Positions 1 through 63,755 of a DNA stretch of 63,755 nt are shown here, one piece after another (the stretch's first letter is position 1; the number at the start of each line of letters is the position of its first letter). The position numbers and the translations under genes were made by a program. This stretch comes from Gammaproteobacteria bacterium. Its GTDB lineage: Bacteria; Pseudomonadota; Gammaproteobacteria; Eutrophobiales; Eutrophobiaceae. The notes below the pieces were generated by a model. It searched no databases. It was not told the origin of the DNA and saw only the letters and a list, made by a program, of their open reading frames with translations. The DNA is taken from positions 1 through 63,755 of the forward strand of contig JACPSH010000043.1 in the NCBI GenBank assembly GCA_016193395.1, given 5' to 3'.

Positions 1-56
1 CCCGGCGCCGCCCCGGCCTATCTGGCCGCGCGTTGATCCACGGCCGCCGGAAAAAC

Positions 57-72
57 TGGCGCGCCCGGCAGG
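57..72. repeat. 16-bp copy of the tRNA-Arg 3' end (possible outer attachment site)
   Basis: The 16 bases TGGCGCGCCCGGCAGG are identical to the start of the 47-bp repeats at 881-927 and 6207-6253, i.e. to the CCA end and acceptor/T-arm side of the tRNA-Arg gene on the minus strand. The match stops after 16 bp. It could be a decayed attachment site of a second element that brought in higBA, or a chance match. Around it (1-146) I see no gene. A GGGGTCAGG motif near 85 resembles ends of REP-type repeats. Confidence 0.4.
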
Positions 73-146
73 GCGAGCCGGATTTGGGGTCAGGTCTTGA
101 ATTCGCACATTGCGATATTTATTGATCCTTTGAACCTTGCGAAAAT

Positions 147-521
147 TCAGGCTGCGGCACCTCTGACGGTGGGCCTGATCAGGCTTTCCGCAGGAATTCC
201 GAGATCGTTGTGCAGGCGCCAGATCATCTTCAATGTCAGCGGGCGCCTGCGGGCGAGAATCTCGTAAACACGATTGACCCGGCCGATCATCGGCTCCAGG
301 TCTTTTGGCGTCAGCCCTTTCTGCTCCATGTGGAACTTGATCGCCTCGACCGGATCGGGCAGATCCAGGGGATAGTGTTTGCTCTCGTAGGCCTCCACCA
401 ACGTAACAAGCAGGTCCAGCCGCTCACCGGCTGGCGTGTTGGGCCGGGCACCCATCAGATTCTCGATTTCCTTGAGTGCCGCCCGATACGCTGTCTTTGT
501 CTTGAGTGTTCTGATTTCCAT
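147..521 (-). CDS. higA: HigA-type antitoxin
   Basis: This is probably the antitoxin of a type II toxin-antitoxin pair: it would bind and neutralise the HigB ribonuclease and repress the operon. The C-terminal half (from about residue 55) has the HigA-family layout, with a segment resembling VEAIKFHMEQKGLTPKDLEP followed by an XRE-like helix-turn-helix ending near the C-terminus. An in-frame ATG exists at 572, but that would overlap the toxin gene; the ATG at 521 gives MEIRTLKT and follows the toxin stop by 13 bp, the usual higB-higA order. Both genes lie on the minus strand, toxin first. Assignment is by family resemblance read by eye. Confidence 0.8.
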   Translation of the reverse strand: MEIRTLKTKTAYRAALKEIENLMGARPNTPAGERLDLLVTLVEAYESKHYPLDLPDPVEAIKFHMEQKGLTPKDLEPMIGRVNRVYEILARRRPLTLKMIWRLHNDLGIPAESLIRPTVRGAAA

Positions 522-534
522 GATCGGCTTCTGT

Positions 535-837
535 TCAGATGTTCTGCGCATCGATCTTGTCATAGCGGGCATGAGTGCCGATGAAGCGAATATAGACGAC
601 GCGGTAAGGGTAATTTATCCATACAACCAGCCGGTATTTGTTGCCGGCAATGTTGAACACAACCCGACCGTCCTTAAGGATGCTGGCGCTGCGAAAGTCC
701 TGTTTCACATCTGCCGGCGACGACCAGTCCGCCTTCAATACGTACCGATACCAGGCCAGCATCGGCTCTTTCGCGTCAAGGTGCTCCGGGCTGCTTTCCC
801 AGAATGCTTTGAGTGTCGCCAACGCGATGACCCGCAC
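535..837 (-). CDS. higB: HigB-type toxin (mRNA interferase)
   Basis: About 100 residues, the normal size for HigB of the RelE superfamily, which cuts mRNA on the ribosome. Family features are visible: an N-terminal VRVIALATLKAFWE, a central SASILKDGRVVFNI, then the strongly conserved NKYRLVVWINYPY and VYIRFIGTHARYDKI. The open frame extends up to 873, but the GTG at 837 makes the protein start at VRVI, where HigB proteins begin, so I prefer it. It is followed by the antitoxin gene with a short gap. The pair sits between two tRNA-derived repeats (57-72 and 881-927), which suggests transfer. Confidence 0.82.
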   Translation of the reverse strand: MRVIALATLKAFWESSPEHLDAKEPMLAWYRYVLKADWSSPADVKQDFRSASILKDGRVVFNIAGNKYRLVVWINYPYRVVYIRFIGTHARYDKIDAQNI

Positions 838-880
838 TGCTGAAGTATAGTCCCATTCTGGGACTAATGGCAATCAGAAG

Positions 881-927
881 AATGGCGCGCCCGGCAGGAC
901 TCGAACCTGCAACCCTCGGGTTCGAAG
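881..927. repeat. attL: 47-bp copy of the tRNA-Arg 3' half
   Basis: The 47 bases from AATGGCGCGCCC to GGTTCGAAG are identical to 6207-6253. They cover the tRNA from its CCA end through the T-arm and variable region into the anticodon loop, and identity ends at the anticodon loop, a typical crossover position for tyrosine integrases. What follows (GCTACGCGG) no longer folds as a tRNA, so this is the distal attachment site of the element ending at 6253 and not a second tRNA gene. Confidence 0.92.
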
Positions 928-1068
928 GCTACGCGGCGCTAATGTGGTTCAACAGAATCAACACCTTGCAACGCTCGCCGTTTGGTTTGGTTAGTCTACG
1001 AGACAGTAAATTAGTGGCGGGAAACCAGAGAATGGTACGGCGGGGCTACGTAAGGGATGGGCTCAATC

Positions 1069-1851
1069 TTAGTCCGGCGTCTTCTGTGGTATGGCCAACC
1101 GTATGAAGATTCCTGTGAGGTATACAAAAGATTCCACTTCTCCTTCGGACAACGTGCTGCGGGGTTTGGACTCGCCTGGTGCATGACGATATCTACATCC
1201 AAAGTCGATGTATTGGGCCAGAATCTTTTTGAATTGATCGGCGCAGCGAATTGTGGAAATGAAGGAATCACGGTTCGCTGATAGGTCCATATCTCGCCCG
1301 GTAATGATTTTTGCCAGTGCCTCAAGTGCTTCGTGCATGTCCGTTATAACATCGGAATATAGTTCTGGGCGTTGAGAAGCTGAGAGGAAGTGGTTGAGGC
1401 CTTTTTCAAATGGCTCCAAGACAGAATTAAGCTTTTTGGCGCGAAGCCAATGTAAAGGATCGTTTACAAGAGCTTTGTCCAGCAGTAGAGCTCCCGTTCT
1501 GTAGAAATGGCCATTGGCCCATTGGATACCAATGTCCGTTTCTGAGAGTTTCAGAACACGCTCGATATCCTTTGCGAAATATTGCTGGTAGTAGGCCTGC
1601 AGGGCGAAGAAGAAGGCTTCGAGCGCCTTTAGCACAGTAAAGAAGTCCTCTCCAACTTGGGTCGAGAGGCTCACACCGCTTTGATAAGGCTCTCCGAGCG
1701 CTGTCATAGTGTAGCGGGAGGCTAGGTATCTTAGGTTGTCGGGTAAGCCGAAGAGGAAGGAAGTAAATATTTCATTATGAACTCGATTGACAAAGCGGCG
1801 CCTAGCCTCGGTACGGTCAACTGGGATGTCAAAGCGGGACTCGAAGTTCAC
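1069..1851 (-). CDS. Uncharacterised HEPN/AbiJ-like protein, third gene of the defence-like module
   Basis: About 260 residues, mostly helical. I do not recognise a named family for the N-terminal two thirds. The C-terminal part (HEALEALAKIITG, then a helix, then FGCRYRHAPGES, then a final helix) has the layout of the C-terminal HEPN region found in AbiJ-like abortive-infection proteins, including an Arg-x-Arg-His cluster at about residues 220-223. The open frame continues to 1947, but a GTG at 1851 lies 7 bp after the stop of the preceding gene and avoids an 89-bp overlap, so I take it as the start. It is co-directional with the HEPN and DUF262 genes and probably co-transcribed. Codon use is AT-richer than chromosomal neighbours. 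A role in phage defence is inference. Confidence 0.6.
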   Translation of the reverse strand: MNFESRFDIPVDRTEARRRFVNRVHNEIFTSFLFGLPDNLRYLASRYTMTALGEPYQSGVSLSTQVGEDFFTVLKALEAFFFALQAYYQQYFAKDIERVLKLSETDIGIQWANGHFYRTGALLLDKALVNDPLHWLRAKKLNSVLEPFEKGLNHFLSASQRPELYSDVITDMHEALEALAKIITGRDMDLSANRDSFISTIRCADQFKKILAQYIDFGCRYRHAPGESKPRSTLSEGEVESFVYLTGIFIRLAIPQKTPD

Positions 1852-1858
1852 GGAATTT

Positions 1859-2503
1859 CTATGCGATCTGGGTCGCAAGGGAACTGAATTCTGAAGCGAG
1901 TCGCTCAAGCCACCGGACGGCGGGCAAAGCGGAAGGGTCAAAGTCACGTAGAAACTTTCCTGGCCGCCCGCCTTGATATCTCTTCCCAGTAATTGTCATC
2001 GTGGCAATATCAAATTTGTCGCGGGCGTGCTTCTGAGAGTGAGCGATTCGATGACGGACTGCCGCTAGATTCTCGAGGTGGGCCGAATTCGATTGGAGGA
2101 TCGTCTCGATTGTGGATGTTTGGAAGTGCTTGTGAGCCCTAGATGCAACCTTGGTGGGGTCGTGCCACAAGACAAAGCTGCTTTTGCCTAAGAGCGCTGC
2201 CTGAGCCTTCGCCAAGCTGGTATGAAAGCTGTCTCGAGGCTTAAGTACAGGGCGGCCAAGCGGACTAGTATAACCGCACATATACCTCAAGAAGACTTCT
2301 TCAAGATAGGACTCCCAACTCACAAAAATGCGCAGATATGCCATTTCGTATAACGCCTCAAGACGCGCGAGAGTGAGTAGTTTCTTCGTACCGGAAGCGG
2401 GATGAGATTCGAGTCTTGCGATTTCACCCATCTCCGCAATCTTGAGGGCGTCGGAAATGCGCGCGCTCAGCGCTGGTCGCAAATCCGGCATGTGCCGTGA
2501 CAC
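1859..2503 (-). CDS. HEPN-domain protein (putative RNase, MAE_28990-like)
   Basis: About 214 residues, all-helical. Near residues 148-156 it carries AAVRHRIAHSQ, the Arg-x4-His motif that forms the active site of HEPN ribonucleases. The upstream helix FVSWESYLEEVFLRYMCGY is the kind of N-terminal helix seen in the MAE_28990/MAE_18760 and RiboL-PSP-HEPN groups. The start is either GTG 2503, directly abutting the DUF262 stop at 2504, or ATG 2491. The DUF262 gene is immediately upstream and the third module gene downstream, so the three likely form one operon. By family knowledge HEPN proteins are toxins or defence effectors that cut RNA; the target here is unknown. Confidence 0.7.
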   Translation of the reverse strand: MSRHMPDLRPALSARISDALKIAEMGEIARLESHPASGTKKLLTLARLEALYEMAYLRIFVSWESYLEEVFLRYMCGYTSPLGRPVLKPRDSFHTSLAKAQAALLGKSSFVLWHDPTKVASRAHKHFQTSTIETILQSNSAHLENLAAVRHRIAHSQKHARDKFDIATMTITGKRYQGGRPGKFLRDFDPSALPAVRWLERLASEFSSLATQIA

Positions 2504-3562
2504 TTATCTAGAAAAAGCGTGGCGATAGAGGGTATTCAGTCTTGTGGCTCGGGGCCTTATATTGTCGGTCTGTCGCAGACATGCAGTAACGAATCCCGAA
2601 TAGGTCGCCGGGACCCTCAAACCATCTTTGGCGAAATCGATCTTTTCGGACAAGCTCAGAACGGCATCTCGGAGAGATTCGCGGTTCGTTGCGGACAAGA
2701 CTTTTCGCGGGCTCGTCGGCCGGAAAGTCGGTAGCCCAAAGCGACGATGATAAATAGCGCAAAATAGCGTATAGAGCATGGGGGGACGCCTGAATGCGCT
2801 TTCCTTTAGCTGGTCCTGGAGCGCGTCGTTTACGTCATTAACTACCTCGCGAAACCGTTTCTCAAGAGTCTGCCTTTCCCTAAAAGCGTCGTCGTAAGAA
2901 TCGTAATATCTGTCAATCGATTTCTTCTTATCTTGCATTCCGTCTAAGAATGCGATCAATAGCTCGCTTACAAACTCAACCTCCAACATGCGCGCGATAT
3001 TGAGCTCCGTAAAAATCTTGTGTCTTCGCCAAAACTCAAGATGCTCTAAGGCAAGGTTGTAGGCTGTTTGCTTGAACGTTCCGAAATATCGGCCATTTCG
3101 AAGCTCCTGAGCGTTTAGTGGCACGCTATACGTATTTAGGCGTGCGAACACTTCGAGTACCTCAAGGTCGGACACCCCATGGAATATTTCTACTGAGAAC
3201 GTGTATGCATTGATTCTGTCCCGCTCAACCTTACTTAGTTGCTCATATGTCTTGCGTGCCCAAGGAGCGTTGAGCGTGGGCGAGAGGCGATAGTGCCCAT
3301 TGATAAAGTCTAGTACGGCAGATATGCGCTGTTGGCCGTCAATAACTTCACGGATAAGCCTGTTTTTAGCAGGGGACTGCACGTGGCGCATATAGATCGG
3401 CGGCACTGGCAGCTCTCTTAAAAGGCTGTCTATGAAGTATGAACGCGCGGATGACTTCCAAACTCCGCGGCGTTGAAACTTTGGAGTCAACGACAGAGAA
3501 GCTGAAGCGGCCCATTCCGCGAAATCTGAAGGTGTGTAAACCGAACGATCAGGCTTTGGCAT
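2504..3562 (-). CDS. DUF262 domain protein (GmrSD/ParB-like NTPase-nuclease fold)
   Basis: A 352-residue protein whose N-terminal domain is the DUF262 fold. LTPKFQRRGVWK is followed by VIDGQQRISAVLDFI at about residues 73-88, and the DGQQR motif is the signature. A second conserved block, VFARLNTYSVPLNAQELRNGRYFG (quoted in two parts: VFARLNTYSVPLNAQE and LRNGRYFG), follows. DUF262 is the GmrS half of type IV modification-dependent restriction enzymes, and it also occurs in stand-alone defence genes. The GmrD-type DUF1524 HNH domain is absent: the C-terminus lacks an HxxP pattern. The start has GAGG about 7 nt before ATG 3562. It leads the three-gene minus-strand module, and is AT-rich compared with the chromosome. 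Confidence 0.8.
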   Translation of the reverse strand: MPKPDRSVYTPSDFAEWAASASLSLTPKFQRRGVWKSSARSYFIDSLLRELPVPPIYMRHVQSPAKNRLIREVIDGQQRISAVLDFINGHYRLSPTLNAPWARKTYEQLSKVERDRINAYTFSVEIFHGVSDLEVLEVFARLNTYSVPLNAQELRNGRYFGTFKQTAYNLALEHLEFWRRHKIFTELNIARMLEVEFVSELLIAFLDGMQDKKKSIDRYYDSYDDAFRERQTLEKRFREVVNDVNDALQDQLKESAFRRPPMLYTLFCAIYHRRFGLPTFRPTSPRKVLSATNRESLRDAVLSLSEKIDFAKDGLRVPATYSGFVTACLRQTDNIRPRATRLNTLYRHAFSR

Positions 3563-3717
3563 ATCGCTACCTCACTGACAATAGAACGAAAAGAATGCGC
3601 TGGAACATATGTGTAAGCAAGAACAAGCCGCCATGGGTAAGCGGAAACTCAAGAGGGGTTGTCGGGCCTCCCCCAGCAGCATACGATGACGGCCTCCCCA
3701 CACTTTGGGCTAGCGCG

Positions 3718-4035
3718 ATGACTCAGAAGGAAGAACGGGAAATGATAGCTCGGGCGATCAAGGAGTTCTCCGGGGACCTGACTACCCTAGAAGGGGCAAT
3801 TGGAGCCTACTTCACCGGAAAGGAGTTAGGCTGGAAGCCGATGCTTCTGGTTCATGAGAAGCGAACCATCAAGAAATACGAAGGCATTCTGCGCGTCAGT
3901 TTCCGCGAAGTGCACCCCGAGGAAGGGCCGCTGGCGAAGAAATCCCTAGCCTGGCGAGCCTCTCAGAAAATCTCCAACTTCTGGAAGGCCGTAAAGGGGG
4001 AAATCCCCGGTATCCGGTCCCCGGAGCTGCAGTAG
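3718..4035 (+). CDS. Small hypothetical protein of the element
   Basis: About 105 residues beginning MTQKEEREMIARAIKEFSGD. A longer open frame begins at 3439 but would run antisense through the DUF262 gene start, so the internal ATG at 3718 is preferred. The protein is basic in the C-terminal half, with an LVHEKRTIKKYEGILRVSF segment. I do not recognise the family. It precedes the hairpin and rep gene on the same strand and may belong to the replication or control part of the element. Confidence 0.5.
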   Translation: MTQKEEREMIARAIKEFSGDLTTLEGAIGAYFTGKELGWKPMLLVHEKRTIKKYEGILRVSFREVHPEEGPLAKKSLAWRASQKISNFWKAVKGEIPGIRSPELQ

Positions 4036-4242
4036 ACCCATCCTGAGGTTAGGGGCGGTTGACTCGCCCCCAGCCCTCGCCTACCATCTAGGGGGTATGT
4101 ATTCGCCCCTAGCGCAATATCTAGTAGCTCCCGCCCCCAGGGTAGCCCCCGGGACACCTGTGCCGCGCCTAGCGCATCTGAGCGCCCCTGCGTTCATTCC
4201 CGCGCGTGTCCTGGACGCCTCTGGTGCGTGGTGTGGTCCTGC

Positions 4243-4277
4243 GCCCAAGGGGGCGCGCGCAGCGCGCCCCCTTGGGC
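4243..4277. other. Perfect 16-bp inverted repeat with 3-nt loop upstream of rep (candidate replication origin)
   Basis: The arms GCCCAAGGGGGCGCGC (4243-4258) and its exact reverse complement (4262-4277) surround the trinucleotide GCA. It lies 28 bp upstream of the rep start at 4306 in a 270-bp non-coding stretch. HUH Rep proteins commonly nick at a hairpin origin beside their own gene, so this is a plausible double-strand origin or packaging signal. There is no T-run after it, which argues against a simple terminator. The rest of 4036-4305 holds several C-rich GCCCCTAGCGC-like short repeats. Confidence 0.6.
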
Positions 4278-4305
4278 TTGTCTATACAGCGGATAAGTCA
4301 CGTTC

Positions 4306-4959
4306 ATGCGCGGTGCATGGCTCCTGATCCGCGCAGTCGGTCTGGCGCAGACCGAGTACTGCGAAACGCATTACCCGGTGTTCGGGACGGTCACCTATCG
4401 GGATGGGGAGCAGTGGGAGCCGCGCCAGATCACCCGGTTAATGCGTCTGTATCGAGATACCGTCTATCGGCATTCTCGGGGCACGAAAATGCCCTATGTC
4501 TGGGTCATTGAACCGACTAAACGCGGGCGGCCTCACTATCACTACATCGTCTGGATCCCTGACGGCCTGAAAGTCCCGAAGCCGGATCTCGCCGGCTGGT
4601 GGACACATGGCTCCAGCCGCGTTGAGCGTGCACGCAATCCTGCCGGATATTTAGCGAAGTATCTGTGGAAGCCCTGGCCGGTCCCGCTTGATATACCGGG
4701 CCGTGTGCGCCGTTACGCGATCCACGTGCAGAACAAATGGATATCCCGGCATCGCCTGCCGGACTGGTTGCAGTACTACTCCAAGCTTGGGGAGCGGTGG
4801 CGGCGGGTTCCAAAGCACGGCGGCTGGATTTGCATGGATGATGGGCGTTACTTCAGTTCCCCGTGGATTTTCCATAATGGCCAGTTGACCTGGCGTGGCT
4901 GGGAAGCTGAGTGGACTTCCAAAGGGCGTTTTAATTTCGAGCTTTGGTGCTCGCTGTAA
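4306..4959 (+). CDS. Rolling-circle replication initiator (HUH endonuclease, filamentous-phage/plasmid type)
   Basis: The 217-residue protein has the HUH motif as H77-Y-H79 in KRGRPHYHYIVWIP. About 36 residues later come tyrosines Y115 and Y119 in GYLAKYLWK, the expected position of the nicking tyrosine followed by lysine. A preceding FGTVTYRD strand is motif-I-like. These Reps nick a hairpin origin and start rolling-circle replication; they occur in inovirus-like prophages, satellites and small plasmids. The candidate origin hairpin sits just upstream, and the stop overlaps the start of the HTH gene by one base (TAATG), indicating translational coupling. No structural phage genes accompany it. 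Confidence 0.78.
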   Translation: MRGAWLLIRAVGLAQTEYCETHYPVFGTVTYRDGEQWEPRQITRLMRLYRDTVYRHSRGTKMPYVWVIEPTKRGRPHYHYIVWIPDGLKVPKPDLAGWWTHGSSRVERARNPAGYLAKYLWKPWPVPLDIPGRVRRYAIHVQNKWISRHRLPDWLQYYSKLGERWRRVPKHGGWICMDDGRYFSSPWIFHNGQLTWRGWEAEWTSKGRFNFELWCSL

Positions 4960-5285
4960 TGCGGACCCTGAATCTCACTGAAGCGGCCGCGTTGTTGCAT
5001 GTTCATCCCATCACACTTCAGGGTAAAGCAAAGGCCGGAATCATCCCCGGTGCGAAGATCGGACGGCGCTGGGTGTTCGTTGACGTTGATTTGCTGGAAT
5101 ACGTCCGCGCACAATACGGGCCGCGAGCGTTGCAGGGTGACAACCTGGAGGTGAAGCAATGTCACTCTACAAGCGCAAAGACAGTTCCTATTACTGGATT
5201 AAGCTCAGCGTCAATGGACGACGATTACAGAAAAGCACTGGGACTGCCAACAAGCAAAAGGCGAAGGAGTACCACGACCGCATGA
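4959..5285 (+). CDS. Excisionase-like HTH protein
   Basis: The first 65 residues (MRTLNLTEAAALLHVHPITL, then KAGIIPGAKIGRRWVFVDVDLLEYVR) form a MerR/excisionase-type winged helix, matching the helix_turn_helix_17 layout in which A-A-x-L-L-x-V is followed by a G-x-x-I-G-R-R-W strand. Such small proteins bend DNA at att sites and direct excision. It lies between rep and int, starting one base inside the rep stop. The frame runs 127 bp into the integrase gene, so the C-terminal 40 residues (low-complexity, ending in STTTA) may have little function. A Rep-associated repressor is the alternative. Confidence 0.7.
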   Translation: MRTLNLTEAAALLHVHPITLQGKAKAGIIPGAKIGRRWVFVDVDLLEYVRAQYGPRALQGDNLEVKQCHSTSAKTVPITGLSSASMDDDYRKALGLPTSKRRRSTTTA

Positions 5286-6202
5286 AGGCCAGGCTGTGGG
5301 ATGAATCCCGGCTCGGCGTAAAGGCGGTGCACACATGGAACGAGGCGGTTGTGCGCTGGCTGAAGGAAACGGCGCACAAGGCAACGCGCAAGGAGGACAT
5401 CGCGCAATTCCGGCGGCTGGATAGGTTCCTGCGAGGTGTTCCCCTGGGGGAAATCAATCGGGAGATGGTCGATCGGATCAGGGATGCCCGGATGGCGGAA
5501 GGAGTCTCGAACTCAACCGTCAACCGGACTATGGAGAAGGTGCGCGCGGTGCTGCGTCGGGCGTGTGACGAGTGGGAATGGATCGACCGAGTGCCGAAGG
5601 TTCGCATGTTGCCGGAGCCTCAGCACCGCATCCGCTGGCTGACTCAGGACGAAGCCGCGCGGCTGATGGCCGAGCTTCCCCCTCACCTTGCGGCGATGGC
5701 GCGGTTCTCCCTGGAGACCGGGTTACGTCGGAGGAACGTGGCAGAACTCGAATGGTCGCAGTTGGACATGGGACGGCGTACGGGATGGATTCATGCGGAC
5801 CAGGCAAAGGGACGCAAGACGATCCAGTTCCCGTTAACCCCAACCGCGATATTCGTGCTTCATCAGCAGAAGGGAAAGCATCCCCGGTACGTTTTCACTT
5901 ATCGGGGGAACATGGTGAAGCAGCCGAACAGCTGGGCCTGGCGTCATGCCTTGAAGCGTGCCGGTATCGAGAATTTCCGCTGGCACGATCTACGACATAC
6001 CTGGGCGAGCTGGCACATACAGGCGGGCACACCGCTGCATGTATTGCAGGAGCTTGGCGGCTGGAGCTGTGCGGAGATGGTGAGGCGTTACGCGCACCTC
6101 TCCAGTGAACACCTGGCGGCGTACGCTGACCGAATGTCCGAAAGGTCTACGATCCAGCTACGTTTGGTCGGTGAGGAGAAACAGGAACTTGTAAGTGGTT
6201 GA
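5159..6202 (+). CDS. Tyrosine-recombinase integrase of the tRNA-Arg element
   Basis: 347 residues. An N-terminal Arm-binding-like segment (YKRKDSSYYWIKLSVNG) is followed by a SAM-like core-binding domain and a catalytic domain. The catalytic residues are all visible: Arg190 in LETGLRRRNV, His276-x-x-Arg279 in RWHDLRHTW, Trp302 in the GGW position, and Tyr311 in RRYAHLS. It catalyses recombination between element and chromosomal att sites. The gene stops 4 bp before the 47-bp right repeat within tRNA-Arg and is transcribed toward it, which identifies the element's own integrase. It appears intact. Confidence 0.93.
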   Translation: MSLYKRKDSSYYWIKLSVNGRRLQKSTGTANKQKAKEYHDRMKARLWDESRLGVKAVHTWNEAVVRWLKETAHKATRKEDIAQFRRLDRFLRGVPLGEINREMVDRIRDARMAEGVSNSTVNRTMEKVRAVLRRACDEWEWIDRVPKVRMLPEPQHRIRWLTQDEAARLMAELPPHLAAMARFSLETGLRRRNVAELEWSQLDMGRRTGWIHADQAKGRKTIQFPLTPTAIFVLHQQKGKHPRYVFTYRGNMVKQPNSWAWRHALKRAGIENFRWHDLRHTWASWHIQAGTPLHVLQELGGWSCAEMVRRYAHLSSEHLAAYADRMSERSTIQLRLVGEEKQELVSG

Positions 6203-6206
6203 TTGA

Positions 6207-6253
6207 AATGGCGCGCCCGGCAGGACTCGAACCTGCAACCCTCGGGTTCGAAG
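6207..6253. repeat. attR: right copy of the 47-bp repeat, inside tRNA-Arg
   Basis: It is identical to 881-927. Because integration replaced the tRNA 3' half with an identical sequence, the tRNA gene stays functional. Confidence 0.92.
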
Positions 6254-6285
6254 CCCGATACTCTATCCAGTTGAGCTACGGGCGC
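6209..6285 (-). tRNA. tRNA-Arg (anticodon UCG)
   Basis: The minus strand folds as a 77-nt tRNA: acceptor stem GCGCCCG/CGGGCGC, D-arm TAGCTCAACTGGATAGAGTA, anticodon stem TCGGG/CCCGA with loop CTTCGAA (anticodon UCG, reading CGA), T-arm with GGTTCGAGTCC, and an encoded CCA. It is the integration target of the element to its left. Confidence 0.97.
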
Positions 6286-6302
6286 GTGCGGCCAGTTTAA
6301 CA

Positions 6303-6345
6303 GAAGAAAAAACGGGGCCGGAGCCACGCTTCGACTCCGACCCCG
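6303..6345 (-). terminator. Rho-independent terminator after the DUF2145 gene
   Basis: On the minus strand an 11-bp stem, CGGGGTCGGAG paired with CTCCGGCCCCG (one G-U), with an 11-nt loop is followed by TTTTTTCTTCTG. It lies about 30 bp beyond the stop at 6377 and separates this operon from tRNA-Arg. The stem resembles the GGGGTCGGAG repeat also seen at 13521-13550. Confidence 0.75.
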
Positions 6346-6376
6346 TCGCACCCCGAATCGAAGTAGCCGCCCCGGC

Positions 6377-7171
6377 TCAGAGCTGCACCGTCATTACCCG
6401 TTCCGCCAGGCCGTTTGCCTGAAGGTAGTCGGCGATGGTCTGGAAGGTGACGGTCTGGATCGGCCCGCGCTGATCGCCCATCCGCACTTCCGGCATGAAC
6501 AACTGCGCGAAGAGCAGCTTGAAGGGATTCATGCGTATGGTCTGCGCCTTGAAGTGCGCGCGCGTATTCGCCTTCAACTGCTCCACGTCCGTCGTGCCAT
6601 AGATCGCCGCGTTGATGACGTCCAGCACCCACTCGGTGCAGTTCTGGAACCGCGCGTTATACGGGTTCGAGAACGCCGAATAATCCGGAGTGTGCACCAG
6701 GCGGTGATCCCCGGAACTCAGGGTCTCCAGCAGCCGCTGCTGCAGGTCCGGGGTCGGGATCAGCACGCCGGCCTTGAGCACGTGCGAACCGGCCATGAAG
6801 TCGATCGGGAAATCGACCACCAGGTCGCTGACCCGCGGCTCGTCGTCGCGCTGGTACAGGTTGTAGATGGAATAGCCGGGGATCACCCGGCCATCGCCGG
6901 TGCGGATGGACGAGTACACGCCGAAGGACACGTGCGTGAATTCGACCCCCGCAGGCAACTCCTTCGGATCGCGGCCGACGCGCGCGACCAGGAACACCCG
7001 CGCGCCGTTCTCGGCGGCGATGTTCTCGACCTTCTTCGTCAGCAAGATCAGATCCTCTAGCGGCAGCGCCAGCTCCTGCTTCGCCGCGTTCAGGCTGCCG
7101 GCCGACACCGGCACGGCCAGCGTGACACCGAGAGCGATGGCAATGAGTACTGTATGGAGAGGGCGCATCAC
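6377..7171 (-). CDS. DUF2145 exported protein
   Basis: 264 residues with a clear Sec signal (hydrophobic LHTVLIAIALGVTLAVPVSA, cleavage near residue 24). The body matches DUF2145: ENGARVFLVARVGRDPKELP, FTHVSFGVYS, IYNLYQ, and the conserved NCTEWVLDVINAAIYGT near the C-terminal third. The Cys and His of FTH...NCTE recall a papain-like/NlpC arrangement, but catalytic activity is only a possibility. Its ATG overlaps the stop of the small upstream gene by 4 bp, so the two are translationally coupled. Function unknown. Confidence 0.8.
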   Translation of the reverse strand: MMRPLHTVLIAIALGVTLAVPVSAGSLNAAKQELALPLEDLILLTKKVENIAAENGARVFLVARVGRDPKELPAGVEFTHVSFGVYSSIRTGDGRVIPGYSIYNLYQRDDEPRVSDLVVDFPIDFMAGSHVLKAGVLIPTPDLQQRLLETLSSGDHRLVHTPDYSAFSNPYNARFQNCTEWVLDVINAAIYGTTDVEQLKANTRAHFKAQTIRMNPFKLLFAQLFMPEVRMGDQRGPIQTVTFQTIADYLQANGLAERVMTVQL

Positions 7172-7512
7172 TTGGTCTCCTCCTCTTTCGATTTCATGGC
7201 CTCGGCGGGCGCCGGCCCGGCGGTGACGATGTCATCGGTGATCACCAGTGGCTTGCCGATCGGCGTGTTGGCCTCTTCCCACAGTTCATCGCCGACCTGT
7301 CCGCTGACCTTGCCGATCTCGCCGCCCATCATCAGCGGCAACGCAATCGAGCCGGATATCAGCTTGAGTCCACCGACCGTGGTCTGCGCGAGCGCCTCCA
7401 TCGAGTTCGCCAGCGCCTGGCTGAGGTGATACGACGCGCCGCCCGCGGCAACGGGCATCGAGATCATTGCCGTGATCGCGAATCCCGTGATCATAGAAGT
7501 GCTTTGTTTCAT
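7168..7512 (-). CDS. Small exported protein co-transcribed with DUF2145
   Basis: 114 residues starting MKQSTSMITGFAITAMISMP, a Sec signal with cleavage after PVAAGG or thereabouts. The mature part has alternating small and hydrophobic residues (SQALANSMEALAQTTVGG, SIALPLMMGGEIG) and an acidic/lysine tail ending KSKEEETK. Similar small exported partners are found beside DUF2145 genes; I do not assign a function. The open frame extends to 7839, but only the ATG at 7512 yields a signal peptide and avoids overlap with the divergent regulator. The stop overlaps the DUF2145 start (ATGA). Confidence 0.7.
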   Translation of the reverse strand: MKQSTSMITGFAITAMISMPVAAGGASYHLSQALANSMEALAQTTVGGLKLISGSIALPLMMGGEIGKVSGQVGDELWEEANTPIGKPLVITDDIVTAGPAPAEAMKSKEEETK

Positions 7513-7638
7513 GACTGCCCCCAGGGGGTTGCCTGCCTTGATTGGCGAGGCCGAATCTAGACAACGGGAGCAGATAATTAAACTATAATCGTCCTTGTAT
7601 AACCGTTTTGTCCTTCTGGTATCACCAATTGATACCTT

Positions 7639-8478
7639 GTGTCCCTGCCGGACCCGGAGGCGCACGTGGCGAAAGCGCAGGCGGTCGTCGAAATCCTGAA
7701 GAAGGCGTTGAAGGCCAGCGGCCTGACCTATGCCGATGTCGCCAGACATCTGGGCCTGAGCCAGGCGAGCATCAAGCGCATGTTCGCGCGCGGCCAGTTC
7801 ACGCTGGAGCGGCTCGAATCCATCTGCGCGATGATGCACCTCGATTTCACGGACCTCGTGCGCATGATCGACGAGGAGCGCGCCAAGATCAGCAGCCTGA
7901 CCTCCTCACAGGAGGAGGAGCTGGTCTCCGATCTCAAGTTCCTGCTGATCGCACTGTGCGTGCAGAACGCATGGACCTTCGAGGAGATCGTGGGCTACTA
8001 CAACTTCCCGGAACTGGAGTGCATCCGCTACCTGATCCGGCTGGACCGGCTGGGACTCATCGAGCTGCTGCCGAACAACCGCATCCGGCGCATGGTTGCG
8101 CAGGATTTCCGCTGGCTGCCGCGTGGCCCGATTGAGCGGTTTTTCGAACAGCGCGTGCAGCGGGACTTTCTCAAATCGCACTTCTCCCGCGCGGGCGAGT
8201 TGCGCCTGTTTCTAACGGGCATGCTGTCGAAGAATTCGCTGGAGGCGATGCGTGAGCGGTTGGACATGATCGCGCGCGAATTCTCAGCGATGCAGCGCGA
8301 CGATTCACGGCTACCGGCCGGCGCGCGCTTCAATGCCGGACTGATGCTGTCGGTGCGGCCGTGGGAGTTGCGTGACTTTGCGCAGTTTCGCCGTCGCACC
8401 GGCGGCGATACACCAGAGGCGCCGCCGCGCGACGCCGCTCAGTTCAGGGGCAGCCCGCGTCGGGATCCAGGTCGCTGA
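7639..8478 (+). CDS. XRE-family transcriptional regulator
   Basis: 279 residues. Residues 15-65 form an XRE helix-turn-helix (LKASGLTYADVARHLGLS, QASIKRMFARGQFTLERLE). The rest is an uncharacterised helical C-terminal domain (FLLIALCVQNAWTFEEI, RLDRLGLIELLPNNRIR). It starts at GTG 7639 and is divergent from the small exported/DUF2145 pair across 126 bp, which it may regulate. A few further regulators of this architecture (XRE plus long C-terminal domain) are known only as hypothetical. Its 3' end overlaps the convergent Vps62-like gene by 35 bp. Confidence 0.78.
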   Translation: MSLPDPEAHVAKAQAVVEILKKALKASGLTYADVARHLGLSQASIKRMFARGQFTLERLESICAMMHLDFTDLVRMIDEERAKISSLTSSQEEELVSDLKFLLIALCVQNAWTFEEIVGYYNFPELECIRYLIRLDRLGLIELLPNNRIRRMVAQDFRWLPRGPIERFFEQRVQRDFLKSHFSRAGELRLFLTGMLSKNSLEAMRERLDMIAREFSAMQRDDSRLPAGARFNAGLMLSVRPWELRDFAQFRRRTGGDTPEAPPRDAAQFRGSPRRDPGR

Positions 8479-9544
8479 ATGCCGCGGGCCGCTGGCCTTC
8501 CGGCACGGCGACGAACGAGTTGGTGCGCGGCAGGACGTAAACCTCGATTGGGAACGCCGCCCCCGTGGCTTCCGTCGTCCACAACGGATTGGCCGGCGCA
8601 ACCATCTGCACCAGACACCGCTTCACGCAGGCATAGTTTTCCACGTACGGCTGTTCCTTCTTGCCGGTCTGCCCGATGTGCCCGAGGCAGACGTATTCGG
8701 ACGAGCGCGGTACGCCTCTCCAGATCGAACCATCCATCGTCGCCCCCGTGCCCTTGTCCCGCCATACGCGTTCCCAACCTGAGGGCGGGGCCAACAGGGC
8801 GGCCGCCGCGCCGTCCAGCGGCTTGATGGTCAACGCGCACCCGTTCGGCGCGTCGTAATTGTTCTGCGCAACGCCGCCGAGCATGAAGTAGCCGGGCTCC
8901 GGCTGGGGCTGATAAAGAGCCATGTCGTAGCGCCCGCCCGAGCCCTTGTCCTGGTACTTGAGCTGCATGGCGCAGGTGTACTTGAAATCAAACCGGCTCC
9001 CTGCACCCGCGACGGCTGGAGCGGCAGTCGGTGCAGGGGCCGGTGCCGGTTTTGCGGGCGCGGTGGGCGCCGGTTTGGGCGATGCCGGGGCTACCGGTGC
9101 CTCGGCCACCGGCGGCGCCGGCCTTGCCGGCGGAGCGCCGGGCAACGCGGGGACAAAGCGGCCGCTGTTCTGCAATTGCGCCGCGTTCTGCATGGCACTC
9201 ACAATCTGTCCACCCGCCATGGTGTTGGCGATCCGGTTCAAGGCCGCTTCCGCCTGCGCACTCCCCTGCAACCAGGCGACGCGGTAAAGAACCGCAGCCG
9301 TATCGGAACTCCTCGGAACGCCCAGCCCGTTTTCGTACAGGCGCCCCAATTCGAACAGCGCGCTGGCGTGTCCCTGTCGCGCATCCACCTGCAAATGCCC
9401 GAGCGCGGTCGCATAATCGCCCGCATCCAGCGCCCTTTTCGCGGTCGTGAAATCAGCGTTGACCGGCGAAACAGCGGTCGATAACAGCAGGACGGCAAAT
9501 GCCGGTGCGGCGCGAGGATGCTTCCGGAGGCTTTGGGCAGGCAT
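8444..9544 (-). CDS. Exported Sel1-repeat protein with Vps62-like C-terminal domain
   Basis: 366 residues. After a signal sequence (AFAVLLLSTAVSPVNA) come Sel1-type helical repeats (DYATALGHLQVDARQGHASA, then LFELGRLYENGLGV), an Ala/Pro-rich linker at about 135-190 (PAPTAPAKPAPAPAPTAAP), and a C-terminal domain. The motifs WERVWRDKGTGATMDGSIWR, VCLGHIGQ and CVKRCLV in that domain match the Vps62 family (normally W-D-x-G-S-G-A...S-I-W-R-P...LG). An upstream ATG at 9562 is possible. It probably acts in the periplasm or at the outer membrane; function unknown. It ends convergently with the XRE gene. Confidence 0.7.
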   Translation of the reverse strand: MPAQSLRKHPRAAPAFAVLLLSTAVSPVNADFTTAKRALDAGDYATALGHLQVDARQGHASALFELGRLYENGLGVPRSSDTAAVLYRVAWLQGSAQAEAALNRIANTMAGGQIVSAMQNAAQLQNSGRFVPALPGAPPARPAPPVAEAPVAPASPKPAPTAPAKPAPAPAPTAAPAVAGAGSRFDFKYTCAMQLKYQDKGSGGRYDMALYQPQPEPGYFMLGGVAQNNYDAPNGCALTIKPLDGAAAALLAPPSGWERVWRDKGTGATMDGSIWRGVPRSSEYVCLGHIGQTGKKEQPYVENYACVKRCLVQMVAPANPLWTTEATGAAFPIEVYVLPRTNSFVAVPEGQRPAAFSDLDPDAGCP

Positions 9545-9670
9545 TTTGCTGGGATCCCTCACAGTCGTTTCAATGGGGTATCGGGCATTATGCCCCGTTG
9601 CAGCCGGATCTTGCAGTCACGCGCCCGGGCGGTTCATCTCGCCCTGGTTGCGGCCGGCAACACGGGCTAT

Positions 9671-11416
9671 ATGATCGGACGAATGACCCGGGGTGAACCG
9701 GCCCCGGCAATATCGGTTTCAACGCATATGGCGGCCACAGCAAGGAATACAGACCTGCTGGCGAGGAACGCACAGGTCCTCCGTTCGCGAATCAACCGTT
9801 ACGGGATCATGGGTCTCGTCATTGCGCTGCTCACCATCGTCACCGCATCGCTTGTCGCCAGTCTGCAGATAACGGGGGAAATCACGCTGGAGGGTATTCT
9901 CTATGCGCGGCAGCATAATTTCACGCTGCGCATCCTCGACTTCCTGCCTTTCGCCTTCGCCTTCTGGGGGCAATACACCAGCACGCTGATGGCCTATCAG
10001 GCCAGCGCGCTGATAGTGGAACAGACCGACGACCTGCGGGCGGAAACGACTGAGTGGAAACGGAAGTCACTGCACGACGCCACGCACGACATCCTGACCG
10101 GCCTGCCGAACCGCGTCCTCTTCTACGACCGGCTGCGGCAGGAATTACTGGTGGCCGGACGCGAGAACAGGCGCATCGCGGTGCTGTTCATCGATCTGGA
10201 CGGATTCAAGAAGATCAACGATGCCTTCGGTCACGACCAGGGCGACCTGGTCCTGAAGGAAGTCACCGCGCGGCTGCGCCGGTCGGGATCGGGCACGCAG
10301 ACTGTTGCGAGGATGGGCGGGGACGAATTCGCGGTCTTGCTGACCGAAACTGCAACCGTCGATGAAGCCAGGGAGTGGGCCCGGGGAGCCCGTCGGATGC
10401 TGGAGTCGCCGTTCACCCTCAGCCGCGGCCCGGCGGAGTCCAGCGTCAGCATCGGCATCGCGTATTTCCCGGATCATGGCAGCGATCCCGATACGCTCAT
10501 CCAGCGCTCGGAAGCGGCTATGATCGCCGCGCGCGGCAGGCATGACGGCGTGGCGGTCTACGCGAACGAACTCGATGCGGACAATCCGCGTCGCGTCACG
10601 CTGCTCGGCGATTTACGGCGCGCCATCGAACAGGATCTGCTCGATCTCCATTACCAGCCGAAAGTTGACCTGCGCACCCAGGAAGTCGTGTCCGTGGAGG
10701 CGTTGATGCGCTGGTCACATCCGACGTTTGGCCGGGTCTCGCCGGGTGAATTCATCACACTCGCCGAAGGCTCGCGGCTGATCCGTCCGCTGACCCAGTG
10801 GTCCATCAACCGCGCCGCGCGCGACCTGGAACAGTGGCAAAAGGACGGCCTCACGCTCGGCATGGCGATCAACTTCTCGGCCCGGACCCTCGATGACCCC
10901 AAGCTCCCCGATCTCCTTGCCCGCCCCATGAGCGTGCTCGGCGAAAACCCCGAGCGCCTCACGCTCGAAGTGACCGAGAGCAGCATCATGGAAGATCCAC
11001 GGCGGACGATCGAAATCCTGAGACGCCTGAAGGCCATGAAGTTCCGTCTCTCGATCGATGACTTCGGCACCGGGTATTCGTCCCTCGCCTACTTGAGCAA
11101 GCTGCCGGTCAGCGAAATGAAGATCGACAAGTCCTTCGTCATGAACATGAAGCAGAATAAGGATGACCGCACCATCGTGAAGGCCACCATCGATCTCGGC
11201 CATAATCTCGGCCTCTGCGTGGTTGCGGAGGGCGTGGAGACCGCCGACGTCCTGCACCTGCTGAAGGAGGACGGCTGCGATATCGCGCAGGGCTATTTCA
11301 TCAGCCCGCCGCTCGCAAACCTGGACTTCCTGGCGTGGTTGCGCGAGTCCCCTTGGAAGCCGAAGAGGCTGCGACCCCTAGAGGCGGCAAAACCGTCAAT
11401 TACTTCTCCTTTTTGA
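9671..11416 (+). CDS. Membrane-associated GGDEF-EAL protein (c-di-GMP turnover)
   Basis: About 581 residues. Two membrane segments near the N-terminus (YGIMGLVIALLTIVTASLVA and FLPFAFAFWGQYTSTLMAYQ) precede a GGDEF domain, with DILTGLPNRVLFYDRL and an intact RMGGDEFAVLL. The EAL domain is also intact: VSVEALMRWSHP, then DDFGTGYSSLAYL, KIDKSFV and GVET. Both catalytic motifs are present, so it could act as a diguanylate cyclase and/or phosphodiesterase. The frame is open from 9518, but that would overlap the divergent Sel1 gene, so ATG 9671 (or 9683) is preferred. It ends 17 bp inside the convergent peptidase gene. Confidence 0.88.
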   Translation: MIGRMTRGEPAPAISVSTHMAATARNTDLLARNAQVLRSRINRYGIMGLVIALLTIVTASLVASLQITGEITLEGILYARQHNFTLRILDFLPFAFAFWGQYTSTLMAYQASALIVEQTDDLRAETTEWKRKSLHDATHDILTGLPNRVLFYDRLRQELLVAGRENRRIAVLFIDLDGFKKINDAFGHDQGDLVLKEVTARLRRSGSGTQTVARMGGDEFAVLLTETATVDEAREWARGARRMLESPFTLSRGPAESSVSIGIAYFPDHGSDPDTLIQRSEAAMIAARGRHDGVAVYANELDADNPRRVTLLGDLRRAIEQDLLDLHYQPKVDLRTQEVVSVEALMRWSHPTFGRVSPGEFITLAEGSRLIRPLTQWSINRAARDLEQWQKDGLTLGMAINFSARTLDDPKLPDLLARPMSVLGENPERLTLEVTESSIMEDPRRTIEILRRLKAMKFRLSIDDFGTGYSSLAYLSKLPVSEMKIDKSFVMNMKQNKDDRTIVKATIDLGHNLGLCVVAEGVETADVLHLLKEDGCDIAQGYFISPPLANLDFLAWLRESPWKPKRLRPLEAAKPSITSPF

Positions 11417-13472
11417 TGTCGGTGCGGTACTTACCGAACCAGGCCAGGATATTGTCCACCTTGGCGATCAGGTTCGACGGTCGTCCGGAAATATCGTGCG
11501 GCGCTTCGGGGACGCGCACCATGAGCGTATCCAGCTTGCGCAGTTTGAGCGCTTGATAGAACTGCTCGGTCTCGGCAATCGGCGTACGGAAATCCTGCTC
11601 CCCGGTGATGAGCATCGTGGGCGTCTTCACATTGCCCACGAGCGACAGCGGCGAGCGCGCCCAGTAATCGCTCTGAGCCTCCCAGGGATAGTTCTCGAAC
11701 CAGTAGCGGTAGAAAAAGTTCGTGGCATCGGAAGTCAGGACGAAACTCGTCCAGTTGATGACCGGTTTCGCGACCACCGCCGCCCGGAAGCGATCGGTCT
11801 TGCCGACGATCCAGGCGGTAAGCACGCCGCCGCCGGATCCGCCGGTGACGAACAGGTTGTCCGAGTCCACGTAACCTTCCGCGATCACCGCGTCCACAGC
11901 CGACATGAGGTCGTCGTAATCATGACCGGGATAGGCGTGGTGGATCTGGCTCGCGAAGTCCTCCCCGTAGCTCGTGCTGCCGCGCGGATTGACATACAGC
12001 ACGACGTAGCCGGCCGCGGCGAAGAGCTGAATCTCGCCCGCAAACGTCGGACCGTAGGCCGCGTACGGCCCGCCGTGGATCTCGAGTATCAACGGGTATT
12101 TCGTGTTGGAATTGAAATCCGGCGGCGTGACCAACCACGCCTGGACATCACGCCCGTCGAAGGAGGACTTCAGGTTGATTTCCCTTACCTGGCCCAGCGT
12201 CTTCTGGCCCAGCAGGTCGTCATTCAGGTGCGTGAGCTGGCGTGGTGCGGAACGGCCACTGCCGGCGGAGACATCCGCCGGACGGTCGGGCGCGCCCCGG
12301 GTCAAGGCGTACACGTTGGTACGCGAAAGCGAATAGCTGCCGCTCGTGTACGGCCGTCCGATGTCCAGTCCACCGACGTTGTCCGCCAGGGTGGAAACGC
12401 GGCCATCGAGCGTGGTCGTACCGAGCTTGCGCAGGCCGCGCTCTTCATAGAGGTACCAGATACGGCCGCCGTCGCCGGACCATTTGATATTAAAGACGTC
12501 GCGATCGAAGTCGGGGATCAATGCGCGCGCGTTTCCGCCGTCCCGATCCATGACGTAGAGTTGCGTCACCTGGTAACCCTGCTCGCGGTCGTCGAACCCG
12601 GTGTAGGCAATGCGCCTGCCGTCGGGCGACCAGACCGGCTCCTGATCCGGTCCCTTGCGGTGGGTCAGTTGCTTCGGTTCGCCGCCCGTGGCCGGGATCT
12701 CGAAGACCTCGCTCTCCACCGGCTCGTATTCCCAGTCTTCGTTGCGGTTGGCGCTGAACAGGATGCGCCCGCTGTCCGGACTCCAGGACAGCGGGCCATA
12801 GTGGTTGAAATCGCCGCCCGTCAACTGCTGCGGCGTGCCGCCCTCTGCCGGGACGACGAACACATGGCTGTATCCGGCTTCGAGGAATCCTTCGCCATCC
12901 GCGCGATAGACCACCGTGTCGATCACCTTGACCGGTGGCGCCCATTCCGCGCCCTCGGGCTTGGCCGGGGCTTTCGCCAGTGGTTCCTTTTCCTTGGGGA
13001 CGGTCATGGTGAAGGCAATGAATTCGCCGTCCGGCGACCACGAAATGGCGCCCGGCGCTTCCTGGAGGTTCGTGAGCAATGCCGTTTGCCCCGTGTCCAT
13101 CCAGCGCAGGTACAGTTGCGGGCTACCCTCGGCGCCGGAAATGTACGCGAGCCGCATGCCGTCCGGCGACCAGCGCGGCGAGGAATAACCCTGCCGGCCG
13201 GAGAGCACCGGGCGATGATTCCCGCCGTCGCTGTCGATGGTCCAGAGATTGCCGCGCGTCCGATCGGTCATGATGTCCATGGCCGTGCGCACATAAACAA
13301 TGTGCCGGCCATCGGGGGAGATCTGCGGTTCGCTGGCGTATTCGAGCTGAAAGACGTCCGTCGATTGCAGGATCCGCACATCCTTCTCCCCGCCGTCCGC
13401 CTCTGCCCAAGCCGGCCCGCCGGCCACCGCCAAGGCCGCCGCGAGGCAGTGGCTCAACGTCTGGAATTTCAT
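11400..13472 (-). CDS. Exported S9-family (prolyl oligopeptidase-like) peptidase
   Basis: 690 residues with a signal peptide (LSHCLAAALAVAGGPAWA). The N-terminal half is a WD40-like/TolB-type propeller: repeated ISPDGRHIVYV, WSPDGMRLAYIS, WSPDGEFIAFT and WSPDGRRIAYTGF. The C-terminal alpha/beta hydrolase carries the catalytic triad: Ser in VTGGSGGGVLTAW, Asp in ITGEQDFRTP, His in EAPHDIS. It probably degrades peptides in the periplasm (DPP/acyl-peptidase type). ATG 13472 starts the signal; the frame is open to 13520. Genes on either side are unrelated. Confidence 0.9.
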   Translation of the reverse strand: MKFQTLSHCLAAALAVAGGPAWAEADGGEKDVRILQSTDVFQLEYASEPQISPDGRHIVYVRTAMDIMTDRTRGNLWTIDSDGGNHRPVLSGRQGYSSPRWSPDGMRLAYISGAEGSPQLYLRWMDTGQTALLTNLQEAPGAISWSPDGEFIAFTMTVPKEKEPLAKAPAKPEGAEWAPPVKVIDTVVYRADGEGFLEAGYSHVFVVPAEGGTPQQLTGGDFNHYGPLSWSPDSGRILFSANRNEDWEYEPVESEVFEIPATGGEPKQLTHRKGPDQEPVWSPDGRRIAYTGFDDREQGYQVTQLYVMDRDGGNARALIPDFDRDVFNIKWSGDGGRIWYLYEERGLRKLGTTTLDGRVSTLADNVGGLDIGRPYTSGSYSLSRTNVYALTRGAPDRPADVSAGSGRSAPRQLTHLNDDLLGQKTLGQVREINLKSSFDGRDVQAWLVTPPDFNSNTKYPLILEIHGGPYAAYGPTFAGEIQLFAAAGYVVLYVNPRGSTSYGEDFASQIHHAYPGHDYDDLMSAVDAVIAEGYVDSDNLFVTGGSGGGVLTAWIVGKTDRFRAAVVAKPVINWTSFVLTSDATNFFYRYWFENYPWEAQSDYWARSPLSLVGNVKTPTMLITGEQDFRTPIAETEQFYQALKLRKLDTLMVRVPEAPHDISGRPSNLIAKVDNILAWFGKYRTDIKKEK

Positions 13473-13520
13473 GCGGGATTTCCCCTCGTCAAAAGGAGTG
13501 CATTCTACCCAAAGAGGCAT

Positions 13521-13550
13521 CCGGGGTCAGAGCGCATGCTCCGACCCCGG
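13521..13550. repeat. GGGGTCAG-type palindromic repeat (possible terminator)
   Basis: CCGGGGTCAGAGC and GCTCCGACCCCGG form a 13-bp stem with one mismatch around GCAT. It lies between the TonB receptor stop (13594) and the peptidase start (13472), both on the minus strand, so it could terminate receptor transcription, although the T-run is poor. Its arms resemble the terminator at 6303-6345 and the motif at about 85, consistent with a dispersed REP-like family. Confidence 0.55.
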
Positions 13551-13593
13551 TACGAGACATTCCGGATTTGAACATTTGTTCCACCCCACTGGA

Positions 13594-15765
13594 TCAGAAA
13601 TGAACCCTGATATTCGTGAATACGGTGAGCGGCGGGCCAGGCGCGATGTGGAGCAGGTCGGATTGCGAGCCGGACAGGTAATCCTTGTCGAGGAAGTTGC
13701 TGACATTGACGCCCAGGATCACGTGCCCTGACAGCGCGTAGTCCGCAAACGCGTTGCCGGTTGTATAGCCGGGAAGCGTCACCTCAAGTTCATCCGGGTC
13801 CAGGCTGGCCTGCCGCTTTGAGATGTGGACAAGATTGATCCCGGCCTGCAGATCGTTGCCGTGGCGCAGGCTGAACGAGAACAGGCCGAAGACGAGCAGC
13901 TTGTGCCGCGGCGCATTCAGCGGCGTCGTGCCGTCCGGAATCTCCGGGTCATCGGAGATCTCGGCATCGGTATATCCGTACTTGACGCCGAGCTGCGCCC
14001 AATCCCCCGGTTTAAGCAACAATTCCAAATCCAGCCCCCTGCTCAACTGGCGCGCGGTCTGAATCTCGAAACCCGGCGCGTTCGGCGCGTCCGTGGTGAC
14101 GTCGGTCTGCTCGATTCGGAAAGCGGACGCCTCGAATGACAGGTCCATCACCGGGACCCTGAGCTTGATGCCGCCTTCCACGGCCCGCCCGCGGGTCGGC
14201 TGCAGCGGCTGTCTCTGTGGATTGAGCCCTTCGTTGGGATCGAAGGATTCGCTGAAACTCGCGAATACCGAGAGCATGGCGTTCGGCAGGTACACCGCCC
14301 CGACGCGCGAACTGAATTCCTCGTCTTCCTGATCGAAACGGGTTTCTTCGATGCGCTCGCTGCCGCTGGAATCGATCATGTCGAGGCGCGTCCCGGCCAG
14401 CACTCGCCAGTGCTCGCCGATTTCGGCGAAGTCCTGGATATAGACCGCGTGCAAATCGGATGACTCGCTGGATGCAAACACGGCTTCCATGGCCGGCTTG
14501 GGTTGCCCGTACTCAACGTTGAAAATGTCGATCTCGTAGGACTCATCCTCCGCATCGGAGGAATGCACGTCTTCGCGATCCTTGATCGACGAATACTCAT
14601 AGCCGGCCAGCACGCGGTTGCCGATGCCGGAGAATTCGAACCCATATTCGAGCTCGGCCTGCACCGACACCACCTCCGTCTCCTGCACTTCATCCTGCAG
14701 CTCGCGCGCGAGGATCGCGGACGGCCCGGACGGATCGAAATCATCCAGCTCCACCGGCTCGACCTTCAAGCCGCGCAGATCGCTGTCCTGCCGGTACCCC
14801 GTGGCGGAGAACGTCAACGCATCGCCGATCTCCCAATCGGCGCCCAACTCGGCGGTCAGACCCGCGATGCGCATGTTGCCGATCTCCGGCTCTCCCAGGA
14901 ATCGTGAACGCGGAAGGGGAAACGCCCCGTCAAGCGCCACCACGCCGCTGTCGAACGGCGAGTCGTGCCGGATGTACTCGACCGAGCCAAGCAGCTCCAA
15001 TGGCTCGCCCGCTTTCCAGCTTATCGACGGCGCCGCGAAGACCCGCGAGGCGTTGACGAAATCGCGGAAACTGTCGGCGTCTTCGAGCGCGCCGATCAGC
15101 CGGTATGCCAACTCGTCATCCCCGGTAACCGGACCCGTTGAATCGAACTCCACCCGGTATCGCCCGTAGCTCCCCAATGCGGCCCGCGCCGAGTTGCGGT
15201 TCTGCGGCAGCGGCTTCTTGGTCCGCAAGTTGATTGAACCGCCCGGTTCCCCCTGCCCGTAGATCGCGGCATTGGGCCCCTTCAATACTTCAACGGATTC
15301 GACGTTGGCGAGATCCCTGACCTGGAGCGCTCCGAGCGAGTCGTTGTGGCCGTCGCGGTAGAACGGGGCCTCGGCGAAGCCGCGCAGCACGATGTCGTCG
15401 TACAGCCCCCGTTCGCCGGGCGATGCGCCACCCAGCGTGTATGAATCCAGCAGGCTGGCGAGATTCGCGTGCCTGGCGCTGTCGATGATCACCCCGTCGA
15501 GCACTTCGACCGACAGAGGCAGTTCCCGGAGCGGGGCCTTCGACTTGATGGCGAAATCGCTTTCCGTGGCATCGAGCCGCGGCCGCTCGACGATGATCTC
15601 TTCGAGGACTTCGGCTGGCGTGTCCGCGACGGTACCGGGCGCGGCGTCGGCGGAACCCCTTGCGCCCGCGCAATGCAGGGCCAGCACAAGGATTGCCGGC
15701 AAGGCGCCGTTGAATCCCCTGTTCCCGCCCCCGCCCTGTCTATTCGGAACCACGCCATCGCTCAC
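13594..15765 (-). CDS. TonB-dependent siderophore-type receptor
   Basis: 723 residues. After a signal region comes a TonB-box-like segment (EEIIVERPRL) and a plug domain (PLRELPLSVEVLDGVIIDSA, DIVLRGF, VESVEVLKGPNAAIYGQGEP, GGSINLRTKKP). The barrel ends with aromatic IRVHF, the usual outer-membrane C-terminus. The plug signature GQGEPGGSIN is typical of the FhuA/ferrichrome-type group, so Fe-siderophore uptake is likely. No TonB/ExbBD or siderophore biosynthesis gene is nearby. Confidence 0.88.
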   Translation of the reverse strand: MSDGVVPNRQGGGGNRGFNGALPAILVLALHCAGARGSADAAPGTVADTPAEVLEEIIVERPRLDATESDFAIKSKAPLRELPLSVEVLDGVIIDSARHANLASLLDSYTLGGASPGERGLYDDIVLRGFAEAPFYRDGHNDSLGALQVRDLANVESVEVLKGPNAAIYGQGEPGGSINLRTKKPLPQNRNSARAALGSYGRYRVEFDSTGPVTGDDELAYRLIGALEDADSFRDFVNASRVFAAPSISWKAGEPLELLGSVEYIRHDSPFDSGVVALDGAFPLPRSRFLGEPEIGNMRIAGLTAELGADWEIGDALTFSATGYRQDSDLRGLKVEPVELDDFDPSGPSAILARELQDEVQETEVVSVQAELEYGFEFSGIGNRVLAGYEYSSIKDREDVHSSDAEDESYEIDIFNVEYGQPKPAMEAVFASSESSDLHAVYIQDFAEIGEHWRVLAGTRLDMIDSSGSERIEETRFDQEDEEFSSRVGAVYLPNAMLSVFASFSESFDPNEGLNPQRQPLQPTRGRAVEGGIKLRVPVMDLSFEASAFRIEQTDVTTDAPNAPGFEIQTARQLSRGLDLELLLKPGDWAQLGVKYGYTDAEISDDPEIPDGTTPLNAPRHKLLVFGLFSFSLRHGNDLQAGINLVHISKRQASLDPDELEVTLPGYTTGNAFADYALSGHVILGVNVSNFLDKDYLSGSQSDLLHIAPGPPLTVFTNIRVHF

Positions 15766-15815
15766 GCCGCGATCTTACGTCACGGCGGCGCTGGAGGCGC
15801 ACTCAGTTGGAAAGG

Positions 15816-16982
15816 CTAATCCACCCCGCCTCCCCGGGATTCAACGATCAGGTCGCAGACCTCACGGACGGCCCCACGTCCGCCCGCCTTGACACAGACG
15901 TAATCCACGGCGCGCAGCACCTCCGGCACGGCGTCCGCGGGGCACGCGGAGAAGCCCGTCCGGACGATGCACTCCAAGTCGCCAAGATCGTCGCCGATGT
16001 ACGCCATCTCTTCCAAGCCGATCCCCCAGCCAAGCGCGATCCTTTCCAGCCATGCGCGTTTGTCGTCCACGCCGGGATAATATTCGACGATGCCGAGCTT
16101 CTTCATTCTTGCCGCCGTTGCAGCGCTCGCCTCCGCGCTTACTACGCAAACGCGGACGCCGCCGCCGCGCAGCCGTTCGAGTCCCCTGGCATCGCGCGTA
16201 TTGAATTTCTTCATCACCTCACCCTCCGGACCGTAGTACATGCCGCCATTCGTCAGCGTCCCGTCCACATCCACGATCAGCGCACGGATCCCCTTGCGCA
16301 ATCGCGTTTCCGCCGTTTGCCGCTTCCTGCGCAGCAGCAGTGATTCGAGCATTTCAAAATCGGACGGCTCATCCAGTTCCAGGAAATGGTCGGCCGCCAT
16401 GGTGTGAATGCCGATCCGGCCTCCCAGGCGACACCCGGTTGTTTTGAGAATGCCTGACTTCGTGAAGTAAAAAGCGCCGTTCTCGACGAGCAAGCCCGGG
16501 AATTCCTGGCGTCGCGGCCGCGACCGCGGATCGTAGTTGACCGGCGTGCCGTCCCGGCTCCAGAGGAAGCGGCGCAGTTCAACGGCGGTCAGCAGGGAAT
16601 CGAAATCCCCGGCTTCGAAGCGCTGCCTGGCGGCAAGAAAATCCGATGCCTGGGTCAGCGGCGAGGTGGCCTGCACCAGGCACACGACATCAAACTCCAT
16701 CTTTTCCTGGAATTCGAGCAGCACGCTTTCCGAGGTCGCGGTATCGGTGGCGGTTCGGGCCGATCGCTCGATCAGCTTGACGCGGGATCCGAATTCCGCG
16801 GCGACGGCCCGGCGGATCCCGGCACAGTCGGTGGAGACGAACACCTCCGCGAAGCAGCCGGATTCAAGCGCCTGTCCCAGGCTCCAGGCGAACAGCGGGC
16901 GGCCGGCGATCGGCAGCAGGTTCTTGCGCGGGATCGATTTCGATGCGCCGCGCAGCGGCATCAGTGCGACCCAGCGGGTCAA
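15816..16982 (-). CDS. NeuA-KdsC fusion: nonulosonate cytidylyltransferase plus HAD phosphatase
   Basis: 388 residues with two domains. Residues 1-225 are a CMP-sialate-synthase-type nucleotidyltransferase: MPLRGASKSIPRKNLLPIAG (the R-x-G-S-K-x-I-x-x-K-N loop), VCLVQATSPLTQASD and ENGAFY. Residues 230-388 are a KdsC-type HAD phosphatase: LIVDVDGTLTNGGMYY (DxD nucleophile), FNTRDARGLERLR, VSAEAS, and YIGDDLGDLECI (metal-binding D-D). It would activate a nonulosonic acid with CTP and may also remove the 9-phosphate made by NeuB. The stop of the NeuB-like gene overlaps the start by 4 bp. Confidence 0.85.
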   Translation of the reverse strand: MTRWVALMPLRGASKSIPRKNLLPIAGRPLFAWSLGQALESGCFAEVFVSTDCAGIRRAVAAEFGSRVKLIERSARTATDTATSESVLLEFQEKMEFDVVCLVQATSPLTQASDFLAARQRFEAGDFDSLLTAVELRRFLWSRDGTPVNYDPRSRPRRQEFPGLLVENGAFYFTKSGILKTTGCRLGGRIGIHTMAADHFLELDEPSDFEMLESLLLRRKRQTAETRLRKGIRALIVDVDGTLTNGGMYYGPEGEVMKKFNTRDARGLERLRGGGVRVCVVSAEASAATAARMKKLGIVEYYPGVDDKRAWLERIALGWGIGLEEMAYIGDDLGDLECIVRTGFSACPADAVPEVLRAVDYVCVKAGGRGAVREVCDLIVESRGGGVD

Positions 16983-17863
16983 GCGAGATGCACGCCGGGA
17001 AGACGCTTCAGCTTGCGGCGCTGAGGCTCCTCGATTTCGAGGATGTTCCGGTTCTTGAGGGTCAGCGCCTTCGATGTCGCGCGCACGTCCCGCACGAGCC
17101 GGCGCAACCCGTCCGGTTCCAGCGAGGCGGAGTGGTCCGTGCCCTTCCAGGTGCGGTCGAGCGTGAAATGCCTCTCGATCCAGGTGGCGCCGAGCGCCAC
17201 TGCGGCGATGTCCACCGCGATGCCGAGATGATGACCCGAGAAGCCGACTTCCCTAACCCGCCCCGCGAAGCGCTCCTTCAGCCTGCCGATCTCCAGCAGG
17301 CAGACGTCTTCGAAGGGAACCGGGTAACCGGAGGTGCAGGCATACAGCACGGTCCTGTCCGCGGCGCCCAGATCCTCAAGCAGGGCGACGATCTGCTCCT
17401 CCTCTTCCGGCGTCGTCATGCCGACGGAGACGTGCAGATCGCCGCCGAATTCCGTGGCGAGGAACTTCAGCATCTGGAAGTTAAGGTTGCTCGCGGACGG
17501 GACCTTGATGTAATCGGGTTCGAGTTCCGCGATCTGGCGCGCGGAAGTGAGATCCCACACCGAACACGAATAGCGGATGCCGGTTTCCCGGCACCAGCCG
17601 AGAAGCGTCCTGTGCCGATCCAGGTCGAACTCCAGGAATTCCCGGTGCTCGCCGTAGGTGTTTCCGAAACTGTTCGCGGGGTTCGGGTGTGGCGAGTTGA
17701 ATTCCTCCGGCGTCAACAGTTCCCGGTTCGATCGTTTCTGAAACTTGATGTAATCCGCCTTCGCAAACCGCGCCGCGGATTCGATCATCTGCCGGGCGAT
17801 TTCCATCTCGCCCTTGTGATTGCATCCCGCTTCGGCGACGACTTTCGGTGCTGCGAGATGCAT
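16979..17863 (-). CDS. NeuB-like nonulosonate synthase without SAF domain
   Basis: 294 residues from ATG 17863 (MHLAAPKVVAEAGCNHKGEM). It contains the NeuB TIM-barrel landmarks: AEAGCNHKG, YIKFQKR, DYIKVPSASNLNFQMLKFL, VSVGMTTPEEEE, LYACTSGYPVPFEDV, VGFSGHHLG and ATWIERHFTLDRTWKGTDHSAS. It condenses PEP with an N-acyl-mannosamine-type or aldose substrate. Standard NeuB is about 340-350 residues with a C-terminal antifreeze-like SAF domain. Here the protein ends soon after the barrel, so it lacks SAF, as in some KDN/legionaminate-type or phosphate-using synthases. The larger open frame to 18172 overlaps the upstream gene and is not used. Confidence 0.82.
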   Translation of the reverse strand: MHLAAPKVVAEAGCNHKGEMEIARQMIESAARFAKADYIKFQKRSNRELLTPEEFNSPHPNPANSFGNTYGEHREFLEFDLDRHRTLLGWCRETGIRYSCSVWDLTSARQIAELEPDYIKVPSASNLNFQMLKFLATEFGGDLHVSVGMTTPEEEEQIVALLEDLGAADRTVLYACTSGYPVPFEDVCLLEIGRLKERFAGRVREVGFSGHHLGIAVDIAAVALGATWIERHFTLDRTWKGTDHSASLEPDGLRRLVRDVRATSKALTLKNRNILEIEEPQRRKLKRLPGVHLA

Positions 17864-17877
17864 GGGCCGGTCGGCCT

Positions 17878-19365
17878 TCAATTGAGCAGCGGGGCTTGCG
17901 GATCCCGATTGGCGACGAGTTCCGTTTCCGGACCGACCACGCGGAACAGGAAACGGGATGCCTGCTGCGCGTGGATCCCGTCGAACCGGCCGAGCTGGGC
18001 GCCGAGCCGCCGGATGCGCCGATCGACCTCGTCGGTCGAGATATCCGGGAAGCGGTGGGCATGGTATTCGGCGCTGTTCCAGTGGCCCTGCCGGCGCATA
18101 TTGACGTGCTTGAGCAGGGTCCGGGCGTTTGCAACGAGCCAGGCCTGCGCGTACTTCCGCGCGCCGCGCCATGGCGGAGGGCTGGATCCGTACCCGGCTT
18201 CGTGGATCACATCCATCACGCGCTCGGCGGCGAGCGGCCCGTCAAGGGAGTCAAGGTGGCGGTCGAATATCGCGCGGGTCCGGGCTTCGTTGACGGTCCC
18301 GATATCCCCATCGAGAACACCTGCAATCAGTTCCCGGACCTGTTCCGGATTGAATGCCGGGTGGCTCAGGGAATTGGGGAGGTGGTAGTCAAAACACGCG
18401 GCGGTCACGGGTTGATAGGTGATCGCCGGCGTGCCGAGGACGGCGCTCTCGACCGCAGTCATGCAGCCATTATGAAGCAATACCCTGCACGCCATCAGCC
18501 ACGGAACGACGTTCCCTTCATGGATCACGTGCACGTTCCGCAGTCCTGATGACAGGTTCCGCCACACGGCGTGATCCTCGGAGGGGTGTGGCCGGAGGAC
18601 GATGGTCCGGTCCGGGAACCAGTCGCTCAGTTTCGGCAGCAGACTGCTGAAGCCGTCGAAGATGGCCTGCTGATGCGCCGAAAGACCCTCGGCGAAGTCG
18701 AGGCTCATGCCCTGGCCCGTCCGGCTGACTTCGGCCTTTGTCCGTCCGTTGGAGCGCAGGACGAGATTGAGTTTCCGCACGAATGCGTTGACGAACGAAA
18801 AATTCGTATTAATCAGGATAAAATCCCCGAAGCGATCGCGGAGCGCCCGGACCTCGGGTAGAAAATAGCCGCGCAATTCCTTCCGCAACAGATCGACGCG
18901 GGGATTGCCGGTCACGTGCACGGGCACGGCGTGATTCCCGGGGTATTCAGAGAACAACTGCGCGTCGTCCCGTCCCCAGGCAAACAGATGGCTGAGTGGT
19001 TCGAAAGTCGCCGGTGAGAACCGCCAAGGACAGTATTCGGGGGAGTCGAAGCGAACCAGGCTTTCCTCGTCCCATGCCACGAGTGCATGACCCAGGTCGC
19101 GGATCAGGTTGAACATCAGCGCGCTACGCGCGCGCAGGCTCTTGGCGACGAACACGCCCCGGTCGAGACCTGGCATCGCGAAATTGACGAACGGGCGGGA
19201 GCCCAGCACGACCGGGCAACCGCGTTCCGCGGCGATACAGGCAAGCAGCAGCTTGGAATCGAGCTCCCGGACCTGGTTCTCCACCGGAAGTATGAGAGGC
19301 GATTTGTACACGGGCCTTCCAGCCGGCGCCCTGTCGGCCGGCGAATAATTTGCGCCATCGTACAA
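17878..19365 (-). CDS. Surface carbohydrate biosynthesis protein (GT-B-like)
   Basis: 495 residues. The N-terminus (PLILPVENQVRELDSKLLLA, then CIAAERGCPVVLGSR) and the central LRPHPSEDHAVWRNLSSGLR followed by VPWLMACRVLLHNGCMTAVE match the family annotated as surface carbohydrate biosynthesis proteins, which have a two-domain GT-B-like fold. It probably transfers or links a nonulosonic acid or CDP-linked unit in surface polysaccharide or flagellin glycan. It is first in the three-gene operon (14-bp gap to NeuB). The frame has a plausible start at ATG 19365; signal and TM segments are absent. Confidence 0.75.
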   Translation of the reverse strand: MYDGANYSPADRAPAGRPVYKSPLILPVENQVRELDSKLLLACIAAERGCPVVLGSRPFVNFAMPGLDRGVFVAKSLRARSALMFNLIRDLGHALVAWDEESLVRFDSPEYCPWRFSPATFEPLSHLFAWGRDDAQLFSEYPGNHAVPVHVTGNPRVDLLRKELRGYFLPEVRALRDRFGDFILINTNFSFVNAFVRKLNLVLRSNGRTKAEVSRTGQGMSLDFAEGLSAHQQAIFDGFSSLLPKLSDWFPDRTIVLRPHPSEDHAVWRNLSSGLRNVHVIHEGNVVPWLMACRVLLHNGCMTAVESAVLGTPAITYQPVTAACFDYHLPNSLSHPAFNPEQVRELIAGVLDGDIGTVNEARTRAIFDRHLDSLDGPLAAERVMDVIHEAGYGSSPPPWRGARKYAQAWLVANARTLLKHVNMRRQGHWNSAEYHAHRFPDISTDEVDRRIRRLGAQLGRFDGIHAQQASRFLFRVVGPETELVANRDPQAPLLN

Positions 19366-19600
19366 CTGGAAGGTTCGGTGAGGATATATGTTCCGTTAAA
19401 ATTTCGTTAATGAACGCAGGTCCCCGTTCGTCCGGCCGTGGATCGCGCCTTCCTTTCAGCCTTATCTTCGATGTGAGACTGGCATCACGCCATTTAACGG
19501 ACTATTAACCCTTTCCGAACGAGAACCCACTGCCGGGGTACTATAGTGCCCGCCACCAAATGAATAGCTGACGCCTGTTTTCATGAGGCCGGAGATTGTC
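19366..19600. other. Non-coding divergent region
   Basis: About 235 bp between the surface-carbohydrate operon (minus) and the small ORF/response-regulator operon (plus). It is AT-richer near 19380-19410 (TGTTCCGTTAAAATTTCGTTAATG) and has TTTAACGG/ACTATTAACCC near 19490. Promoters for both directions probably lie here, but I see no clear operator. Confidence 0.4.
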
Positions 19601-19720
19601 ATGAAGTGGTCCATTGCGATCGGATTGAGAGCCGGGGTTCTCGCGGCAGACCTGGTTCTGTTCAACACCACGGCATCCGTCCGCGTGCGCGAAAGGAAAT
19701 ATGAAAATACTGCTGGTTGA
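19601..19720 (+). CDS. Possible 39-residue small ORF overlapping the response-regulator start
   Basis: It reads MKWSIAIGLRAGVLAADLVL, then FNTTASVRVRERKYENTAG, and ends at TGA 19718-19720, 20 bp inside the response-regulator gene. GGAG lies 7 nt before the ATG. The first half is hydrophobic and could be a short membrane or leader peptide. Overlap with the downstream start suggests translational coupling. It may also be chance; codon evidence is too short to decide. Confidence 0.3.
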   Translation: MKWSIAIGLRAGVLAADLVLFNTTASVRVRERKYENTAG

Positions 19721-20390
19721 AGACGACTTCGACGTCGCAAAGAGCGTTTGCGAGTACCTGGAGGCGTCCGGCCACGAGGTCGAGCTGGCCCCGGACGGAC
19801 TGATTGGGTTAGACAGCGCCACCCGCGAACGCTACGACGGCATCATCCTGGACATCTTCCTGCCGCGGCTGTCCGGCATCCAGCTTTGTGAGCGGATCCG
19901 GGCGCTCGGCTTCAGCTCGGTGCCCATCCTGATGCTGACCGCCATGGGCACGCTGAGCTACAAGGAGGACGCCTTCAATGCCGGGGCGGACGACTACCTG
20001 GTCAAGCCTTTTGCCCTGAAAGAACTGGAACTGCGTCTCTCAGCGCTTACCCGCCGTGTGGCGGAGAGCAGGACCGGCAAGCTGCTGCGCGTGGGCGACC
20101 TGAGCTATGACGTGATGACCCAGGAGATCCGGCGCGCAGACAAGGCGATCAGCCTGGCGGCGACCTCACGGAAGATCCTGGAGCTCCTCATGCGCAATCC
20201 GCACCGGGTGGTATCCAAGCAGGAGATCGAACAACTGGTGTGGGGCGAGGCGCCCGAATCCGGCGATCTCGTCCGCATCCACATCCACACCCTGCGCGAA
20301 GCCATCGACAAACCCTTTGATCACGCCTTGCTGCAGACCATCCGCGGCATGGGCTACCGGCTCACGGCGGAACATGAAACATCCAAGTAG
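19701..20390 (+). CDS. OmpR/PhoB-family response regulator
   Basis: 229 residues. The receiver domain has acidic pocket VEDD (residues 6-9), the phospho-acceptor Asp in GIILDIFLPRLSG (about residue 51), Thr in MLTAMG and Lys in DDYLVKPFA. The C-terminal winged helix (residues 130-225) carries VVSKQEIEQLVWGE and RIHIHTLREAIDKPF, then TIRGMGYRL, the standard OmpR signature. It acts with the kinase whose gene overlaps its last 14 bp. Targets are unknown, though genes nearby include the Ser/Thr kinase. Confidence 0.95.
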   Translation: MKILLVEDDFDVAKSVCEYLEASGHEVELAPDGLIGLDSATRERYDGIILDIFLPRLSGIQLCERIRALGFSSVPILMLTAMGTLSYKEDAFNAGADDYLVKPFALKELELRLSALTRRVAESRTGKLLRVGDLSYDVMTQEIRRADKAISLAATSRKILELLMRNPHRVVSKQEIEQLVWGEAPESGDLVRIHIHTLREAIDKPFDHALLQTIRGMGYRLTAEHETSK

Positions 20391-21657
20391 TCTGCGGCAG
20401 CGCTTCCTGCTCGCCTCATTCGCGATGGCGTTTGTCATTTGCTTCCTGTTTTCGCTCGGCCTGTTCGGCGCGCTCGAATTCGCGGAGTCGGTGCTGTTCG
20501 ACGACCGCGTCGAATCCGACATCCGCACGTTCATGAGTCAGTACGAGATCGATCCGGGGGTCGTCTCCCTGCCTCGCGAGGATTACAAGGTCTTCATTGC
20601 GCAACGCGACGACCACTCCGGCCTGCCGGATTATCTCCGGGATCTTCCACAGGGCAGCGATGACGTCTTCATGGACGGCAGGGAGTACCACGTGGATACG
20701 CGTCTTCGGGGCGACACAATCGTCTACTTCATGTTCGACGAAACGCCGTTCGAGGATTTCGACAAGCTGCTGACCGTGGTCGTGCCGGCGATCATTTTCC
20801 TCATCTGCGCGCTCGCGGTCGCGCTCGGCTTCGTGTTCTCGAACCGAATCGTCCGTCCGGTCACGGCGCTCGCGGCGAAGGTCAACCGTACCGAGAGCAC
20901 GGTCATCCCGGCCGCGGAGGATCGCGGCGAGAGTGGCGATGAAATCGAGGTTCTGGCGCGCGCGATCGACAACTTCCAGGGCCGCGTGACCGAACTGCTG
21001 TCCCGAGAGCGCGACTTCTCATCCGACGTGAGCCACGAATTGCGCACGCCGCTGATGGGGATCCAGGCGGCGGCGGACAATCTCGCGCTGAACAGCGGCG
21101 GCAGCGAGCGGGTCGCGGAGCTCGCCCAGCGCATCCAGAAGCGCTGCGGCCAGATGCGCGCGCTGGTCGATGCGCTGTTGTCCCTGGCGCGCGATCCGCA
21201 CAGCCTGGAGAACGATTTCCGGGCGCTGCGGCTCCGCGACGTGGTCCGCGACCAGGTCGATGCCGCCGGCCCGCACCTCGGCAGCCGCGGAGTGAAGATC
21301 CACGTCATCGAGGAAGCCAACCCGGCCGTTTTCACTTCGGATGCCGTGCTGAACGTCGTGATCGGCAACATCCTCCGCAACGCCATCATCCATTCCGACT
21401 CCTCCGAGATCCACATACGGGTGACCGGCCGCGGCCTGTCCATCCAGGATTTCGGCCAAGGCGTCCCCAATGAAATGAAGAACAAAATGTTCGACCGGTT
21501 CTCGTCGGCGGGCGCTGATCCGACGCGCGACTTCGGCATCGGCCTGGCCCTCGTGCAACGGCTGTGCGCGCATTTCAAATGGACACTCAACCTGGTATCC
21601 ACGCCGGGCGATGGGACGACCATCTCGATTGAATTCGGCGGTTCCATCCGGGATTAG
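20377..21657 (+). CDS. Sensor histidine kinase
   Basis: 426 residues from ATG 20377. TM1 is at residues 10-35 (RFLLASFAMAFVICFLFSLG). A periplasmic loop of about 100 residues and TM2 (VVVPAIIFLICALAVALGFV) lead to a HAMP linker (NRIVRPVTALAAKV). The HisKA domain has SSDVSHELRTPLMG (phospho-His), and the HATPase domain has N-box IGNILRNAIIHS, G1 IQDFGQGVP and G2 DFGIGLALVQRL. It phosphorylates the response regulator encoded just upstream. The signal is unknown. Confidence 0.94.
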   Translation, partial: KHPSSLRQRFLLASFAMAFVICFLFSLGLFGALEFAESVLFDDRVESDIRTFMSQYEIDPGVVSLPREDYKVFIAQRDDHSGLPDYLRDLPQGSDDVFMDGREYHVDTRLRGDTIVYFMFDETPFEDFDKLLTVVVPAIIFLICALAVALGFVFSNRIVRPVTALAAKVNRTESTVIPAAEDRGESGDEIEVLARAIDNFQGRVTELLSRERDFSSDVSHELRTPLMGIQAAADNLALNSGGSERVAELAQRIQKRCGQMRALVDALLSLARDPHSLENDFRALRLRDVVRDQVDAAGPHLGSRGVKIHVIEEANPAVFTSDAVLNVVIGNILRNAIIHSDSSEIHIRVTGRGLSIQDFGQGVPNEMKNKMFDRFSSAGADPTRDFGIGLALVQRLCAHFKWTLNLVSTPGDGTTISIEFGGSIRD

Positions 21658-21664
21658 GGCCAAG

Positions 21665-22966
21665 ATGAAAAAGCTCCACCGCAACGCGATTCAGCCGGGT
21701 CATGAATTGCACTGGTACCGGATCCGGGAAATCCTCGGCCAGGGCGGTTTCGGGATCACCTACCTCGCGCACGACATCAACCTCGACCAGGACGTTGCCA
21801 TCAAGGAATACCTGCCGATCGAGCTGGCCGTCCGCGAGGGGGACTGCTCGGTCAATCCGCTGTCCGAGGATCTGGGCGACAAGTTCCATCTCGGGCTTCA
21901 GAAGTTCATCGCCGAGGCACGCACGTTGAGCAAATTCAGGCACCCGAACATCGTGCGCGTGCGCAATGTCTTCGAGGAGAACAACACCGCCTACATGGTC
22001 ATGGACTACGAGGAAGGCGAAACCCTGAAGGATCGGATGACGCGCCGCGGGACACTGGACGAGGCCGAGCTGCTGAACCTGCTGGTCCCGATCCTCGGCG
22101 GGCTCGAACAGGTCCACCAGGCCGGGTACATCCACCGGGACATCAAGCCCGCCAACCTATTCATCCGCCGCGACGGCAGCCCGGTGCTGCTCGATTTCGG
22201 CTCCGCGCGGCAGGCGATCGGGGAACAGACCCGGACCCTCACGAGCCTGGTCTCGCCCGGCTACGCGCCGTTCGAGCAATACTACTCAAGGAGCGACGCG
22301 CAGGGGCCGTGGACCGATATCTACGGGCTCGGGGCCACGCTGTATCGCGCCGTGTCCGGCCGCCCGCCGATGGACGCGGTGGATCGCAGCGAAGCGATCC
22401 TGAAGGCGCACAAAGACACGCTGGTGCCCGCTTCGACCATCGGCGTTGGGCGCTACTCGCAGAGGTTCCTCGCCGCTATCAACCACGCACTCGCCTTCAA
22501 TCCGGAAGACCGCCCGCAATCCATCGCGGCGTGGCACGCTGAATTCGCAACACCGGAGAATGCGGCCCCGGTCCCGGTCTCCAGTGAGGAAACGACCGTA
22601 CTCCCCACACCCGGGATCATGGCCGCCGCCCGGCAACTTCCATGGGCACAGCGCCGATTGTCCAGATCGCGTTCGTCCCTGCATTATGCGGCAGTGCTGG
22701 CGCTGCTCCTGTGCGGCGGCTTTGTGAGCAATGCATTGTGGCGGGAATTTACGGCCGGTGCGGTGTCTGTCCAGGATCCTGGTAATTTGAACAGGGAAGT
22801 GAATCGGGCGCGGACCATCCTCATCATCGTCCCCGCTGGCGACGGGGCGCTCCGTTCCGTTGAAGACCTCCTGCACGAGATCGGTGGCGAAACAGGGCGG
22901 GAGATCAGGACCCGCGGCCTGGATGAGCGGGATCCGTCCCTGCTGGCGCGGCAGATTTCTGGTTGA
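21665..22966 (+). CDS. Membrane-anchored Ser/Thr protein kinase
   Basis: 433 residues. The N-terminal 270 residues form a Hanks-type kinase: glycine loop GQGGFG (about 25-30), Lys47 in VAIKEYL, catalytic HRDIKPANLFI, DFGSAR and SPGYAPFEQY activation segment. A Pro-rich juxtamembrane part leads to a single TM (YAAVLALLLCGGFVSNALW) and a short periplasmic tail (TILIIVPAGDGALRSVEDLL). The start at ATG 21665 lies 7 bp after the histidine kinase stop, so it belongs to the same operon. The FGITYLAHD and EQYYSR motifs are typical of the PPP-group kinases in type VI and gliding gene contexts, but none of those genes are here. Confidence 0.9.
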   Translation: MKKLHRNAIQPGHELHWYRIREILGQGGFGITYLAHDINLDQDVAIKEYLPIELAVREGDCSVNPLSEDLGDKFHLGLQKFIAEARTLSKFRHPNIVRVRNVFEENNTAYMVMDYEEGETLKDRMTRRGTLDEAELLNLLVPILGGLEQVHQAGYIHRDIKPANLFIRRDGSPVLLDFGSARQAIGEQTRTLTSLVSPGYAPFEQYYSRSDAQGPWTDIYGLGATLYRAVSGRPPMDAVDRSEAILKAHKDTLVPASTIGVGRYSQRFLAAINHALAFNPEDRPQSIAAWHAEFATPENAAPVPVSSEETTVLPTPGIMAAARQLPWAQRRLSRSRSSLHYAAVLALLLCGGFVSNALWREFTAGAVSVQDPGNLNREVNRARTILIIVPAGDGALRSVEDLLHEIGGETGREIRTRGLDERDPSLLARQISG

Positions 22967-22999
22967 CGGATCCTGGCCGGGTTCCCTAACAAGCTCAAA

Positions 23000-23947
23000 T
23001 CAATTGATCGTGCCCTTGGATGCGTAGGTTGCACGGTCGGAGGAGTGCACGGTGATCTTGTGCGTCTCCTCATCGCGCAACACGGTCAGGGGGACGGCCA
23101 CGCCGGCGGGGCCCAAGCTCCACACTTTACGGAAGAATTCCGCGAGGTGGCCGGCCGGATCGCCGTCAATCTCAAGAATCACGTCCCCCGGTTTGAGGCC
23201 GGCCAGATCGCCGGGGCACTTGCGATAAACGCCGGCAACCAGCAATTCCTCATCCGCGTCATGGATCAGCAGCCCCAGCCACGGATGCGGGGGCTTGAGC
23301 TGCCGGCCGAATTCGCACATCTCGCCAATGATGGGGACAAGGATATCGATCGGCACGAACAGGTTGGCGGACGCTTCAGTCTCCGATGATTTGCCGTCGT
23401 GCACGAGCAGGGAGCCGATGCCGCACAGCCGCCCTTTTCGATCGAGCATCGCCGCGCCCGCCCAATCCTTATGCGCGGGAGCCGTGTAGATCGCCTCGTC
23501 CAGCAGGTACTCCCAGCGTCCGGCGAATTCCTGCTTGGCCACGACTTGCGCTTCAACGACATCTCCGGGTCCGCCGCTGCCGGCGACAAAGACCGGATCG
23601 CCAATCTTCAGATCGGCCGCGCGGCCCAGCGGAATGCGCGGCCGGTAGATCGGCTGCACCGGCTTGAGCAGGCCGAAACCGGTTTCATAGTCGTAGCCCA
23701 CCACATAACCCGGCGCTATGGTCTGCGCACCAGTCTTGATCCACACGCTTTCGGCCTCCGCGATCAGGTAGCCGATGGTCACGATGAGCCCGTCGTCCTG
23801 GATCACGACGCCATGCCCGCTGCGCTCGGTGCCGAGCAGGCTCGCCGACATGGCCTCCTCGGGGATGTGCGCGGAGATCGGCACCACCGCGGAGAGCACG
23901 CGGCCGAGGTCGAAGCCGAACTGTTCGGAGTGGGTTTTCATGGACAT
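23000..23947 (-). CDS. Inactive HtrA/DegP-like PDZ protein
   Basis: 315 residues from ATG 23947. The fold is HtrA-like: a trypsin domain (GHGVVIQDDGLIVTIGYLIA, GYDYETGFGLLKPVQP, PLGRAADLKIGDPVFVAGSG, then GRWEYLLDEAIYTAPAHKDW) followed by a PDZ domain (PWLGLLIHDADEE, CPGDLAGLKPGDVILEIDGD). The catalytic residues are missing: the His of TNNHV is replaced by GYL, and the nucleophile motif GNSGGP is replaced by DWAGAAML. No signal peptide is obvious. It is probably a non-proteolytic binding protein. It is convergent with the Ser/Thr kinase gene. The HtrA homology was read by eye from motifs. Confidence 0.75.
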   Translation of the reverse strand: MSMKTHSEQFGFDLGRVLSAVVPISAHIPEEAMSASLLGTERSGHGVVIQDDGLIVTIGYLIAEAESVWIKTGAQTIAPGYVVGYDYETGFGLLKPVQPIYRPRIPLGRAADLKIGDPVFVAGSGGPGDVVEAQVVAKQEFAGRWEYLLDEAIYTAPAHKDWAGAAMLDRKGRLCGIGSLLVHDGKSSETEASANLFVPIDILVPIIGEMCEFGRQLKPPHPWLGLLIHDADEELLVAGVYRKCPGDLAGLKPGDVILEIDGDPAGHLAEFFRKVWSLGPAGVAVPLTVLRDEETHKITVHSSDRATYASKGTIN

Positions 23948-24157
23948 CCCGTATAAGCATGCATCGCCGGAAATGCGGATGCAATCCTTCGACCCCGGTG
24001 GGTGACGGCCGTTCCGCGGCGGCGCAAAAACCGCGGCGGACGCCCGCAAAACCGGCATCCAATCACACTTGTCGTCCGGTGCAGGCGGCCGGCAAGCGAC
24101 TGCGGTTGTCTCCGCTCGCGCTTTTCCCTGGCCTATACACCGCCGCTCCCGACGTCC

Positions 24158-25609
24158 TCACCCGATCTCCGCTGCGCGCTCCTCCCTGACCCAGTACAGC
24201 AACGTCAGACCTGAAACCAGCAAGATGCCGGTGGACGCAAGACCGGCCCGTTGGCTCTGGAATGTGCTCGTAAAAATTGCCACCAGCCCGTGACCGAGAA
24301 ATGCCGTGGCCGTACCGGCAAGCCCGTAAAGCCCGAAAAACTGGCTCATCATGGACACGGGGGCGATGCGCGCCATCATGGTCCGGCTATTGGCGAATGC
24401 CGCGGTGATGGTCGCGGCGAGCAGCATGAATGTGGTGAGGTAAATGATTTCCGGCAAGGTGCGGAAATAAGGGAAAGCCCAGACCGGCCCTGCCGCCGCG
24501 ATATCATATGGAATGAAGAAGACCTGATTGGGTGTTACGGAAACGGCCGCAAGCAGACCGATGCACGTACCACCAACGGAAACCTGGATGGCCCGCTTGG
24601 ATCCGAAACGGTTGTCGAACCAGCCGCCCAGCAGCCCGCCGACGATGGCAAACGGCGTCAAAATCAGACCGAAAATCAGCATGGCCCCGAGGTCCCAGGC
24701 GAAGATCCCGGCGGCGTAAATGCCCGCATAGGCAATCATGGCCACCTTGGCGTCGGTGTATAGGGTGCGCGCGACCAGGTACAGGCCGACGTTGGCAAAC
24801 TGACGCGCGCGCTTGATGGTGAGCCAGAGCTGGCTCAGTCCTTCGCGCACGGCCCGCCGCGGCGGCACGCCGGTCGAGGGACGATCCGGCGTCCACAACA
24901 TCAATGGAATGACAAAGACGATCATCCATACGCCAGCCACCGGCCCGGCGATGCGGTCCTGTTCGTGACGTTCCGGATCGAGGCCGAACAGCGGGCTATC
25001 GGGCAGGAAAGTCCAATCCACGACGTTGGACGCGGGAAGCGCAACGCCCAGCAGCATGATCGTCAACGCGACCAGGGAGCCAGCGTTGCCGACGGAAATC
25101 CCGAGCCCGGAAAGCCCGCCGACCTGTGCCGGGCCGGCGAGCGACGGCAGCATGGCGCTGTGGAACATGTCGGTGAACTGGAAACACGTAGCCAGCAAAA
25201 TGATGAGTGCGAGTATGGCGGCCACGGGCAGACCACCCTGCGCTCCCGGCATCGCCCACCAGAGCGCGAAGCAGGCAGGCGCCATGATGGCCACGAGACC
25301 GAGCAGCCAGGGCTTCCGTCCACCGGTACGATCGCAGATGGCGCCCAGCAATGGGGCCAGCAGCGCGACGCAGACCCCGACCAGCGTATTGGCGACGCTC
25401 CAGAGTTCCTGGCCGCGCAGCGGGTCACCCACCACCGTGCTCGCGAAATAAGGCGCGAACACGTAAATGTAGACGAGGCTCAGGTAGGGTGAACGGGCGA
25501 ATTCAAAAACCGCCCAGGAAATCTGTCCGCGCAGGTCTGCAGGTTTCTCGCCGGTCGCGGAGAGGATGTCAGGAGCGCCGACCGGCTTTTCAGCGTGGGC
25601 CGTAATCAC
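24158..25609 (-). CDS. MFS permease (UMF1/ATG22-like)
   Basis: 483 residues with about 12 hydrophobic segments, among them LSLVYIYVFAPYFASTVVG, LGAICDRTGGRKPWLLGLVA (the conserved loop 2-3 motif) and LILTPFAIVGGLLGGWFDN. The FEFARSPYLSLVYIYVFAPYF start resembles the UMF1/ATG22-type MFS group. It lies 116 bp downstream of a TonB receptor on the same strand and is likely co-expressed from the 27928-28499 control region, so it would carry the imported sugar or acid across the inner membrane. Confidence 0.82.
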   Translation of the reverse strand: MITAHAEKPVGAPDILSATGEKPADLRGQISWAVFEFARSPYLSLVYIYVFAPYFASTVVGDPLRGQELWSVANTLVGVCVALLAPLLGAICDRTGGRKPWLLGLVAIMAPACFALWWAMPGAQGGLPVAAILALIILLATCFQFTDMFHSAMLPSLAGPAQVGGLSGLGISVGNAGSLVALTIMLLGVALPASNVVDWTFLPDSPLFGLDPERHEQDRIAGPVAGVWMIVFVIPLMLWTPDRPSTGVPPRRAVREGLSQLWLTIKRARQFANVGLYLVARTLYTDAKVAMIAYAGIYAAGIFAWDLGAMLIFGLILTPFAIVGGLLGGWFDNRFGSKRAIQVSVGGTCIGLLAAVSVTPNQVFFIPYDIAAAGPVWAFPYFRTLPEIIYLTTFMLLAATITAAFANSRTMMARIAPVSMMSQFFGLYGLAGTATAFLGHGLVAIFTSTFQSQRAGLASTGILLVSGLTLLYWVREERAAEIG

Positions 25610-25725
25610 GGTGGCCGATTATCGTCCTGATCTGGCCACGCACGGCGCCGGATCGTTCACCTCCCTGGGAAGAAGCGGGGATACCGCCATCCCGCGGCAT
25701 CCCCTGGACGATGAGTTGCCTTTGG

Positions 25726-27927
25726 CTAGAAGTTGTAATTCAGCCTGAAGCCGTATTCGAGCGGACGGCCGGCGTAGTACAGGGTGGCCAGATTCTGGAT
25801 GCCGCCGACGTATCCCTTGTCGAAGACATTGGTCGCCCAGAACGTGGCTGACCACTTGTCCCCGGGCGCCGCCAGCGTCAGCCGCGCATTGACCAGGGCG
25901 CGCTCTTCGATTTCAACGAGCGGCGTGTCCCACAATTTGCTGCGCAAATCTGAAACGTAGGAGACGTCTCCGCGCGGGGTCAATGTAAAGCCGTCCAGCA
26001 TGCCCGTCAAATGGAAGTCATAAGCCACGCCGATGTTCGTCGTGATGTCCGGCGTGTACGGCGTCTCGCTTCCGGAAAGGTCGATGATCACGTCGACGCC
26101 ACCGTTCGCCGCGGTTCTGAACGGATCGATAACGTTCTCGAACTTGCCTATATCGCTCTCCATGTAGGCAAAGGCGAGATCGGCGTGCCAGTCGCCGACG
26201 TGTGCCTGCGCGCTCAGCTCGATCCCCCAGATTTCGGTGTTGCCGGGCGCATTGCGATTGTCCTGCCCGATGACCACTTCCGTCGACTCGAAGTTGACGT
26301 GCTGGTCGTGTACGTCCAGGAAATAGAAGTTGGCCTGAGTCCGGATCTGATCGCTCAGCCAGTTCGCTTTCCAGCCGACCTCGTAGTTCTTGACGTCCAT
26401 TTCGTCGTAGATGCGGTATGGCGGAAAAATGTTGATGCCGCTCGGAACGTGTCCCCTGGAAAACAGGGCATACAGGAAATGGTCGTCGACGACCGTCCAG
26501 TTGAGCGCCACCTGGCCGTCCACCGAATCCTCGTGGAGCTTGATCTTGTTAAGCGCAGGCAAGCCGAAAAACAACTGCGTAAATGAAAACGTGGGAGGCG
26601 TCAGGCCATCGCCGAAGGTGAACTCGGTAATCTGGTCCGTGTAGTAATCGCTGTAACGGACACCGCCTTCCAGCTCGAGGTTGTCGGTGATGTCGAAGGC
26701 GACATGACCGAACACCGACCATTCACTCTGGTGCTCGAACCACGGCGTCGTGAACCACGGAAAGTCCCTATTGTCGATACCCACGCCGAACACGTTTCCC
26801 GTGAAGGTGAAACCCTCTTCCTGCCAGTAAGGGATATCGGTGTCCTGCTGGAAGTAAAGACCGCCGACTACCCAGCGTATGCGCTGATCATCCGGGGAGA
26901 TCAGGTTGACCTCCTGGGACATGATCTTGAGCGTGCCCGTGCTTATGAACTGGTAGAAGAGCGGCAGGCTTGCATTCAGGTCCACGTTGTTGATGGTATC
27001 CAGATGCTGGTATGCGGAAAGCGAGCTGACCGTGATACCGTTGTCAAACCTGTACTTGAGGTCTCCAACCACGCGGAACGATTCGTCCTGGTAGTCGATG
27101 TTGGCATTCTGGGGGACGTCGTAGATCGGGAATCCGGGGGAACTGACGACGTTCCCGCCGAAATCCAAGTCGTGGTAATCCACTTTCACAACGCCCGTGA
27201 ATTCGCTCGTGGGCTCCCATTTCACGGCGGCCCGATAGCTGTTCAGGTTGCGCTCGCCCGGATTGCCGGTGAAGTCCCCCGTGATGCTGTCATAGAAATC
27301 ATTGCTGCCCAGGTGCTTGTAGGACGCGCGCAGCGCCAGCGTGTCGTTGACCGGGACGTTGACGATCCCGGATACCTCCCACAGGTCGTTGCTGCCGACC
27401 CCACCATCGAGCCTGGCTGAAAATTTGTCGAAGTTGGGATCATTCGTGTTGATAAAAACCGCCCCGCCCGCGGCGTTCTTGCCGACAAAGGTCCCCTGCG
27501 GCCCGCGCAGCACCTCGACGGATTCGATATCGAAGTAGGGTTCGGTCTGGAAATAACCCGCGATGGTCGGCGCGCCGTCGCGGTAGATGACGACGCCGGA
27601 GGGCACGTCGATATCCACCTGCGTTCTCCCTATTCCGCGGATGCTGAATTCGTTTGCCGAACCGAAGCCCGCCACCGTCATGGACGGCGCGGCGTACTGC
27701 AGCGCATACAGATCGAATACCGCCTTGTCCACGATGGCATCCCCGGACAGAACCGAGGCGGAGATGGGTGTGTTCTGCAAGTCCGTGGACCGTCTTGTGG
27801 CGGTGACGACAATTTCCTCGAGCGCCGCTCCGGACGATTGTGCCCGGACATCTGCGGCGATCATGGATACGGCGCAACTCAGCGCCAGGAGCGGAATACG
27901 GACGCGGACTGAATTGCCGGCATTCAT
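25726..27927 (-). CDS. TonB-dependent receptor of the catabolic locus
   Basis: 733 residues from ATG 27927 (strong AAGGGGGAAAG ribosome site). There is a signal peptide (PLLALSCAVSMIAADVRA), a plug domain with TonB box EEIVVTATRR, RGIGRTQVDIDVPSGVVIYR and VEVLRGPQGTFVGKNAAGGA, and a beta-barrel ending GFRLNYNF. The ATG upstream at 27984 is less likely. This receptor type (TATRR, GPQGT) commonly imports carbohydrates and other organic compounds in Gammaproteobacteria. A CTAACATGTTAG operator is centred about 70 bp before the start. It probably brings in the oligosaccharide processed by the rest of the locus. Confidence 0.9.
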   Translation of the reverse strand: MNAGNSVRVRIPLLALSCAVSMIAADVRAQSSGAALEEIVVTATRRSTDLQNTPISASVLSGDAIVDKAVFDLYALQYAAPSMTVAGFGSANEFSIRGIGRTQVDIDVPSGVVIYRDGAPTIAGYFQTEPYFDIESVEVLRGPQGTFVGKNAAGGAVFINTNDPNFDKFSARLDGGVGSNDLWEVSGIVNVPVNDTLALRASYKHLGSNDFYDSITGDFTGNPGERNLNSYRAAVKWEPTSEFTGVVKVDYHDLDFGGNVVSSPGFPIYDVPQNANIDYQDESFRVVGDLKYRFDNGITVSSLSAYQHLDTINNVDLNASLPLFYQFISTGTLKIMSQEVNLISPDDQRIRWVVGGLYFQQDTDIPYWQEEGFTFTGNVFGVGIDNRDFPWFTTPWFEHQSEWSVFGHVAFDITDNLELEGGVRYSDYYTDQITEFTFGDGLTPPTFSFTQLFFGLPALNKIKLHEDSVDGQVALNWTVVDDHFLYALFSRGHVPSGINIFPPYRIYDEMDVKNYEVGWKANWLSDQIRTQANFYFLDVHDQHVNFESTEVVIGQDNRNAPGNTEIWGIELSAQAHVGDWHADLAFAYMESDIGKFENVIDPFRTAANGGVDVIIDLSGSETPYTPDITTNIGVAYDFHLTGMLDGFTLTPRGDVSYVSDLRSKLWDTPLVEIEERALVNARLTLAAPGDKWSATFWATNVFDKGYVGGIQNLATLYYAGRPLEYGFRLNYNF

Positions 27928-27990
27928 TTGACTTTCCCCCTTAGGATGGAAGGCCCTGAATGAGTTGTTTATGAGCCTATGCAAAAAATA

Positions 27991-28002
27991 CTAACATGTT
28001 AG
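27991..28002. promoter_or_regulatory. Operator CTAACATGTTAG (copy 1)
   Basis: A perfect 12-bp palindrome 64 bp upstream of the receptor start at 27927. It is the same motif, CTRACATGTYAG, that occurs in two other divergent regions of this locus. It is likely bound by the GntR-family regulator at 28500 (inferred). Confidence 0.7.
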
Positions 28003-28303
28003 TTTAAATAAATACAACGACCAGGAAATTCGTTCCAAGCTACGCCATCCAAGCCAGGACAGGGATCGGCCGTGTGTAGAGAAAAAGCCTGGCGCCCAGT
28101 GTCTTTCAGCTGGCGTTTGCGCCATTTTTCTTAAATATATCATTATAAATCAATAAGTTATAAACATATACCGAGAAGCCGCGGCATCGAATCCAGGCAC
28201 GGTTCGCCACAAAGACCCAGAATTCTGTTCCAGCAGCCAGGTACATCCGCCCATAATTGACCCTGGCTTGGAGTTTGTAGTTAGATCGTGGTGTTGCCGA
28301 AAC

Positions 28304-28315
28304 CTGACATGTTAG
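28304..28315. promoter_or_regulatory. Operator CTGACATGTTAG (copy 2)
   Basis: It differs from the perfect palindrome by one base and lies 185 bp upstream of the GntR start (28500), in the same divergent region as copy 1. Confidence 0.7.
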
Positions 28316-28499
28316 AAATGGGCTGCGACGGCGTACTCCGTTGTTGCGCATGACATTGATTCGCAACGGGCGCGGCCCGGGACCGGACATCCGGACGGCC
28401 ATGCCGGGAATGTGAGCGCCCGGTCGCCGACGTTAAACTATGCCCTGGCGACATGGGGTCGCCCGAGCACATTCCTTTATCGAACCGGGACATCCAGCC

Positions 28500-29204
28500 A
28501 TGACCAGAAGCCTCCCCCTCCCGGAATCTTCAAACGAACACTCGAAATCCGAGCGCGTGTACAGGGACCTGCGCCGGCGCATCAGGCAAATGGACCTCCA
28601 GCCCGGTTCGCGCCTGCGCAAGAACGAGATCGCGGTCGAATATGGCGTCTCCCGCGCACCGGTCAGCGAGGCGATCGCGCGCCTGGCGGAGGAGGGCCTG
28701 GTCGACGTTTTCCCGCAGAGCGGCAGCTTCGTGGCGCCCATCCGCCCGGATCAGATCCGCGAATGTTTCCTCATCCGCACCGGACTGGAAGTCGAAGCCG
28801 TCCGGCGCGTCACGCAACAGGCCGACGCGAAGTTCATGGAACAGCTTGACGAGAACCTGAAGTCCCAGGCCGCGGCCATACGGGACAACAACATGGAATT
28901 GCTCGACGATCTCGACGAAGCGTTCCATGCGACCATTTTCCTCGCCCTCAAATCTCCGCGCGCCAAGCGCCTTATCGACGTCACCCGGGCCGTACTCGAT
29001 CGGCCGCGGTTCCATTCGCTGCACCGGGTCGGCAGAGCCGACGACACGCTGACTGAACATTCAAGAATCGTCGACGCTATCCGTACCGGAGACGTCGAGC
29101 TGGCGGGCGCCGCGATGCGTCTGCATATCACGACCGTCGCACACATCATCGAAAATGACGTGGCTCAGACGGAAAAAGAAACGAGGCTGAAGAGTGTCAA
29201 GTAA
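28500..29204 (+). CDS. FCD-type GntR transcriptional regulator
   Basis: 234 residues from ATG 28500. The N-terminal winged helix is typical: LRRRIRQMDLQPGSRLRKNE, then VSRAPVSEAIARLAEEGLV and QSGSFVAPI. The C-terminal FCD domain (residues 90-225) has FHATIFLAL, LDVTRAVL-like helices, TEHSRIVDAIRTGD and AAMRLHI, with conserved Asp/His residues that bind a metal and an acid ligand. Such regulators sense sugar acids, lactate or similar compounds. It heads the enolase operon (30369 region) and is the best candidate for the factor binding CTRACATGTYAG. Ligand unknown. Confidence 0.9.
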   Translation: MTRSLPLPESSNEHSKSERVYRDLRRRIRQMDLQPGSRLRKNEIAVEYGVSRAPVSEAIARLAEEGLVDVFPQSGSFVAPIRPDQIRECFLIRTGLEVEAVRRVTQQADAKFMEQLDENLKSQAAAIRDNNMELLDDLDEAFHATIFLALKSPRAKRLIDVTRAVLDRPRFHSLHRVGRADDTLTEHSRIVDAIRTGDVELAGAAMRLHITTVAHIIENDVAQTEKETRLKSVK

Positions 29205-29268
29205 ACATCCGGGCGGCCCCGCCCCGGCCCGGACCTGATCGCGCCGGACTTCGAGCCCTCCCCTGCCG

Positions 29269-30369
29269 ATGCGCATCACCGGGCTTGAGACCACGCTATT
29301 CGCCTGCCCGCCCGCCGGCAGGCGACGGACCGCCGGGGCGCCGTTCGCCGGTTGCGTCGTCGGACTGCTGACAGACTCGAAACTGAGCGGCATCGCGATC
29401 GGCGGATCCGATTTGCGCGTGGAACTCGCCGCGCTGACCAGGCAATTTCTCAAGGGCGAAGACCCGCGCGCCGCGCCGGCCCTCTGGCAGCGCATGATGG
29501 ACGGGCGGGCGCGATCCGCAGGCCGCGCAAAAACCCGCGCGGCGATGGCGCTGCTCGACCTGTCGCTGTGGGATCTCAAGGCAAAGGCCAACGATGAGCC
29601 GTTGTGGAAGACCCTGGGGGGCTCGCGCCCCAGGGTAAATGCCGTCGCAAGCTGCAGCGACGGCACGCTGAACGACACGGAACTGGTCAAATGGTTCACG
29701 GATCTGGCCCGCGAGTTCGGCTTCAAAAGCGGCATGCTGCGCCCGGGACGCGATGCCGGCACGGATCGGCGGCGGCTCGGGAGGGTGCGCAAAGCGCTGT
29801 CGAGCGATGCGGGCGAACCGGAGCTTGCCATCGACGCCGCGGGCAACTGGACGGCAGAGCAGGCGATCCGCCGGGCGCGCGAAGTGGAGCGGCGCTTCGA
29901 CCTCGCCTGGATCGCGCTCGCCGCGCCGCGCCGTGATGCCACCGGTCTGAAGAAGGTTTCCGACTCGGTCCGTGCAGCCCTCTGCGCGGGCCGCGGCCTG
30001 CGCTTTCCCGGCGACTTCCAGCCGCATTTTCAGGAGCGTTCCATCGACCTCGTGCAGGTCGACATCGGCCTCAACGGTATCACCGGCGCCCTGCAACTCG
30101 CGGACGCGGCCTTCGGCTTCGAGTTGCCGGTCATGCTCTGCGCCGCGCCCGGGAATATACAGGCCCAGCTCGCCGGCGCGATGCCCTATGTCATGAACGT
30201 GGAAGTCACCGCGCCGCGGCCGACGGAGGAACTGTTCACGACCGACGTGCGCATCGAAGACGGCCATGCCGTGGCCGGCGATGCGCCCGGCAACGGCTTG
30301 GGCCTGAATCGCGCGGCGCTTGCGCGCGCCGCGGTCCAGAAATTGCCGGCGCGGAGCAGCGGAAGATGA
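29269..30369 (+). CDS. Degenerate enolase-superfamily protein (probably inactive)
   Basis: 366 residues. The fold follows the mandelate racemase/enolase superfamily (MALLDLSLWDLKAKANDEPLW; IDLVQVDIGLNGITG), aligning along its length with the next protein. The catalytic sites are altered: the second-strand KxK is Met-Leu-Arg (GMLRPGRD), the first metal Asp remains (AIDAAGNW), the second metal ligand Glu-Glu-Pro is ALAAP, and the third metal ligand Gly-Glu-Asn is GRG. Loss of at least two metal ligands and the lysines argues against catalysis. It overlaps the start of the intact paralogue by 4 bp (ATGA), suggesting coupling, possibly in a mixed oligomer. Confidence 0.75.
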   Translation: MRITGLETTLFACPPAGRRRTAGAPFAGCVVGLLTDSKLSGIAIGGSDLRVELAALTRQFLKGEDPRAAPALWQRMMDGRARSAGRAKTRAAMALLDLSLWDLKAKANDEPLWKTLGGSRPRVNAVASCSDGTLNDTELVKWFTDLAREFGFKSGMLRPGRDAGTDRRRLGRVRKALSSDAGEPELAIDAAGNWTAEQAIRRAREVERRFDLAWIALAAPRRDATGLKKVSDSVRAALCAGRGLRFPGDFQPHFQERSIDLVQVDIGLNGITGALQLADAAFGFELPVMLCAAPGNIQAQLAGAMPYVMNVEVTAPRPTEELFTTDVRIEDGHAVAGDAPGNGLGLNRAALARAAVQKLPARSSGR

Positions 30370-31526
30370 AAATCACCGGCTACCGCGTCGAGCAGTACCT
30401 GATGCGCCTCGACCGCGCGATCGCCGACTGCAACCTGGCGAGCGGCGTGGACCTGCTGCCCGGATCGATCCTGTTCCTCGAAACCGACGAGAATATCACC
30501 GGCATCGCGCTCGGCGCCGGCGCCGGCCTGGACGGCCTGTTCAAGTTCATCGAGGGCGCCGATCCGCGCGAGGTGGTCGGGCTCTGGTGCAGGATGAACG
30601 ACAGCCTGCACAAGATCGGCAACCGCGGAATCACCAGTTTCGGACTAAGCGCCTTCGACATGGCGCTCTGGGATCTCAAGGCAAAGATCGAGGACGCGCC
30701 GCTTTGGCGGACACTCGGCGCGCGGGAAGGACGCGTGAAGGCCTATGCCAGCGGCCTCGACTACTGCCTCACGGACGAGGAGCTGTTCGCCTTCTACCGG
30801 CGCATGGCGGAACTCGGCATCGACAGCGGCAAGCTGAAAGTCGGTCTCGATCTCAATGCCGACATGCGCAGATTGGGAATCATGCGGGAAGCCCTCAGCG
30901 TCGCGTCCCGGAGCCCGGCGCTGATGATCGACTCGAACGAATACTGGTCGCCGAAACAGGCCGTGCGCTGGATCCGGCGCATGGAGGAAAAATTCGATCT
31001 GATCTGGGTGGAGGAACCGGCCAGGCGCTGGGATTACCACGGCCTGCGCCAGGTGTCACGGCAGGTCAAGGCGGCCGTAGCGACCGGCGAGAACCTGCAC
31101 AGCGTTGCCGACGTCTATCCGCTGATCGCCAACCGGGCCGTCGACGTGCTGAACGTATGGACCGGCCACTCCGGCGTGACCGGCTGTTTGCAGGTCGCGC
31201 GGCTCGCGCAGGCCTTCGATCTGCCGGTGTCGATGATGAACGCCCAGGCGAACTACATGGCGCAAGTGGCCGCAGCGATCCCCAACCACTGGATGATGGA
31301 AGTGGTCGATCCCGGCCGCGAGCACTGCCTGAAATTCGACAACCGCATCGAGGACGGATTCATCGTGCTCGGGGAATCGCCCGGCTGGGGCGTCGAGGTG
31401 GACGAGAAGAAACTGAAGGAACTCCAGGCCCACCCGCCGACCGGCCGCGGGCAGTTTCCCTTCCCGCGCCGCGAAGGCGCGGGTCGCTACATCGTGCCGC
31501 CGGCGAAGGGCGAGGTGCCATGGTAG
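30366..31526 (+). CDS. Enolase-superfamily acid-sugar dehydratase
   Basis: 386 residues with intact superfamily residues: SGKLKVGLDLN (K-x-K acid/base), MIDSNEYW (first metal ligand), IWVEEPARRWD (second), ATGENLH (third), and HSGVTGCLQVA with DLPVSMMNAQ near the C-terminal barrel end. The N-terminal capping domain has the usual GALGAG- and FDMALWDLK-like segments. Such enzymes dehydrate aldonic acids to 2-keto-3-deoxy acids. The stop overlaps a putative GNAT region; substrate specificity is not readable. Confidence 0.85.
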   Translation: MKITGYRVEQYLMRLDRAIADCNLASGVDLLPGSILFLETDENITGIALGAGAGLDGLFKFIEGADPREVVGLWCRMNDSLHKIGNRGITSFGLSAFDMALWDLKAKIEDAPLWRTLGAREGRVKAYASGLDYCLTDEELFAFYRRMAELGIDSGKLKVGLDLNADMRRLGIMREALSVASRSPALMIDSNEYWSPKQAVRWIRRMEEKFDLIWVEEPARRWDYHGLRQVSRQVKAAVATGENLHSVADVYPLIANRAVDVLNVWTGHSGVTGCLQVARLAQAFDLPVSMMNAQANYMAQVAAAIPNHWMMEVVDPGREHCLKFDNRIEDGFIVLGESPGWGVEVDEKKLKELQAHPPTGRGQFPFPRREGAGRYIVPPAKGEVPW

Positions 31527-31567
31527 TCGATCGGTTTGAGACGCGGTCCAGCTCCACAGGAGGGGCA

Positions 31568-32071
31568 ATGGCCGGCCAGTCCGTGTCGTTTCGGGGTCGG
31601 GACTCGAACCGTGCAGGCACGGGGACAATCCGGCCTGCGTTGCCGGCGGACTGCGCACAGTTGACGCACATGGTCCAGACCTCGTTCGCCTACGAAGGCG
31701 CTTACCGGCTGCATGCAACAGCGATCCGCGTGACCGAGGTTAACCTTGCAAACGACATCGTGCGCGTTCGCGAGGATGCGCGCGGCATCGTCGGCTTCTA
31801 CAGCCTGATCTGCCGGGCCGGCGAGTGCGAACTCGACCTGATGTACGTCGCAAACGAGTTCATCCGCACCGGGATTGGCCGGGCGCTGTTTGCGGACCTC
31901 TCGGAAACCGCGCGCGCGCGCGGCTATCGCGGCATGCTCATCGTCAGCCACCCGCCGGCCGCCGGCTTCTACGAGCACATGGGCGCGCGCCGCGTCGGCA
32001 CCGATCCGCCGCGTGGAACCGCCGCCTGGGAACGGCCGCGCTTCCGGTTTGACCTCGAACGCGGAGGCTGA
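31568..32071 (+). CDS. GNAT-family acetyltransferase
   Basis: 167 residues from ATG 31568, chosen because AGGAGGGGCA lies directly before it; the open frame begins earlier. The GNAT motif A is NEFIRTGIGRALFADLSETA (R/Q-x-x-G-x-G/A for acetyl-CoA), followed by a C-terminal AAGFYEHMGARRVG motif. It would acetylate an amine of a small molecule or protein. It lies between the enolase and ATP-grasp genes in a run of at least five plus-strand genes (29269-33030). Confidence 0.8.
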   Translation: MAGQSVSFRGRDSNRAGTGTIRPALPADCAQLTHMVQTSFAYEGAYRLHATAIRVTEVNLANDIVRVREDARGIVGFYSLICRAGECELDLMYVANEFIRTGIGRALFADLSETARARGYRGMLIVSHPPAAGFYEHMGARRVGTDPPRGTAAWERPRFRFDLERGG

Positions 32072-32073
32072 CC

Positions 32074-33030
32074 GTGGGCGGCCGCCGCATTGCGATCCTG
32101 ATGCATGAGCGCGACGACCGGCAGAGCATCGGGCACTACGCGATCGCGACCATGATGGATTTCTGGCGCAAGGACGGCCACCGCATGACGCTGCTGTACG
32201 GCACGGGCACGCACAAGCCAGCGGACATCCTGATCGTCCACGTCGACCTCTCGGTCGTTCCGCGGGAATATCTCGATTTCGCGCTTCAATATCCGATCGC
32301 GCTGAACGCCGGCGTCGCGGACATTCGCAAGACCACGTTCGCGGACAATCTGCTCGATGCCGGCGATCCTTACGACGGGCCGGTGATCGTGAAGTCCAAC
32401 CTGAACCACGGCGGCTTTTCGGAGCGCCGGATCGCGAACCTGGAGGCTGGCAGACCGCGCCGGAAGGTTCCGCCGCCTGACTACCCGATATTCGAGCAGC
32501 TCGCGGCTGTTCCGCGCGATTGTTTCAACCGCGCCGATCTCGTCGTGCAGAAGTTCCAGCCGGAGCGGGACGGAGACTTCTATTGTATCCGCAACCTGCA
32601 TTTCATCGGCGATCATCTTTCGTGCATCCGGCGCAAGGCCCGGGGACCGATCGTCGGCGGCGAACGCTATCTTCCGGAGTTCGACGTGGTCGAGCCGCAC
32701 CCGGAAATGCTCGCAGTGCGCGAGCGCCTCGGCTTAGACTACGGCAAGTTCGACTACGTGGTGGTTGATGGCCGGCCCATCCTGCTCGACATCAACAAGA
32801 CCGTCGGCAATTCGAGCCAGCCGCCCAACGCGACCCTGACCGGGCAGCGGCGGGTGCGGGCGCGGGGTCTCTATGCCTATTTCCGCGGGATGCGGCCGTT
32901 CCCCGTTCCGCGCACCGGACCGGGGCTTACGCCGGACAGCGACGGGTCGAATGCCGGGGTCAGCCGTGAAGCGGGATCCCGGCCGTTTCGACCTCCAGGA
33001 TCCGGACGGCGCCGGTCTCCACTTCCGTGA
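32074..33030 (+). CDS. ATP-grasp-like protein
   Basis: 318 residues from GTG 32074, three bases after the GNAT stop. The fold shows an N-terminal Rossmann-like segment (RIAILMHERDD, MTLLYGTGTHKPADILIVHV), DGPVIVKSNLNHGG in the ATP-grasp central region, and a metal-binding DGRPILLDINKTVGN near residue 240. The ligase it would form and its substrate are unknown. The last 70 bp overlap convergently with the lactonase gene, and the Arg/Pro-rich C-terminus (SRPFRPPGSGRRRSPLP) may be non-essential. Confidence 0.65.
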   Translation: MGGRRIAILMHERDDRQSIGHYAIATMMDFWRKDGHRMTLLYGTGTHKPADILIVHVDLSVVPREYLDFALQYPIALNAGVADIRKTTFADNLLDAGDPYDGPVIVKSNLNHGGFSERRIANLEAGRPRRKVPPPDYPIFEQLAAVPRDCFNRADLVVQKFQPERDGDFYCIRNLHFIGDHLSCIRRKARGPIVGGERYLPEFDVVEPHPEMLAVRERLGLDYGKFDYVVVDGRPILLDINKTVGNSSQPPNATLTGQRRVRARGLYAYFRGMRPFPVPRTGPGLTPDSDGSNAGVSREAGSRPFRPPGSGRRRSPLP

Positions 33031-33835
33031 CGTAGATCTTCCGTGCGCCTTTCGGGCCGAAGGCAAGATTGGTCGGCATGCTTCCCCCGGCACTGTTCCT
33101 CCGGACGACCATCCCGTCCCTGCCCAGTACGGTCACGTCGCCCTGGCCGAAGACGCAGACGTACAGGTTGCCGTCGGCGCCGAATTTCATCCCGTCCGGC
33201 CCCTTCAACTGCGCCGGGTCGAAGTGCTCGATGACGTTGCCGAACTTCGTGCGGCCGCCCGTAGCCCGGCCTTGCGCGCACTCGTAGCGGTAGATGTTCC
33301 CGCTCAGGGTCTCGGCCACGTACAGGTTGCCGTCCGGACCGAAGGCAATCCCGTTGGTAAACTGCAGACCGCGATCGATGCACTCGACCTCGCGTGTCCG
33401 CACGTCGATCCGGAAGATCCGCCCGTCGTAGCGGAGCTGCCGGTAATCCGGATTCAGTTCGCCGCCCGGGGCAATTTCCTCGAGTTCGATCCCGGAATCG
33501 GTGAAATACAGGTCGCCATTGGGCGCGAAGGCCAGATCGTTCAGGAACAGGAACGGCTCGCCATCGCAGTCCTTCGCGACCGCTTCGTAGCTGCCGTCGA
33601 GGCTCATGCGCAGCACGGCGCGCATCGCGGTCTCGGCCACCCAGATGAACCCCTTTCGGTCCCGGGCGAGGCCGTTCGGCCGCCCGGTCTTCGCGATTAC
33701 GGTGCGGGTCTTTCCATCGGCGCTGAAACGGATGACGTGGCCCTTCGAGGGATCCATCTCGACAATCAGCAGATCGCCGTCCGGCAGAAATACCGGCGCT
33801 TCCGGGAAACCGAGCTGGTCGGCGAAGACGTTCAT
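32960..33835 (-). CDS. SMP-30/gluconolactonase-type lactonase
   Basis: 291 residues, a six-bladed propeller family. Repeats such as FPEAPVFLPDGDLLIVEM, GRPNGLARDRKGFIWVAET and NDLAFAPNGDLYFTDSG carry the metal-binding Glu (FPEAPV), Asn (FLNDLAF) and Asp. QFTNGIAFGPDGNLYVAETL completes the ring. It opens aldonolactones to aldonic acids. It is last of five co-oriented minus-strand genes (aldolase, hydratase, SnoaL, dehydratase, lactonase). Confidence 0.88.
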   Translation of the reverse strand: MNVFADQLGFPEAPVFLPDGDLLIVEMDPSKGHVIRFSADGKTRTVIAKTGRPNGLARDRKGFIWVAETAMRAVLRMSLDGSYEAVAKDCDGEPFLFLNDLAFAPNGDLYFTDSGIELEEIAPGGELNPDYRQLRYDGRIFRIDVRTREVECIDRGLQFTNGIAFGPDGNLYVAETLSGNIYRYECAQGRATGGRTKFGNVIEHFDPAQLKGPDGMKFGADGNLYVCVFGQGDVTVLGRDGMVVRRNSAGGSMPTNLAFGPKGARKIYVTEVETGAVRILEVETAGIPLHG

Positions 33836-33845
33836 GGCGATCCGC

Positions 33846-34946
33846 TCAACTCACGCGGTACTTTTCGAATGCTTCCGCCGTAAAGTCTGTGGACGCACCG
33901 GGCGCTTCCGGCGAGACGCACTTGCCGTCCTCGAGCCGTATCTGGTGCTTGAAGGGCCCCTTCTCCCAGATCGGGATGACTTCCAGGAGCCAATGGTTGG
34001 GGATCGCCTTGACCATGTGCTGGTGCACCTGCATCAGGTCGCCGGCATGCGGGCAGACGCGGATGTTGAAGGCATTCGCCATGGCCGCTACTTCCAGCCA
34101 GGGCGTGATGCCGCCGACGCGGCAGACATCCACCTGGATCAGATCGACGGCGCGCTGCTCGATGTAATCGCGGAAAGCATGGGTCGTGTAGACGTGTTCC
34201 CCCAGCGCGATGGGGATGGAGGTGTGCTCATTGAGTATCCGGTGCGAGCGGATGTCGTCCGGATGCAGGGGTTCCTCGAGCCACGACAGGTCGAATTCCT
34301 CGATCAGCCGCGCGGCTTCGCAGGCCTGCATCAGGTCCCATTTCTGGTTCGCGTCCACCATGAGCAGAATCCTGTCCCCGATCGACTTGCGCACTGCCGC
34401 CACGCGCCGCCGATCTTCCTTCGAATCCTTGAGGCCGACCTTCATCTTCAGCGCCGTGTAACCCTGATCGACGAGCTGCCGGGCCTCGTCCGTCAGTTGA
34501 TCGATGGAGTAATTGAGCCAACCGGCGTGCGTGTTGTAGATGGGGATATCAGCCTGCCGCGCCCCACCCAGCGCCTGCCACAACGGCAGGTCCGCAGCCT
34601 TGGCAATGATGTCCCAGAGCGCAATGTCCACCGCGGCCTGAGCCATCGTGGTGGCGCCCGCCCGCCCGATCCAGTGAGCCTTGCCGAAGTACAGTTCCTG
34701 CCAGATCTCGCGAACGTTGCGCGGATCCTTCCCGATGAGGTCGTCGATGTACAACGTGTCGATCGCCGTCTGGATGACCCTGCCGCCGGCGCCGACCGTC
34801 ACCGTGTAGCCCGTGCCGTCGATGCCCGCGTCCGTGCGGATGGTCAAGCCGGCGAACTCCAGCCGCGTCACGAACTGCATGCTGTCCGCGATCTCCGAGC
34901 CGATCGGGACATCGAGGACGAAACTTTCCGCGGAGGTGATTTTCAT
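33846..34946 (-). CDS. Enolase-superfamily acid-sugar dehydratase (mandelate-racemase subgroup)
   Basis: 366 residues from ATG 34946. Active-site residues are intact: ALKMKVGLKDS (K-x-K), MVDANQKWD (metal ligand), WLEEPLHPDD, LGEHVYT and VCPHAGDL (His general base). HWIGRAGATTMAQAA forms the capping-domain loop. It belongs to the group that includes D-galactonate, L-fuconate, D-arabinonate and L-lyxonate dehydratases, all making a 2-keto-3-deoxy acid. An earlier ATG at 35003 lies inside repeat DNA, so it is not preferred. It lies just upstream of the lactonase gene. Confidence 0.88.
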   Translation of the reverse strand: MKITSAESFVLDVPIGSEIADSMQFVTRLEFAGLTIRTDAGIDGTGYTVTVGAGGRVIQTAIDTLYIDDLIGKDPRNVREIWQELYFGKAHWIGRAGATTMAQAAVDIALWDIIAKAADLPLWQALGGARQADIPIYNTHAGWLNYSIDQLTDEARQLVDQGYTALKMKVGLKDSKEDRRRVAAVRKSIGDRILLMVDANQKWDLMQACEAARLIEEFDLSWLEEPLHPDDIRSHRILNEHTSIPIALGEHVYTTHAFRDYIEQRAVDLIQVDVCRVGGITPWLEVAAMANAFNIRVCPHAGDLMQVHQHMVKAIPNHWLLEVIPIWEKGPFKHQIRLEDGKCVSPEAPGASTDFTAEAFEKYRVS

Positions 34947-34948
34947 TA

Positions 34949-35055
34949 TTTCGGAGTTCGGGGCTCGGGGCTCGGTACTGGGGACTCGCATGCAAATCCG
35001 CAATGGCGCGGGAATCGGAATTCCGAGCCCTGAGTCCCGTGTCCCGAGTCCCGCG
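34949..35055. repeat. GAGTCCCG-type dispersed repeat, palindromic
   Basis: Non-coding DNA between the SnoaL gene and the dehydratase. GGGGCTCGGGGCTCGG and GGGGACTCG on one side mirror CGAGCCCTGAGTCCC and GTCCCGAGTCCCG on the other, forming an imperfect inverted repeat. Similar short GAGTCCCG runs occur at about 41575 and 43340, between other genes. Confidence 0.6.
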
Positions 35056-35058
35056 AAT

Positions 35059-35520
35059 TCATCGCTTCACCTGCGGCGGGACCAACGGGTAACCGCGACC
35101 CTTGTAATCAAAGTCGCCCAGTTCGTGCGTACGCGTTTCCGCCTTCGACGGCGGACATCCGTAGTAGGCGCGGATCTCCTTGATCAGCCCACGGTCCGAA
35201 AAGAGGTACCACTCATCCCCGCGCAGGTGCACGCCCTGCCTGGGCTTGAAGTGGGTCCATTCGATGACCGCCTCCAGCCGGCCGGCATCGACAAGGATGC
35301 GGTCGATGGTCCAGATGGAGCCGAGGTTTCTTACCGCACTGACCCAGCCTTCGGCGATGGCCCGGGCGCCGACGAAAGTCCCTTGCGGCGCGCCAGCGGG
35401 GAAATAATGCACGGCGTCGCCTTCAAAGCAGCGGCTGATCTTGTCCGCGTCGCCTTCGTTGCACGCGTCGAAATACTCCCAAATGGTCGCCTCCAGACCC
35501 GCCGCGGTGGTCTTGCGCAT
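35059..35520 (-). CDS. SnoaL-like/NTF2-fold protein
   Basis: 153 residues; ATG 35520 has AGGAG about 9 nt upstream, better than the ATGs at 35529 or 35538. It has the NTF2/SnoaL pattern: ATIWEYFDACNEGDADKISR, CFEGDAVHYFPAG, VGARAIAEGWVSAV and EAVIEWTHFKP. These cone-shaped domains often act on small polar or polyketide intermediates. The C-terminal extension, YYGCPPSKAETRTHELGDFD, is less usual. In the operon it lies between the hydratase and dehydratase, so it may catalyse isomerisation or another step on an intermediate; inference only. Confidence 0.75.
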   Translation of the reverse strand: MRKTTAAGLEATIWEYFDACNEGDADKISRCFEGDAVHYFPAGAPQGTFVGARAIAEGWVSAVRNLGSIWTIDRILVDAGRLEAVIEWTHFKPRQGVHLRGDEWYLFSDRGLIKEIRAYYGCPPSKAETRTHELGDFDYKGRGYPLVPPQVKR

Positions 35521-35540
35521 CGTTTTCATTCTCCTCATGG

Positions 35541-36371
35541 CTATGAATTTCCGGCATCCACGACGGCCGGCGCGCCCGTGACTTTCATTTCGATCTCGCC
35601 GAGTCCGGCGATACGCCCGGCGATTCTCCGGGATCCGTAGATCCGACGGGAGCGCGTACAGGTCCCGGGCAGAACGATCTGCCCGGCCTCCAGTGCAACG
35701 CCGAATTCCGAAATCTGATTTGCAAGCCAGACAATGCCCCTCGCCGGGTGACCCAGAATGGCGCTCGTGTTTCCCCGTTCGAGGACTGAGCCGTCCAGTT
35801 CCAGTTCGGTCGCGAGGTTGTCGAGCGCCAGTTCGGTGGGACGAACCCGCCTGGAATTCATCACGAGCCGGGCCGAAGAGCCGTTATCCGCCACCGTGTC
35901 CTGGAGCCGGACGCGCCAATCGACGATGCGCGAGTCGATGACTTCGAAGCACAGTGAAACATAATCCGTCGCGGCAATGACATCCTCGACTTTCACGCCC
36001 GGTCCCTGGAGCGGCCGTCCCAGCACGAATGCCGGCTCAATCTCGATCCGTGGGTCGATCAGTTCACCGAGATCGAGCGGCCTGTCCCGCTCGCGAACCA
36101 TCGCATCGAGCAGGTGCCCGTAATCCGGCTCCCTCACGCCAAATTGCTCCTGCATCGCCTGCGAGGTCAGACCGATCTTGTGGCCGACGATTTTCTGCCC
36201 GCCCCGGATTCGTCGTTCCACATTGCATTGCTGTATGCGGTAAGCCTCAGGCACGCTGAGGCCGGGAAATGTCTCCGTCAGCGGCGCGATCGGCCGACGC
36301 CTGGACTCGGCCTGGAACAAGGCATCGGCGCAGAACGCAATGACGTCCTTTGTCGACGGACTTTCGCTCAT
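35541..36371 (-). CDS. FAH-fold 2-keto-acid hydratase/hydrolase (MhpD/HpaH-like)
   Basis: 276 residues from ATG 36371. Characteristic motifs: IVGHKIGLTSQAMQEQFGV, EPDYGHLLDAM, RIEIEPAFVLGRPL (metal-binding Glu-x-Glu-x), SLCFEVIDSRI and GHPARGIVWLANQI. The family comprises 2-oxopent-4-enoate and 2-oxohept-3-enedioate hydratases and related enzymes. An N-terminal stretch of a longer frame (to 36518) overlaps the aldolase and is not preferred. It lies 14 bp after the aldolase stop. Confidence 0.85.
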   Translation of the reverse strand: MSESPSTKDVIAFCADALFQAESRRRPIAPLTETFPGLSVPEAYRIQQCNVERRIRGGQKIVGHKIGLTSQAMQEQFGVREPDYGHLLDAMVRERDRPLDLGELIDPRIEIEPAFVLGRPLQGPGVKVEDVIAATDYVSLCFEVIDSRIVDWRVRLQDTVADNGSSARLVMNSRRVRPTELALDNLATELELDGSVLERGNTSAILGHPARGIVWLANQISEFGVALEAGQIVLPGTCTRSRRIYGSRRIAGRIAGLGEIEMKVTGAPAVVDAGNS

Positions 36372-36385
36372 TCCGCGTTCTCCAT

Positions 36386-37240
36386 TCATCCACCACGGTC
36401 TTTCCTCTTCATGCCCTGCCTCGCCGCGGCAACGGTCGAGCGCGCCGCGCCCGACAACATGCGCCCATCGAAACTGACGCATTGAAGCGCGAAGCGGCGC
36501 GCAGCCCAATCGCCGCATGCCGCGGGATCGTCGACATAGATCCCGAGGTGGAGACTGCGCGGCATCGACTCGGCGAGCTTCCCCGCCGCCGAGTGGACCA
36601 GCGTGCTCCCGGGTTGCACACCCAGGGACAGCGCCAGGTCGTAGGGACCGACGAACAGGGCATCGACCCCGGGCACGGCTGCGATTTCACCGGCCCGCTC
36701 GATCGCCCCGCGACCTTCGATTTGCAGAACCAGGTAAACCGAATCATTAAGTGCTTGAAGCGGGCGTTGCAACGCGTCATACCTCGTCAGTGGTGAGAAC
36801 CCGCGGTTGCCGGCCGGCGGGAAACGTGATTGTTCGACGATGGCGCGGGCCCGTTCCGGTGTCTCGACCCTCGGCGCCATGATGCCATTAGCCCCGATGT
36901 CCAGGATTCGCCCGATCAGCCCGGGATCCTCTCCGCAGGGCCGCACGAGAATGGGAAGACCGGCGGACTGGCCGGCGGCGATCAGAGTTTCGAGGTGCGA
37001 GAAATCCAGGGCGGAGTGTTCCATGTCGATAATGACGAAATCGAATCCGGCGAGCGCCAATGCGCCGAGCGTCGCCGGCGAGGGCTGTTCGATGACGAAG
37101 GTTCCGAGCGCCCAGCCTGCGGCAACCTTGCTGCGCAGGACCTCCCCATAGCGCTGTGACTCGGCCAATCTGGCGCCGCGGTCGCCCCCGACGAACAGCG
37201 GATTGGTCCAGGATTCAAACGAGTCAGCGTCGTCGTTCAT
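36386..37240 (-). CDS. HpcH/HpaI-type 2-keto acid aldolase
   Basis: 284 residues. The class II pyruvate aldolase core is clear: LGTFVIEQPSPATLGALALA, DFVIIDMEHSALDF, ILVRPCGEDPG (catalytic Arg), GANGIMAPRVETPERA, QIEGRGAIERA (metal-binding Glu) and VDALFVGPYDLALSLG (metal-binding Asp). It cleaves 2-keto-3-deoxy or 4-hydroxy-2-keto acids to pyruvate and an aldehyde. It leads the minus-strand operon 37240-32960 behind the control region with two operators. Confidence 0.88.
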   Translation of the reverse strand: MNDDADSFESWTNPLFVGGDRGARLAESQRYGEVLRSKVAAGWALGTFVIEQPSPATLGALALAGFDFVIIDMEHSALDFSHLETLIAAGQSAGLPILVRPCGEDPGLIGRILDIGANGIMAPRVETPERARAIVEQSRFPPAGNRGFSPLTRYDALQRPLQALNDSVYLVLQIEGRGAIERAGEIAAVPGVDALFVGPYDLALSLGVQPGSTLVHSAAGKLAESMPRSLHLGIYVDDPAACGDWAARRFALQCVSFDGRMLSGAARSTVAAARQGMKRKDRGG

Positions 37241-37371
37241 TCAGCGCTTCGTCTTCACGGTGCAGGCATGCGATGTGTGGAAACCGGGAGCGCCCCGCCC
37301 GGGCCCGCCCGCCCCTCATTCCCCAGATCCCACTCGTCTGGTAAATGTCGGATAGTTATAGTACTGAGATG

Positions 37372-37383
37372 CTAACATGTCAG
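37372..37383. promoter_or_regulatory. Operator CTAACATGTCAG (copy 3)
   Basis: 132 bp upstream of the aldolase start (37240). It matches the CTRACATGTYAG consensus exactly. Confidence 0.7.
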
Positions 37384-37583
37384 CTTAAATCTTGGCAACC
37401 GTCAGCGGCGCCCTGGAACCTGGGCGCTCGAATGCCGAGATGCATGACATTGCCGGGATATATAGGCGACATTTGGCGGGTATCGCGGCGGGATTTCAGG
37501 CAAAAAGCAGCCCATGTGGCAGCTAATCGGGAGGCCTGAAGGCCGGTACCCAATCAACTTCCTGGGTGGCTTGCACGAGCTCA

Positions 37584-37595
37584 CTGACATGTTAG
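37584..37595. promoter_or_regulatory. Operator CTGACATGTTAG (copy 4)
   Basis: It lies 46 bp upstream of the aldo/keto reductase GTG start (37642) and is identical to copy 2. Confidence 0.7.
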
Positions 37596-37641
37596 ATACT
37601 TACAGTAGACAGGGCCAGGGTGCCCGGGAGGAGAGATTAAA

Positions 37642-38709
37642 GTGTCGCAGAACGGTGCGGGGCGGGTTCAGGGCATGACAGATGCGCGCGCTGCCGCAAA
37701 GCCGCGCCATTTCGTGACCCGCGCCGGCAGAAAGCTGTCATTTACCTCGCTCGGCTTCGGCTCGGCGCCGCTCGGCAATTACCTCCGTCCACTCACGGAG
37801 ACCGACTGCGACCGCACGCTCGCCACGGCATGGGATGACGGCGTGCGCTACTACGACACGGCGCCGCTCTACGGACTCGGCCTGTCCGAGATGCGAGTCG
37901 GCAGGCTGCTCAAACAGAAGAAGCGCTCCGAATTCGTCGTCTCAACCAAGGCTGGCCGGCTGCTCCAGCCTTGCGCGAAGGACGAAGTCAACGGCATGTT
38001 CTTCGTGCAGACGCCACAAGTTCGCTTCCATTACGACTATTCCTACGACGGCGTGATGCGTTCCTACGAGGACAGTCTCAAACGACTTGGTCTCGACTCG
38101 GTTGACATACTCCTGATTCATGACGTCGATGCCTTCAATCACGGCGGCCGCGCAGGATCCGAGGCGCGCATCCGTGAACTGCTCGATACGGGCGGCTGGA
38201 AGGCGCTCGCCGGATTGCGCGACAGCGGCGCCGTTTCGGCGATTGGCGCGGGTGTCAACGAATGGGAACCCTGCGCGCGACTGCTTGAACTGGCGGATCC
38301 GGATCTGTTCCTGCTGGCCGGCCGATACACCCTGCTCGAACAGGAACCGCTGGACACGCTCTTCCCGCATTGCGAAAGGCGCGGCGTCGGCATCGTCATC
38401 GGCGGCCCGTACAACTCCGGAATTCTGGCCGGGCTGTCGACCTACAACTATTCCGAAGCGCCGGCGCAGGTCGTGGCGAAGGTCCGAGAAATCGAAGCGG
38501 TATGCCGCCGACATTCGGTGCAGCTTCCACGCGCGGCCCTGCAGTTTGTGATCGCGCATCCCTTGGTGGTCAGCGTCATTCCGGGCGGGCAGACGCAGCG
38601 CGAGACGGAACAGAACATCGGCTACCTCGACGGAGACATTCCATCCGCGTTCTGGGCCGAGCTGAAACAGCAGAAGCTGCTGCACGCGCGCGCGCCGACT
38701 CCGCGCTGA
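37642..38709 (+). CDS. Aldo/keto reductase (D-threo-aldose/L-fucose dehydrogenase type)
   Basis: 355 residues, starting with GTG 37642 behind GGAGGAGAG. The AKR catalytic residues are seen: Asp in VRYYDTAPLYG (with Tyr), Lys in VSTKAGRLL and His in LIHDVDAF. FTSLGFGSAPLGNYLRPLTE is the N-terminal barrel, and VIPGGQTQRETEQNIGYLDG is the cofactor-binding C-terminal motif. D-threo-aldose 1-dehydrogenases of this group oxidise L-fucose, D-arabinose or L-xylose to the lactone with NAD. It follows copy 4 of the operator and heads a plus-strand operon. Confidence 0.85.
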   Translation: MSQNGAGRVQGMTDARAAAKPRHFVTRAGRKLSFTSLGFGSAPLGNYLRPLTETDCDRTLATAWDDGVRYYDTAPLYGLGLSEMRVGRLLKQKKRSEFVVSTKAGRLLQPCAKDEVNGMFFVQTPQVRFHYDYSYDGVMRSYEDSLKRLGLDSVDILLIHDVDAFNHGGRAGSEARIRELLDTGGWKALAGLRDSGAVSAIGAGVNEWEPCARLLELADPDLFLLAGRYTLLEQEPLDTLFPHCERRGVGIVIGGPYNSGILAGLSTYNYSEAPAQVVAKVREIEAVCRRHSVQLPRAALQFVIAHPLVVSVIPGGQTQRETEQNIGYLDGDIPSAFWAELKQQKLLHARAPTPR

Positions 38710-38766
38710 GGGCACAGTGGGTGTCCGCCAGCCTCGATGCACGCCACATTGCAGCGCCCTGACGCC

Positions 38767-39933
38767 ATGAGGCTCACCGCCGCGAATGTGCTCCCCGAAG
38801 ATCACCATTCCGGTACGCTGATCGGACGTGTCTGGGTGGACGGCTCCTGCCCGGGTCCCCGCACGTGCGTCCTGCACGAAGATGGACTGTTCGACCTCTC
38901 CTACATCGCACCCACCCTGAGCGATCTGTTCGACCTGCGCGATGCCGCGCCCTATGCGAAATACCATGACAGCCCCTGGTTGTGCTCGCTCGATGACGCT
39001 CTCGACAGGAGGCTGCTGCTCGCACCGTGCGATCTGCAGGCCATCAAGGCCTCCGGCGTCACTTTCGCCGACAGCGTCATCGAACGCATCATTGAAGAGC
39101 GGGCCGTGGGTGACCCCGCGGCGGCCGGCGAACTCCGCGAAGCGCTGGCCTCAGAACTGGGAGGAATGATCACGGAATTGAAGCCCGGTTCGCCCGAGGC
39201 GAACCGCGCCAAGCGCCTGTTGACCGAGAAAGGTCTCTGGTCGCAATACCTCGAAGTCGCGATCGGTCCGGACGCGGAGGTATTCACCAAGGCGCAGCCC
39301 CTGTCGGCTGTCGGTTGCGGAGCCGAAATCGGGTTGCATCCGGAATCCCGCTGGAACAACTCCGAACCCGAGATCGTCCTCGTGGTTTCCTCGCGCGGGG
39401 ACATCGTCGGCGCGACGCTCGGCAATGACTTGACCATGCGCGACATCGAGGGACGCAGCGCGCTGCTGTTGTCCAGGGCCAAGGACAGCAACGCGTCCTG
39501 CGCCATCGGGCCCTTTGTGCGCCTGTTCGACGACGAATTCGGCCTGGATGACGTGCGCGAGGCCCCGGTCCACCTCGAAATCGAGGGAGGGGATGGCTTT
39601 CGCGTCGCGGGCACCAACTTCATGCGGAAGATCAGCCGCGACCCGGCCGATCTCGTGCGCGCCATGATTGGACGTGAACACCAGTATCCGGATGGCCTGA
39701 TGCTGTTCCTCGGCACCATGTTCATACCGACTGAAGATCGCAACGGTCCGGGCTCCGGCTTCACGCACGAGCGAGGCGACATCGTCCGCATTTCCTCGCC
39801 CAGGCTCGGCACGTTGTACAACGTCGTGACCACATCGGACCTCGCCCCACCGTGGACATTCGGCGCTCGCGCGCTGGCCTCGTCGCTGGCTGCACGCGGC
39901 CTGCTCCGAGGTTCACTCAAGGAGAATCGATGA
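38767..39933 (+). CDS. FAH-fold 2-keto-3-deoxy-acid dehydratase (XylX/KdaD-like)
   Basis: 388 residues from ATG 38767 (an upstream ATG at 38737 is possible). It has the length and motifs of the fumarylacetoacetase-fold 2-keto-3-deoxy-pentonate dehydratases: YAKYHDSPWLC, GLWSQYLEVAIGPDAEVFTK, WNNSEPEIVLVV (metal-binding Glu), GATLGNDLTMRDIEGRSALL and GSGFTHERGDIVRIS. It would convert a 2-keto-3-deoxy pentonate to 2-oxoglutarate semialdehyde. The ALDH at 58446 could complete the route. The stop overlaps the next gene by 4 bp (ATGA). Confidence 0.85.
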   Translation: MRLTAANVLPEDHHSGTLIGRVWVDGSCPGPRTCVLHEDGLFDLSYIAPTLSDLFDLRDAAPYAKYHDSPWLCSLDDALDRRLLLAPCDLQAIKASGVTFADSVIERIIEERAVGDPAAAGELREALASELGGMITELKPGSPEANRAKRLLTEKGLWSQYLEVAIGPDAEVFTKAQPLSAVGCGAEIGLHPESRWNNSEPEIVLVVSSRGDIVGATLGNDLTMRDIEGRSALLLSRAKDSNASCAIGPFVRLFDDEFGLDDVREAPVHLEIEGGDGFRVAGTNFMRKISRDPADLVRAMIGREHQYPDGLMLFLGTMFIPTEDRNGPGSGFTHERGDIVRISSPRLGTLYNVVTTSDLAPPWTFGARALASSLAARGLLRGSLKENR

Positions 39934-41573
39934 TGAATACCCCGAACTGGATCCTGGCCTGCCTCCTGGCCGCCGCGAACGCGGGTTCCGCTTCCGCCGA
40001 ACCCACGATCGGGTCGACCGAATACCTGGGTCCTTTTACGGGCGAAGGCGCGGCGGTGCACCCGGATAACCTGTCACCCCATCGGATCGAATACTACGGC
40101 ACCGATCTCGGCTTCAGCTACGAACACGGCGGCATGCTGCAGTTCCTGTTCGGCGACACCTGGGCCACCGAGGCGTCCGCGCCGATCGAGGCTTCGACCG
40201 GCGCGCGGTTCGATGACGGCTTCGGCACGGTGGACCTGCGTCGCTGGTCCGACCCTCGACAGCTCGCACGCGACCGCATCCCGCCGATCAGGCTGGTACA
40301 GAATCCCGGCACGACCGAGATGTCCGCGATCGATCCCGGACATGTCATGGACCCCGGCAAGACACCGATGGGCGGCTTCAGCAACGGCACCCGCGAATTC
40401 GGCATTTTCAATATCGGCAAGCCGCAGGGTTGCCTGAGCGATGCGGATTGCGGCGATGGACTCACCTGTGACGCGACCCTGGGCTATATCGGCCCGCGTT
40501 ACTCAGAGGAGGAAAATTTCACGTTTCCATGCCGGGACGGCAATCCCGGTTGCAATGCCGACACGATGGCGGATGCCGCGGGCGCTCCTGTCCCGGGGAG
40601 CGGGTTCTGCGCGGACGAGACCAGCATGGTCGGGCGTGAACCTGTATCAAACCTCCTGACGACGATGGGATTCCGCGTGCGTATCGGCGTGAGGGACGCG
40701 TCCGATCCGAGGAAATACGGCGCTACGCGCGACTGGCTGACAAACAAGTTCATGAACGTCACCGTGCGCACCGTTGAGGGTTTTATCGCTCCGACGCGCG
40801 CGGGAAAACTGAAACAGGATTACCGTCCCGCGAAGGGCACGGGGGACAAGCGACGCGTGTTCCTGTGGGGCCGCCCCGGGTTTGTCGGCGTCGCCGCGAA
40901 CAGCCGCACGCTGGGGGTGTATTTCGCCTACGTCGATATCCCCACGGGACCTGGCTTTGCCTGGAACGTGAATTACTACGCCGGCACGGCGGATGGCATG
41001 CCGCAGTTCAGCCCCGATCAGAAGGACGCCGCGCCGCTCGATCTCGACTCGACGCGCGTAGGCGTCCAGCCCGAAGAAATGCACGACATCGTCAACCAGT
41101 TGAGCGTCGCCTGGATTGGACCCCTGAACAAATGGGTGATGTTCTACGGCGGCGGTCTGGGCTACAGCCCGCGGACCGGACTTCCGACCTGCGGTGTGAC
41201 TGAACTTTTCGTGGGCGCGGCATGCAGAAACGTAATCGTAGGCAACGGGGCCATACGCATGCGCACGGCCGACGATCCCTGGGGTCCCTGGACGCCGCCG
41301 CAGGATGTCATCGTCGGCGGCGATCCGGCCGACGGTCCGAAAAATCAGTATGGCCCCGGCGGCGCATTGCGTCACGCCGCGTGCGTTGATCCCGTTTGCG
41401 CCCCACACAGCGACACCGCGTTCTTCACGCAGGATGAATATGGGTTCTTCTACAGCGCCAATATCATCGAACAATGGATCCGTCCCGTGCGCGGCGGCGC
41501 GGACCTGATCTGGAACGCCTCGACGTGGGATCCATACCGCGTCATCCTCCTGAGAACGCGGATAAGAAAGTGA
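39930..41573 (+). CDS. Exported DUF4185-like propeller protein, paralogue 1
   Basis: 547 residues. A signal peptide (WILACLLAAANAGSASAE) precedes a protein with the hallmarks of the DUF4185/GH-like five-bladed propeller: YYGTDLGFSYEHGGMLQFLF, then GDTW; WGRPGFVGVAANS; PLNKWVMFYGGGLG; and ASTWDPYRVILLRTR at the end. A Cys-rich insert (CLSDADCGDGLTCD, NPGCNADT) follows the first blade and resembles short disulfide motifs. It shares about two thirds of its sequence by eye with the next two genes. It probably acts on extracellular or periplasmic glycans. Confidence 0.8.
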   Translation: MMNTPNWILACLLAAANAGSASAEPTIGSTEYLGPFTGEGAAVHPDNLSPHRIEYYGTDLGFSYEHGGMLQFLFGDTWATEASAPIEASTGARFDDGFGTVDLRRWSDPRQLARDRIPPIRLVQNPGTTEMSAIDPGHVMDPGKTPMGGFSNGTREFGIFNIGKPQGCLSDADCGDGLTCDATLGYIGPRYSEEENFTFPCRDGNPGCNADTMADAAGAPVPGSGFCADETSMVGREPVSNLLTTMGFRVRIGVRDASDPRKYGATRDWLTNKFMNVTVRTVEGFIAPTRAGKLKQDYRPAKGTGDKRRVFLWGRPGFVGVAANSRTLGVYFAYVDIPTGPGFAWNVNYYAGTADGMPQFSPDQKDAAPLDLDSTRVGVQPEEMHDIVNQLSVAWIGPLNKWVMFYGGGLGYSPRTGLPTCGVTELFVGAACRNVIVGNGAIRMRTADDPWGPWTPPQDVIVGGDPADGPKNQYGPGGALRHAACVDPVCAPHSDTAFFTQDEYGFFYSANIIEQWIRPVRGGADLIWNASTWDPYRVILLRTRIRK

Positions 41574-41574
41574 C

Positions 41575-41591
41575 GAGTCCCGAGTCCCGAG
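41575..41591. repeat. GAGTCCCG direct repeats
   Basis: Two tandem GAGTCCCG units follow the stop of paralogue 1, the same motif as at 34949-35055. Confidence 0.5.
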
Positions 41592-41594
41592 AGC

Positions 41595-41680
41595 GTAGGG
41601 TGGAATGAGCGCAGCGAATTCCGCCTTGGACAGGCATCGCGCCTCGGGCGGTGGATTTCGCTTCGCTCAATCCACCCTAC
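41595..41680. repeat. GTAGGGTGGA-type dispersed palindromic repeat overlapping the start of paralogue 2
   Basis: GTAGGGTGGAATGAGCGCAG at 41595 and its imperfect mirror, GGATTTCGCTTCGCTCAATC then CACCCTAC (41653-41680), form a hairpin with about 31-bp arms. GTAGGGTGGATTGAGCGAAG-like repeats are widespread in proteobacterial intergenic DNA. Here the ATG and first 25 codons of paralogue 2 lie in it. Confidence 0.7.
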
Positions 41681-43311
41681 TCTATTGGCTGGCGGCCGGC
41701 GCCGTCACCGCCTGCGGCGCGGCCTGCGCGGATCCCCTCCCCGCCGATACTACGGTTCTCGGTCCATTCACCGGCCATTACGCGCCGCTGCACCCGGACA
41801 ATCTCGCGCCGTTCCGGATTCACTACTACGGCACCGATCTGGGGTGGAGCTACGAGCACGATGGCAAAATCCAGTTCCTGTTCGGAGACACGAACGCGAC
41901 CGAGGGCGACGAGCGGATACAGGCTTCGACCCGCGGCGTTTTCGATGACGCCTTCGGCACCATCGAGCTTGCCGAATGGCCGGACCCGGCGAAGATCACG
42001 CCGCACAATATTCCGCTGATCAGGCTCGGCCAGAACCCGGGCACCACGGAGACCTCCGCCATCGATCCGGGTCATGCCATGGAAGGATTCAAAACCCCGA
42101 TCGGCGGGTTCGGCAACGGATCGCGCGAATTCGGGGTCTTCTATACGTCCAAGCCGCGGGCTTGCAACGCGGACGCTGACTGCGGCGGCGGGTTCGCCTG
42201 CGATAGCGGACTGGGATTCGCGGGTGAACCTTGGGATACCGACAGAGGGCTTACGTTCGGCTGCCTGGACGGCAGCCCCGGATGCATCGCCGATACGATG
42301 AAGGATGCCGCGGGCGCGCCGGTCCGGGACACCGGCTTCTGCGTGGATCGAACGAGCACCATCTGGGCGGACAGCGAGGCGGGCCGCATCGGCGCCATGG
42401 CGCTGAAACACCTGGTCGGCATCCGCGACACGTCCGATCCGCGCCGCTATACAAACGCGCGCGAGTGGATCACGAACAAGTTCGCCAACGTCGCCGTGCG
42501 CACCGTGAGTGACTTTGTCGCGCCCGGCGGTGCGCGCGGCGAAAGTCAGGATTATCGGCCGGCGAAGGGATCCGGCGGCAGGCAGCGCGTCTTTCTCTGG
42601 GGCAGACCGGGATTCATCGGCGTCGCCGCCACCGGCCGGCCGCTCGGCCTGTACTTCGCGTACGCCGACATGCCTTCAGGCCCGGAATTTTCCTGGAATC
42701 TTACTTACTACGCCGGACTGGACGCGGCCGGCCGGCCGCGCTTCAGCCGTAACGAGCGCGACGCCGCCGCCGTGGATCTCGATGCCACCAGGGAGGGAGT
42801 CCAGCATGAGGAAATCCACGACGTCGTGGACCAGATGAGCCTGAGCTGGGTGGAACCGCTGCACAAGTGGGTGATGTTCTACGGCGGCGGCATGGTCGAC
42901 CTGCCCCTGCCGACGCTGCCGAACTGCGGCGTGCTGGAGATTTTCACGCGTTCGGATTGCACGCGTGTCGTCCTCGGCAACGGCGCCATCCGGATGCGCA
43001 GCGCCGGCCAGCCGTGGGGACCCTGGACGCCGCCCGATGACGTGCTCGTTGGCGGCGACCCGGATCGCGTTCCGCTCGAGTATCAGTACGCCCCCGGCGG
43101 TGTGCTGCACCACCCCGCCTGCGCCGATCCAGCCTGTGTTACGCACACGCGATCCGCCGAGGTAACGGAACACGAATACGGCTTTCTCTACGGCGCGAAC
43201 ATCATCGAACAGTGGACGCGGCCCGCGGAAGGCGGCGCAGACCTGATCTGGAACGTGTCGACGTGGGACCCGTACCGTGTGGTCCTCGTCAGAACGCGGA
43301 TCGATGAATAG
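41605..43311 (+). CDS. Exported DUF4185-like propeller protein, paralogue 2
   Basis: 568 residues. The propeller part repeats the motifs of paralogue 1: IHYYGTDLGWSYEHDGKIQF, then LFGDTN; FLWGRPGFIGVAATG; PLHKWVMFYGGGMV; and STWDPYRVVLVRTRID. The Cys-rich insert is ACNADADCGGGFACD. The N-terminus (MSAANSALDRHRASGGGFRF) lies in a dispersed palindromic repeat (41595-41680), so the original signal peptide may be lost; hydrophobic STLLYWLAAGAVTACGAACA follows and could still serve as one. The start is therefore uncertain. Confidence 0.75.
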   Translation: MSAANSALDRHRASGGGFRFAQSTLLYWLAAGAVTACGAACADPLPADTTVLGPFTGHYAPLHPDNLAPFRIHYYGTDLGWSYEHDGKIQFLFGDTNATEGDERIQASTRGVFDDAFGTIELAEWPDPAKITPHNIPLIRLGQNPGTTETSAIDPGHAMEGFKTPIGGFGNGSREFGVFYTSKPRACNADADCGGGFACDSGLGFAGEPWDTDRGLTFGCLDGSPGCIADTMKDAAGAPVRDTGFCVDRTSTIWADSEAGRIGAMALKHLVGIRDTSDPRRYTNAREWITNKFANVAVRTVSDFVAPGGARGESQDYRPAKGSGGRQRVFLWGRPGFIGVAATGRPLGLYFAYADMPSGPEFSWNLTYYAGLDAAGRPRFSRNERDAAAVDLDATREGVQHEEIHDVVDQMSLSWVEPLHKWVMFYGGGMVDLPLPTLPNCGVLEIFTRSDCTRVVLGNGAIRMRSAGQPWGPWTPPDDVLVGGDPDRVPLEYQYAPGGVLHHPACADPACVTHTRSAEVTEHEYGFLYGANIIEQWTRPAEGGADLIWNVSTWDPYRVVLVRTRIDE

Positions 43312-43372
43312 AGTCGCGCGAGTTCCATGCTTGCCCCGAGTTCCGAGTCCCAATGAACAGGCCACAGCCATC

Positions 43373-45016
43373 ATGAACAACCGCAATGCGCCTCTGCTGT
43401 CACTTGCCATTCTCATCCTCGCCGCCTGCACTACCCGTCCGACCGCTGGCCCGTCTCCGGGCGAGACCATCGTGCTCGGGCCGTTTACGGGATTCGACGC
43501 GAAACTGCACCCGGACAACACGAAGCCCGCGCCAATCGCCTACTACGGCACGGACCTGGGGTGGAGCTACGCTCACGGCGGGAAGATCCATTTCATATTC
43601 GGCGATACGCACGGCAACGAGAAAGGAGAAGGAATCACCACTACTCACGACGACTCCTTCGGCACCATCGATCTCGCCGACTGGCCCGACCCGTCGCAGA
43701 TCGGTCCCGGCAACGTTCCACCGATCAAGATGGGACAGGAACCGGGCACGACGCAGGTCACGCCCATCGACACCGGCCGGCCGATGGAGGGACTGAAGAC
43801 CCCGGTCGGCGGCTTCAGCAACGGCACGCGCGAGTTCGGCATGTTCATCACGGGCAAGCCAGCGGCGTGCCGGACCGACGCGGAGTGCCCGTCGGGCTTC
43901 GCCTGCGATCCGGGCCTCGGATACTTCGGTTCGCGCCCGGACATCGAGCGCGGCCTCACGCTTCCCTGCGCCGAGAACTGGACCGGGTGCAACGCCGACA
44001 CGCAGGCGAACGCGGACGGCACGCCCGTTGCCGGCAGCGGGTTGTGCGTCGATCGCGGCAGCTCCATGTTCGCGGACTCGGAATTCGGCCGCGTCGTCAC
44101 GTCAGCCATGAAGCTGCTGATCGGCATTCGCAGCCAGGAACATCCCGGCAAGTACGAGGACATCCGCACCTGGCTGACCAACCGTTTCATCAACACCGCA
44201 TCGCGCCCGGTCGCGGACTTCGTGCCGGAACGGGGCGCCGGCCGCGCGAATCAGGACTATCGCAACCTCCCCGGCGCGGGCGGCAACCAGCGCGTGCTGC
44301 TGTGGGGCCGGCCCTGGTTCAACGGCGTAAATGCGAAGAACCAGACGGCCGCCATGTACTTCGCCTATGTCGACATGCCGGCGGGTCCGGGGTTCGAGTG
44401 GAAGGTCCGCTACTACACGGGCAGCGCCGCGGACGGCAGGCCCCGCTTCAGCGAGAACGAACTGGAGGCCGTGCCCGTCGACCTGGACTCGTCGCAGCCG
44501 GGCGTTCAGCCCCAGGAGATCCATGACTTGGTCCAGCACATGAGCATCGTCTGGATTGAGCAGCTCGGGAAATGGGTGATGTTCTACGGCGGCGGGATCA
44601 GCAAGGTTCCGAATGAGGGGTTCGGACTGCCGAACTGCGGCATCGCGGAGGTGTTCGCGCGCACGGAATGCAAGCACGTCGTCATCGGCAACGGCGCGCT
44701 GCGCATGCGCACCGCCGACGACCCGTGGGGCCCGTGGTCGCCGCCGCAAGACCTGATGGCGGGCGGCGATCCGGACCGGCTGCCTCCGGCCGATCAGTAC
44801 GCGCCGGGCGGCGTGCTCTACCACCCGGCCTGCGCGGGAGACGGCTGCCAGGCGCGATCCGTACAGTTTCCGGAGAACGACTACGGCTGGTTCTACGGCG
44901 CCAACATCATCGAGGAATGGATCAAACCCGCCGGCAGGGGCGTCGACGTGATCTGGAACGCATCGACCTGGGACCCCTATCGCGTGATCCTCCTCAAGAC
45001 GCGCATCCATCCCTGA
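43373..45016 (+). CDS. DUF4185-like propeller lipoprotein, paralogue 3
   Basis: 547 residues from ATG 43373. The N-terminus LLSLAILILAACTTRPTAG is a lipoprotein signal with lipobox LAAC, unlike the other two copies. The propeller motifs are YYGTDLGWSYAHGGKIHFIF, then GDTH; LWGRPWFNGVNAKNQ; QLGKWVMFYGGGIS; and STWDPYRVILLKTRI. The insert is ACRTDAECPSGFACD. Probably outer-membrane or periplasmic. The first ATG at 43277 would overlap the preceding gene. Confidence 0.8.
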   Translation: MNNRNAPLLSLAILILAACTTRPTAGPSPGETIVLGPFTGFDAKLHPDNTKPAPIAYYGTDLGWSYAHGGKIHFIFGDTHGNEKGEGITTTHDDSFGTIDLADWPDPSQIGPGNVPPIKMGQEPGTTQVTPIDTGRPMEGLKTPVGGFSNGTREFGMFITGKPAACRTDAECPSGFACDPGLGYFGSRPDIERGLTLPCAENWTGCNADTQANADGTPVAGSGLCVDRGSSMFADSEFGRVVTSAMKLLIGIRSQEHPGKYEDIRTWLTNRFINTASRPVADFVPERGAGRANQDYRNLPGAGGNQRVLLWGRPWFNGVNAKNQTAAMYFAYVDMPAGPGFEWKVRYYTGSAADGRPRFSENELEAVPVDLDSSQPGVQPQEIHDLVQHMSIVWIEQLGKWVMFYGGGISKVPNEGFGLPNCGIAEVFARTECKHVVIGNGALRMRTADDPWGPWSPPQDLMAGGDPDRLPPADQYAPGGVLYHPACAGDGCQARSVQFPENDYGWFYGANIIEEWIKPAGRGVDVIWNASTWDPYRVILLKTRIHP

Positions 45017-45036
45017 GGAAGCCTGGTGACGCAACG

Positions 45037-45885
45037 ATGACGCGGCTCAATGCCGAACAGCAGGACGCGTATCGCGAACGCGGCTATCATTGTCCCGTCC
45101 GCGCGTACTCCGGGCAGGAAGCCGCGCCACTGTGCCGGAAATTTCTGACCTACTGGGAACAGAACGACGCGAAGCTGAAGGCCCTGTTGCCGCGGGAACG
45201 CGGATCGTTCCTCATCGAGACGCATCTCTTCCTGCGCTGGGTCTACGACATCGTTGCGAATCCGCGCATCCTGGATGCCGTCGAATCCGTGCTGGGTCCG
45301 AACGTGATGGCCTGGAGTTCGCAGTGGTTTCCGAAGTTTCCGCACGACAGGACCTACGTGTCCTGGCATCAGGACGCCACCTACTGGGGACTTTCGCCGC
45401 CCAATGTCACGACGGCCTGGGTCGCGCTATCCGACAGTACGCGGGAAAATGCCTGCCTGCGCGTCATTCCCGGCACTCACCGCGGCGCTCTGCTGCCTCA
45501 ACGCGAGACCTACGCGGAGGCGAACATGCTGTCGCGTGGCCAGGAAATCGCGGTCGAGGTGGACGAATCGAAGGCGGTCGACTTCGTGCTGCGCCCAGGT
45601 CAATTCTCCCTCCACCACGTCGGCATCGTGCACGGCTCGGGACCGAACGATTCCGGTAGGCACCGCATCGGACTGGCGATTCGTTACATCTCCCCCGACG
45701 TCGTGCAACACGGCAGCGAACGCGATATGGTCCTGATGCTCCGGGGCAGGGACGACTACGGTCACTTCGATATCGTCCAGCCGCCGGAGCGCGACCTGCC
45801 CTATGGCGAAAGCGCGCTGCACGCAGAGTCGCTGGGCCGCAAGATGCGCAACCTCATGCCGGGGGAAAAGACCGGCAAGACCTGA
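45037..45885 (+). CDS. Phytanoyl-CoA dioxygenase-family Fe(II)/2-oxoglutarate oxygenase
   Basis: 282 residues from ATG 45037. The double-stranded beta-helix ligands are YVSWHQDATYWGLSP (His-x-Asp), HHVGIVHGSGPNDSG (distal His) and RHRIGLAIRYISP (Arg for 2-oxoglutarate). ACLRVIPGTHRGALLP is the usual family motif. It hydroxylates a small molecule, perhaps a sugar-linked compound. It sits in the plus-strand operon between propeller 3 and an SMP-30 protein. Confidence 0.9.
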   Translation: MTRLNAEQQDAYRERGYHCPVRAYSGQEAAPLCRKFLTYWEQNDAKLKALLPRERGSFLIETHLFLRWVYDIVANPRILDAVESVLGPNVMAWSSQWFPKFPHDRTYVSWHQDATYWGLSPPNVTTAWVALSDSTRENACLRVIPGTHRGALLPQRETYAEANMLSRGQEIAVEVDESKAVDFVLRPGQFSLHHVGIVHGSGPNDSGRHRIGLAIRYISPDVVQHGSERDMVLMLRGRDDYGHFDIVQPPERDLPYGESALHAESLGRKMRNLMPGEKTGKT

Positions 45886-45912
45886 ATTCACCCTGATCGC
45901 AAGAGGACATTC

Positions 45913-46878
45913 ATGACGAAAGATCCCCGTGCCGCGCGGCTTGCCGCCGAGATCGGGATCCCGGGCGCGGGGGTGCGGACCGCCACCTTCGTGGCCTTCA
46001 CCGAGGGCCCGGTCTGGTCCGCGGACCGCAGCGTGTACTTCACCGATCTGTGGAACGACCGCATCCTGCGCTTCGTGCTCAAGGGCAGGCAGGCCTCCGA
46101 GGGCGGGCGCTTCGAAGTGTTCCGCGCGCCCGCGGGGCGTCCCGTCGGCATGGTCTTCGACGCTGAAGGGCGCCTCATCGTCTGCGAGGGCGAACTGGGC
46201 GATCACCGCCGCGTCACCCGCACTGAAAGGGACGGCGGCGTCACGGTGCTGGCGGATCGCTATCGGGGCAGACGGCTGAACAGCCCGAACGACGTGGACG
46301 TGGACACGGAAGGCCGCGTGTACTTCACGGACCCGCGCTATACCGACCGGACCGACATGGAGCTCGATCACGAGTCCGTCTACCGCATCGATCCGGACGG
46401 CACGCTCACTCGCATCATCGATGACGTCGTGCGACCCAACGGGATCGCCGTATCCGCCGATCAGAGAACGCTTTACGTCGTGGACAACGACAATTCCGGG
46501 GCCGGCGGCACGCGGAAGATCTATGCCTACAACCTTCTCATCGACGGCTCGACCGCCGGCCGGCGCGTGTTCCACGACTTCGGCGCCGGCCGCGGCGGCG
46601 ACGGCATGTGCCTGGACGAGCTTGGCAACGTCTACATCGCGGCCGGTCTGAACACGCCAAACCCGCCCGCCGAGGACGATTCCGTTCCGGCCGGCGTCCA
46701 TATCTTCTCGCCGGAGGGCACGCAGTTGGGCGTCATTTCCGTGCCCATGGACCTGATCACTAACGTGTGTTTCGGCGATACGGATCTGCGCACGCTCTAC
46801 ATCACCTGCGGCCACACGCTGTTCTACGTCCGTCTCAAGGTGCGCGGGTATGTGTTGTGGCCGCGGCCGGAGGACTGA
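45913..46878 (+). CDS. SMP-30/gluconolactonase-type lactonase, second copy
   Basis: 321 residues. The propeller metal ligands are visible as FTEGPVWSADRSVYFTDLWN (Glu), RLNSPNDVDVDTEGRVYFTD (Asn) and RPNGIAVSADQRTLYVVDND (Asn and Asp). FGAGRGGDGMCLDELGNVYI completes the ring. It likely hydrolyses an aldonolactone, or opens a second lactone, for the same pathway as the minus-strand lactonase at 32960. Confidence 0.88.
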   Translation: MTKDPRAARLAAEIGIPGAGVRTATFVAFTEGPVWSADRSVYFTDLWNDRILRFVLKGRQASEGGRFEVFRAPAGRPVGMVFDAEGRLIVCEGELGDHRRVTRTERDGGVTVLADRYRGRRLNSPNDVDVDTEGRVYFTDPRYTDRTDMELDHESVYRIDPDGTLTRIIDDVVRPNGIAVSADQRTLYVVDNDNSGAGGTRKIYAYNLLIDGSTAGRRVFHDFGAGRGGDGMCLDELGNVYIAAGLNTPNPPAEDDSVPAGVHIFSPEGTQLGVISVPMDLITNVCFGDTDLRTLYITCGHTLFYVRLKVRGYVLWPRPED

Positions 46879-46883
46879 GCTGC

Positions 46884-47648
46884 ATGAGACTCAAAGACAA
46901 GATCACCATCATCACCGGCGCAGGTTCAGGCATAGGGCGCGCAACCGCCCTGCTGTTCGCCCGCGAAGGCGCCTGCGTCCTCGCAGCGGATATTGACGGC
47001 GACAAGGCCACGCGGGTTACGGCCGAGATTAACAACGATGGCGGCCGCGCGGAAGCATTAGCCGCCGATATCGCCGAGGAGGCGGACGCGCGGCGGATCG
47101 CTTCCCGCGCGGCCGAACTCTGGGGGCGGGTCGACGTGCTGGTCAATAATGCCGCGTCGTTCCACCACAAGCGCGTGGAGGACGCCGATCGCGCGGACTG
47201 GGAAAAGGCGTGGAGCGTGAACGTGCTCGGGACCAGCCTGTGTTCCAGGTACGCCGCCGAAATCATGAAAAAACAGGGCGGTGGCGCCATCGTCAACATC
47301 GCGTCCATCAACGGGCTCATCGCCATGCCGGACTGGATGACCTACAACGCGAGCAAGGCCGCCGTGATCGAGATGTCCAAATCCATGGCGATGGATCTCG
47401 CGCCCTTCCACATCCGAGTGAATTGCGTCTGCCCGGGCGTCACCGACACGCCGGCGTTGCAGCGCGCCATCGAAGAACTCGGCGCCTCCAGAGAGGAAGT
47501 CATCAAGGCTTACATTGAGCCACAGTGTCTGATCAAACGCTTCGGCAAAGCGGAGGAAATCGCTCCAGCAATTCTGTTTCTGGCCTCGGACGAAGCTTCC
47601 TACATGACCGGCGCGACCGTCGTCGTGGACGGCGGTTACACGACTTGA
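46884..47648 (+). CDS. Short-chain dehydrogenase/reductase
   Basis: 254 residues from ATG 46884, 6 bp after the lactonase stop. Classical SDR: TGAGSGIGRA (cofactor), DIDGD (NAD-preferring Asp), NNAASF (NNAG position altered to NNAAS), Ser in VNIASINGL, YNASK (Tyr/Lys), CPGVTDTPALQ. SDRs in this kind of locus oxidise sugar acids or 2-keto-3-deoxy acids. Confidence 0.9.
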   Translation: MRLKDKITIITGAGSGIGRATALLFAREGACVLAADIDGDKATRVTAEINNDGGRAEALAADIAEEADARRIASRAAELWGRVDVLVNNAASFHHKRVEDADRADWEKAWSVNVLGTSLCSRYAAEIMKKQGGGAIVNIASINGLIAMPDWMTYNASKAAVIEMSKSMAMDLAPFHIRVNCVCPGVTDTPALQRAIEELGASREEVIKAYIEPQCLIKRFGKAEEIAPAILFLASDEASYMTGATVVVDGGYTT

Positions 47649-47699
47649 ACCGACCGCGGGCAAGATCGCCGACGTTGCCAATAGAGAGAGACAGGATTC

Positions 47700-48002
47700 A
47701 TGATCAGGCGACGGCATTTCCTTTCCGGCATGGGCGGAATTTCCGGCTTGATCGCGTTGCTCGCCGCGCCCGGAAGCGCCTCCACGCCTTCCCTGCTCGC
47801 ACCCGTCCCGATGCGGGCGCCCGGCAATTGCCGGAATCACGCGATTTTGCTGTGTCTCGGACGATGCGCCCTGGCGGCGGCCAGAAGGATGACGAACCAT
47901 CGTTTATTGCCGGCGGCCGCAAGCGGTCCCGCGACTGGATGTTAATGCGGCGCTGGCCGACATCGGCCTGCGTGAATACGAAACCAAGCCGGGTCTGCTC
48001 TG
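47700..48002 (+). pseudogene. Decayed gene with Tat signal start
   Basis: It begins with MIRRRHFLSGMGGISGLIAL, a twin-arginine signal (RRRHFLSG, then hydrophobic ending SAS). The frame then breaks down. Coding-like segments continue in two other frames: FAVSRTMRPGGGQKDDEPSF near 47847 and DVNAALADIGLREYETKPGL before a stop at about 48002. The pieces could belong to one protein with at least two frameshifts and a large internal deletion. The original family is not recognised. The remainder, 48003-48076, holds nothing I can identify. Confidence 0.45.
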
Positions 48003-48076
48003 ACTGGAATCGGGAAATACCAACTCAGGCAATTTTCATCGAAAGCACGCGCCCCCCCGAGCGCTCGCTCCGGGCA

Positions 48077-48334
48077 TCAACCTCCGCTCAACGCCCCGAA
48101 AATCAGCACCAGATCGTCCGGCCTCACGCGGGTTTTCAGCGTCGGCGCCTGCGCGCCGTCGACGAAGATGCGCAGGTGCGGCCGGATCCGATCCTGCTCA
48201 TCGACGATGCGGAAGCGGATCCCCGGAAAGCGCCGATCCAGATCGCGCAGCACTTCCTCCACGCTGGCGCCTCGCGCCTCGACCTGGGATGCGCGCGTGT
48301 AGTCGCGAAGCTGGGTGGGGATGACCACCTGCAT
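48077..48334 (-). CDS. MoaD/ThiS-family ubiquitin-like protein
   Basis: 85 residues with the beta-grasp pattern and a C-terminal di-glycine (LVLIFGALSGG), as in MoaD and ThiS sulfur carriers. It overlaps the stop of the adjacent propeller gene by one base (TGATG). No MoaE, ThiG, ThiF or other sulfur-transfer enzyme is in the window, so it may be a protein modifier or pair with the propeller. Confidence 0.8.
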   Translation of the reverse strand: MQVVIPTQLRDYTRASQVEARGASVEEVLRDLDRRFPGIRFRIVDEQDRIRPHLRIFVDGAQAPTLKTRVRPDDLVLIFGALSGG

Positions 48335-49518
48335 CAGGCGAACTCCGCTGCCTCGACCGAATACACTTCAGGAAGGTAACGGGCCAGACAGACCCACCGT
48401 TCTCCTTCCTTGACGCTTCCCCAGACCTCGCCGCCGGTGGTGCCGAAATACACGCCGACGGATTCCGCCCGGTCCGCGCACATGGCTTGGCGCTTGACCG
48501 TGAACCAGCCTTGCGCGCGCGGCAGGCCGCGGTCCAGCCGCCGCCAGCTCCGGCCGCCGTTGCGTGAAACATAGGCCGCCGGTTTCCCGTCAGGACTGAC
48601 GCGCGGCCACACGGTCGAGCCGTCCATGGGGAATACCCATACCGTGTCCGGATCCCTCGGATGCAGGACCATGGGGAAACCGATGTCGCCGACCTTCTTC
48701 GGCATGTTGTCCCCGATGCGCTCCCAGCGGGCTGCGGCGCGGTCCATGCGGTAGATGCCGCAATGATTCTGCTGGTAGAGCCGGTCCGGGGCGAGCGGGT
48801 GCAGGCGCATGCAGTGCACGTCGTGGCCGAATTCCGGGAACGGATCGGGCAGAAAATCCGCGCGGCAGCCAGCGTTCAGCGGCTTCCAGTCGGCGCCGCC
48901 ATCGGTGCTCTCGAAGGTTCCGCCGCTCGACATGCCGATATACAGATGCTTCGGATCGCGCGGGTCGATGCAGATGGAATGCAGGGTCGCGCCGTCCGGA
49001 GGGGCCGCCTGCCCGTCGCCGCACCAGGCTGGGCGCTTCGGGTGTGTATTGAAACCGGCGACGCCGTCCCAGGTCGCGCCGCCGTCGTTCGAACGGAACA
49101 ATCCCTGCGGCGAGGTGCCGGCATACCAGACATGCGGCTCGCTGGCGTGTCCGGGCGCGAGCCAGAAGACGTGATCCACCGCGCGCGCCATCTCGCCATC
49201 GGGCGCCTTGGCGAATGCGGGCGGGCGGCTCGCCTCCTTCCAGGTCCTGCCGCGATCGGACGAGCGAAAGACCGTCGGTCCGAGATGGCCGGTCCTGGCC
49301 GCGCAGATCAGCGTACGCCGATCGCGCGGATCGAGAACGACATGGTGCGCGGTATGACCGAGAAACTCCGGTCCCGTCAGTCGCCAGCTCCTGCGGCCCG
49401 GGCCGGCGCGCAGGAAAAATACGCCCTTGCGCGTGCCGATCAGCAATGTCAAAGACCTCGCCGCGGTCCGGCTGCGGCGTTTAGCCGCGCCCCGTCTCTT
49501 GCGGGTCGTTTTCGCCAT
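48334..49518 (-). CDS. BNR/sialidase-like beta-propeller protein
   Basis: 394 residues. Asp-box repeats are clear: FRSSDRGRTWKEA, FRSNDGGATWDGV, FESTDGGADWKPL and YVSRNGGRSWRRL. The N-terminus is basic (KTTRKRRGAAKRRSRTAARS) rather than a signal peptide, so it is probably cytosolic. The neighbouring MoaD/ThiS gene is translationally coupled. The function of such propeller-MoaD pairs is not established. Confidence 0.82.
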   Translation of the reverse strand: MAKTTRKRRGAAKRRSRTAARSLTLLIGTRKGVFFLRAGPGRRSWRLTGPEFLGHTAHHVVLDPRDRRTLICAARTGHLGPTVFRSSDRGRTWKEASRPPAFAKAPDGEMARAVDHVFWLAPGHASEPHVWYAGTSPQGLFRSNDGGATWDGVAGFNTHPKRPAWCGDGQAAPPDGATLHSICIDPRDPKHLYIGMSSGGTFESTDGGADWKPLNAGCRADFLPDPFPEFGHDVHCMRLHPLAPDRLYQQNHCGIYRMDRAAARWERIGDNMPKKVGDIGFPMVLHPRDPDTVWVFPMDGSTVWPRVSPDGKPAAYVSRNGGRSWRRLDRGLPRAQGWFTVKRQAMCADRAESVGVYFGTTGGEVWGSVKEGERWVCLARYLPEVYSVEAAEFA

Positions 49519-49569
49519 GGTCGTTTCTCCCTCGAGCGATGCTGGAATGGGAACAGTATACCCATTCGA

Positions 49570-50928
49570 TTACAGCACAACGTACGCGATCACGAGCGTC
49601 GCCATCACGGCCTGGAACAGGAAAGTCAATTGCAGAAGCGCGTGCGCCGGTGCGAATGGGCGGAGGTGTGGATCCATCCGGTAACGTTGCAGCCAGAGGG
49701 TCGCGCCGCTCTGCACGGGCAGCAGCAGCGCGCCCATCAGCGCGCCGACCATGAGCAACACCACCGGGTTCGGAATCGCCAGATAGAAGACCAGACTCGC
49801 GACCGGCAGGACTGCGCCGCAGCCGCGCGTCCAGTAGATGCGCGTCGCGAGCCGCTGCCGATCAATAAATCCGAATTCGACGAGGTAGTCCGGAACCATG
49901 CGGCTGATCCCGCCGAAGCCGGCCACGACGCTCGAGAACAGGATGCAGAACGCCGCGCCGCCGAACAGCCACAGCGACCAGCCGCCGAGCGTCCGGGTAA
50001 ACATCGCGGAAAGCGCCGACACGGTCTCCAGTCCCTGCGGGCGCAATCCCGCGGCATGCAGCACGCCGGCGCCGAGCAGATAGAACGGCAACGTGGCGCA
50101 GGTGAGAATCGCCAGCGTGACCCAGACATCGAGTTGCAGCACGCCGATCCAGCCGCGGGCGCGGGACAGCCATGCCGGGTCCTCCCGATCGCCGCCGACG
50201 AAACCGGCATAACCTTTCTCGATGCACCAGTAGCCATACGTGGAGATCTCGGCCGAGTTCACTCCGGTGGCGCCGTATACGGCCAGCGCCAGTACCAGGT
50301 GTTCCGCGGGAAATTCAAAACTGAAACCGGCAGCGACATCGCTCCACGAAAGGCCGTACTCCGTGAATTGCATGGCGATCGCGGAAGCGACGGTCGCCAG
50401 CGTGAACCCCGCGACCAGCGCCAGCATGGTCCACTCGAGACGCAGGTAAGAACCGCTGTACAGGATCGCGGACGCGGCGATCGCGGCCAGCGCGCTCATC
50501 CAGCGGGAATCGATGCCCGGCAGGAACAATGACATCGCCTGACCGGTGCCGCCCAGGATGCCCCCCATGCCGATGATCCCGGGGAGGAAACTCAGGAGCC
50601 CGAACCAGAGGGTCCAGGAAACCGGCCCGCGCGGACCGGGCAGCCGGCCCGGGACCCGGTTGAGCGCCCGCAGGTAGGTGTCTCCGGAAGCCACGATGTA
50701 CCGCGCCAATTCGGCCTGCACGATGGACTTGCTCCAGCAGCACACCAGCATCCACCATAACAGGACGAACCCGGCCGCGGCGCCGAGGCTGGAGGTGAGT
50801 ATCAACTCGCCGGAACCGACGATGCTGCCGGAGATCACGATGCTCGGCCCCAGAAGCCGAAGTCGGGAATGCCAAGTGGCGGGCGGCGGCCATATCGCGG
50901 CCTCACGAATTGTGTAGGGATCGCTCAC
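49570..50928 (-). CDS. Nramp-superfamily transporter with altered metal motifs
   Basis: 452 residues with about 11 membrane spans. The fold follows Nramp (LLGPSIVISGSIVGSGELIL, AAGFVLLWWMLVCCWSKSIV, GATGVNSAEISTYGYWCIEK). The TM1 metal motif DPGN appears as GSIVGSGE, and TM6 lacks MPH. It is thus unlikely to carry Mn/Fe in the usual way; it resembles the Nramp-related group without metal ligands. It is divergent from GH172 (55 bp), without a CTRACATGTYAG site. Confidence 0.75.
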   Translation of the reverse strand: MSDPYTIREAAIWPPPATWHSRLRLLGPSIVISGSIVGSGELILTSSLGAAAGFVLLWWMLVCCWSKSIVQAELARYIVASGDTYLRALNRVPGRLPGPRGPVSWTLWFGLLSFLPGIIGMGGILGGTGQAMSLFLPGIDSRWMSALAAIAASAILYSGSYLRLEWTMLALVAGFTLATVASAIAMQFTEYGLSWSDVAAGFSFEFPAEHLVLALAVYGATGVNSAEISTYGYWCIEKGYAGFVGGDREDPAWLSRARGWIGVLQLDVWVTLAILTCATLPFYLLGAGVLHAAGLRPQGLETVSALSAMFTRTLGGWSLWLFGGAAFCILFSSVVAGFGGISRMVPDYLVEFGFIDRQRLATRIYWTRGCGAVLPVASLVFYLAIPNPVVLLMVGALMGALLLPVQSGATLWLQRYRMDPHLRPFAPAHALLQLTFLFQAVMATLVIAYVVL

Positions 50929-50983
50929 AAGGGTTGGTCATCCTGAGCGTGACATCGGATCGCGGTAGCTGGAGGAGAAACGT

Positions 50984-52312
50984 ATGCGGATTCTGACAGC
51001 CTTCATCATTTGCACCGGTCTTGCTTCGGGCCTTCGTGCGCAGGAACCGTCGGGACCGCTGTTCCAGGACATGATGCGCCTCGCGGACACGAGCACGGCC
51101 CGCGTTTCGAGTTTCGATCGAACAGGCGCCAACACGGATTTCCGCGCGATCGCCTCCGGCGAGACGCTGGAGCTGGCGCGGCTCGACGGCGCGGGCGTGG
51201 TGCGGCACCTATACTTCAGCATTCTCGGCGGCCGGCACTATCTGCGCGATCTGGTGCTGCGCGCGTACTGGGACGGCGGCGACGTTCCGTGCGTAGAAGT
51301 TCCCTTCGGGGACTTCTTCGGCCTGGGGCACGAGCGTCCGCGCTTCTACACCTCGCTGATGGTGACGGTGAATCCGGGAGACTTCGGCGTACTCGGCACT
51401 TACGGATTCAACAGCTACTTCCCGATGCCGTACGCGAACGGCGCGAGACTCACGCTCACCAATGAAGGTCCGGATCCGGTCGCTGCGGTCTGGTACCACA
51501 TCGAGTACGAACGGATGGATGCGCTCCCGGAGGGGCTCGGCCGCTTTCATGCCTCGTGGAACCGGGAGAATCCGACGCAGGCCGTCGGCGCCGAAACCAA
51601 CCAGACGCTCCACGCCGCCGTCAACGACACGGGCATGGACAACTACGTCGTGCTGGACGCGGAGGGCCACGGCACCCTGGTCGGTATTTTCCTGAATATC
51701 GAGAACCTGACCGCCAACTGGTACGGGGAAGGCGACGACATGATCTTCATCGACGGCGAAGGGTGGCCGCCGTCCTTCCACGGCACCGGCAGCGAGGAGA
51801 TCTTCGGCGGCGGCGCGTGCCCGACCGCCGAGTACGCCGGTCCCTACACCGGTTTTCATCTGATCGGGAACCTGGATTATCGCGGCAAGATCTCAATGTA
51901 CCGTTTCTACGTCAACGACCCGGTGCGCTTCCGGAAGTCCATCCGCATGACGATCGAACACGGACACGCGAACAATTTCGCCAACGATTACTCGAGCACG
52001 GCATTCTGGTACCAGTCCGAGCCCCACCGGCCGTTCAGGCCGCTGTTGCAGGCGGAGGCGCGCCGGCCGCGCGATGGCGACGATCCGCACGATGCCGCGT
52101 TCCTGCAGCTCATCGCCCTGCGCGATCGGGCCCTGGCCCTGTGGTTCCGATCGATCCGGAGCGGCGAGAGGATCCCCGACGAATTGCTGCACGACCTGAG
52201 GCACGGCGTCTCCGAGTCGTACTTGAGCCGCGATTACGATCGGCTGTCCGCGCAGGCGCAGTCGCTCGGGCCGCAGATGGACGCGCTGCTCCAGGCGAAG
52301 CCGCAGCAATAG
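50984..52312 (+). CDS. GH172-family (DUF2961) glycosidase
   Basis: 442 residues with a signal peptide (LTAFIICTGLASGLRAQ). Motifs of the DUF2961/GH172 double jelly-roll include FGDFFGLGH, PMPYANGARLTLTNEG, DDMIFIDGEGWPPSFHGTGS and EEIFGGGA (the family GtGtED-yf pattern with catalytic Glu), and RFYVNDPVRFRKSIRMTIEH. Known GH172 enzymes act on alpha-D-arabinofuranosides and difructose anhydride-type linkages, so an arabinofuranoside or fructofuranoside substrate is plausible. RBS GGAGGAGA precedes ATG 50984. Confidence 0.88.
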   Translation: MRILTAFIICTGLASGLRAQEPSGPLFQDMMRLADTSTARVSSFDRTGANTDFRAIASGETLELARLDGAGVVRHLYFSILGGRHYLRDLVLRAYWDGGDVPCVEVPFGDFFGLGHERPRFYTSLMVTVNPGDFGVLGTYGFNSYFPMPYANGARLTLTNEGPDPVAAVWYHIEYERMDALPEGLGRFHASWNRENPTQAVGAETNQTLHAAVNDTGMDNYVVLDAEGHGTLVGIFLNIENLTANWYGEGDDMIFIDGEGWPPSFHGTGSEEIFGGGACPTAEYAGPYTGFHLIGNLDYRGKISMYRFYVNDPVRFRKSIRMTIEHGHANNFANDYSSTAFWYQSEPHRPFRPLLQAEARRPRDGDDPHDAAFLQLIALRDRALALWFRSIRSGERIPDELLHDLRHGVSESYLSRDYDRLSAQAQSLGPQMDALLQAKPQQ

Positions 52313-52320
52313 GCGGGCGT

Positions 52321-53304
52321 CTAGCGCAGCTCGTACGCGAGCGCCACGAGCACGACGCCCGCGGTGTAGAGCGCGAGGCTCGCGGAGATCATCGCGACGG
52401 TCCCGCGGGTCGCGCCGCGGAACTCCTTCCACAGGAAGATGCCCCAAAGCGCGCCCACCATGGGCGCGCCGCTGCCGATGCCCCAACTGATGGCGACGCC
52501 GACCAGCCCCGCCGAGGCGAAGTTGGCGACCGTCCCGACGCACCAGACGGCGCCCGCAAGCATGCCCATCGCGTGCCGGAACGTCCCGCCCTGGAAATAA
52601 CCACTCATGCGCCCCGCGTCGCCGATGAAAGGCCTGGTCACGAGAAGGGGCATGCCGATGAAGGTCGCGATCGAGGCGCCCACCATGAAATACGTCGACA
52701 CGCTGTACGGGTCCAGGGCATGCGCGCCGCTGATGGCACGGGCGATGAACGGCGGGAAGATCCCCACGAGCAGGCCGGCGGCCAACGCCAGCCCGACCCC
52801 CAGCGACTTGCTCGCGCCCGGCGCGCCGGCGAGGGCGCGATAGGCCCGGGCGTTCGCAAAGCCTGCCAGCACGAGGATGATGGAACCCGCGGCCAGCCAG
52901 GCTGGATTGCCGATCGGCTGGGTCCACCAGCTGAAGCCGACTCCCAGCACGATGGCCAGCACGGACGCGATCGGAAAGGCGACCGCCAGTCCCGCAATCA
53001 TGATGCTGTTCAGCAGGAGAATGTTGCCGGCGTTCCAGATAAACCCGGCGGCGAATGCGAAGGCCGCCTCCGGCCCATGCGCATCCAGCAACCGGCCCAG
53101 AAATTCCGTGCCGACGACTCCTGTCGAACCTGCCGTCGCCGCGACCAGGAGGATCGCCGCCAGGAACCCCAGCGTGTAGTCGATGTAGAAATATTCGAGC
53201 CGCCATTCCGGCAGGGCCTTCAACAGGTTCGGCCACGATCCCCAGCAGAACATGGAGACCACGATGAGCAGCAATGCCGTTTGCGGATCCTGTGGCAGGA
53301 ACAT
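52321..53304 (-). CDS. DMT-superfamily sugar permease (GRP/RhaT/UPS-like)
   Basis: 327 residues from ATG 53304, about 10 membrane spans. Typical segments: TALLLIVVSMFCWGSWPNLL at the start, VAISWGIGSGAPMVGALWG, and YTAGVVLVALAYELR at the end. GRP and ureide-permease-like proteins take up monosaccharides or small carbonyl compounds. It is the last gene of the minus-strand operon that starts with the SDR at 58243, so it may import the monomer. Confidence 0.72.
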   Translation of the reverse strand: MFLPQDPQTALLLIVVSMFCWGSWPNLLKALPEWRLEYFYIDYTLGFLAAILLVAATAGSTGVVGTEFLGRLLDAHGPEAAFAFAAGFIWNAGNILLLNSIMIAGLAVAFPIASVLAIVLGVGFSWWTQPIGNPAWLAAGSIILVLAGFANARAYRALAGAPGASKSLGVGLALAAGLLVGIFPPFIARAISGAHALDPYSVSTYFMVGASIATFIGMPLLVTRPFIGDAGRMSGYFQGGTFRHAMGMLAGAVWCVGTVANFASAGLVGVAISWGIGSGAPMVGALWGIFLWKEFRGATRGTVAMISASLALYTAGVVLVALAYELR

Positions 53305-53326
53305 GTTCGATGACCCTCGCGGCGGA

Positions 53327-56071
53327 TTACAAAGAGACGCCCAGCAAGCCGCGGGTGAGCTGGAAGTCCGTGCACCCTGCCTTCCAGAGCCTGGGCTCAT
53401 AGTCGTGCGAGGCGGTGTCGCATACGAGTTTCAGCAGGTCCGCGCGGATCCGATCCGCCGCCTGCCGCTCGGGATCGATGACGCAATCGAGATCCGCCGC
53501 AGATCTGCGCGCCGTTTCCGCGTCCGAGGCGGCCTGGAGGACCGGGATCATCGGGTGGCCCTGAAGCGGCGGACCTTGCACATGCGCCAGGATCAGCTGC
53601 ACGCCCGTGCCGCCGAGCCCGGTCAGGATCTCCACGCCGTGGTCCGTCGGCGTTGCCATGACGTGCAGCCCGGCTTCGCGGCTGTCCTGCCCGTAGGCCA
53701 GGGTCGGCTGTGGCGAGTCGTTCAGGCCCAATTCCCCGAGGAATTCCGCCGACCGGAGCAGCGAGGCATTCTCCGCGACCACGACGCAGCCGCCCGCGCC
53801 GACGATGGCCCCGGCGATCTGCCCCAGCGCCGCGGCGACGGCCGCCGAAACAGGGCCGACCGAGATCAGGCCCAGTGAAAGCGCCTCCAGTCCGACCTCG
53901 CGTCGTTCGGCGGCCGGCCCGGATGGAAGTTTTGCGGTGAACCACTGCTCCACCTTGTGCACGACCTTGTCGATGCCGCCGTCGAGCTGGATGCTGGCAT
54001 AGCCGAAACGCGCCGGGTCGATGCCCCGCTGCTGCAACGCGTGGCGCATCAGGTCGTTGTGCGTGCGTTCGCAACCGTGCTCCAGCAGCAGCGCCGCCTC
54101 GACAAACGGGTGCAGCAGGTGACCGATGACGGTCCGCAGCTGGTGCTCCTCGTTTTCGCCGCTGGAGGCGCCGCAGCCTTCCGTGTGCGGCAAGGCGAAG
54201 AAGCGGGACACACCGCGTGTCCACGGCGGAATCGCAGCGTTGAGGCGTTCCGCGATCTGGCGGGCGATCTGGCCCGCGCACAGGCTGGTCGGCAGGATCA
54301 GGCCGACCCGGTCCGTCGCGAATTTGTTCCCGGCGGGCATTGCCCGGATACGCGCCTTGCCGCCTTGGCCCGCGCGAATGGGGATCGGCCGGCCGTCCGG
54401 ATCTCTGCGTTTGCGCAATTCCTCGACGCGCGATCCGTCCGTCTGCCGCCAGTCGCGCCAGATCGACACCTGCGAGTGGCCGGCTCGTTCGCCCACGCTG
54501 CGCGTCCCCGAGGCGACGTCGACGGTATAGCGGAAGGTCTCCACGCCCAGGTCTGCCATCGGCGTGCCGTCGAGATAGCGACCGGCGTTCACGTCCATGT
54601 CCCTGGACAGGAGGTTCCAGCGGCCGGTCGTGGTGATGAACTTGACGGTCGGCACGAACGGAAAGTTGGTGATCGAGCCGTTTCCGGTCGTGAAGAAGAT
54701 TAGGTTGCAGCCGGACGCCACCTGGCCGGCGATGCTCTCCAGGTCGTTGCCCGGGCTGTCCATGAAGTAGAAACCCGGTTCGGTCATGCGCTCGCTGTAA
54801 TCGATGACGTGGTCCAGGCGCACGTCGGGGTCCTTCTTCCGCGCCGCGCCGATCGACTTGATGGCGATGTTGTACAGGCCGCGGAACTTGTTTCCCCCGG
54901 TGGGATTGCCCTCGGCGCTCTGGCCGTGCCAGGCGACGCGCTCCTTGAAGATTTCGATCTTCTCGAGGAAACGCCGTGCCGTGGACAAGTCGCGCGTGTT
55001 CGCGAGGATGTACGGCTCCGCCCCGATGAGCTCGTCGGTCTCGGCAAGGCTGGCCGTGCCCCCGTGCCGTATCAATTCCCTGGCCACCCAGCCCGCGAGC
55101 GGGTTGCCCGACACGCCCGAGAAGGCGTCCGACCCCCCGCACTGCAACCCGACCTTGAGCCCCGTAAGCGGCTGGCTCGATCGCGGCATGGCGCTCACCG
55201 CCGGCAACCAGTCGCGCACGATCTGCTCGCACTCGCCCAGCGCCGACGCGTACTCGCGCTGAATCGAATAGAACCGGTGCAGCACGTGATCGAGCGGGTA
55301 GTCGTGCGCGCGCAGGTATTCTTCCAGCATGGCGTTCGTGATGGCCTCCGTGCCGTAGTCGATCGCCAGCACCGCGCCCACGTTGGGATGGACCATGAAA
55401 CCGGCCAGCGTCCGCAGCAGGAATTCGAGATTGTTCGGCCGCCCCTGTCCGCCCCCTTCCGTGTGGGCCACGGCGGTAATGCCGTCGAGGTTGCCGTGCC
55501 GGCCCGCTTCGGATTTGAAGCGGGATTCGAGGGCGCCGGCGAAGCTCCCCGTCAGCGAGGTGGTGCCGAGAATGACGATGACGTTGCGGGTGCCGATCCC
55601 GCGGCCGCCCGGCCGCGAATAGCCCTCGAAGGTGCCGCGATGCGCGTGCAACGGCACCTGCGTGCCCGGTTGGAACGACTTTTCGTCCAGCCGGTGCGTG
55701 GCGGTGTAATCGGCGAAGTTCGGGCGATCGGGCAGCGCGAAATCCAGGTTCCGCAGCCGCAGCGCCTCCAGGATCCCCGCGTTACAGACGTATTCGCCCG
55801 CCTCGATGACGCGCAGCGCCCGCCCGAACGGCAACCCCCACGATTGCAGAAAAGCGCCCTCCGCAATCGGCTCGACGGCAAACCGGTGACCTTCGAGCAT
55901 GGTGTGGGAGATGACAGGCGCGCGGTCCCGGAACAGAAACCGGGTCCCGGCGTCGAGAGGCTTCGTGGCAATCGCCACGTTGTCCCCGTCGACCGGGATC
56001 CTGCCGATGTCCCGAAGTTCCACCGTCCCCATGCCGTCGCTTTCCTGGATGCGCCCGCCGCGATCGGTCAT
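53327..56071 (-). CDS. Double-length UxaA/GarD-family dehydratase
   Basis: 914 residues from ATG 56071 (AGGAGGAGGGGA just before it). Residues 15-110 are a SAF domain (VAIATKPLDAG...RFAVEPIAEG). Residues 145-565 are a UxaA/altronate-dehydratase body (GYSRPGGRGIGTRNVIVIL, HPNVGAVLAIDYGTEAI, GLQCGGSDAFSGVSGNPLAG, ETDELIGAEPYIL, FYFMDSPGNDLESIAG, FFTTGNGSITNFPFVPTVKF, DMDVNAGRYLDG). Residues 590-775 repeat the first domain (RVGLILPTSLCAGQIARQIA, LPHTEGCGASSG, LLEHGCERTHNDL). Normal UxaA is about 500 residues. It would dehydrate an aldonate or hexarate with Fe/Mn. Confidence 0.8.
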   Translation of the reverse strand: MTDRGGRIQESDGMGTVELRDIGRIPVDGDNVAIATKPLDAGTRFLFRDRAPVISHTMLEGHRFAVEPIAEGAFLQSWGLPFGRALRVIEAGEYVCNAGILEALRLRNLDFALPDRPNFADYTATHRLDEKSFQPGTQVPLHAHRGTFEGYSRPGGRGIGTRNVIVILGTTSLTGSFAGALESRFKSEAGRHGNLDGITAVAHTEGGGQGRPNNLEFLLRTLAGFMVHPNVGAVLAIDYGTEAITNAMLEEYLRAHDYPLDHVLHRFYSIQREYASALGECEQIVRDWLPAVSAMPRSSQPLTGLKVGLQCGGSDAFSGVSGNPLAGWVARELIRHGGTASLAETDELIGAEPYILANTRDLSTARRFLEKIEIFKERVAWHGQSAEGNPTGGNKFRGLYNIAIKSIGAARKKDPDVRLDHVIDYSERMTEPGFYFMDSPGNDLESIAGQVASGCNLIFFTTGNGSITNFPFVPTVKFITTTGRWNLLSRDMDVNAGRYLDGTPMADLGVETFRYTVDVASGTRSVGERAGHSQVSIWRDWRQTDGSRVEELRKRRDPDGRPIPIRAGQGGKARIRAMPAGNKFATDRVGLILPTSLCAGQIARQIAERLNAAIPPWTRGVSRFFALPHTEGCGASSGENEEHQLRTVIGHLLHPFVEAALLLEHGCERTHNDLMRHALQQRGIDPARFGYASIQLDGGIDKVVHKVEQWFTAKLPSGPAAERREVGLEALSLGLISVGPVSAAVAAALGQIAGAIVGAGGCVVVAENASLLRSAEFLGELGLNDSPQPTLAYGQDSREAGLHVMATPTDHGVEILTGLGGTGVQLILAHVQGPPLQGHPMIPVLQAASDAETARRSAADLDCVIDPERQAADRIRADLLKLVCDTASHDYEPRLWKAGCTDFQLTRGLLGVSL

Positions 56072-56081
56072 TCCCCTCCTC

Positions 56082-57230
56082 CTACCACAGCTCCGCGCTG
56101 GCGATCCGCGCTCCCTCGGCCAGCGAGCCGAGCTTTGCCCAGGCGATCTCCGGCTCGACGAGCGCGACGCCCACGAAGGTGCCGAAGCCGCAATCGCTGC
56201 CCGCGATCACATTTTCGCGGCCGACGGCGTTTGCGAAGCGCACGATGCGCTGGGCGATGAGCGCCGGGTGTTCGATGCGGTTGGACATCGACTCGATCAC
56301 GCCCGGGATCAGCACCTTGCCCTCCGGCAGGCGGACTTTCTCGAATACCGTCCACTCGTGCTCGTGGCGCGAATTCGCCGCCTCGAACGACAGGCCGTGC
56401 GCGCGGATGGTCAGAATCAAGTCGATGATTTGCTCGAGCGGCACGTCGCGGTGATGCGGCCCGGGATAATTCCCCCAACACAGGTGTACCCGCGCGCGCT
56501 CGGGCGGAATGTCGGCGATGGTGGCGTTGAGCACTTCGATGTGCAACCTCACGTAGTCGCGGAACTCCTCCACCGGCCGGTCGGCGAACTCGCGGTGGCG
56601 CGTCATGGCCAGATCGGGACAGTCGAGCTGCAACAGGAAACCCGCCTTGATGATAGCCTCGTACTCCGGCTTCATCGCCTTCGCGACCGCCCACAGAAAT
56701 TCCTCTTCCGACTTGTAATACGTGTTGCCGAGAAACATCGACACGACTCCGGGTGAGGCGGCCGTCATGAAGGTATCCTCTACATTGACCGCGGCCAATG
56801 CCAGCCTGAAGTTGCCGATGTCGGCTTCGGCATCGGCCAGCCCTCTCGACGCAACGGGTCCGTTGCAGGCCGGCCGGTTCATGTTCAGGCGCTGCACGCC
56901 GGGGTCATTGAAATAATGGCTGGCGACTTTCGGATATTCGAGTATGTCGCTCAGCTTCGGGCGATCCGATTTGCCGGCGAAGCCGGTCAGGCGCTCGGTC
57001 ACGTAGGTCGCGTAACTCGGTTTGCTCATCTCGCCGTCGCTCACGACGTCGATGCCGATCGCAGCCTGGTGCGAGACCACTTCGCGTACCGACTCCTGGA
57101 TCCGTTGGGAGAGCATCCGGGCGTCGATCGGCCGCCCTTCTTCCTTCGCAAACATGAGTTCGACGAGACTGTCCGGCCGCGGCAGGCTGCCGGTGTGGGT
57201 CGTCAGGATGCGCTCGGTGCTGCGTTTCAT
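56082..57230 (-). CDS. Cobalamin-independent methionine-synthase-II-like protein
   Basis: 382 residues. The C-terminal MetE-type fold is seen: LTTHTGSLPRPDSLVELMFA, IGIDVVSDGEMSKPSYATYV, LLQLDCPDLAM, VHLCWGNYPGPHHRDVPL (His and Cys Zn ligands), FEAANSRHEHEW, VLIPGVIESMSNRIEHPALI and GSDCGFGTF (second Cys). The family includes MetE-like II proteins and CoM-transferases, which move alkyl groups between thiols. It lies 10 bp upstream of the UxaA-like gene; no methionine gene is near, so a sulfur-linked intermediate in catabolism is a possibility. Confidence 0.82.
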   Translation of the reverse strand: MKRSTERILTTHTGSLPRPDSLVELMFAKEEGRPIDARMLSQRIQESVREVVSHQAAIGIDVVSDGEMSKPSYATYVTERLTGFAGKSDRPKLSDILEYPKVASHYFNDPGVQRLNMNRPACNGPVASRGLADAEADIGNFRLALAAVNVEDTFMTAASPGVVSMFLGNTYYKSEEEFLWAVAKAMKPEYEAIIKAGFLLQLDCPDLAMTRHREFADRPVEEFRDYVRLHIEVLNATIADIPPERARVHLCWGNYPGPHHRDVPLEQIIDLILTIRAHGLSFEAANSRHEHEWTVFEKVRLPEGKVLIPGVIESMSNRIEHPALIAQRIVRFANAVGRENVIAGSDCGFGTFVGVALVEPEIAWAKLGSLAEGARIASAELW

Positions 57231-57302
57231 GAAACTGTCTCCATGCGAGTTCCCGACTCCGAATTGTCAATGAACGCAACAGCAAAGGCGGACGGGTCCT
57301 GT

Positions 57303-57383
57303 CATCGGGGACTGCCGTCCGTGCTCGCTCCACCCATCCCCCAGCGGGGCCCTTCCGCTGCGCGCGAACGGCAGTCCCCGATG
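57303..57383. repeat. 16-bp inverted repeat and 60-bp direct repeats in non-coding DNA
   Basis: CATCGGGGACTGCCGT (57303-57318) has an exact inverted copy at 57368-57383. TTCCGCTGCGCGCG and GATGCCACCCGTCC each recur after 60 bp (57354 and 57414; 57380 and 57440). This looks like a dispersed structured repeat in the gap between the MetE-like and SDR genes, not a terminator. Confidence 0.6.
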
Positions 57384-57487
57384 CCACCCGTCCGCTCGCG
57401 TCTCCGGGAACTTTTCCGCTGCGCGCGGACAACCCTACGAGATGCCACCCGTCCACTCATCGGCGATCCGTTCATGAATAATCCGGC

Positions 57488-58243
57488 TTAATACGTGGCC
57501 CGTCCGCCGCTGCAATCGAGGCATTGCGCCGTGATGAAGCTCGCCGCGTCCGAGGCCAGGAAATGGACCGCCGCCGCCACTTCATCCGGCGTTCCGAACC
57601 TGCCCATGGGCACCTTGCTCAACATCACCTGGGTCGCGTCCGGCGGGAGTTGGTCCAGCAGCGGCGTCTCGACGACTCCCGGCGCCACGCAGTTCACGCG
57701 GATACCGTCGCCAACCACTTCCTTGCCCAGGGCCTTGGTGAAGGCGATGATTCCCCCCTTGGCCACCGAGTAGGGGATCAGTCGCGGGGTGCCCTCCTTT
57801 CCCGCGATCGACGCCACGCTGACGATGCAGCCGCTGCGCCGGGCGCGCATGTGCGGAATGACGGCGCGGCTCACCAGGAACACGCTCGTGAGATCGACGT
57901 CGATGACGCGCCGCCAATCCTTTTCCTCCAGTTCCCACAATGGCGCGACGCGGCCCATGAGCCCGGCGTTGTTGACGAGGATGTCGATCTGTCCGAAGTT
58001 CTTCAGGACATCCCGGACCAGCGCCTCGACATCCACGGACTGGCTGACGTCGCCGCTGAACGCGATCGCCCGATGGCCGGCCTTCGCAAGTTGAGCGGCC
58101 GCCTCCCTGGCGGCATCCCGATTGACGTCTGCCAGGGCGATGCGGGCGCCGGCGGCGGCGAAGCGCCGGGCGATGGCCACACCGATTCCACCGGCACCGC
58201 CTGTGATCAATGCCACGCGGTCATGCAGTCCGAAGCCACTCAT
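57488..58243 (-). CDS. Short-chain dehydrogenase/reductase (2-keto-3-deoxy-aldonate type)
   Basis: 251 residues. Cofactor site TGGAGGIGVA, Asp at DVNRD (NAD preference), NNAGLMG, catalytic Ser in VASIAGKEG, YSVAK (Tyr/Lys) and CVAPGVVETPLLDQL. Such SDRs in acid-sugar clusters oxidise or reduce keto-deoxy acids. It leads the minus-strand operon 58243-52321, behind two operators. Confidence 0.9.
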   Translation of the reverse strand: MSGFGLHDRVALITGGAGGIGVAIARRFAAAGARIALADVNRDAAREAAAQLAKAGHRAIAFSGDVSQSVDVEALVRDVLKNFGQIDILVNNAGLMGRVAPLWELEEKDWRRVIDVDLTSVFLVSRAVIPHMRARRSGCIVSVASIAGKEGTPRLIPYSVAKGGIIAFTKALGKEVVGDGIRVNCVAPGVVETPLLDQLPPDATQVMLSKVPMGRFGTPDEVAAAVHFLASDAASFITAQCLDCSGGRATY

Positions 58244-58323
58244 ATACTATGTTGTCATTGCCGGCTTCCCGGGCTTCCGTTGCTGTACCGCATCACCCAT
58301 AGTCGATGTTCTCAAATAGCAAA

Positions 58324-58335
58324 GTAACATATTAG
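58324..58335. promoter_or_regulatory. Degenerate operator GTAACATATTAG (copy 5)
   Basis: It matches 10 of 12 positions of CTAACATGTTAG and lies 81 bp before the SDR start (58243), paired with copy 6 as in the other two regions. Confidence 0.5.
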
Positions 58336-58386
58336 ATTAGCTTAATACCTCGTCAAAAATTGAGATTAAGCCAATTTAAGCCTATG

Positions 58387-58398
58387 CTAACATGTCAG
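58387..58398. promoter_or_regulatory. Operator CTAACATGTCAG (copy 6)
   Basis: Identical to copy 3. It contains the ATG at 58392, so that codon is unlikely to be the true start of the aldehyde dehydrogenase. Confidence 0.7.
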
Positions 58399-58445
58399 TT
58401 GCCATGACGGAAATTGTGGCCCCTTCCATCCCGCGAGACGCACCG

Positions 58446-59894
58446 ATGATCGATTTTGACACCCACTACACCATGACCAGCGGCGGAATGGCCGTCGCCG
58501 GCCGGCGCAAACTCGCGGCCTGGAATCCCGCTACCCGTCAGATCATCGCCAGGGTGACTGACGCCACGCGGCGTCAGCTCGACGAGGCGGTCGACTCCGC
58601 TCGGATCGCATTCGGCTCCTGGAGTCGCGCTCCGATCGAACGACGCCAGGATCTCGTGCGCCGCATCGGCGAGGCCATCGAACGGCATGCGGAACCGTTC
58701 ATGTCGCTGCTCACACGCGAGCAGGGTAAACCCAGGGCCGGATCGGAATGGGAAATTCTCGGGTCGGTCGCCTGGCTGAAGTCGATGGCGACGATGGAGG
58801 TTCCCCTCGAAATCCTGGAAGACACGCCCGGACGCAGGGTCATCACGCGTCATACTCCGCTCGGCGTCGTGGGCGCCATCGTGCCGTGGAATTTTCCCGT
58901 GCTGCTGGCCGTGTGGAAGATCGCGCCCGCGCTCCTCACCGGCAATACCATCGTGGTCAAGCCATCGCCATTCACGCCGCTTTGCACGCTGAAGCTGGGG
59001 GAACTGTGCCGCGACATTCTGCCGCCAGGCGTGCTCAATGTAGTGACCGGCGGCGACCGTCTCGGCAAATGGATGACGGCTCACCCCGGCATCGACAAGA
59101 TCGCCTTCACGGGACATACCGATACCGGCCGGCACGTCATGCGTTCGGCCGCGGACACGCTCAAGCGCGTCACGCTCGAACTCGGCGGCAACGATCCGGC
59201 AATCGTGCTGCCCGATGTGGATATCGAAGACCTGGCGCCGAAGCTGTTCTGGGCGGCGTTCCAGAATAACGCGCAGTTCTGCAACGCGACCAAGCGGCTT
59301 TACATACATGAATCCATTTATGAGCGGTTGCGCGACGCCCTCGTGGCCTACGCGCGGACCGTGAAGGTCGGCGACGGCGCGGAGGCGGATACCTCCATCG
59401 GCCCGATTCAGAACGAGGCGCAGTACCGAAAGGTGCTCGAATTCATCGAGGACTGCCGGACCCACGGTTACCGTTTCGCCCTGGGAGGACAAGTCGACCG
59501 CGCCGCCGCCGGCTGGTTCATCCCGATCACGTTGGTCGACGATCCGCCGGACAACTCCCGCGTGGTTCGAGAGGAACCGTTCGGTCCGATCCTTCCCCTG
59601 CTCCGCTGGTCGAAAGAGAGCGAAGTCATCGCCAGGGCCAATGACACCGAGTACGGATTGGGCGCTTCCGTCTGGGGCCGCGACCTCGAGGCGGTGGAGC
59701 GCATCGGCGGTCAACTCGAGGCCGGGACCGTGTGGCTGAACGAGGTCCACCAGTATTCGCCCTTCCAGGCCTTCGGCGGTCACAAACAGTCCGGGATCGG
59801 ATGCGAGAACTCGCTCCATGGACTGCTCGAATACACGAATCACCAGACCATCACCCTGAACAAGGGGGCGATCCGCGAGCAGGAGGCGGCCTGA
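58446..59894 (+). CDS. Aldehyde dehydrogenase
   Basis: 482 residues from ATG 58446 ([19 protein letters not shown]); earlier ATGs at 58392 and 58404 overlap the operator or its edge. ALDH residues are intact: [18 protein letters not shown] (Asn), [34 protein letters not shown] (general-base Glu), [16 protein letters not shown] (nucleophile Cys), [13 protein letters not shown] and [20 protein letters not shown]. It could oxidise 2-oxoglutarate semialdehyde or glycolaldehyde from the pathway. Confidence 0.92.
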
Positions 59895-59929
59895 ACCCCG
59901 GTATTCGAAAGGCCACGAGGAACCAGCCG

Positions 59930-60436
59930 GTGTACGAGTCCAAATTCCCTCCCGAACACAGCGCCATTCCGCTGTGGGGCTGTGAAGATATTTACTGGGA
60001 GGATTTCGAGATAGGCCGGCAGATCCGGAGCATCAGGCGGACGATCTCGGAGGGCGAGAGCATGGCTTTCAATACGCTCGTCGTCGATCTCCATCCTTAC
60101 GTCGCCGATGAAGTCTTCGCGGTCGAGGAGGGGTTGTTCGGACGGCGGCTCGTTGCGGGCGCCTTTGTCTTCAGCGCCGGCATCGGGCTGGTCGGGACAA
60201 ACTGGTTGCAGGCCTTCTCCTACGGCTATGACCGTCTTCGTTTCATCAAGCCGGTTTTCATCGGCGATTCGATTTATACGATTCGAACCAACCTCGCGAA
60301 GGAACCCAAGTATGAAGATCGCGGCCTGACCAGGGCAAAGTACGAGGTCTTCAAGGGCGAAGGGGAACTCGTGCTGTACTGCGAGCATATCCAGACGGTC
60401 CTTTATCGCGATCCGAAGACCGCCCGCGGAAAGTGA
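59930..60436 (+). CDS. MaoC-like hotdog hydratase
   Basis: 168 residues from GTG 59930, 36 bp past the ALDH stop, with CGAGGA 7-9 nt upstream. The layout [54 protein letters not shown] and [20 protein letters not shown] is MaoC-type; the hydratase Asp/His pair is not clearly kept ([16 protein letters not shown]). Such proteins hydrate enoyl-CoA compounds. The CoA-transferase two genes downstream supports a CoA branch. Confidence 0.78.
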
Positions 60437-60452
60437 GCTCGATTGCGCGTTC

Positions 60453-61640
60453 ATGAGCGACGGGAGCAAATTACGCGGCATGGCCTGGGATCATCCGCGC
60501 GCGCGTGGTCCCCTCGAGGCGATCTCGGCGGACTGGTCGAAGCGGCGCGGCATCCCGGTGGAATGGGATGCCAGACCGTTGAAGGACTTTGAGGATCAGC
60601 CGCTCGCGGAGCTGGCCACCGCCTATGACCTCGTGTTGTTGGACTACCCCTTCGCCGGCACCGCCGCGACCTCGGGTCTCATCGTGCCCGTGAACGAGTG
60701 GGTTGACGAACCCTATCTGGCGGATCAGGCCGCGCACAGTGTCGGCCCGAGTTATGCGTCGTACACCTGGGGCGGAAAACAGTGGGCGCTCGCGATCGAC
60801 GCGGCGTGCCAGGTGAGCGCGGACCGCGAAGACCTCTGGCATGGCGCGGCCCTCGGCAAGCTGCCGGAAACCTGGGCGGAGGTGGCCGAACTCGCGATGG
60901 AACGCAGCAATGCTCCGAGCAAGGTCGGGATGCCCCTGAATCCAAACCATGCTTACTGTGCTTTTCTCTCCGTCGGCGTGAGCTTGGCGGGCAGGCAGTT
61001 CTGGCCTGCCGGCGGCTCCGTCGACCCGCTCGCCGGGGTCGAGGCGCTCGATTTCCTGCGGCAGATCTCGCGCGACCTGCACCCTGCGTCGCGCACGGAC
61101 GATCCGATCGCAATGTCGGATCGCATGTCCGTCACCAACGAGATTGTCTACGTGCCGCTCATGTTCGGATACTCGAATTACGCGCGACCGGGTTTTCGGG
61201 CCCAAGGCTTGCGCTTTGGCAACGCGCCACGCGGCGTGGGCGGCGAAATCGGGTCCGTTCTGGGTGGTGTAGGCCTCGCCTTGTCCTCGTACTCGGCAAT
61301 CCGTGACGCCGCGGCCGAACTGGCAAGGCAGATTGCCTCCCCCGAAGCACAGTCGGGAATATACGCGGAATCCGGTGGGCAGCCGGGGCACGCGGCAGCC
61401 TGGGAATCGCCGCGCGTTAACCGCCAGGCAGGTGATTTTTTCATCTCGACGCGCCAGACCATCGATTGTGCGTTCGTTCGGTCCCGCGTCCCGGGCCACC
61501 GCCGCTTTCAGCAGCGCGCCGGCGAACTGATTCACCGCTTCCTCTGGTCCGGGGAAACCGCGCCCCGTAAATGCCTGGCGGGCTTTGGGTACCTGGTCGA
61601 GACCCTGCTCCCGGACTTGGCGTGCGATGACAGGCACTGA
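60453..61640 (+). CDS. Solute-binding-protein-like protein without signal peptide
   Basis: 395 residues related to family 1 extracellular sugar-binding proteins (YDLVLLDYPFAGTAATSGLI, ASYTWGGKQWALAIDAACQV, LPETWAEVAELAMER, and a C-terminal lobe with LSSYSAIRDAAAELARQIAS). It starts MSDGSKLRGMAWDHPRARGP, which is not a signal sequence or lipobox, and no ABC permease or ATPase is nearby. It is probably cytosolic. A longer N-terminus cannot be excluded, but the MaoC stop is only 17 bp upstream. Confidence 0.75.
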   Translation: MSDGSKLRGMAWDHPRARGPLEAISADWSKRRGIPVEWDARPLKDFEDQPLAELATAYDLVLLDYPFAGTAATSGLIVPVNEWVDEPYLADQAAHSVGPSYASYTWGGKQWALAIDAACQVSADREDLWHGAALGKLPETWAEVAELAMERSNAPSKVGMPLNPNHAYCAFLSVGVSLAGRQFWPAGGSVDPLAGVEALDFLRQISRDLHPASRTDDPIAMSDRMSVTNEIVYVPLMFGYSNYARPGFRAQGLRFGNAPRGVGGEIGSVLGGVGLALSSYSAIRDAAAELARQIASPEAQSGIYAESGGQPGHAAAWESPRVNRQAGDFFISTRQTIDCAFVRSRVPGHRRFQQRAGELIHRFLWSGETAPRKCLAGFGYLVETLLPDLACDDRH

Positions 61641-61667
61641 CTCGCGGCGTCGATTTATGGAGCGTGG

Positions 61668-62837
61668 ATGACGGATCGGTACGACGAAGCGGACGGGCCA
61701 CTTTCGGGGATACGTGTGCTCGACTTCACGGCCCTACTGCAAGGCCCGCTGGCGACGCAAATACTGGGCGACTTCGGCGCCGACGTAGTCAAGCTGGAGA
61801 AGCAGGATGGGGAATGGATGCGCCAGTGGGGCATCTTCATGGCACGCACCCACGGCGAAACAGACGCCTTCCTCGCCTTCAACCGCAACAAACGCAGCAT
61901 CGAGATCGATCTGCGAAACGCGCAGGATCTGGAGCGAGTGCTGGAACTCGTGGACCGGGCCGACGTGCTGGTCGAAAACTTCCGCCCCGGCGCCATGGAT
62001 CGCCTCGGCCTCGGCTACGAGTCGCTGCGTAAACGCAATCCCCGGCTGATCTACGCTGCTTCTTCCGGTTACGGCCGCACCGGACCGTATGTGTCACGGC
62101 CCGGGCAGGACTACCTGGTGCAGGCGCTGACCGGCGCCATGTGGCTGACCGGACGGCGCGGCGATCCGCCTTTCGTCATGCCGATTGCCGTCGCCGATCA
62201 GTACACGGGGCTGCACCTGGTCGTCGCCATTCTCGCCGCCCTTCAGCACCGGCACCGCACCGGCGAGGGCCAGCGCGTGGACGTGGACCTGTTGTCCTGC
62301 ATGCTGGCGCTGCAGCAACAGGAACTCACTGTGTACTTCAACCACGGCACGTCCTTCGAGCGTCCCGAGGAAAATATCGGCCACCCGGGTCTCACGGCGC
62401 CGGGCGGCGTCTACCGCACTCGGGACGGCTACATGATGCTTGCGATGTTTCCCTGCCCGAAGCTGGGCGGAATACTCGGCGTCGACTGGCTCGCGCAATA
62501 CGACACGAATGAAAAAATGCTGAACGCGCGTGACACCGTCCACAGAATGCTCTCCGCCCATTTCGCCACGCATACGACCGTGCACTGGATCAATCTGCTG
62601 TCCGCCAACGACGTGTGGTGCGCGCCGGTGCAGAACTATGCCGACCTCGAACGGGATCCGCAGATTGCGCACAAACGCCTGATTTGGAACGTCCCCTACG
62701 CCGACGCTGGCGTTACGTACCGGACCGTGGGTTCGCCGTTCACATTTTCGGCGAGCCCGGTGTCCGTGCGTCGCGGCGCGCCGCGTACCGGGCAGCACAC
62801 GGAAGAATTCCGGAACGGGAAAATCTGGAAGGATTGA
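61668..62837 (+). CDS. CaiB/BaiF-type CoA-transferase
   Basis: 389 residues with family III features: RVLDFTALLQGPLATQILGD, FGADVVKLEK, FNRNKRSIEIDLRN, DVLVENFRPGAMDRLGLGYE, SSGYGRTGPYVSRPGQDYLV (catalytic Asp) and QALTGAMWLTG. It moves CoA between acyl groups without acyl-AMP. With MaoC and the SBP-like protein it suggests that part of the pathway runs through CoA esters. Confidence 0.9.
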   Translation: MTDRYDEADGPLSGIRVLDFTALLQGPLATQILGDFGADVVKLEKQDGEWMRQWGIFMARTHGETDAFLAFNRNKRSIEIDLRNAQDLERVLELVDRADVLVENFRPGAMDRLGLGYESLRKRNPRLIYAASSGYGRTGPYVSRPGQDYLVQALTGAMWLTGRRGDPPFVMPIAVADQYTGLHLVVAILAALQHRHRTGEGQRVDVDLLSCMLALQQQELTVYFNHGTSFERPEENIGHPGLTAPGGVYRTRDGYMMLAMFPCPKLGGILGVDWLAQYDTNEKMLNARDTVHRMLSAHFATHTTVHWINLLSANDVWCAPVQNYADLERDPQIAHKRLIWNVPYADAGVTYRTVGSPFTFSASPVSVRRGAPRTGQHTEEFRNGKIWKD

Positions 62838-62869
62838 CGCCCCATAACGTAATCGAGCACTGTATCGAA

Positions 62870-63755
62870 ATGCAGGATGTCTTCGCTCCGATCAGAGAAG
62901 CGGTCGCGATCCAGGTCCGCGAGGACCACAAGCGGCCAATCGCCATCGTCGGCGCCGGCGAGATCGTCGATCTCGCGCACCTGCCGGCCTACAAGGCGCA
63001 TGGGCTCGAGATCGCGGGCATCATCGACCTCGACCTCGAACGGGCGAAGGCTGTGGCCAAACGCCATGGCATTGCGAAGGTCTACCCGTCCGTGCAGGAC
63101 GTCGCCGCGGACAAGGGCGTTGAGATTGTCGACAACGCCGTGTTCCCCTGGGCGCAGTACGAAACCGCGAAGCCGCTGCTCGATGCGGGCAAGCATCTGC
63201 TGTGCCAGAAGCCGCTGTCCTATGACCTTGCCCAGGCTGAACGGCTGGTCGAACACGCCGAGCGCTGCCGGCGTCTGCTCGCCGTCAACCAGCAGTTGCG
63301 GTTCACGGAGAGCGTGGCCGCGGCAAAGGCGATGGTCGCGCAGGGCTGGATCGGGGAGCCGTTCGAGATGAGCTGGGACTTCCACGTCTACACGCCGTGG
63401 GAGAACTGGGGCTGGGTCGCGAAACAGCCGCGGCTCGATCTCAACCAGTTCACGATTCACCCCATCGACGCGGTCCGCATGTTCCTGGGGGAACCGCGAT
63501 ACGTCTACGGCACGCAGGCGCGTGAGCCGGGTCAACCTGAACAGGGCGAAACGCGGACCATCAGCGTGCTGGAATTCGAAGGCGAGACCCGCGCCTTCCT
63601 GCGCAGCTTCCACAAGAACCGCACCGGCGATCCGCGTGCGGAATTCCGCATCGACGGGACGAAAGGCAGCATCAAGGGCACCATCGGCCTGATGTATGAC
63701 TACCCGCGCGGCCGCGCGGATACGCTGGAACTCAATTCACGTGTGATCCCGACCG
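62870..63755 (+). CDS. Gfo/Idh/MocA-family oxidoreductase (partial)
   Basis: At least 295 residues, cut by the window edge. The N-terminal Rossmann fold has PIAIVGAGEIVDLAHLPAYK, AGIIDLDLERAKAVAKRHGI, LCQKPLSYDLAQAERLVEHA (Lys-Pro) and the C-terminal NQQLRFTESVAAAKAM with FTIHPIDAVRMF (His-x2-Asp). It oxidises or reduces sugars or sugar acids with NAD(P). ATG 62870 is taken as start; it is 33 bp after the CoA-transferase stop. Confidence 0.88.
   Translation, partial: MQDVFAPIREAVAIQVREDHKRPIAIVGAGEIVDLAHLPAYKAHGLEIAGIIDLDLERAKAVAKRHGIAKVYPSVQDVAADKGVEIVDNAVFPWAQYETAKPLLDAGKHLLCQKPLSYDLAQAERLVEHAERCRRLLAVNQQLRFTESVAAAKAMVAQGWIGEPFEMSWDFHVYTPWENWGWVAKQPRLDLNQFTIHPIDAVRMFLGEPRYVYGTQAREPGQPEQGETRTISVLEFEGETRAFLRSFHKNRTGDPRAEFRIDGTKGSIKGTIGLMYDYPRGRADTLELNSRVIPT

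Follow-up and report, generated by a model that had tools for sequence, protein, structure and literature searches.

The locus described here lies on a 63,755-nt stretch (contig JACPSH010000043.1, referred to as the window) of a 2.7-Mb, 97%-complete genome (GCA_016193395.1), and contains three intact genes, P1, P2, and P3, in tandem on the same strand (Table 1). The encoded proteins share about 52-59% pairwise identity (P1/P2 58%, P1/P3 52%, P2/P3 57%) and all contain the motifs YYGTDLG, GDT, KWVMFYGGG, and WDPYR, which confirms the original prediction of three tandem paralogues with shared motifs, and no further copies were found in the 97%-complete genome. For P3, a longer open reading frame from 43277 would begin within P2. 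The P1 start codon overlaps the stop codon of the upstream FAH1 gene (ATGA at 39930-39933), and the AKR, FAH1, P1, P2, P3, PhyH, SMP-30, and SDR genes follow one another on one strand with short gaps. Based on the common strand, the short gaps, and the FAH1/P1 overlap, they probably form a single operon, and the predicted association with sugar catabolism genes is borne out. Further genes form an island around the operon. A protein with BNR/Asp-box repeats, like the F510_1955 glycosylhydrolases at a score below the cut-off, is encoded between the operon and the GH172 gene, and about 20 kb before the island is a phage-type integrase gene that could mark a mobile element.

Table 1. Positions of genes and repeats in the window
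Feature	Position	Strand	Evidence and remarks
Phage-type integrase	5159-6202		
MFS/ATG22-like transporter	24158-25609	-	kept in L018, L037
TonB-dependent receptor	25726-27984	-	PF07715; kept in L015, L037, L034
GntR/FCD regulator	28440-29204	+	kept in L015, L018
MLE1, enolase-superfamily dehydratase	29269-30369	+	family match
MLE2, enolase-superfamily dehydratase	30366-31526	+	family match
SMP-30-like lactonase homologue	32960-33835	-	homology to window SMP-30 gene; no NCBIfam match; kept in L015, L016, L018
MLE3, enolase-superfamily sugar-acid dehydratase	33846-35003	-	family match
FAH2, MhpD-like hydratase/hydrolase	35541-36518	-	family match
HpaI/HpcH-family 2-keto-3-deoxy acid aldolase	36386-37240	-	PF03328 4.4e-27
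AKR, aldo/keto reductase, candidate D-arabinose (L-fucose) 1-dehydrogenase	37642-38709	+	PF00248 1.1e-42; alternative ATG 37678
FAH1, candidate D-2-keto-3-deoxypentonate dehydratase	38737-39933	+	9kkt 1.9e-116; Sulfolobus KdaD 5.6e-18
P1, GH183/DUF4185 copy 1	39930-41573	+	547 aa; PF13810 49.2 bits; type I signal peptide
REP-like palindromic repeat, start codon and n-region of P2 inside	41591-41689	.	partial copies elsewhere in genome; hairpin
P2, GH183/DUF4185 copy 2	41605-43311	+	568 aa; PF13810 44.8 bits; repeat-derived N-terminus
P3, GH183/DUF4185 copy 3	43373-45016	+	547 aa; PF13810 46.0 bits; lipoprotein signal (LAAC)
PhyH-family dioxygenase	45037-45885	+	PF05721 2.9e-30
SMP-30/gluconolactonase-type lactonase	45913-46878	+	PF08450 1.5e-48
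SDR dehydrogenase	46884-47648	+	PF13561 1.8e-66
BNR/Asp-box repeat protein	48334-49518	-	
Nramp-family transporter	49570-50928	-	
GH172 (DUF2961), candidate exo-alpha-D-arabinofuranosidase	50984-52312	+	PF11175 1.2e-74, over cut-off; signal peptide
GarD/UxaA-type dehydratase, candidate D-arabinonate dehydratase	53327-56071	-	914 aa; PF20629 5.7e-85, PF04295 7.2e-42
ALDH, aldehyde dehydrogenase, candidate alpha-ketoglutarate-semialdehyde dehydrogenase	58392-59894	+	PF00171 6.7e-148; below NCBIfam equivalog cut-off

Family, active site, and fold of P1-P3

P1, P2, and P3 each score above the curated Pfam cut-off of 39.5 bits for PF13810 (DUF4185), in agreement with their earlier description as exported propeller-type DUF4185 proteins. 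The original prediction regarded DUF4185 as a family of unknown activity, a label that is out of date since DUF4185 is CAZy family GH183, the retaining endo-D-arabinanases described in 2023 (PMC10115798, PMC10509167), and the choice of an arabinofuranoside as the likely substrate appears, from the family assignment, to have been right. The catalytic pair reported for EndoMA1 is D33/D51, and that for Rv3707c is D39/D56 (PMC10115798, PMC10509167). In P1 the candidate nucleophile is D59 (YYGT-D59-LG) and the candidate acid/base is D76 (G-D76-T), both within the motifs noted above, and the pair is invariant in 11 homologues, down to 45% identity. We took a DUF4185 domain from the sequence record of Gordonia phage GMA6, whose DUF4185 enzyme has been assayed previously (PMC10115798). 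This domain aligns through TDLG-FGDT with YYGTD59LG-FGD76T of P1 in an eight-sequence alignment, and with AraH2 (8an0) exactly at D39 and D56 (residues counted by hand). Comparison of the family profile with the phage domain by hhalign gave a 29-column match at 5% probability, so the Asp assignment also rests on the eight-sequence alignment, the AraH2 alignment, and the residue spacing. No direct sequence match to the solved GH183 structures was obtained from P1 or A1.

At the third carboxylate of the active site, a position that we infer from spacing to correspond to E243 of EndoMA1, the residue is Gln in 9 of the 11 homologues (Q390 in P1) and His in the other two (P3 and its orthologue). 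The motif that carries this carboxylate, GE[LMV][ST], is seen in the phage domain, AraH2, 9mz5, and Indioceanicola, and the residue is a conserved but not a family-defining trait of GH183 that is absent from the P1-P3 branch. The E243Q variant of EndoMA1 is nearly inactive. The loss of this residue, together with the lipoprotein form of several orthologues, would fit a non-catalytic role of P1-P3 as Cys-stabilized propellers that bind glycans and trap D-arabinan on the surface of the cell, but we consider this improbable given the invariant Asp pair and given that in DgGH4185b the equivalent conserved Glu can be substituted without loss of activity (PMC10115798).

The AlphaFold2 model of P1 is of low confidence (mean pLDDT 52.1, pTM 0.65), and the best match to this low-confidence model in VIA-align is EndoMA1 (8hhv; Z 24.7, 289 residues, rmsd 3.0 Å), with other five-bladed propellers at Z 16.4 and below. 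Foldseek gave no match to the same model at E ≤ 0.001, and the EndoMA1 match is that of VIA-align, used as the second aligner. The predicted Cys-rich insert is present, although the spacing before F/L is x3 and not x4 and the D may be E, so that the motif reads C-x4-[DE]-C-x3-[FL]-x-C-D, with E in P3. Nine Cys are invariant across the 11 homologues and a tenth is absent only from the most distant one, and the insert is weakly similar (below cut-off) to the myxobacterial Cys-rich repeat TIGR04201. P1-P3 resemble the known GH183 enzymes (EndoMA1, AraH2/Rv3707c, DgGH4185a/b, MyxoGH4185, and PhageGH4185) in their DUF4185 scores, in an Asp pair 17-18 residues apart, and in a modeled five-bladed propeller nearest EndoMA1, but differ in the conserved-Cys insert, in the Gln or His at the third carboxylate, in the lack, relative to EndoMA1, of a C-terminal CBM, and in an identity of about 45% or less outside their own small group. 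As every relative has Gln or His at the third position along with the Cys insert, we propose that P1-P3 represent a divergent branch of DUF4185 for which endo-D-arabinanase activity is predicted.

Age of the copies and origin of their N-termini

Relatives were sought by pattern in an 84,980-species collection, the genome count being a lower bound, and were found in at least four genomes: the gammaproteobacterium RIFCSPLOWO2_02_FULL_61_13 (three tandem copies, L015a, L015b, and L015c; this genome, L015, is the second of the window's family), nzgw591 (two), a Lake Baikal Lysobacterales MAG (two), and Marinicaulis flavus (one). The proteins are rare, occurring in 2 of 58 relatives with the window's own genome included, and solely in the latter among samples of 369 genomes from the class and 398 from the phylum. 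The plasmid search gave a single kin match (27%, Indioceanicola profundi), and the viral contigs and phage records contained no relatives of P1-P3. In the maximum-likelihood tree, P1 groups with L015a, L016a, and L017a (96/96), P2 with L015b (99/99), and P3 with L015c (100/100), so that the partners of copy 1 extend to two more gammaproteobacterial MAGs. Because each copy groups with the same-position copy of another genome, the copies are old and not recent; the tree indicates that the triplication is older than the divergence between the window genome and 61_13, and that copy 1 split from the others before the sampled gammaproteobacterial lineages diverged.

The original prediction was of a recent triplication, with phylogeny set beforehand as the refuting test, and the maximum-likelihood tree rules this out by placing the copies in separate, supported clades shared across genomes. 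That the genes are in tandem on one strand, of similar size, and with unlike N-termini would suit a recent triplication whose copies took on different anchors, but the divergence between the copies, their same-position grouping across genomes, and the variation of anchors between orthologues make this highly improbable. Specifically, P1 begins with what looks like a type I Sec signal, the lipobox LAAC is present in P3, and P2 has a weak lipobox-like VTAC, so the three N-termini do differ as predicted. However, orthologues of P1 in L015 (LAGC) and L016 (LAAC) have a lipobox that P1 lacks, and the orthologue of P3 has none. Anchor class therefore appears labile between orthologues, which rules it out as a paralogue-specific trait.

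The predicted start codon of P2 (41605) sits in the left arm of a REP-like palindrome whose RNA hairpin has a folding energy of -58.9 kcal/mol (z -6.8). The predicted starts of L015b and L015c also lie inside palindromes (L015 11620-11745 and 13325-13445) of a different repeat family, GTGAAAAG...CTTTTCAC, where the charged n-region of an apparent signal peptide is encoded in the A-rich arm and its hydrophobic core in the T-rich arm. Sites with the A-rich word are scattered over the window genome and L015, several of them as inverted pairs, and its count is not above that of the same word reversed, so abundance alone proves nothing. We tentatively suggest, as a possibility we would not yet favor, that palindromic intergenic repeats have repeatedly supplied genes with a translation start and a signal peptide, and that repeat insertion may rewire the export of tandem paralogues. 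On this view, each of the three GH183 copies, which come from two genomes and involve two unrelated families of repeats, would have its sole usable start codon in or at the left arm of the repeat, with the right arm of the T-rich family encoding the hydrophobic core. Similar short sequences follow P1 (41574-41590, CGAGTCCCGAGTCCCGAG) and P2 (43335-43352, CCGAGTTCCGAGTCCC) and are possibly duplication remnants or small repeats.

Sugar-acid genes, GH172, and synteny

The order TonB, MLE1, MLE2, MLE3, SnoaL, FAH2, HpaI, AKR, and FAH1 is kept in the alphaproteobacterium Marinicaulis flavus, with GH183, GntR, SMP-30, and MFS genes within the next 20 kb. In that genome the gene immediately after AKR-FAH1 encodes an ALDH with 2,5-dioxovalerate dehydrogenase as its best (sub-cut-off) NCBIfam match; the AKR gene directly precedes GH183 in L015 and L016, and a Variovorax plasmid carries a GarD-FAH-ALDH trio. 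In FAH1, E181 is aligned with the Glu of KdaD, and no paper was found on structure 9kkt. Route II of the non-phosphorylative D-arabinose pathway is known from Herbaspirillum huttiense and Paraburkholderia mimosarum (PMC6336799), and members of all four of its families (AKR, GarD-type dehydratase, FAH-type D-KDP dehydratase, and ALDH) are present in the window, their putative substrates being assigned by homology. Unlike Route II, the window genes are joined to glycoside hydrolases, SMP-30, MLE, and HpaI genes, and their GarD homologue is a protein of 914 aa. The fucose/D-arabinose isomerase family PF07881, the one isomerase family searched, was not found in the five genomes, which is consistent with an oxidative route.

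The 914-aa protein extends some 370 residues past its two Pfam domains and has full-length homologues in L017, Rubrobacter, and Pantoea soli. Close to its gene in the window is one for an Nramp-family transporter, and on a Rubrobacter indicoceani plasmid (L032 5575-9715) an Nramp gene directly adjoins a 53%-identical homologue; this Nramp clade perhaps serves sugar-acid metabolism.

The GH172 gene is like those of known members (DgGH172c, ExoMA1, alphaFFase1, and BACUNI_00161) in exceeding the DUF2961 cut-off, and its nearest solved structures are 4kq7, DgGH172c (8ah3), alphaFFase1 (7v1v), and ExoMA1 (8ic8). ExoMA1 is more distant from it than DgGH172c and alphaFFase1 are, and enzymes of the D-arabinose and D-fructose types are both among its nearest relatives. 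In L015 a GH172 gene lies one gene past the third GH183 copy, and three of the five genomes, which include incomplete ones, gave no GH172 match. The GH116 exo-beta-D-arabinofuranosidase (PF04685) was not found in any of these five, partly incomplete genomes, so the known enzyme set would not fully digest beta-capped mycobacterial arabinan. The island resembles the Microbacterium arabinogalactanolyticum and Dysgonomonas gadei loci (PMC10509167, PMC10115798), where several GH183 genes lie together with genes for GH172, transport, and sugar use. It differs in its Pseudomonadota host, in that no GH116 was found, and in that putative oxidative D-arabinose genes replace the isomerase and kinase used by the known D-arabinan loci. 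None of the papers in the library searched dealt with endo-D-arabinanase in Gammaproteobacteria.

Proposed use of D-arabinan

Mycobacteria and related bacteria, which have it in their walls, are the best-known source of D-arabinan, and to our knowledge no genes for its endo-acting degraders had been identified before 2023. We consider it likely that the island is a Pseudomonadota D-arabinan utilization island, combining GH183 endo-hydrolases with non-phosphorylative D-arabinose oxidation. From the family assignments we infer the substrate, the direction and order of the steps, and their localization as follows. The exported P1-P3, as retaining endo-hydrolases, would act outside the cytoplasm and cut a polymer of D-arabinofuranose into oligomers, which a periplasmic GH172 would trim to D-arabinose, and the TonB receptor and MFS transporters would aid uptake. 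The aldo/keto reductase would then convert D-arabinose to arabinonolactone without phosphorylation, the SMP-30 lactonase would give arabinonate, and the GarD-type and/or an enolase-superfamily dehydratase would yield D-2-keto-3-deoxypentonate. From here the pathway could branch, either via the FAH-family dehydratase to alpha-ketoglutarate semialdehyde and via the aldehyde dehydrogenase to alpha-ketoglutarate, or via the HpaI aldolase to pyruvate and glycolaldehyde.

In favor of the D-arabinan island are the DUF4185 scores, the Asp pair, the EndoMA1-like model, GH172, the Route II genes, the synteny with Marinicaulis flavus, and the isomerase that was not found. Against it count the Gln/His at the third carboxylate, the GH116 and (in three of five genomes) GH172 that were not found, the low-confidence model, the location of the GarD-type and ALDH genes outside the GH183 operon, and the AKR, SDR, MLE, and ALDH genes, which reach no equivalog cut-off and belong to families that act on many sugars. 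Some of these points would also suit a GH183 fold that cuts another glycan (a fucofuranosyl, galactofuranosyl, or L-arabinofuranosyl polymer) in an island that oxidizes L-fucose or a related sugar: the third carboxylate is altered across the whole branch, no GH116 was found, there are several enolase-superfamily dehydratases, GH172 includes the difructose-dianhydride/D-fructofuranosidase found among the nearest solved relatives, and AKR D-arabinose dehydrogenases use L-fucose too (PMC6336799). Nevertheless, every DUF4185 enzyme characterized in the two studies cited acts on D-arabinan (PMC10115798, PMC10509167), and FAH1 is like the D-2-keto-3-deoxypentonate dehydratases, a pentose step, so that we regard another glycan as rather unlikely.

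The setting of the three genes is more telling than the triplication itself. With GH183 relatives clustered with genes fit to burn the released D-arabinose, the environmental bacterium that hosts them probably eats an unusual D-arabinose polymer. If the D-arabinan proposal is true, the occurrence of the island in free-living Gammaproteobacteria and an alphaproteobacterium would widen the range of organisms that recycle D-arabinan and would couple D-arabinan degradation to oxidative, and not phosphorylative, D-arabinose use. In addition, specificities could be compared with those of a GH183 branch that is divergent and altered in its active site, and the long run of uncharacterized sugar-acid genes would gain a substrate that can be tested.
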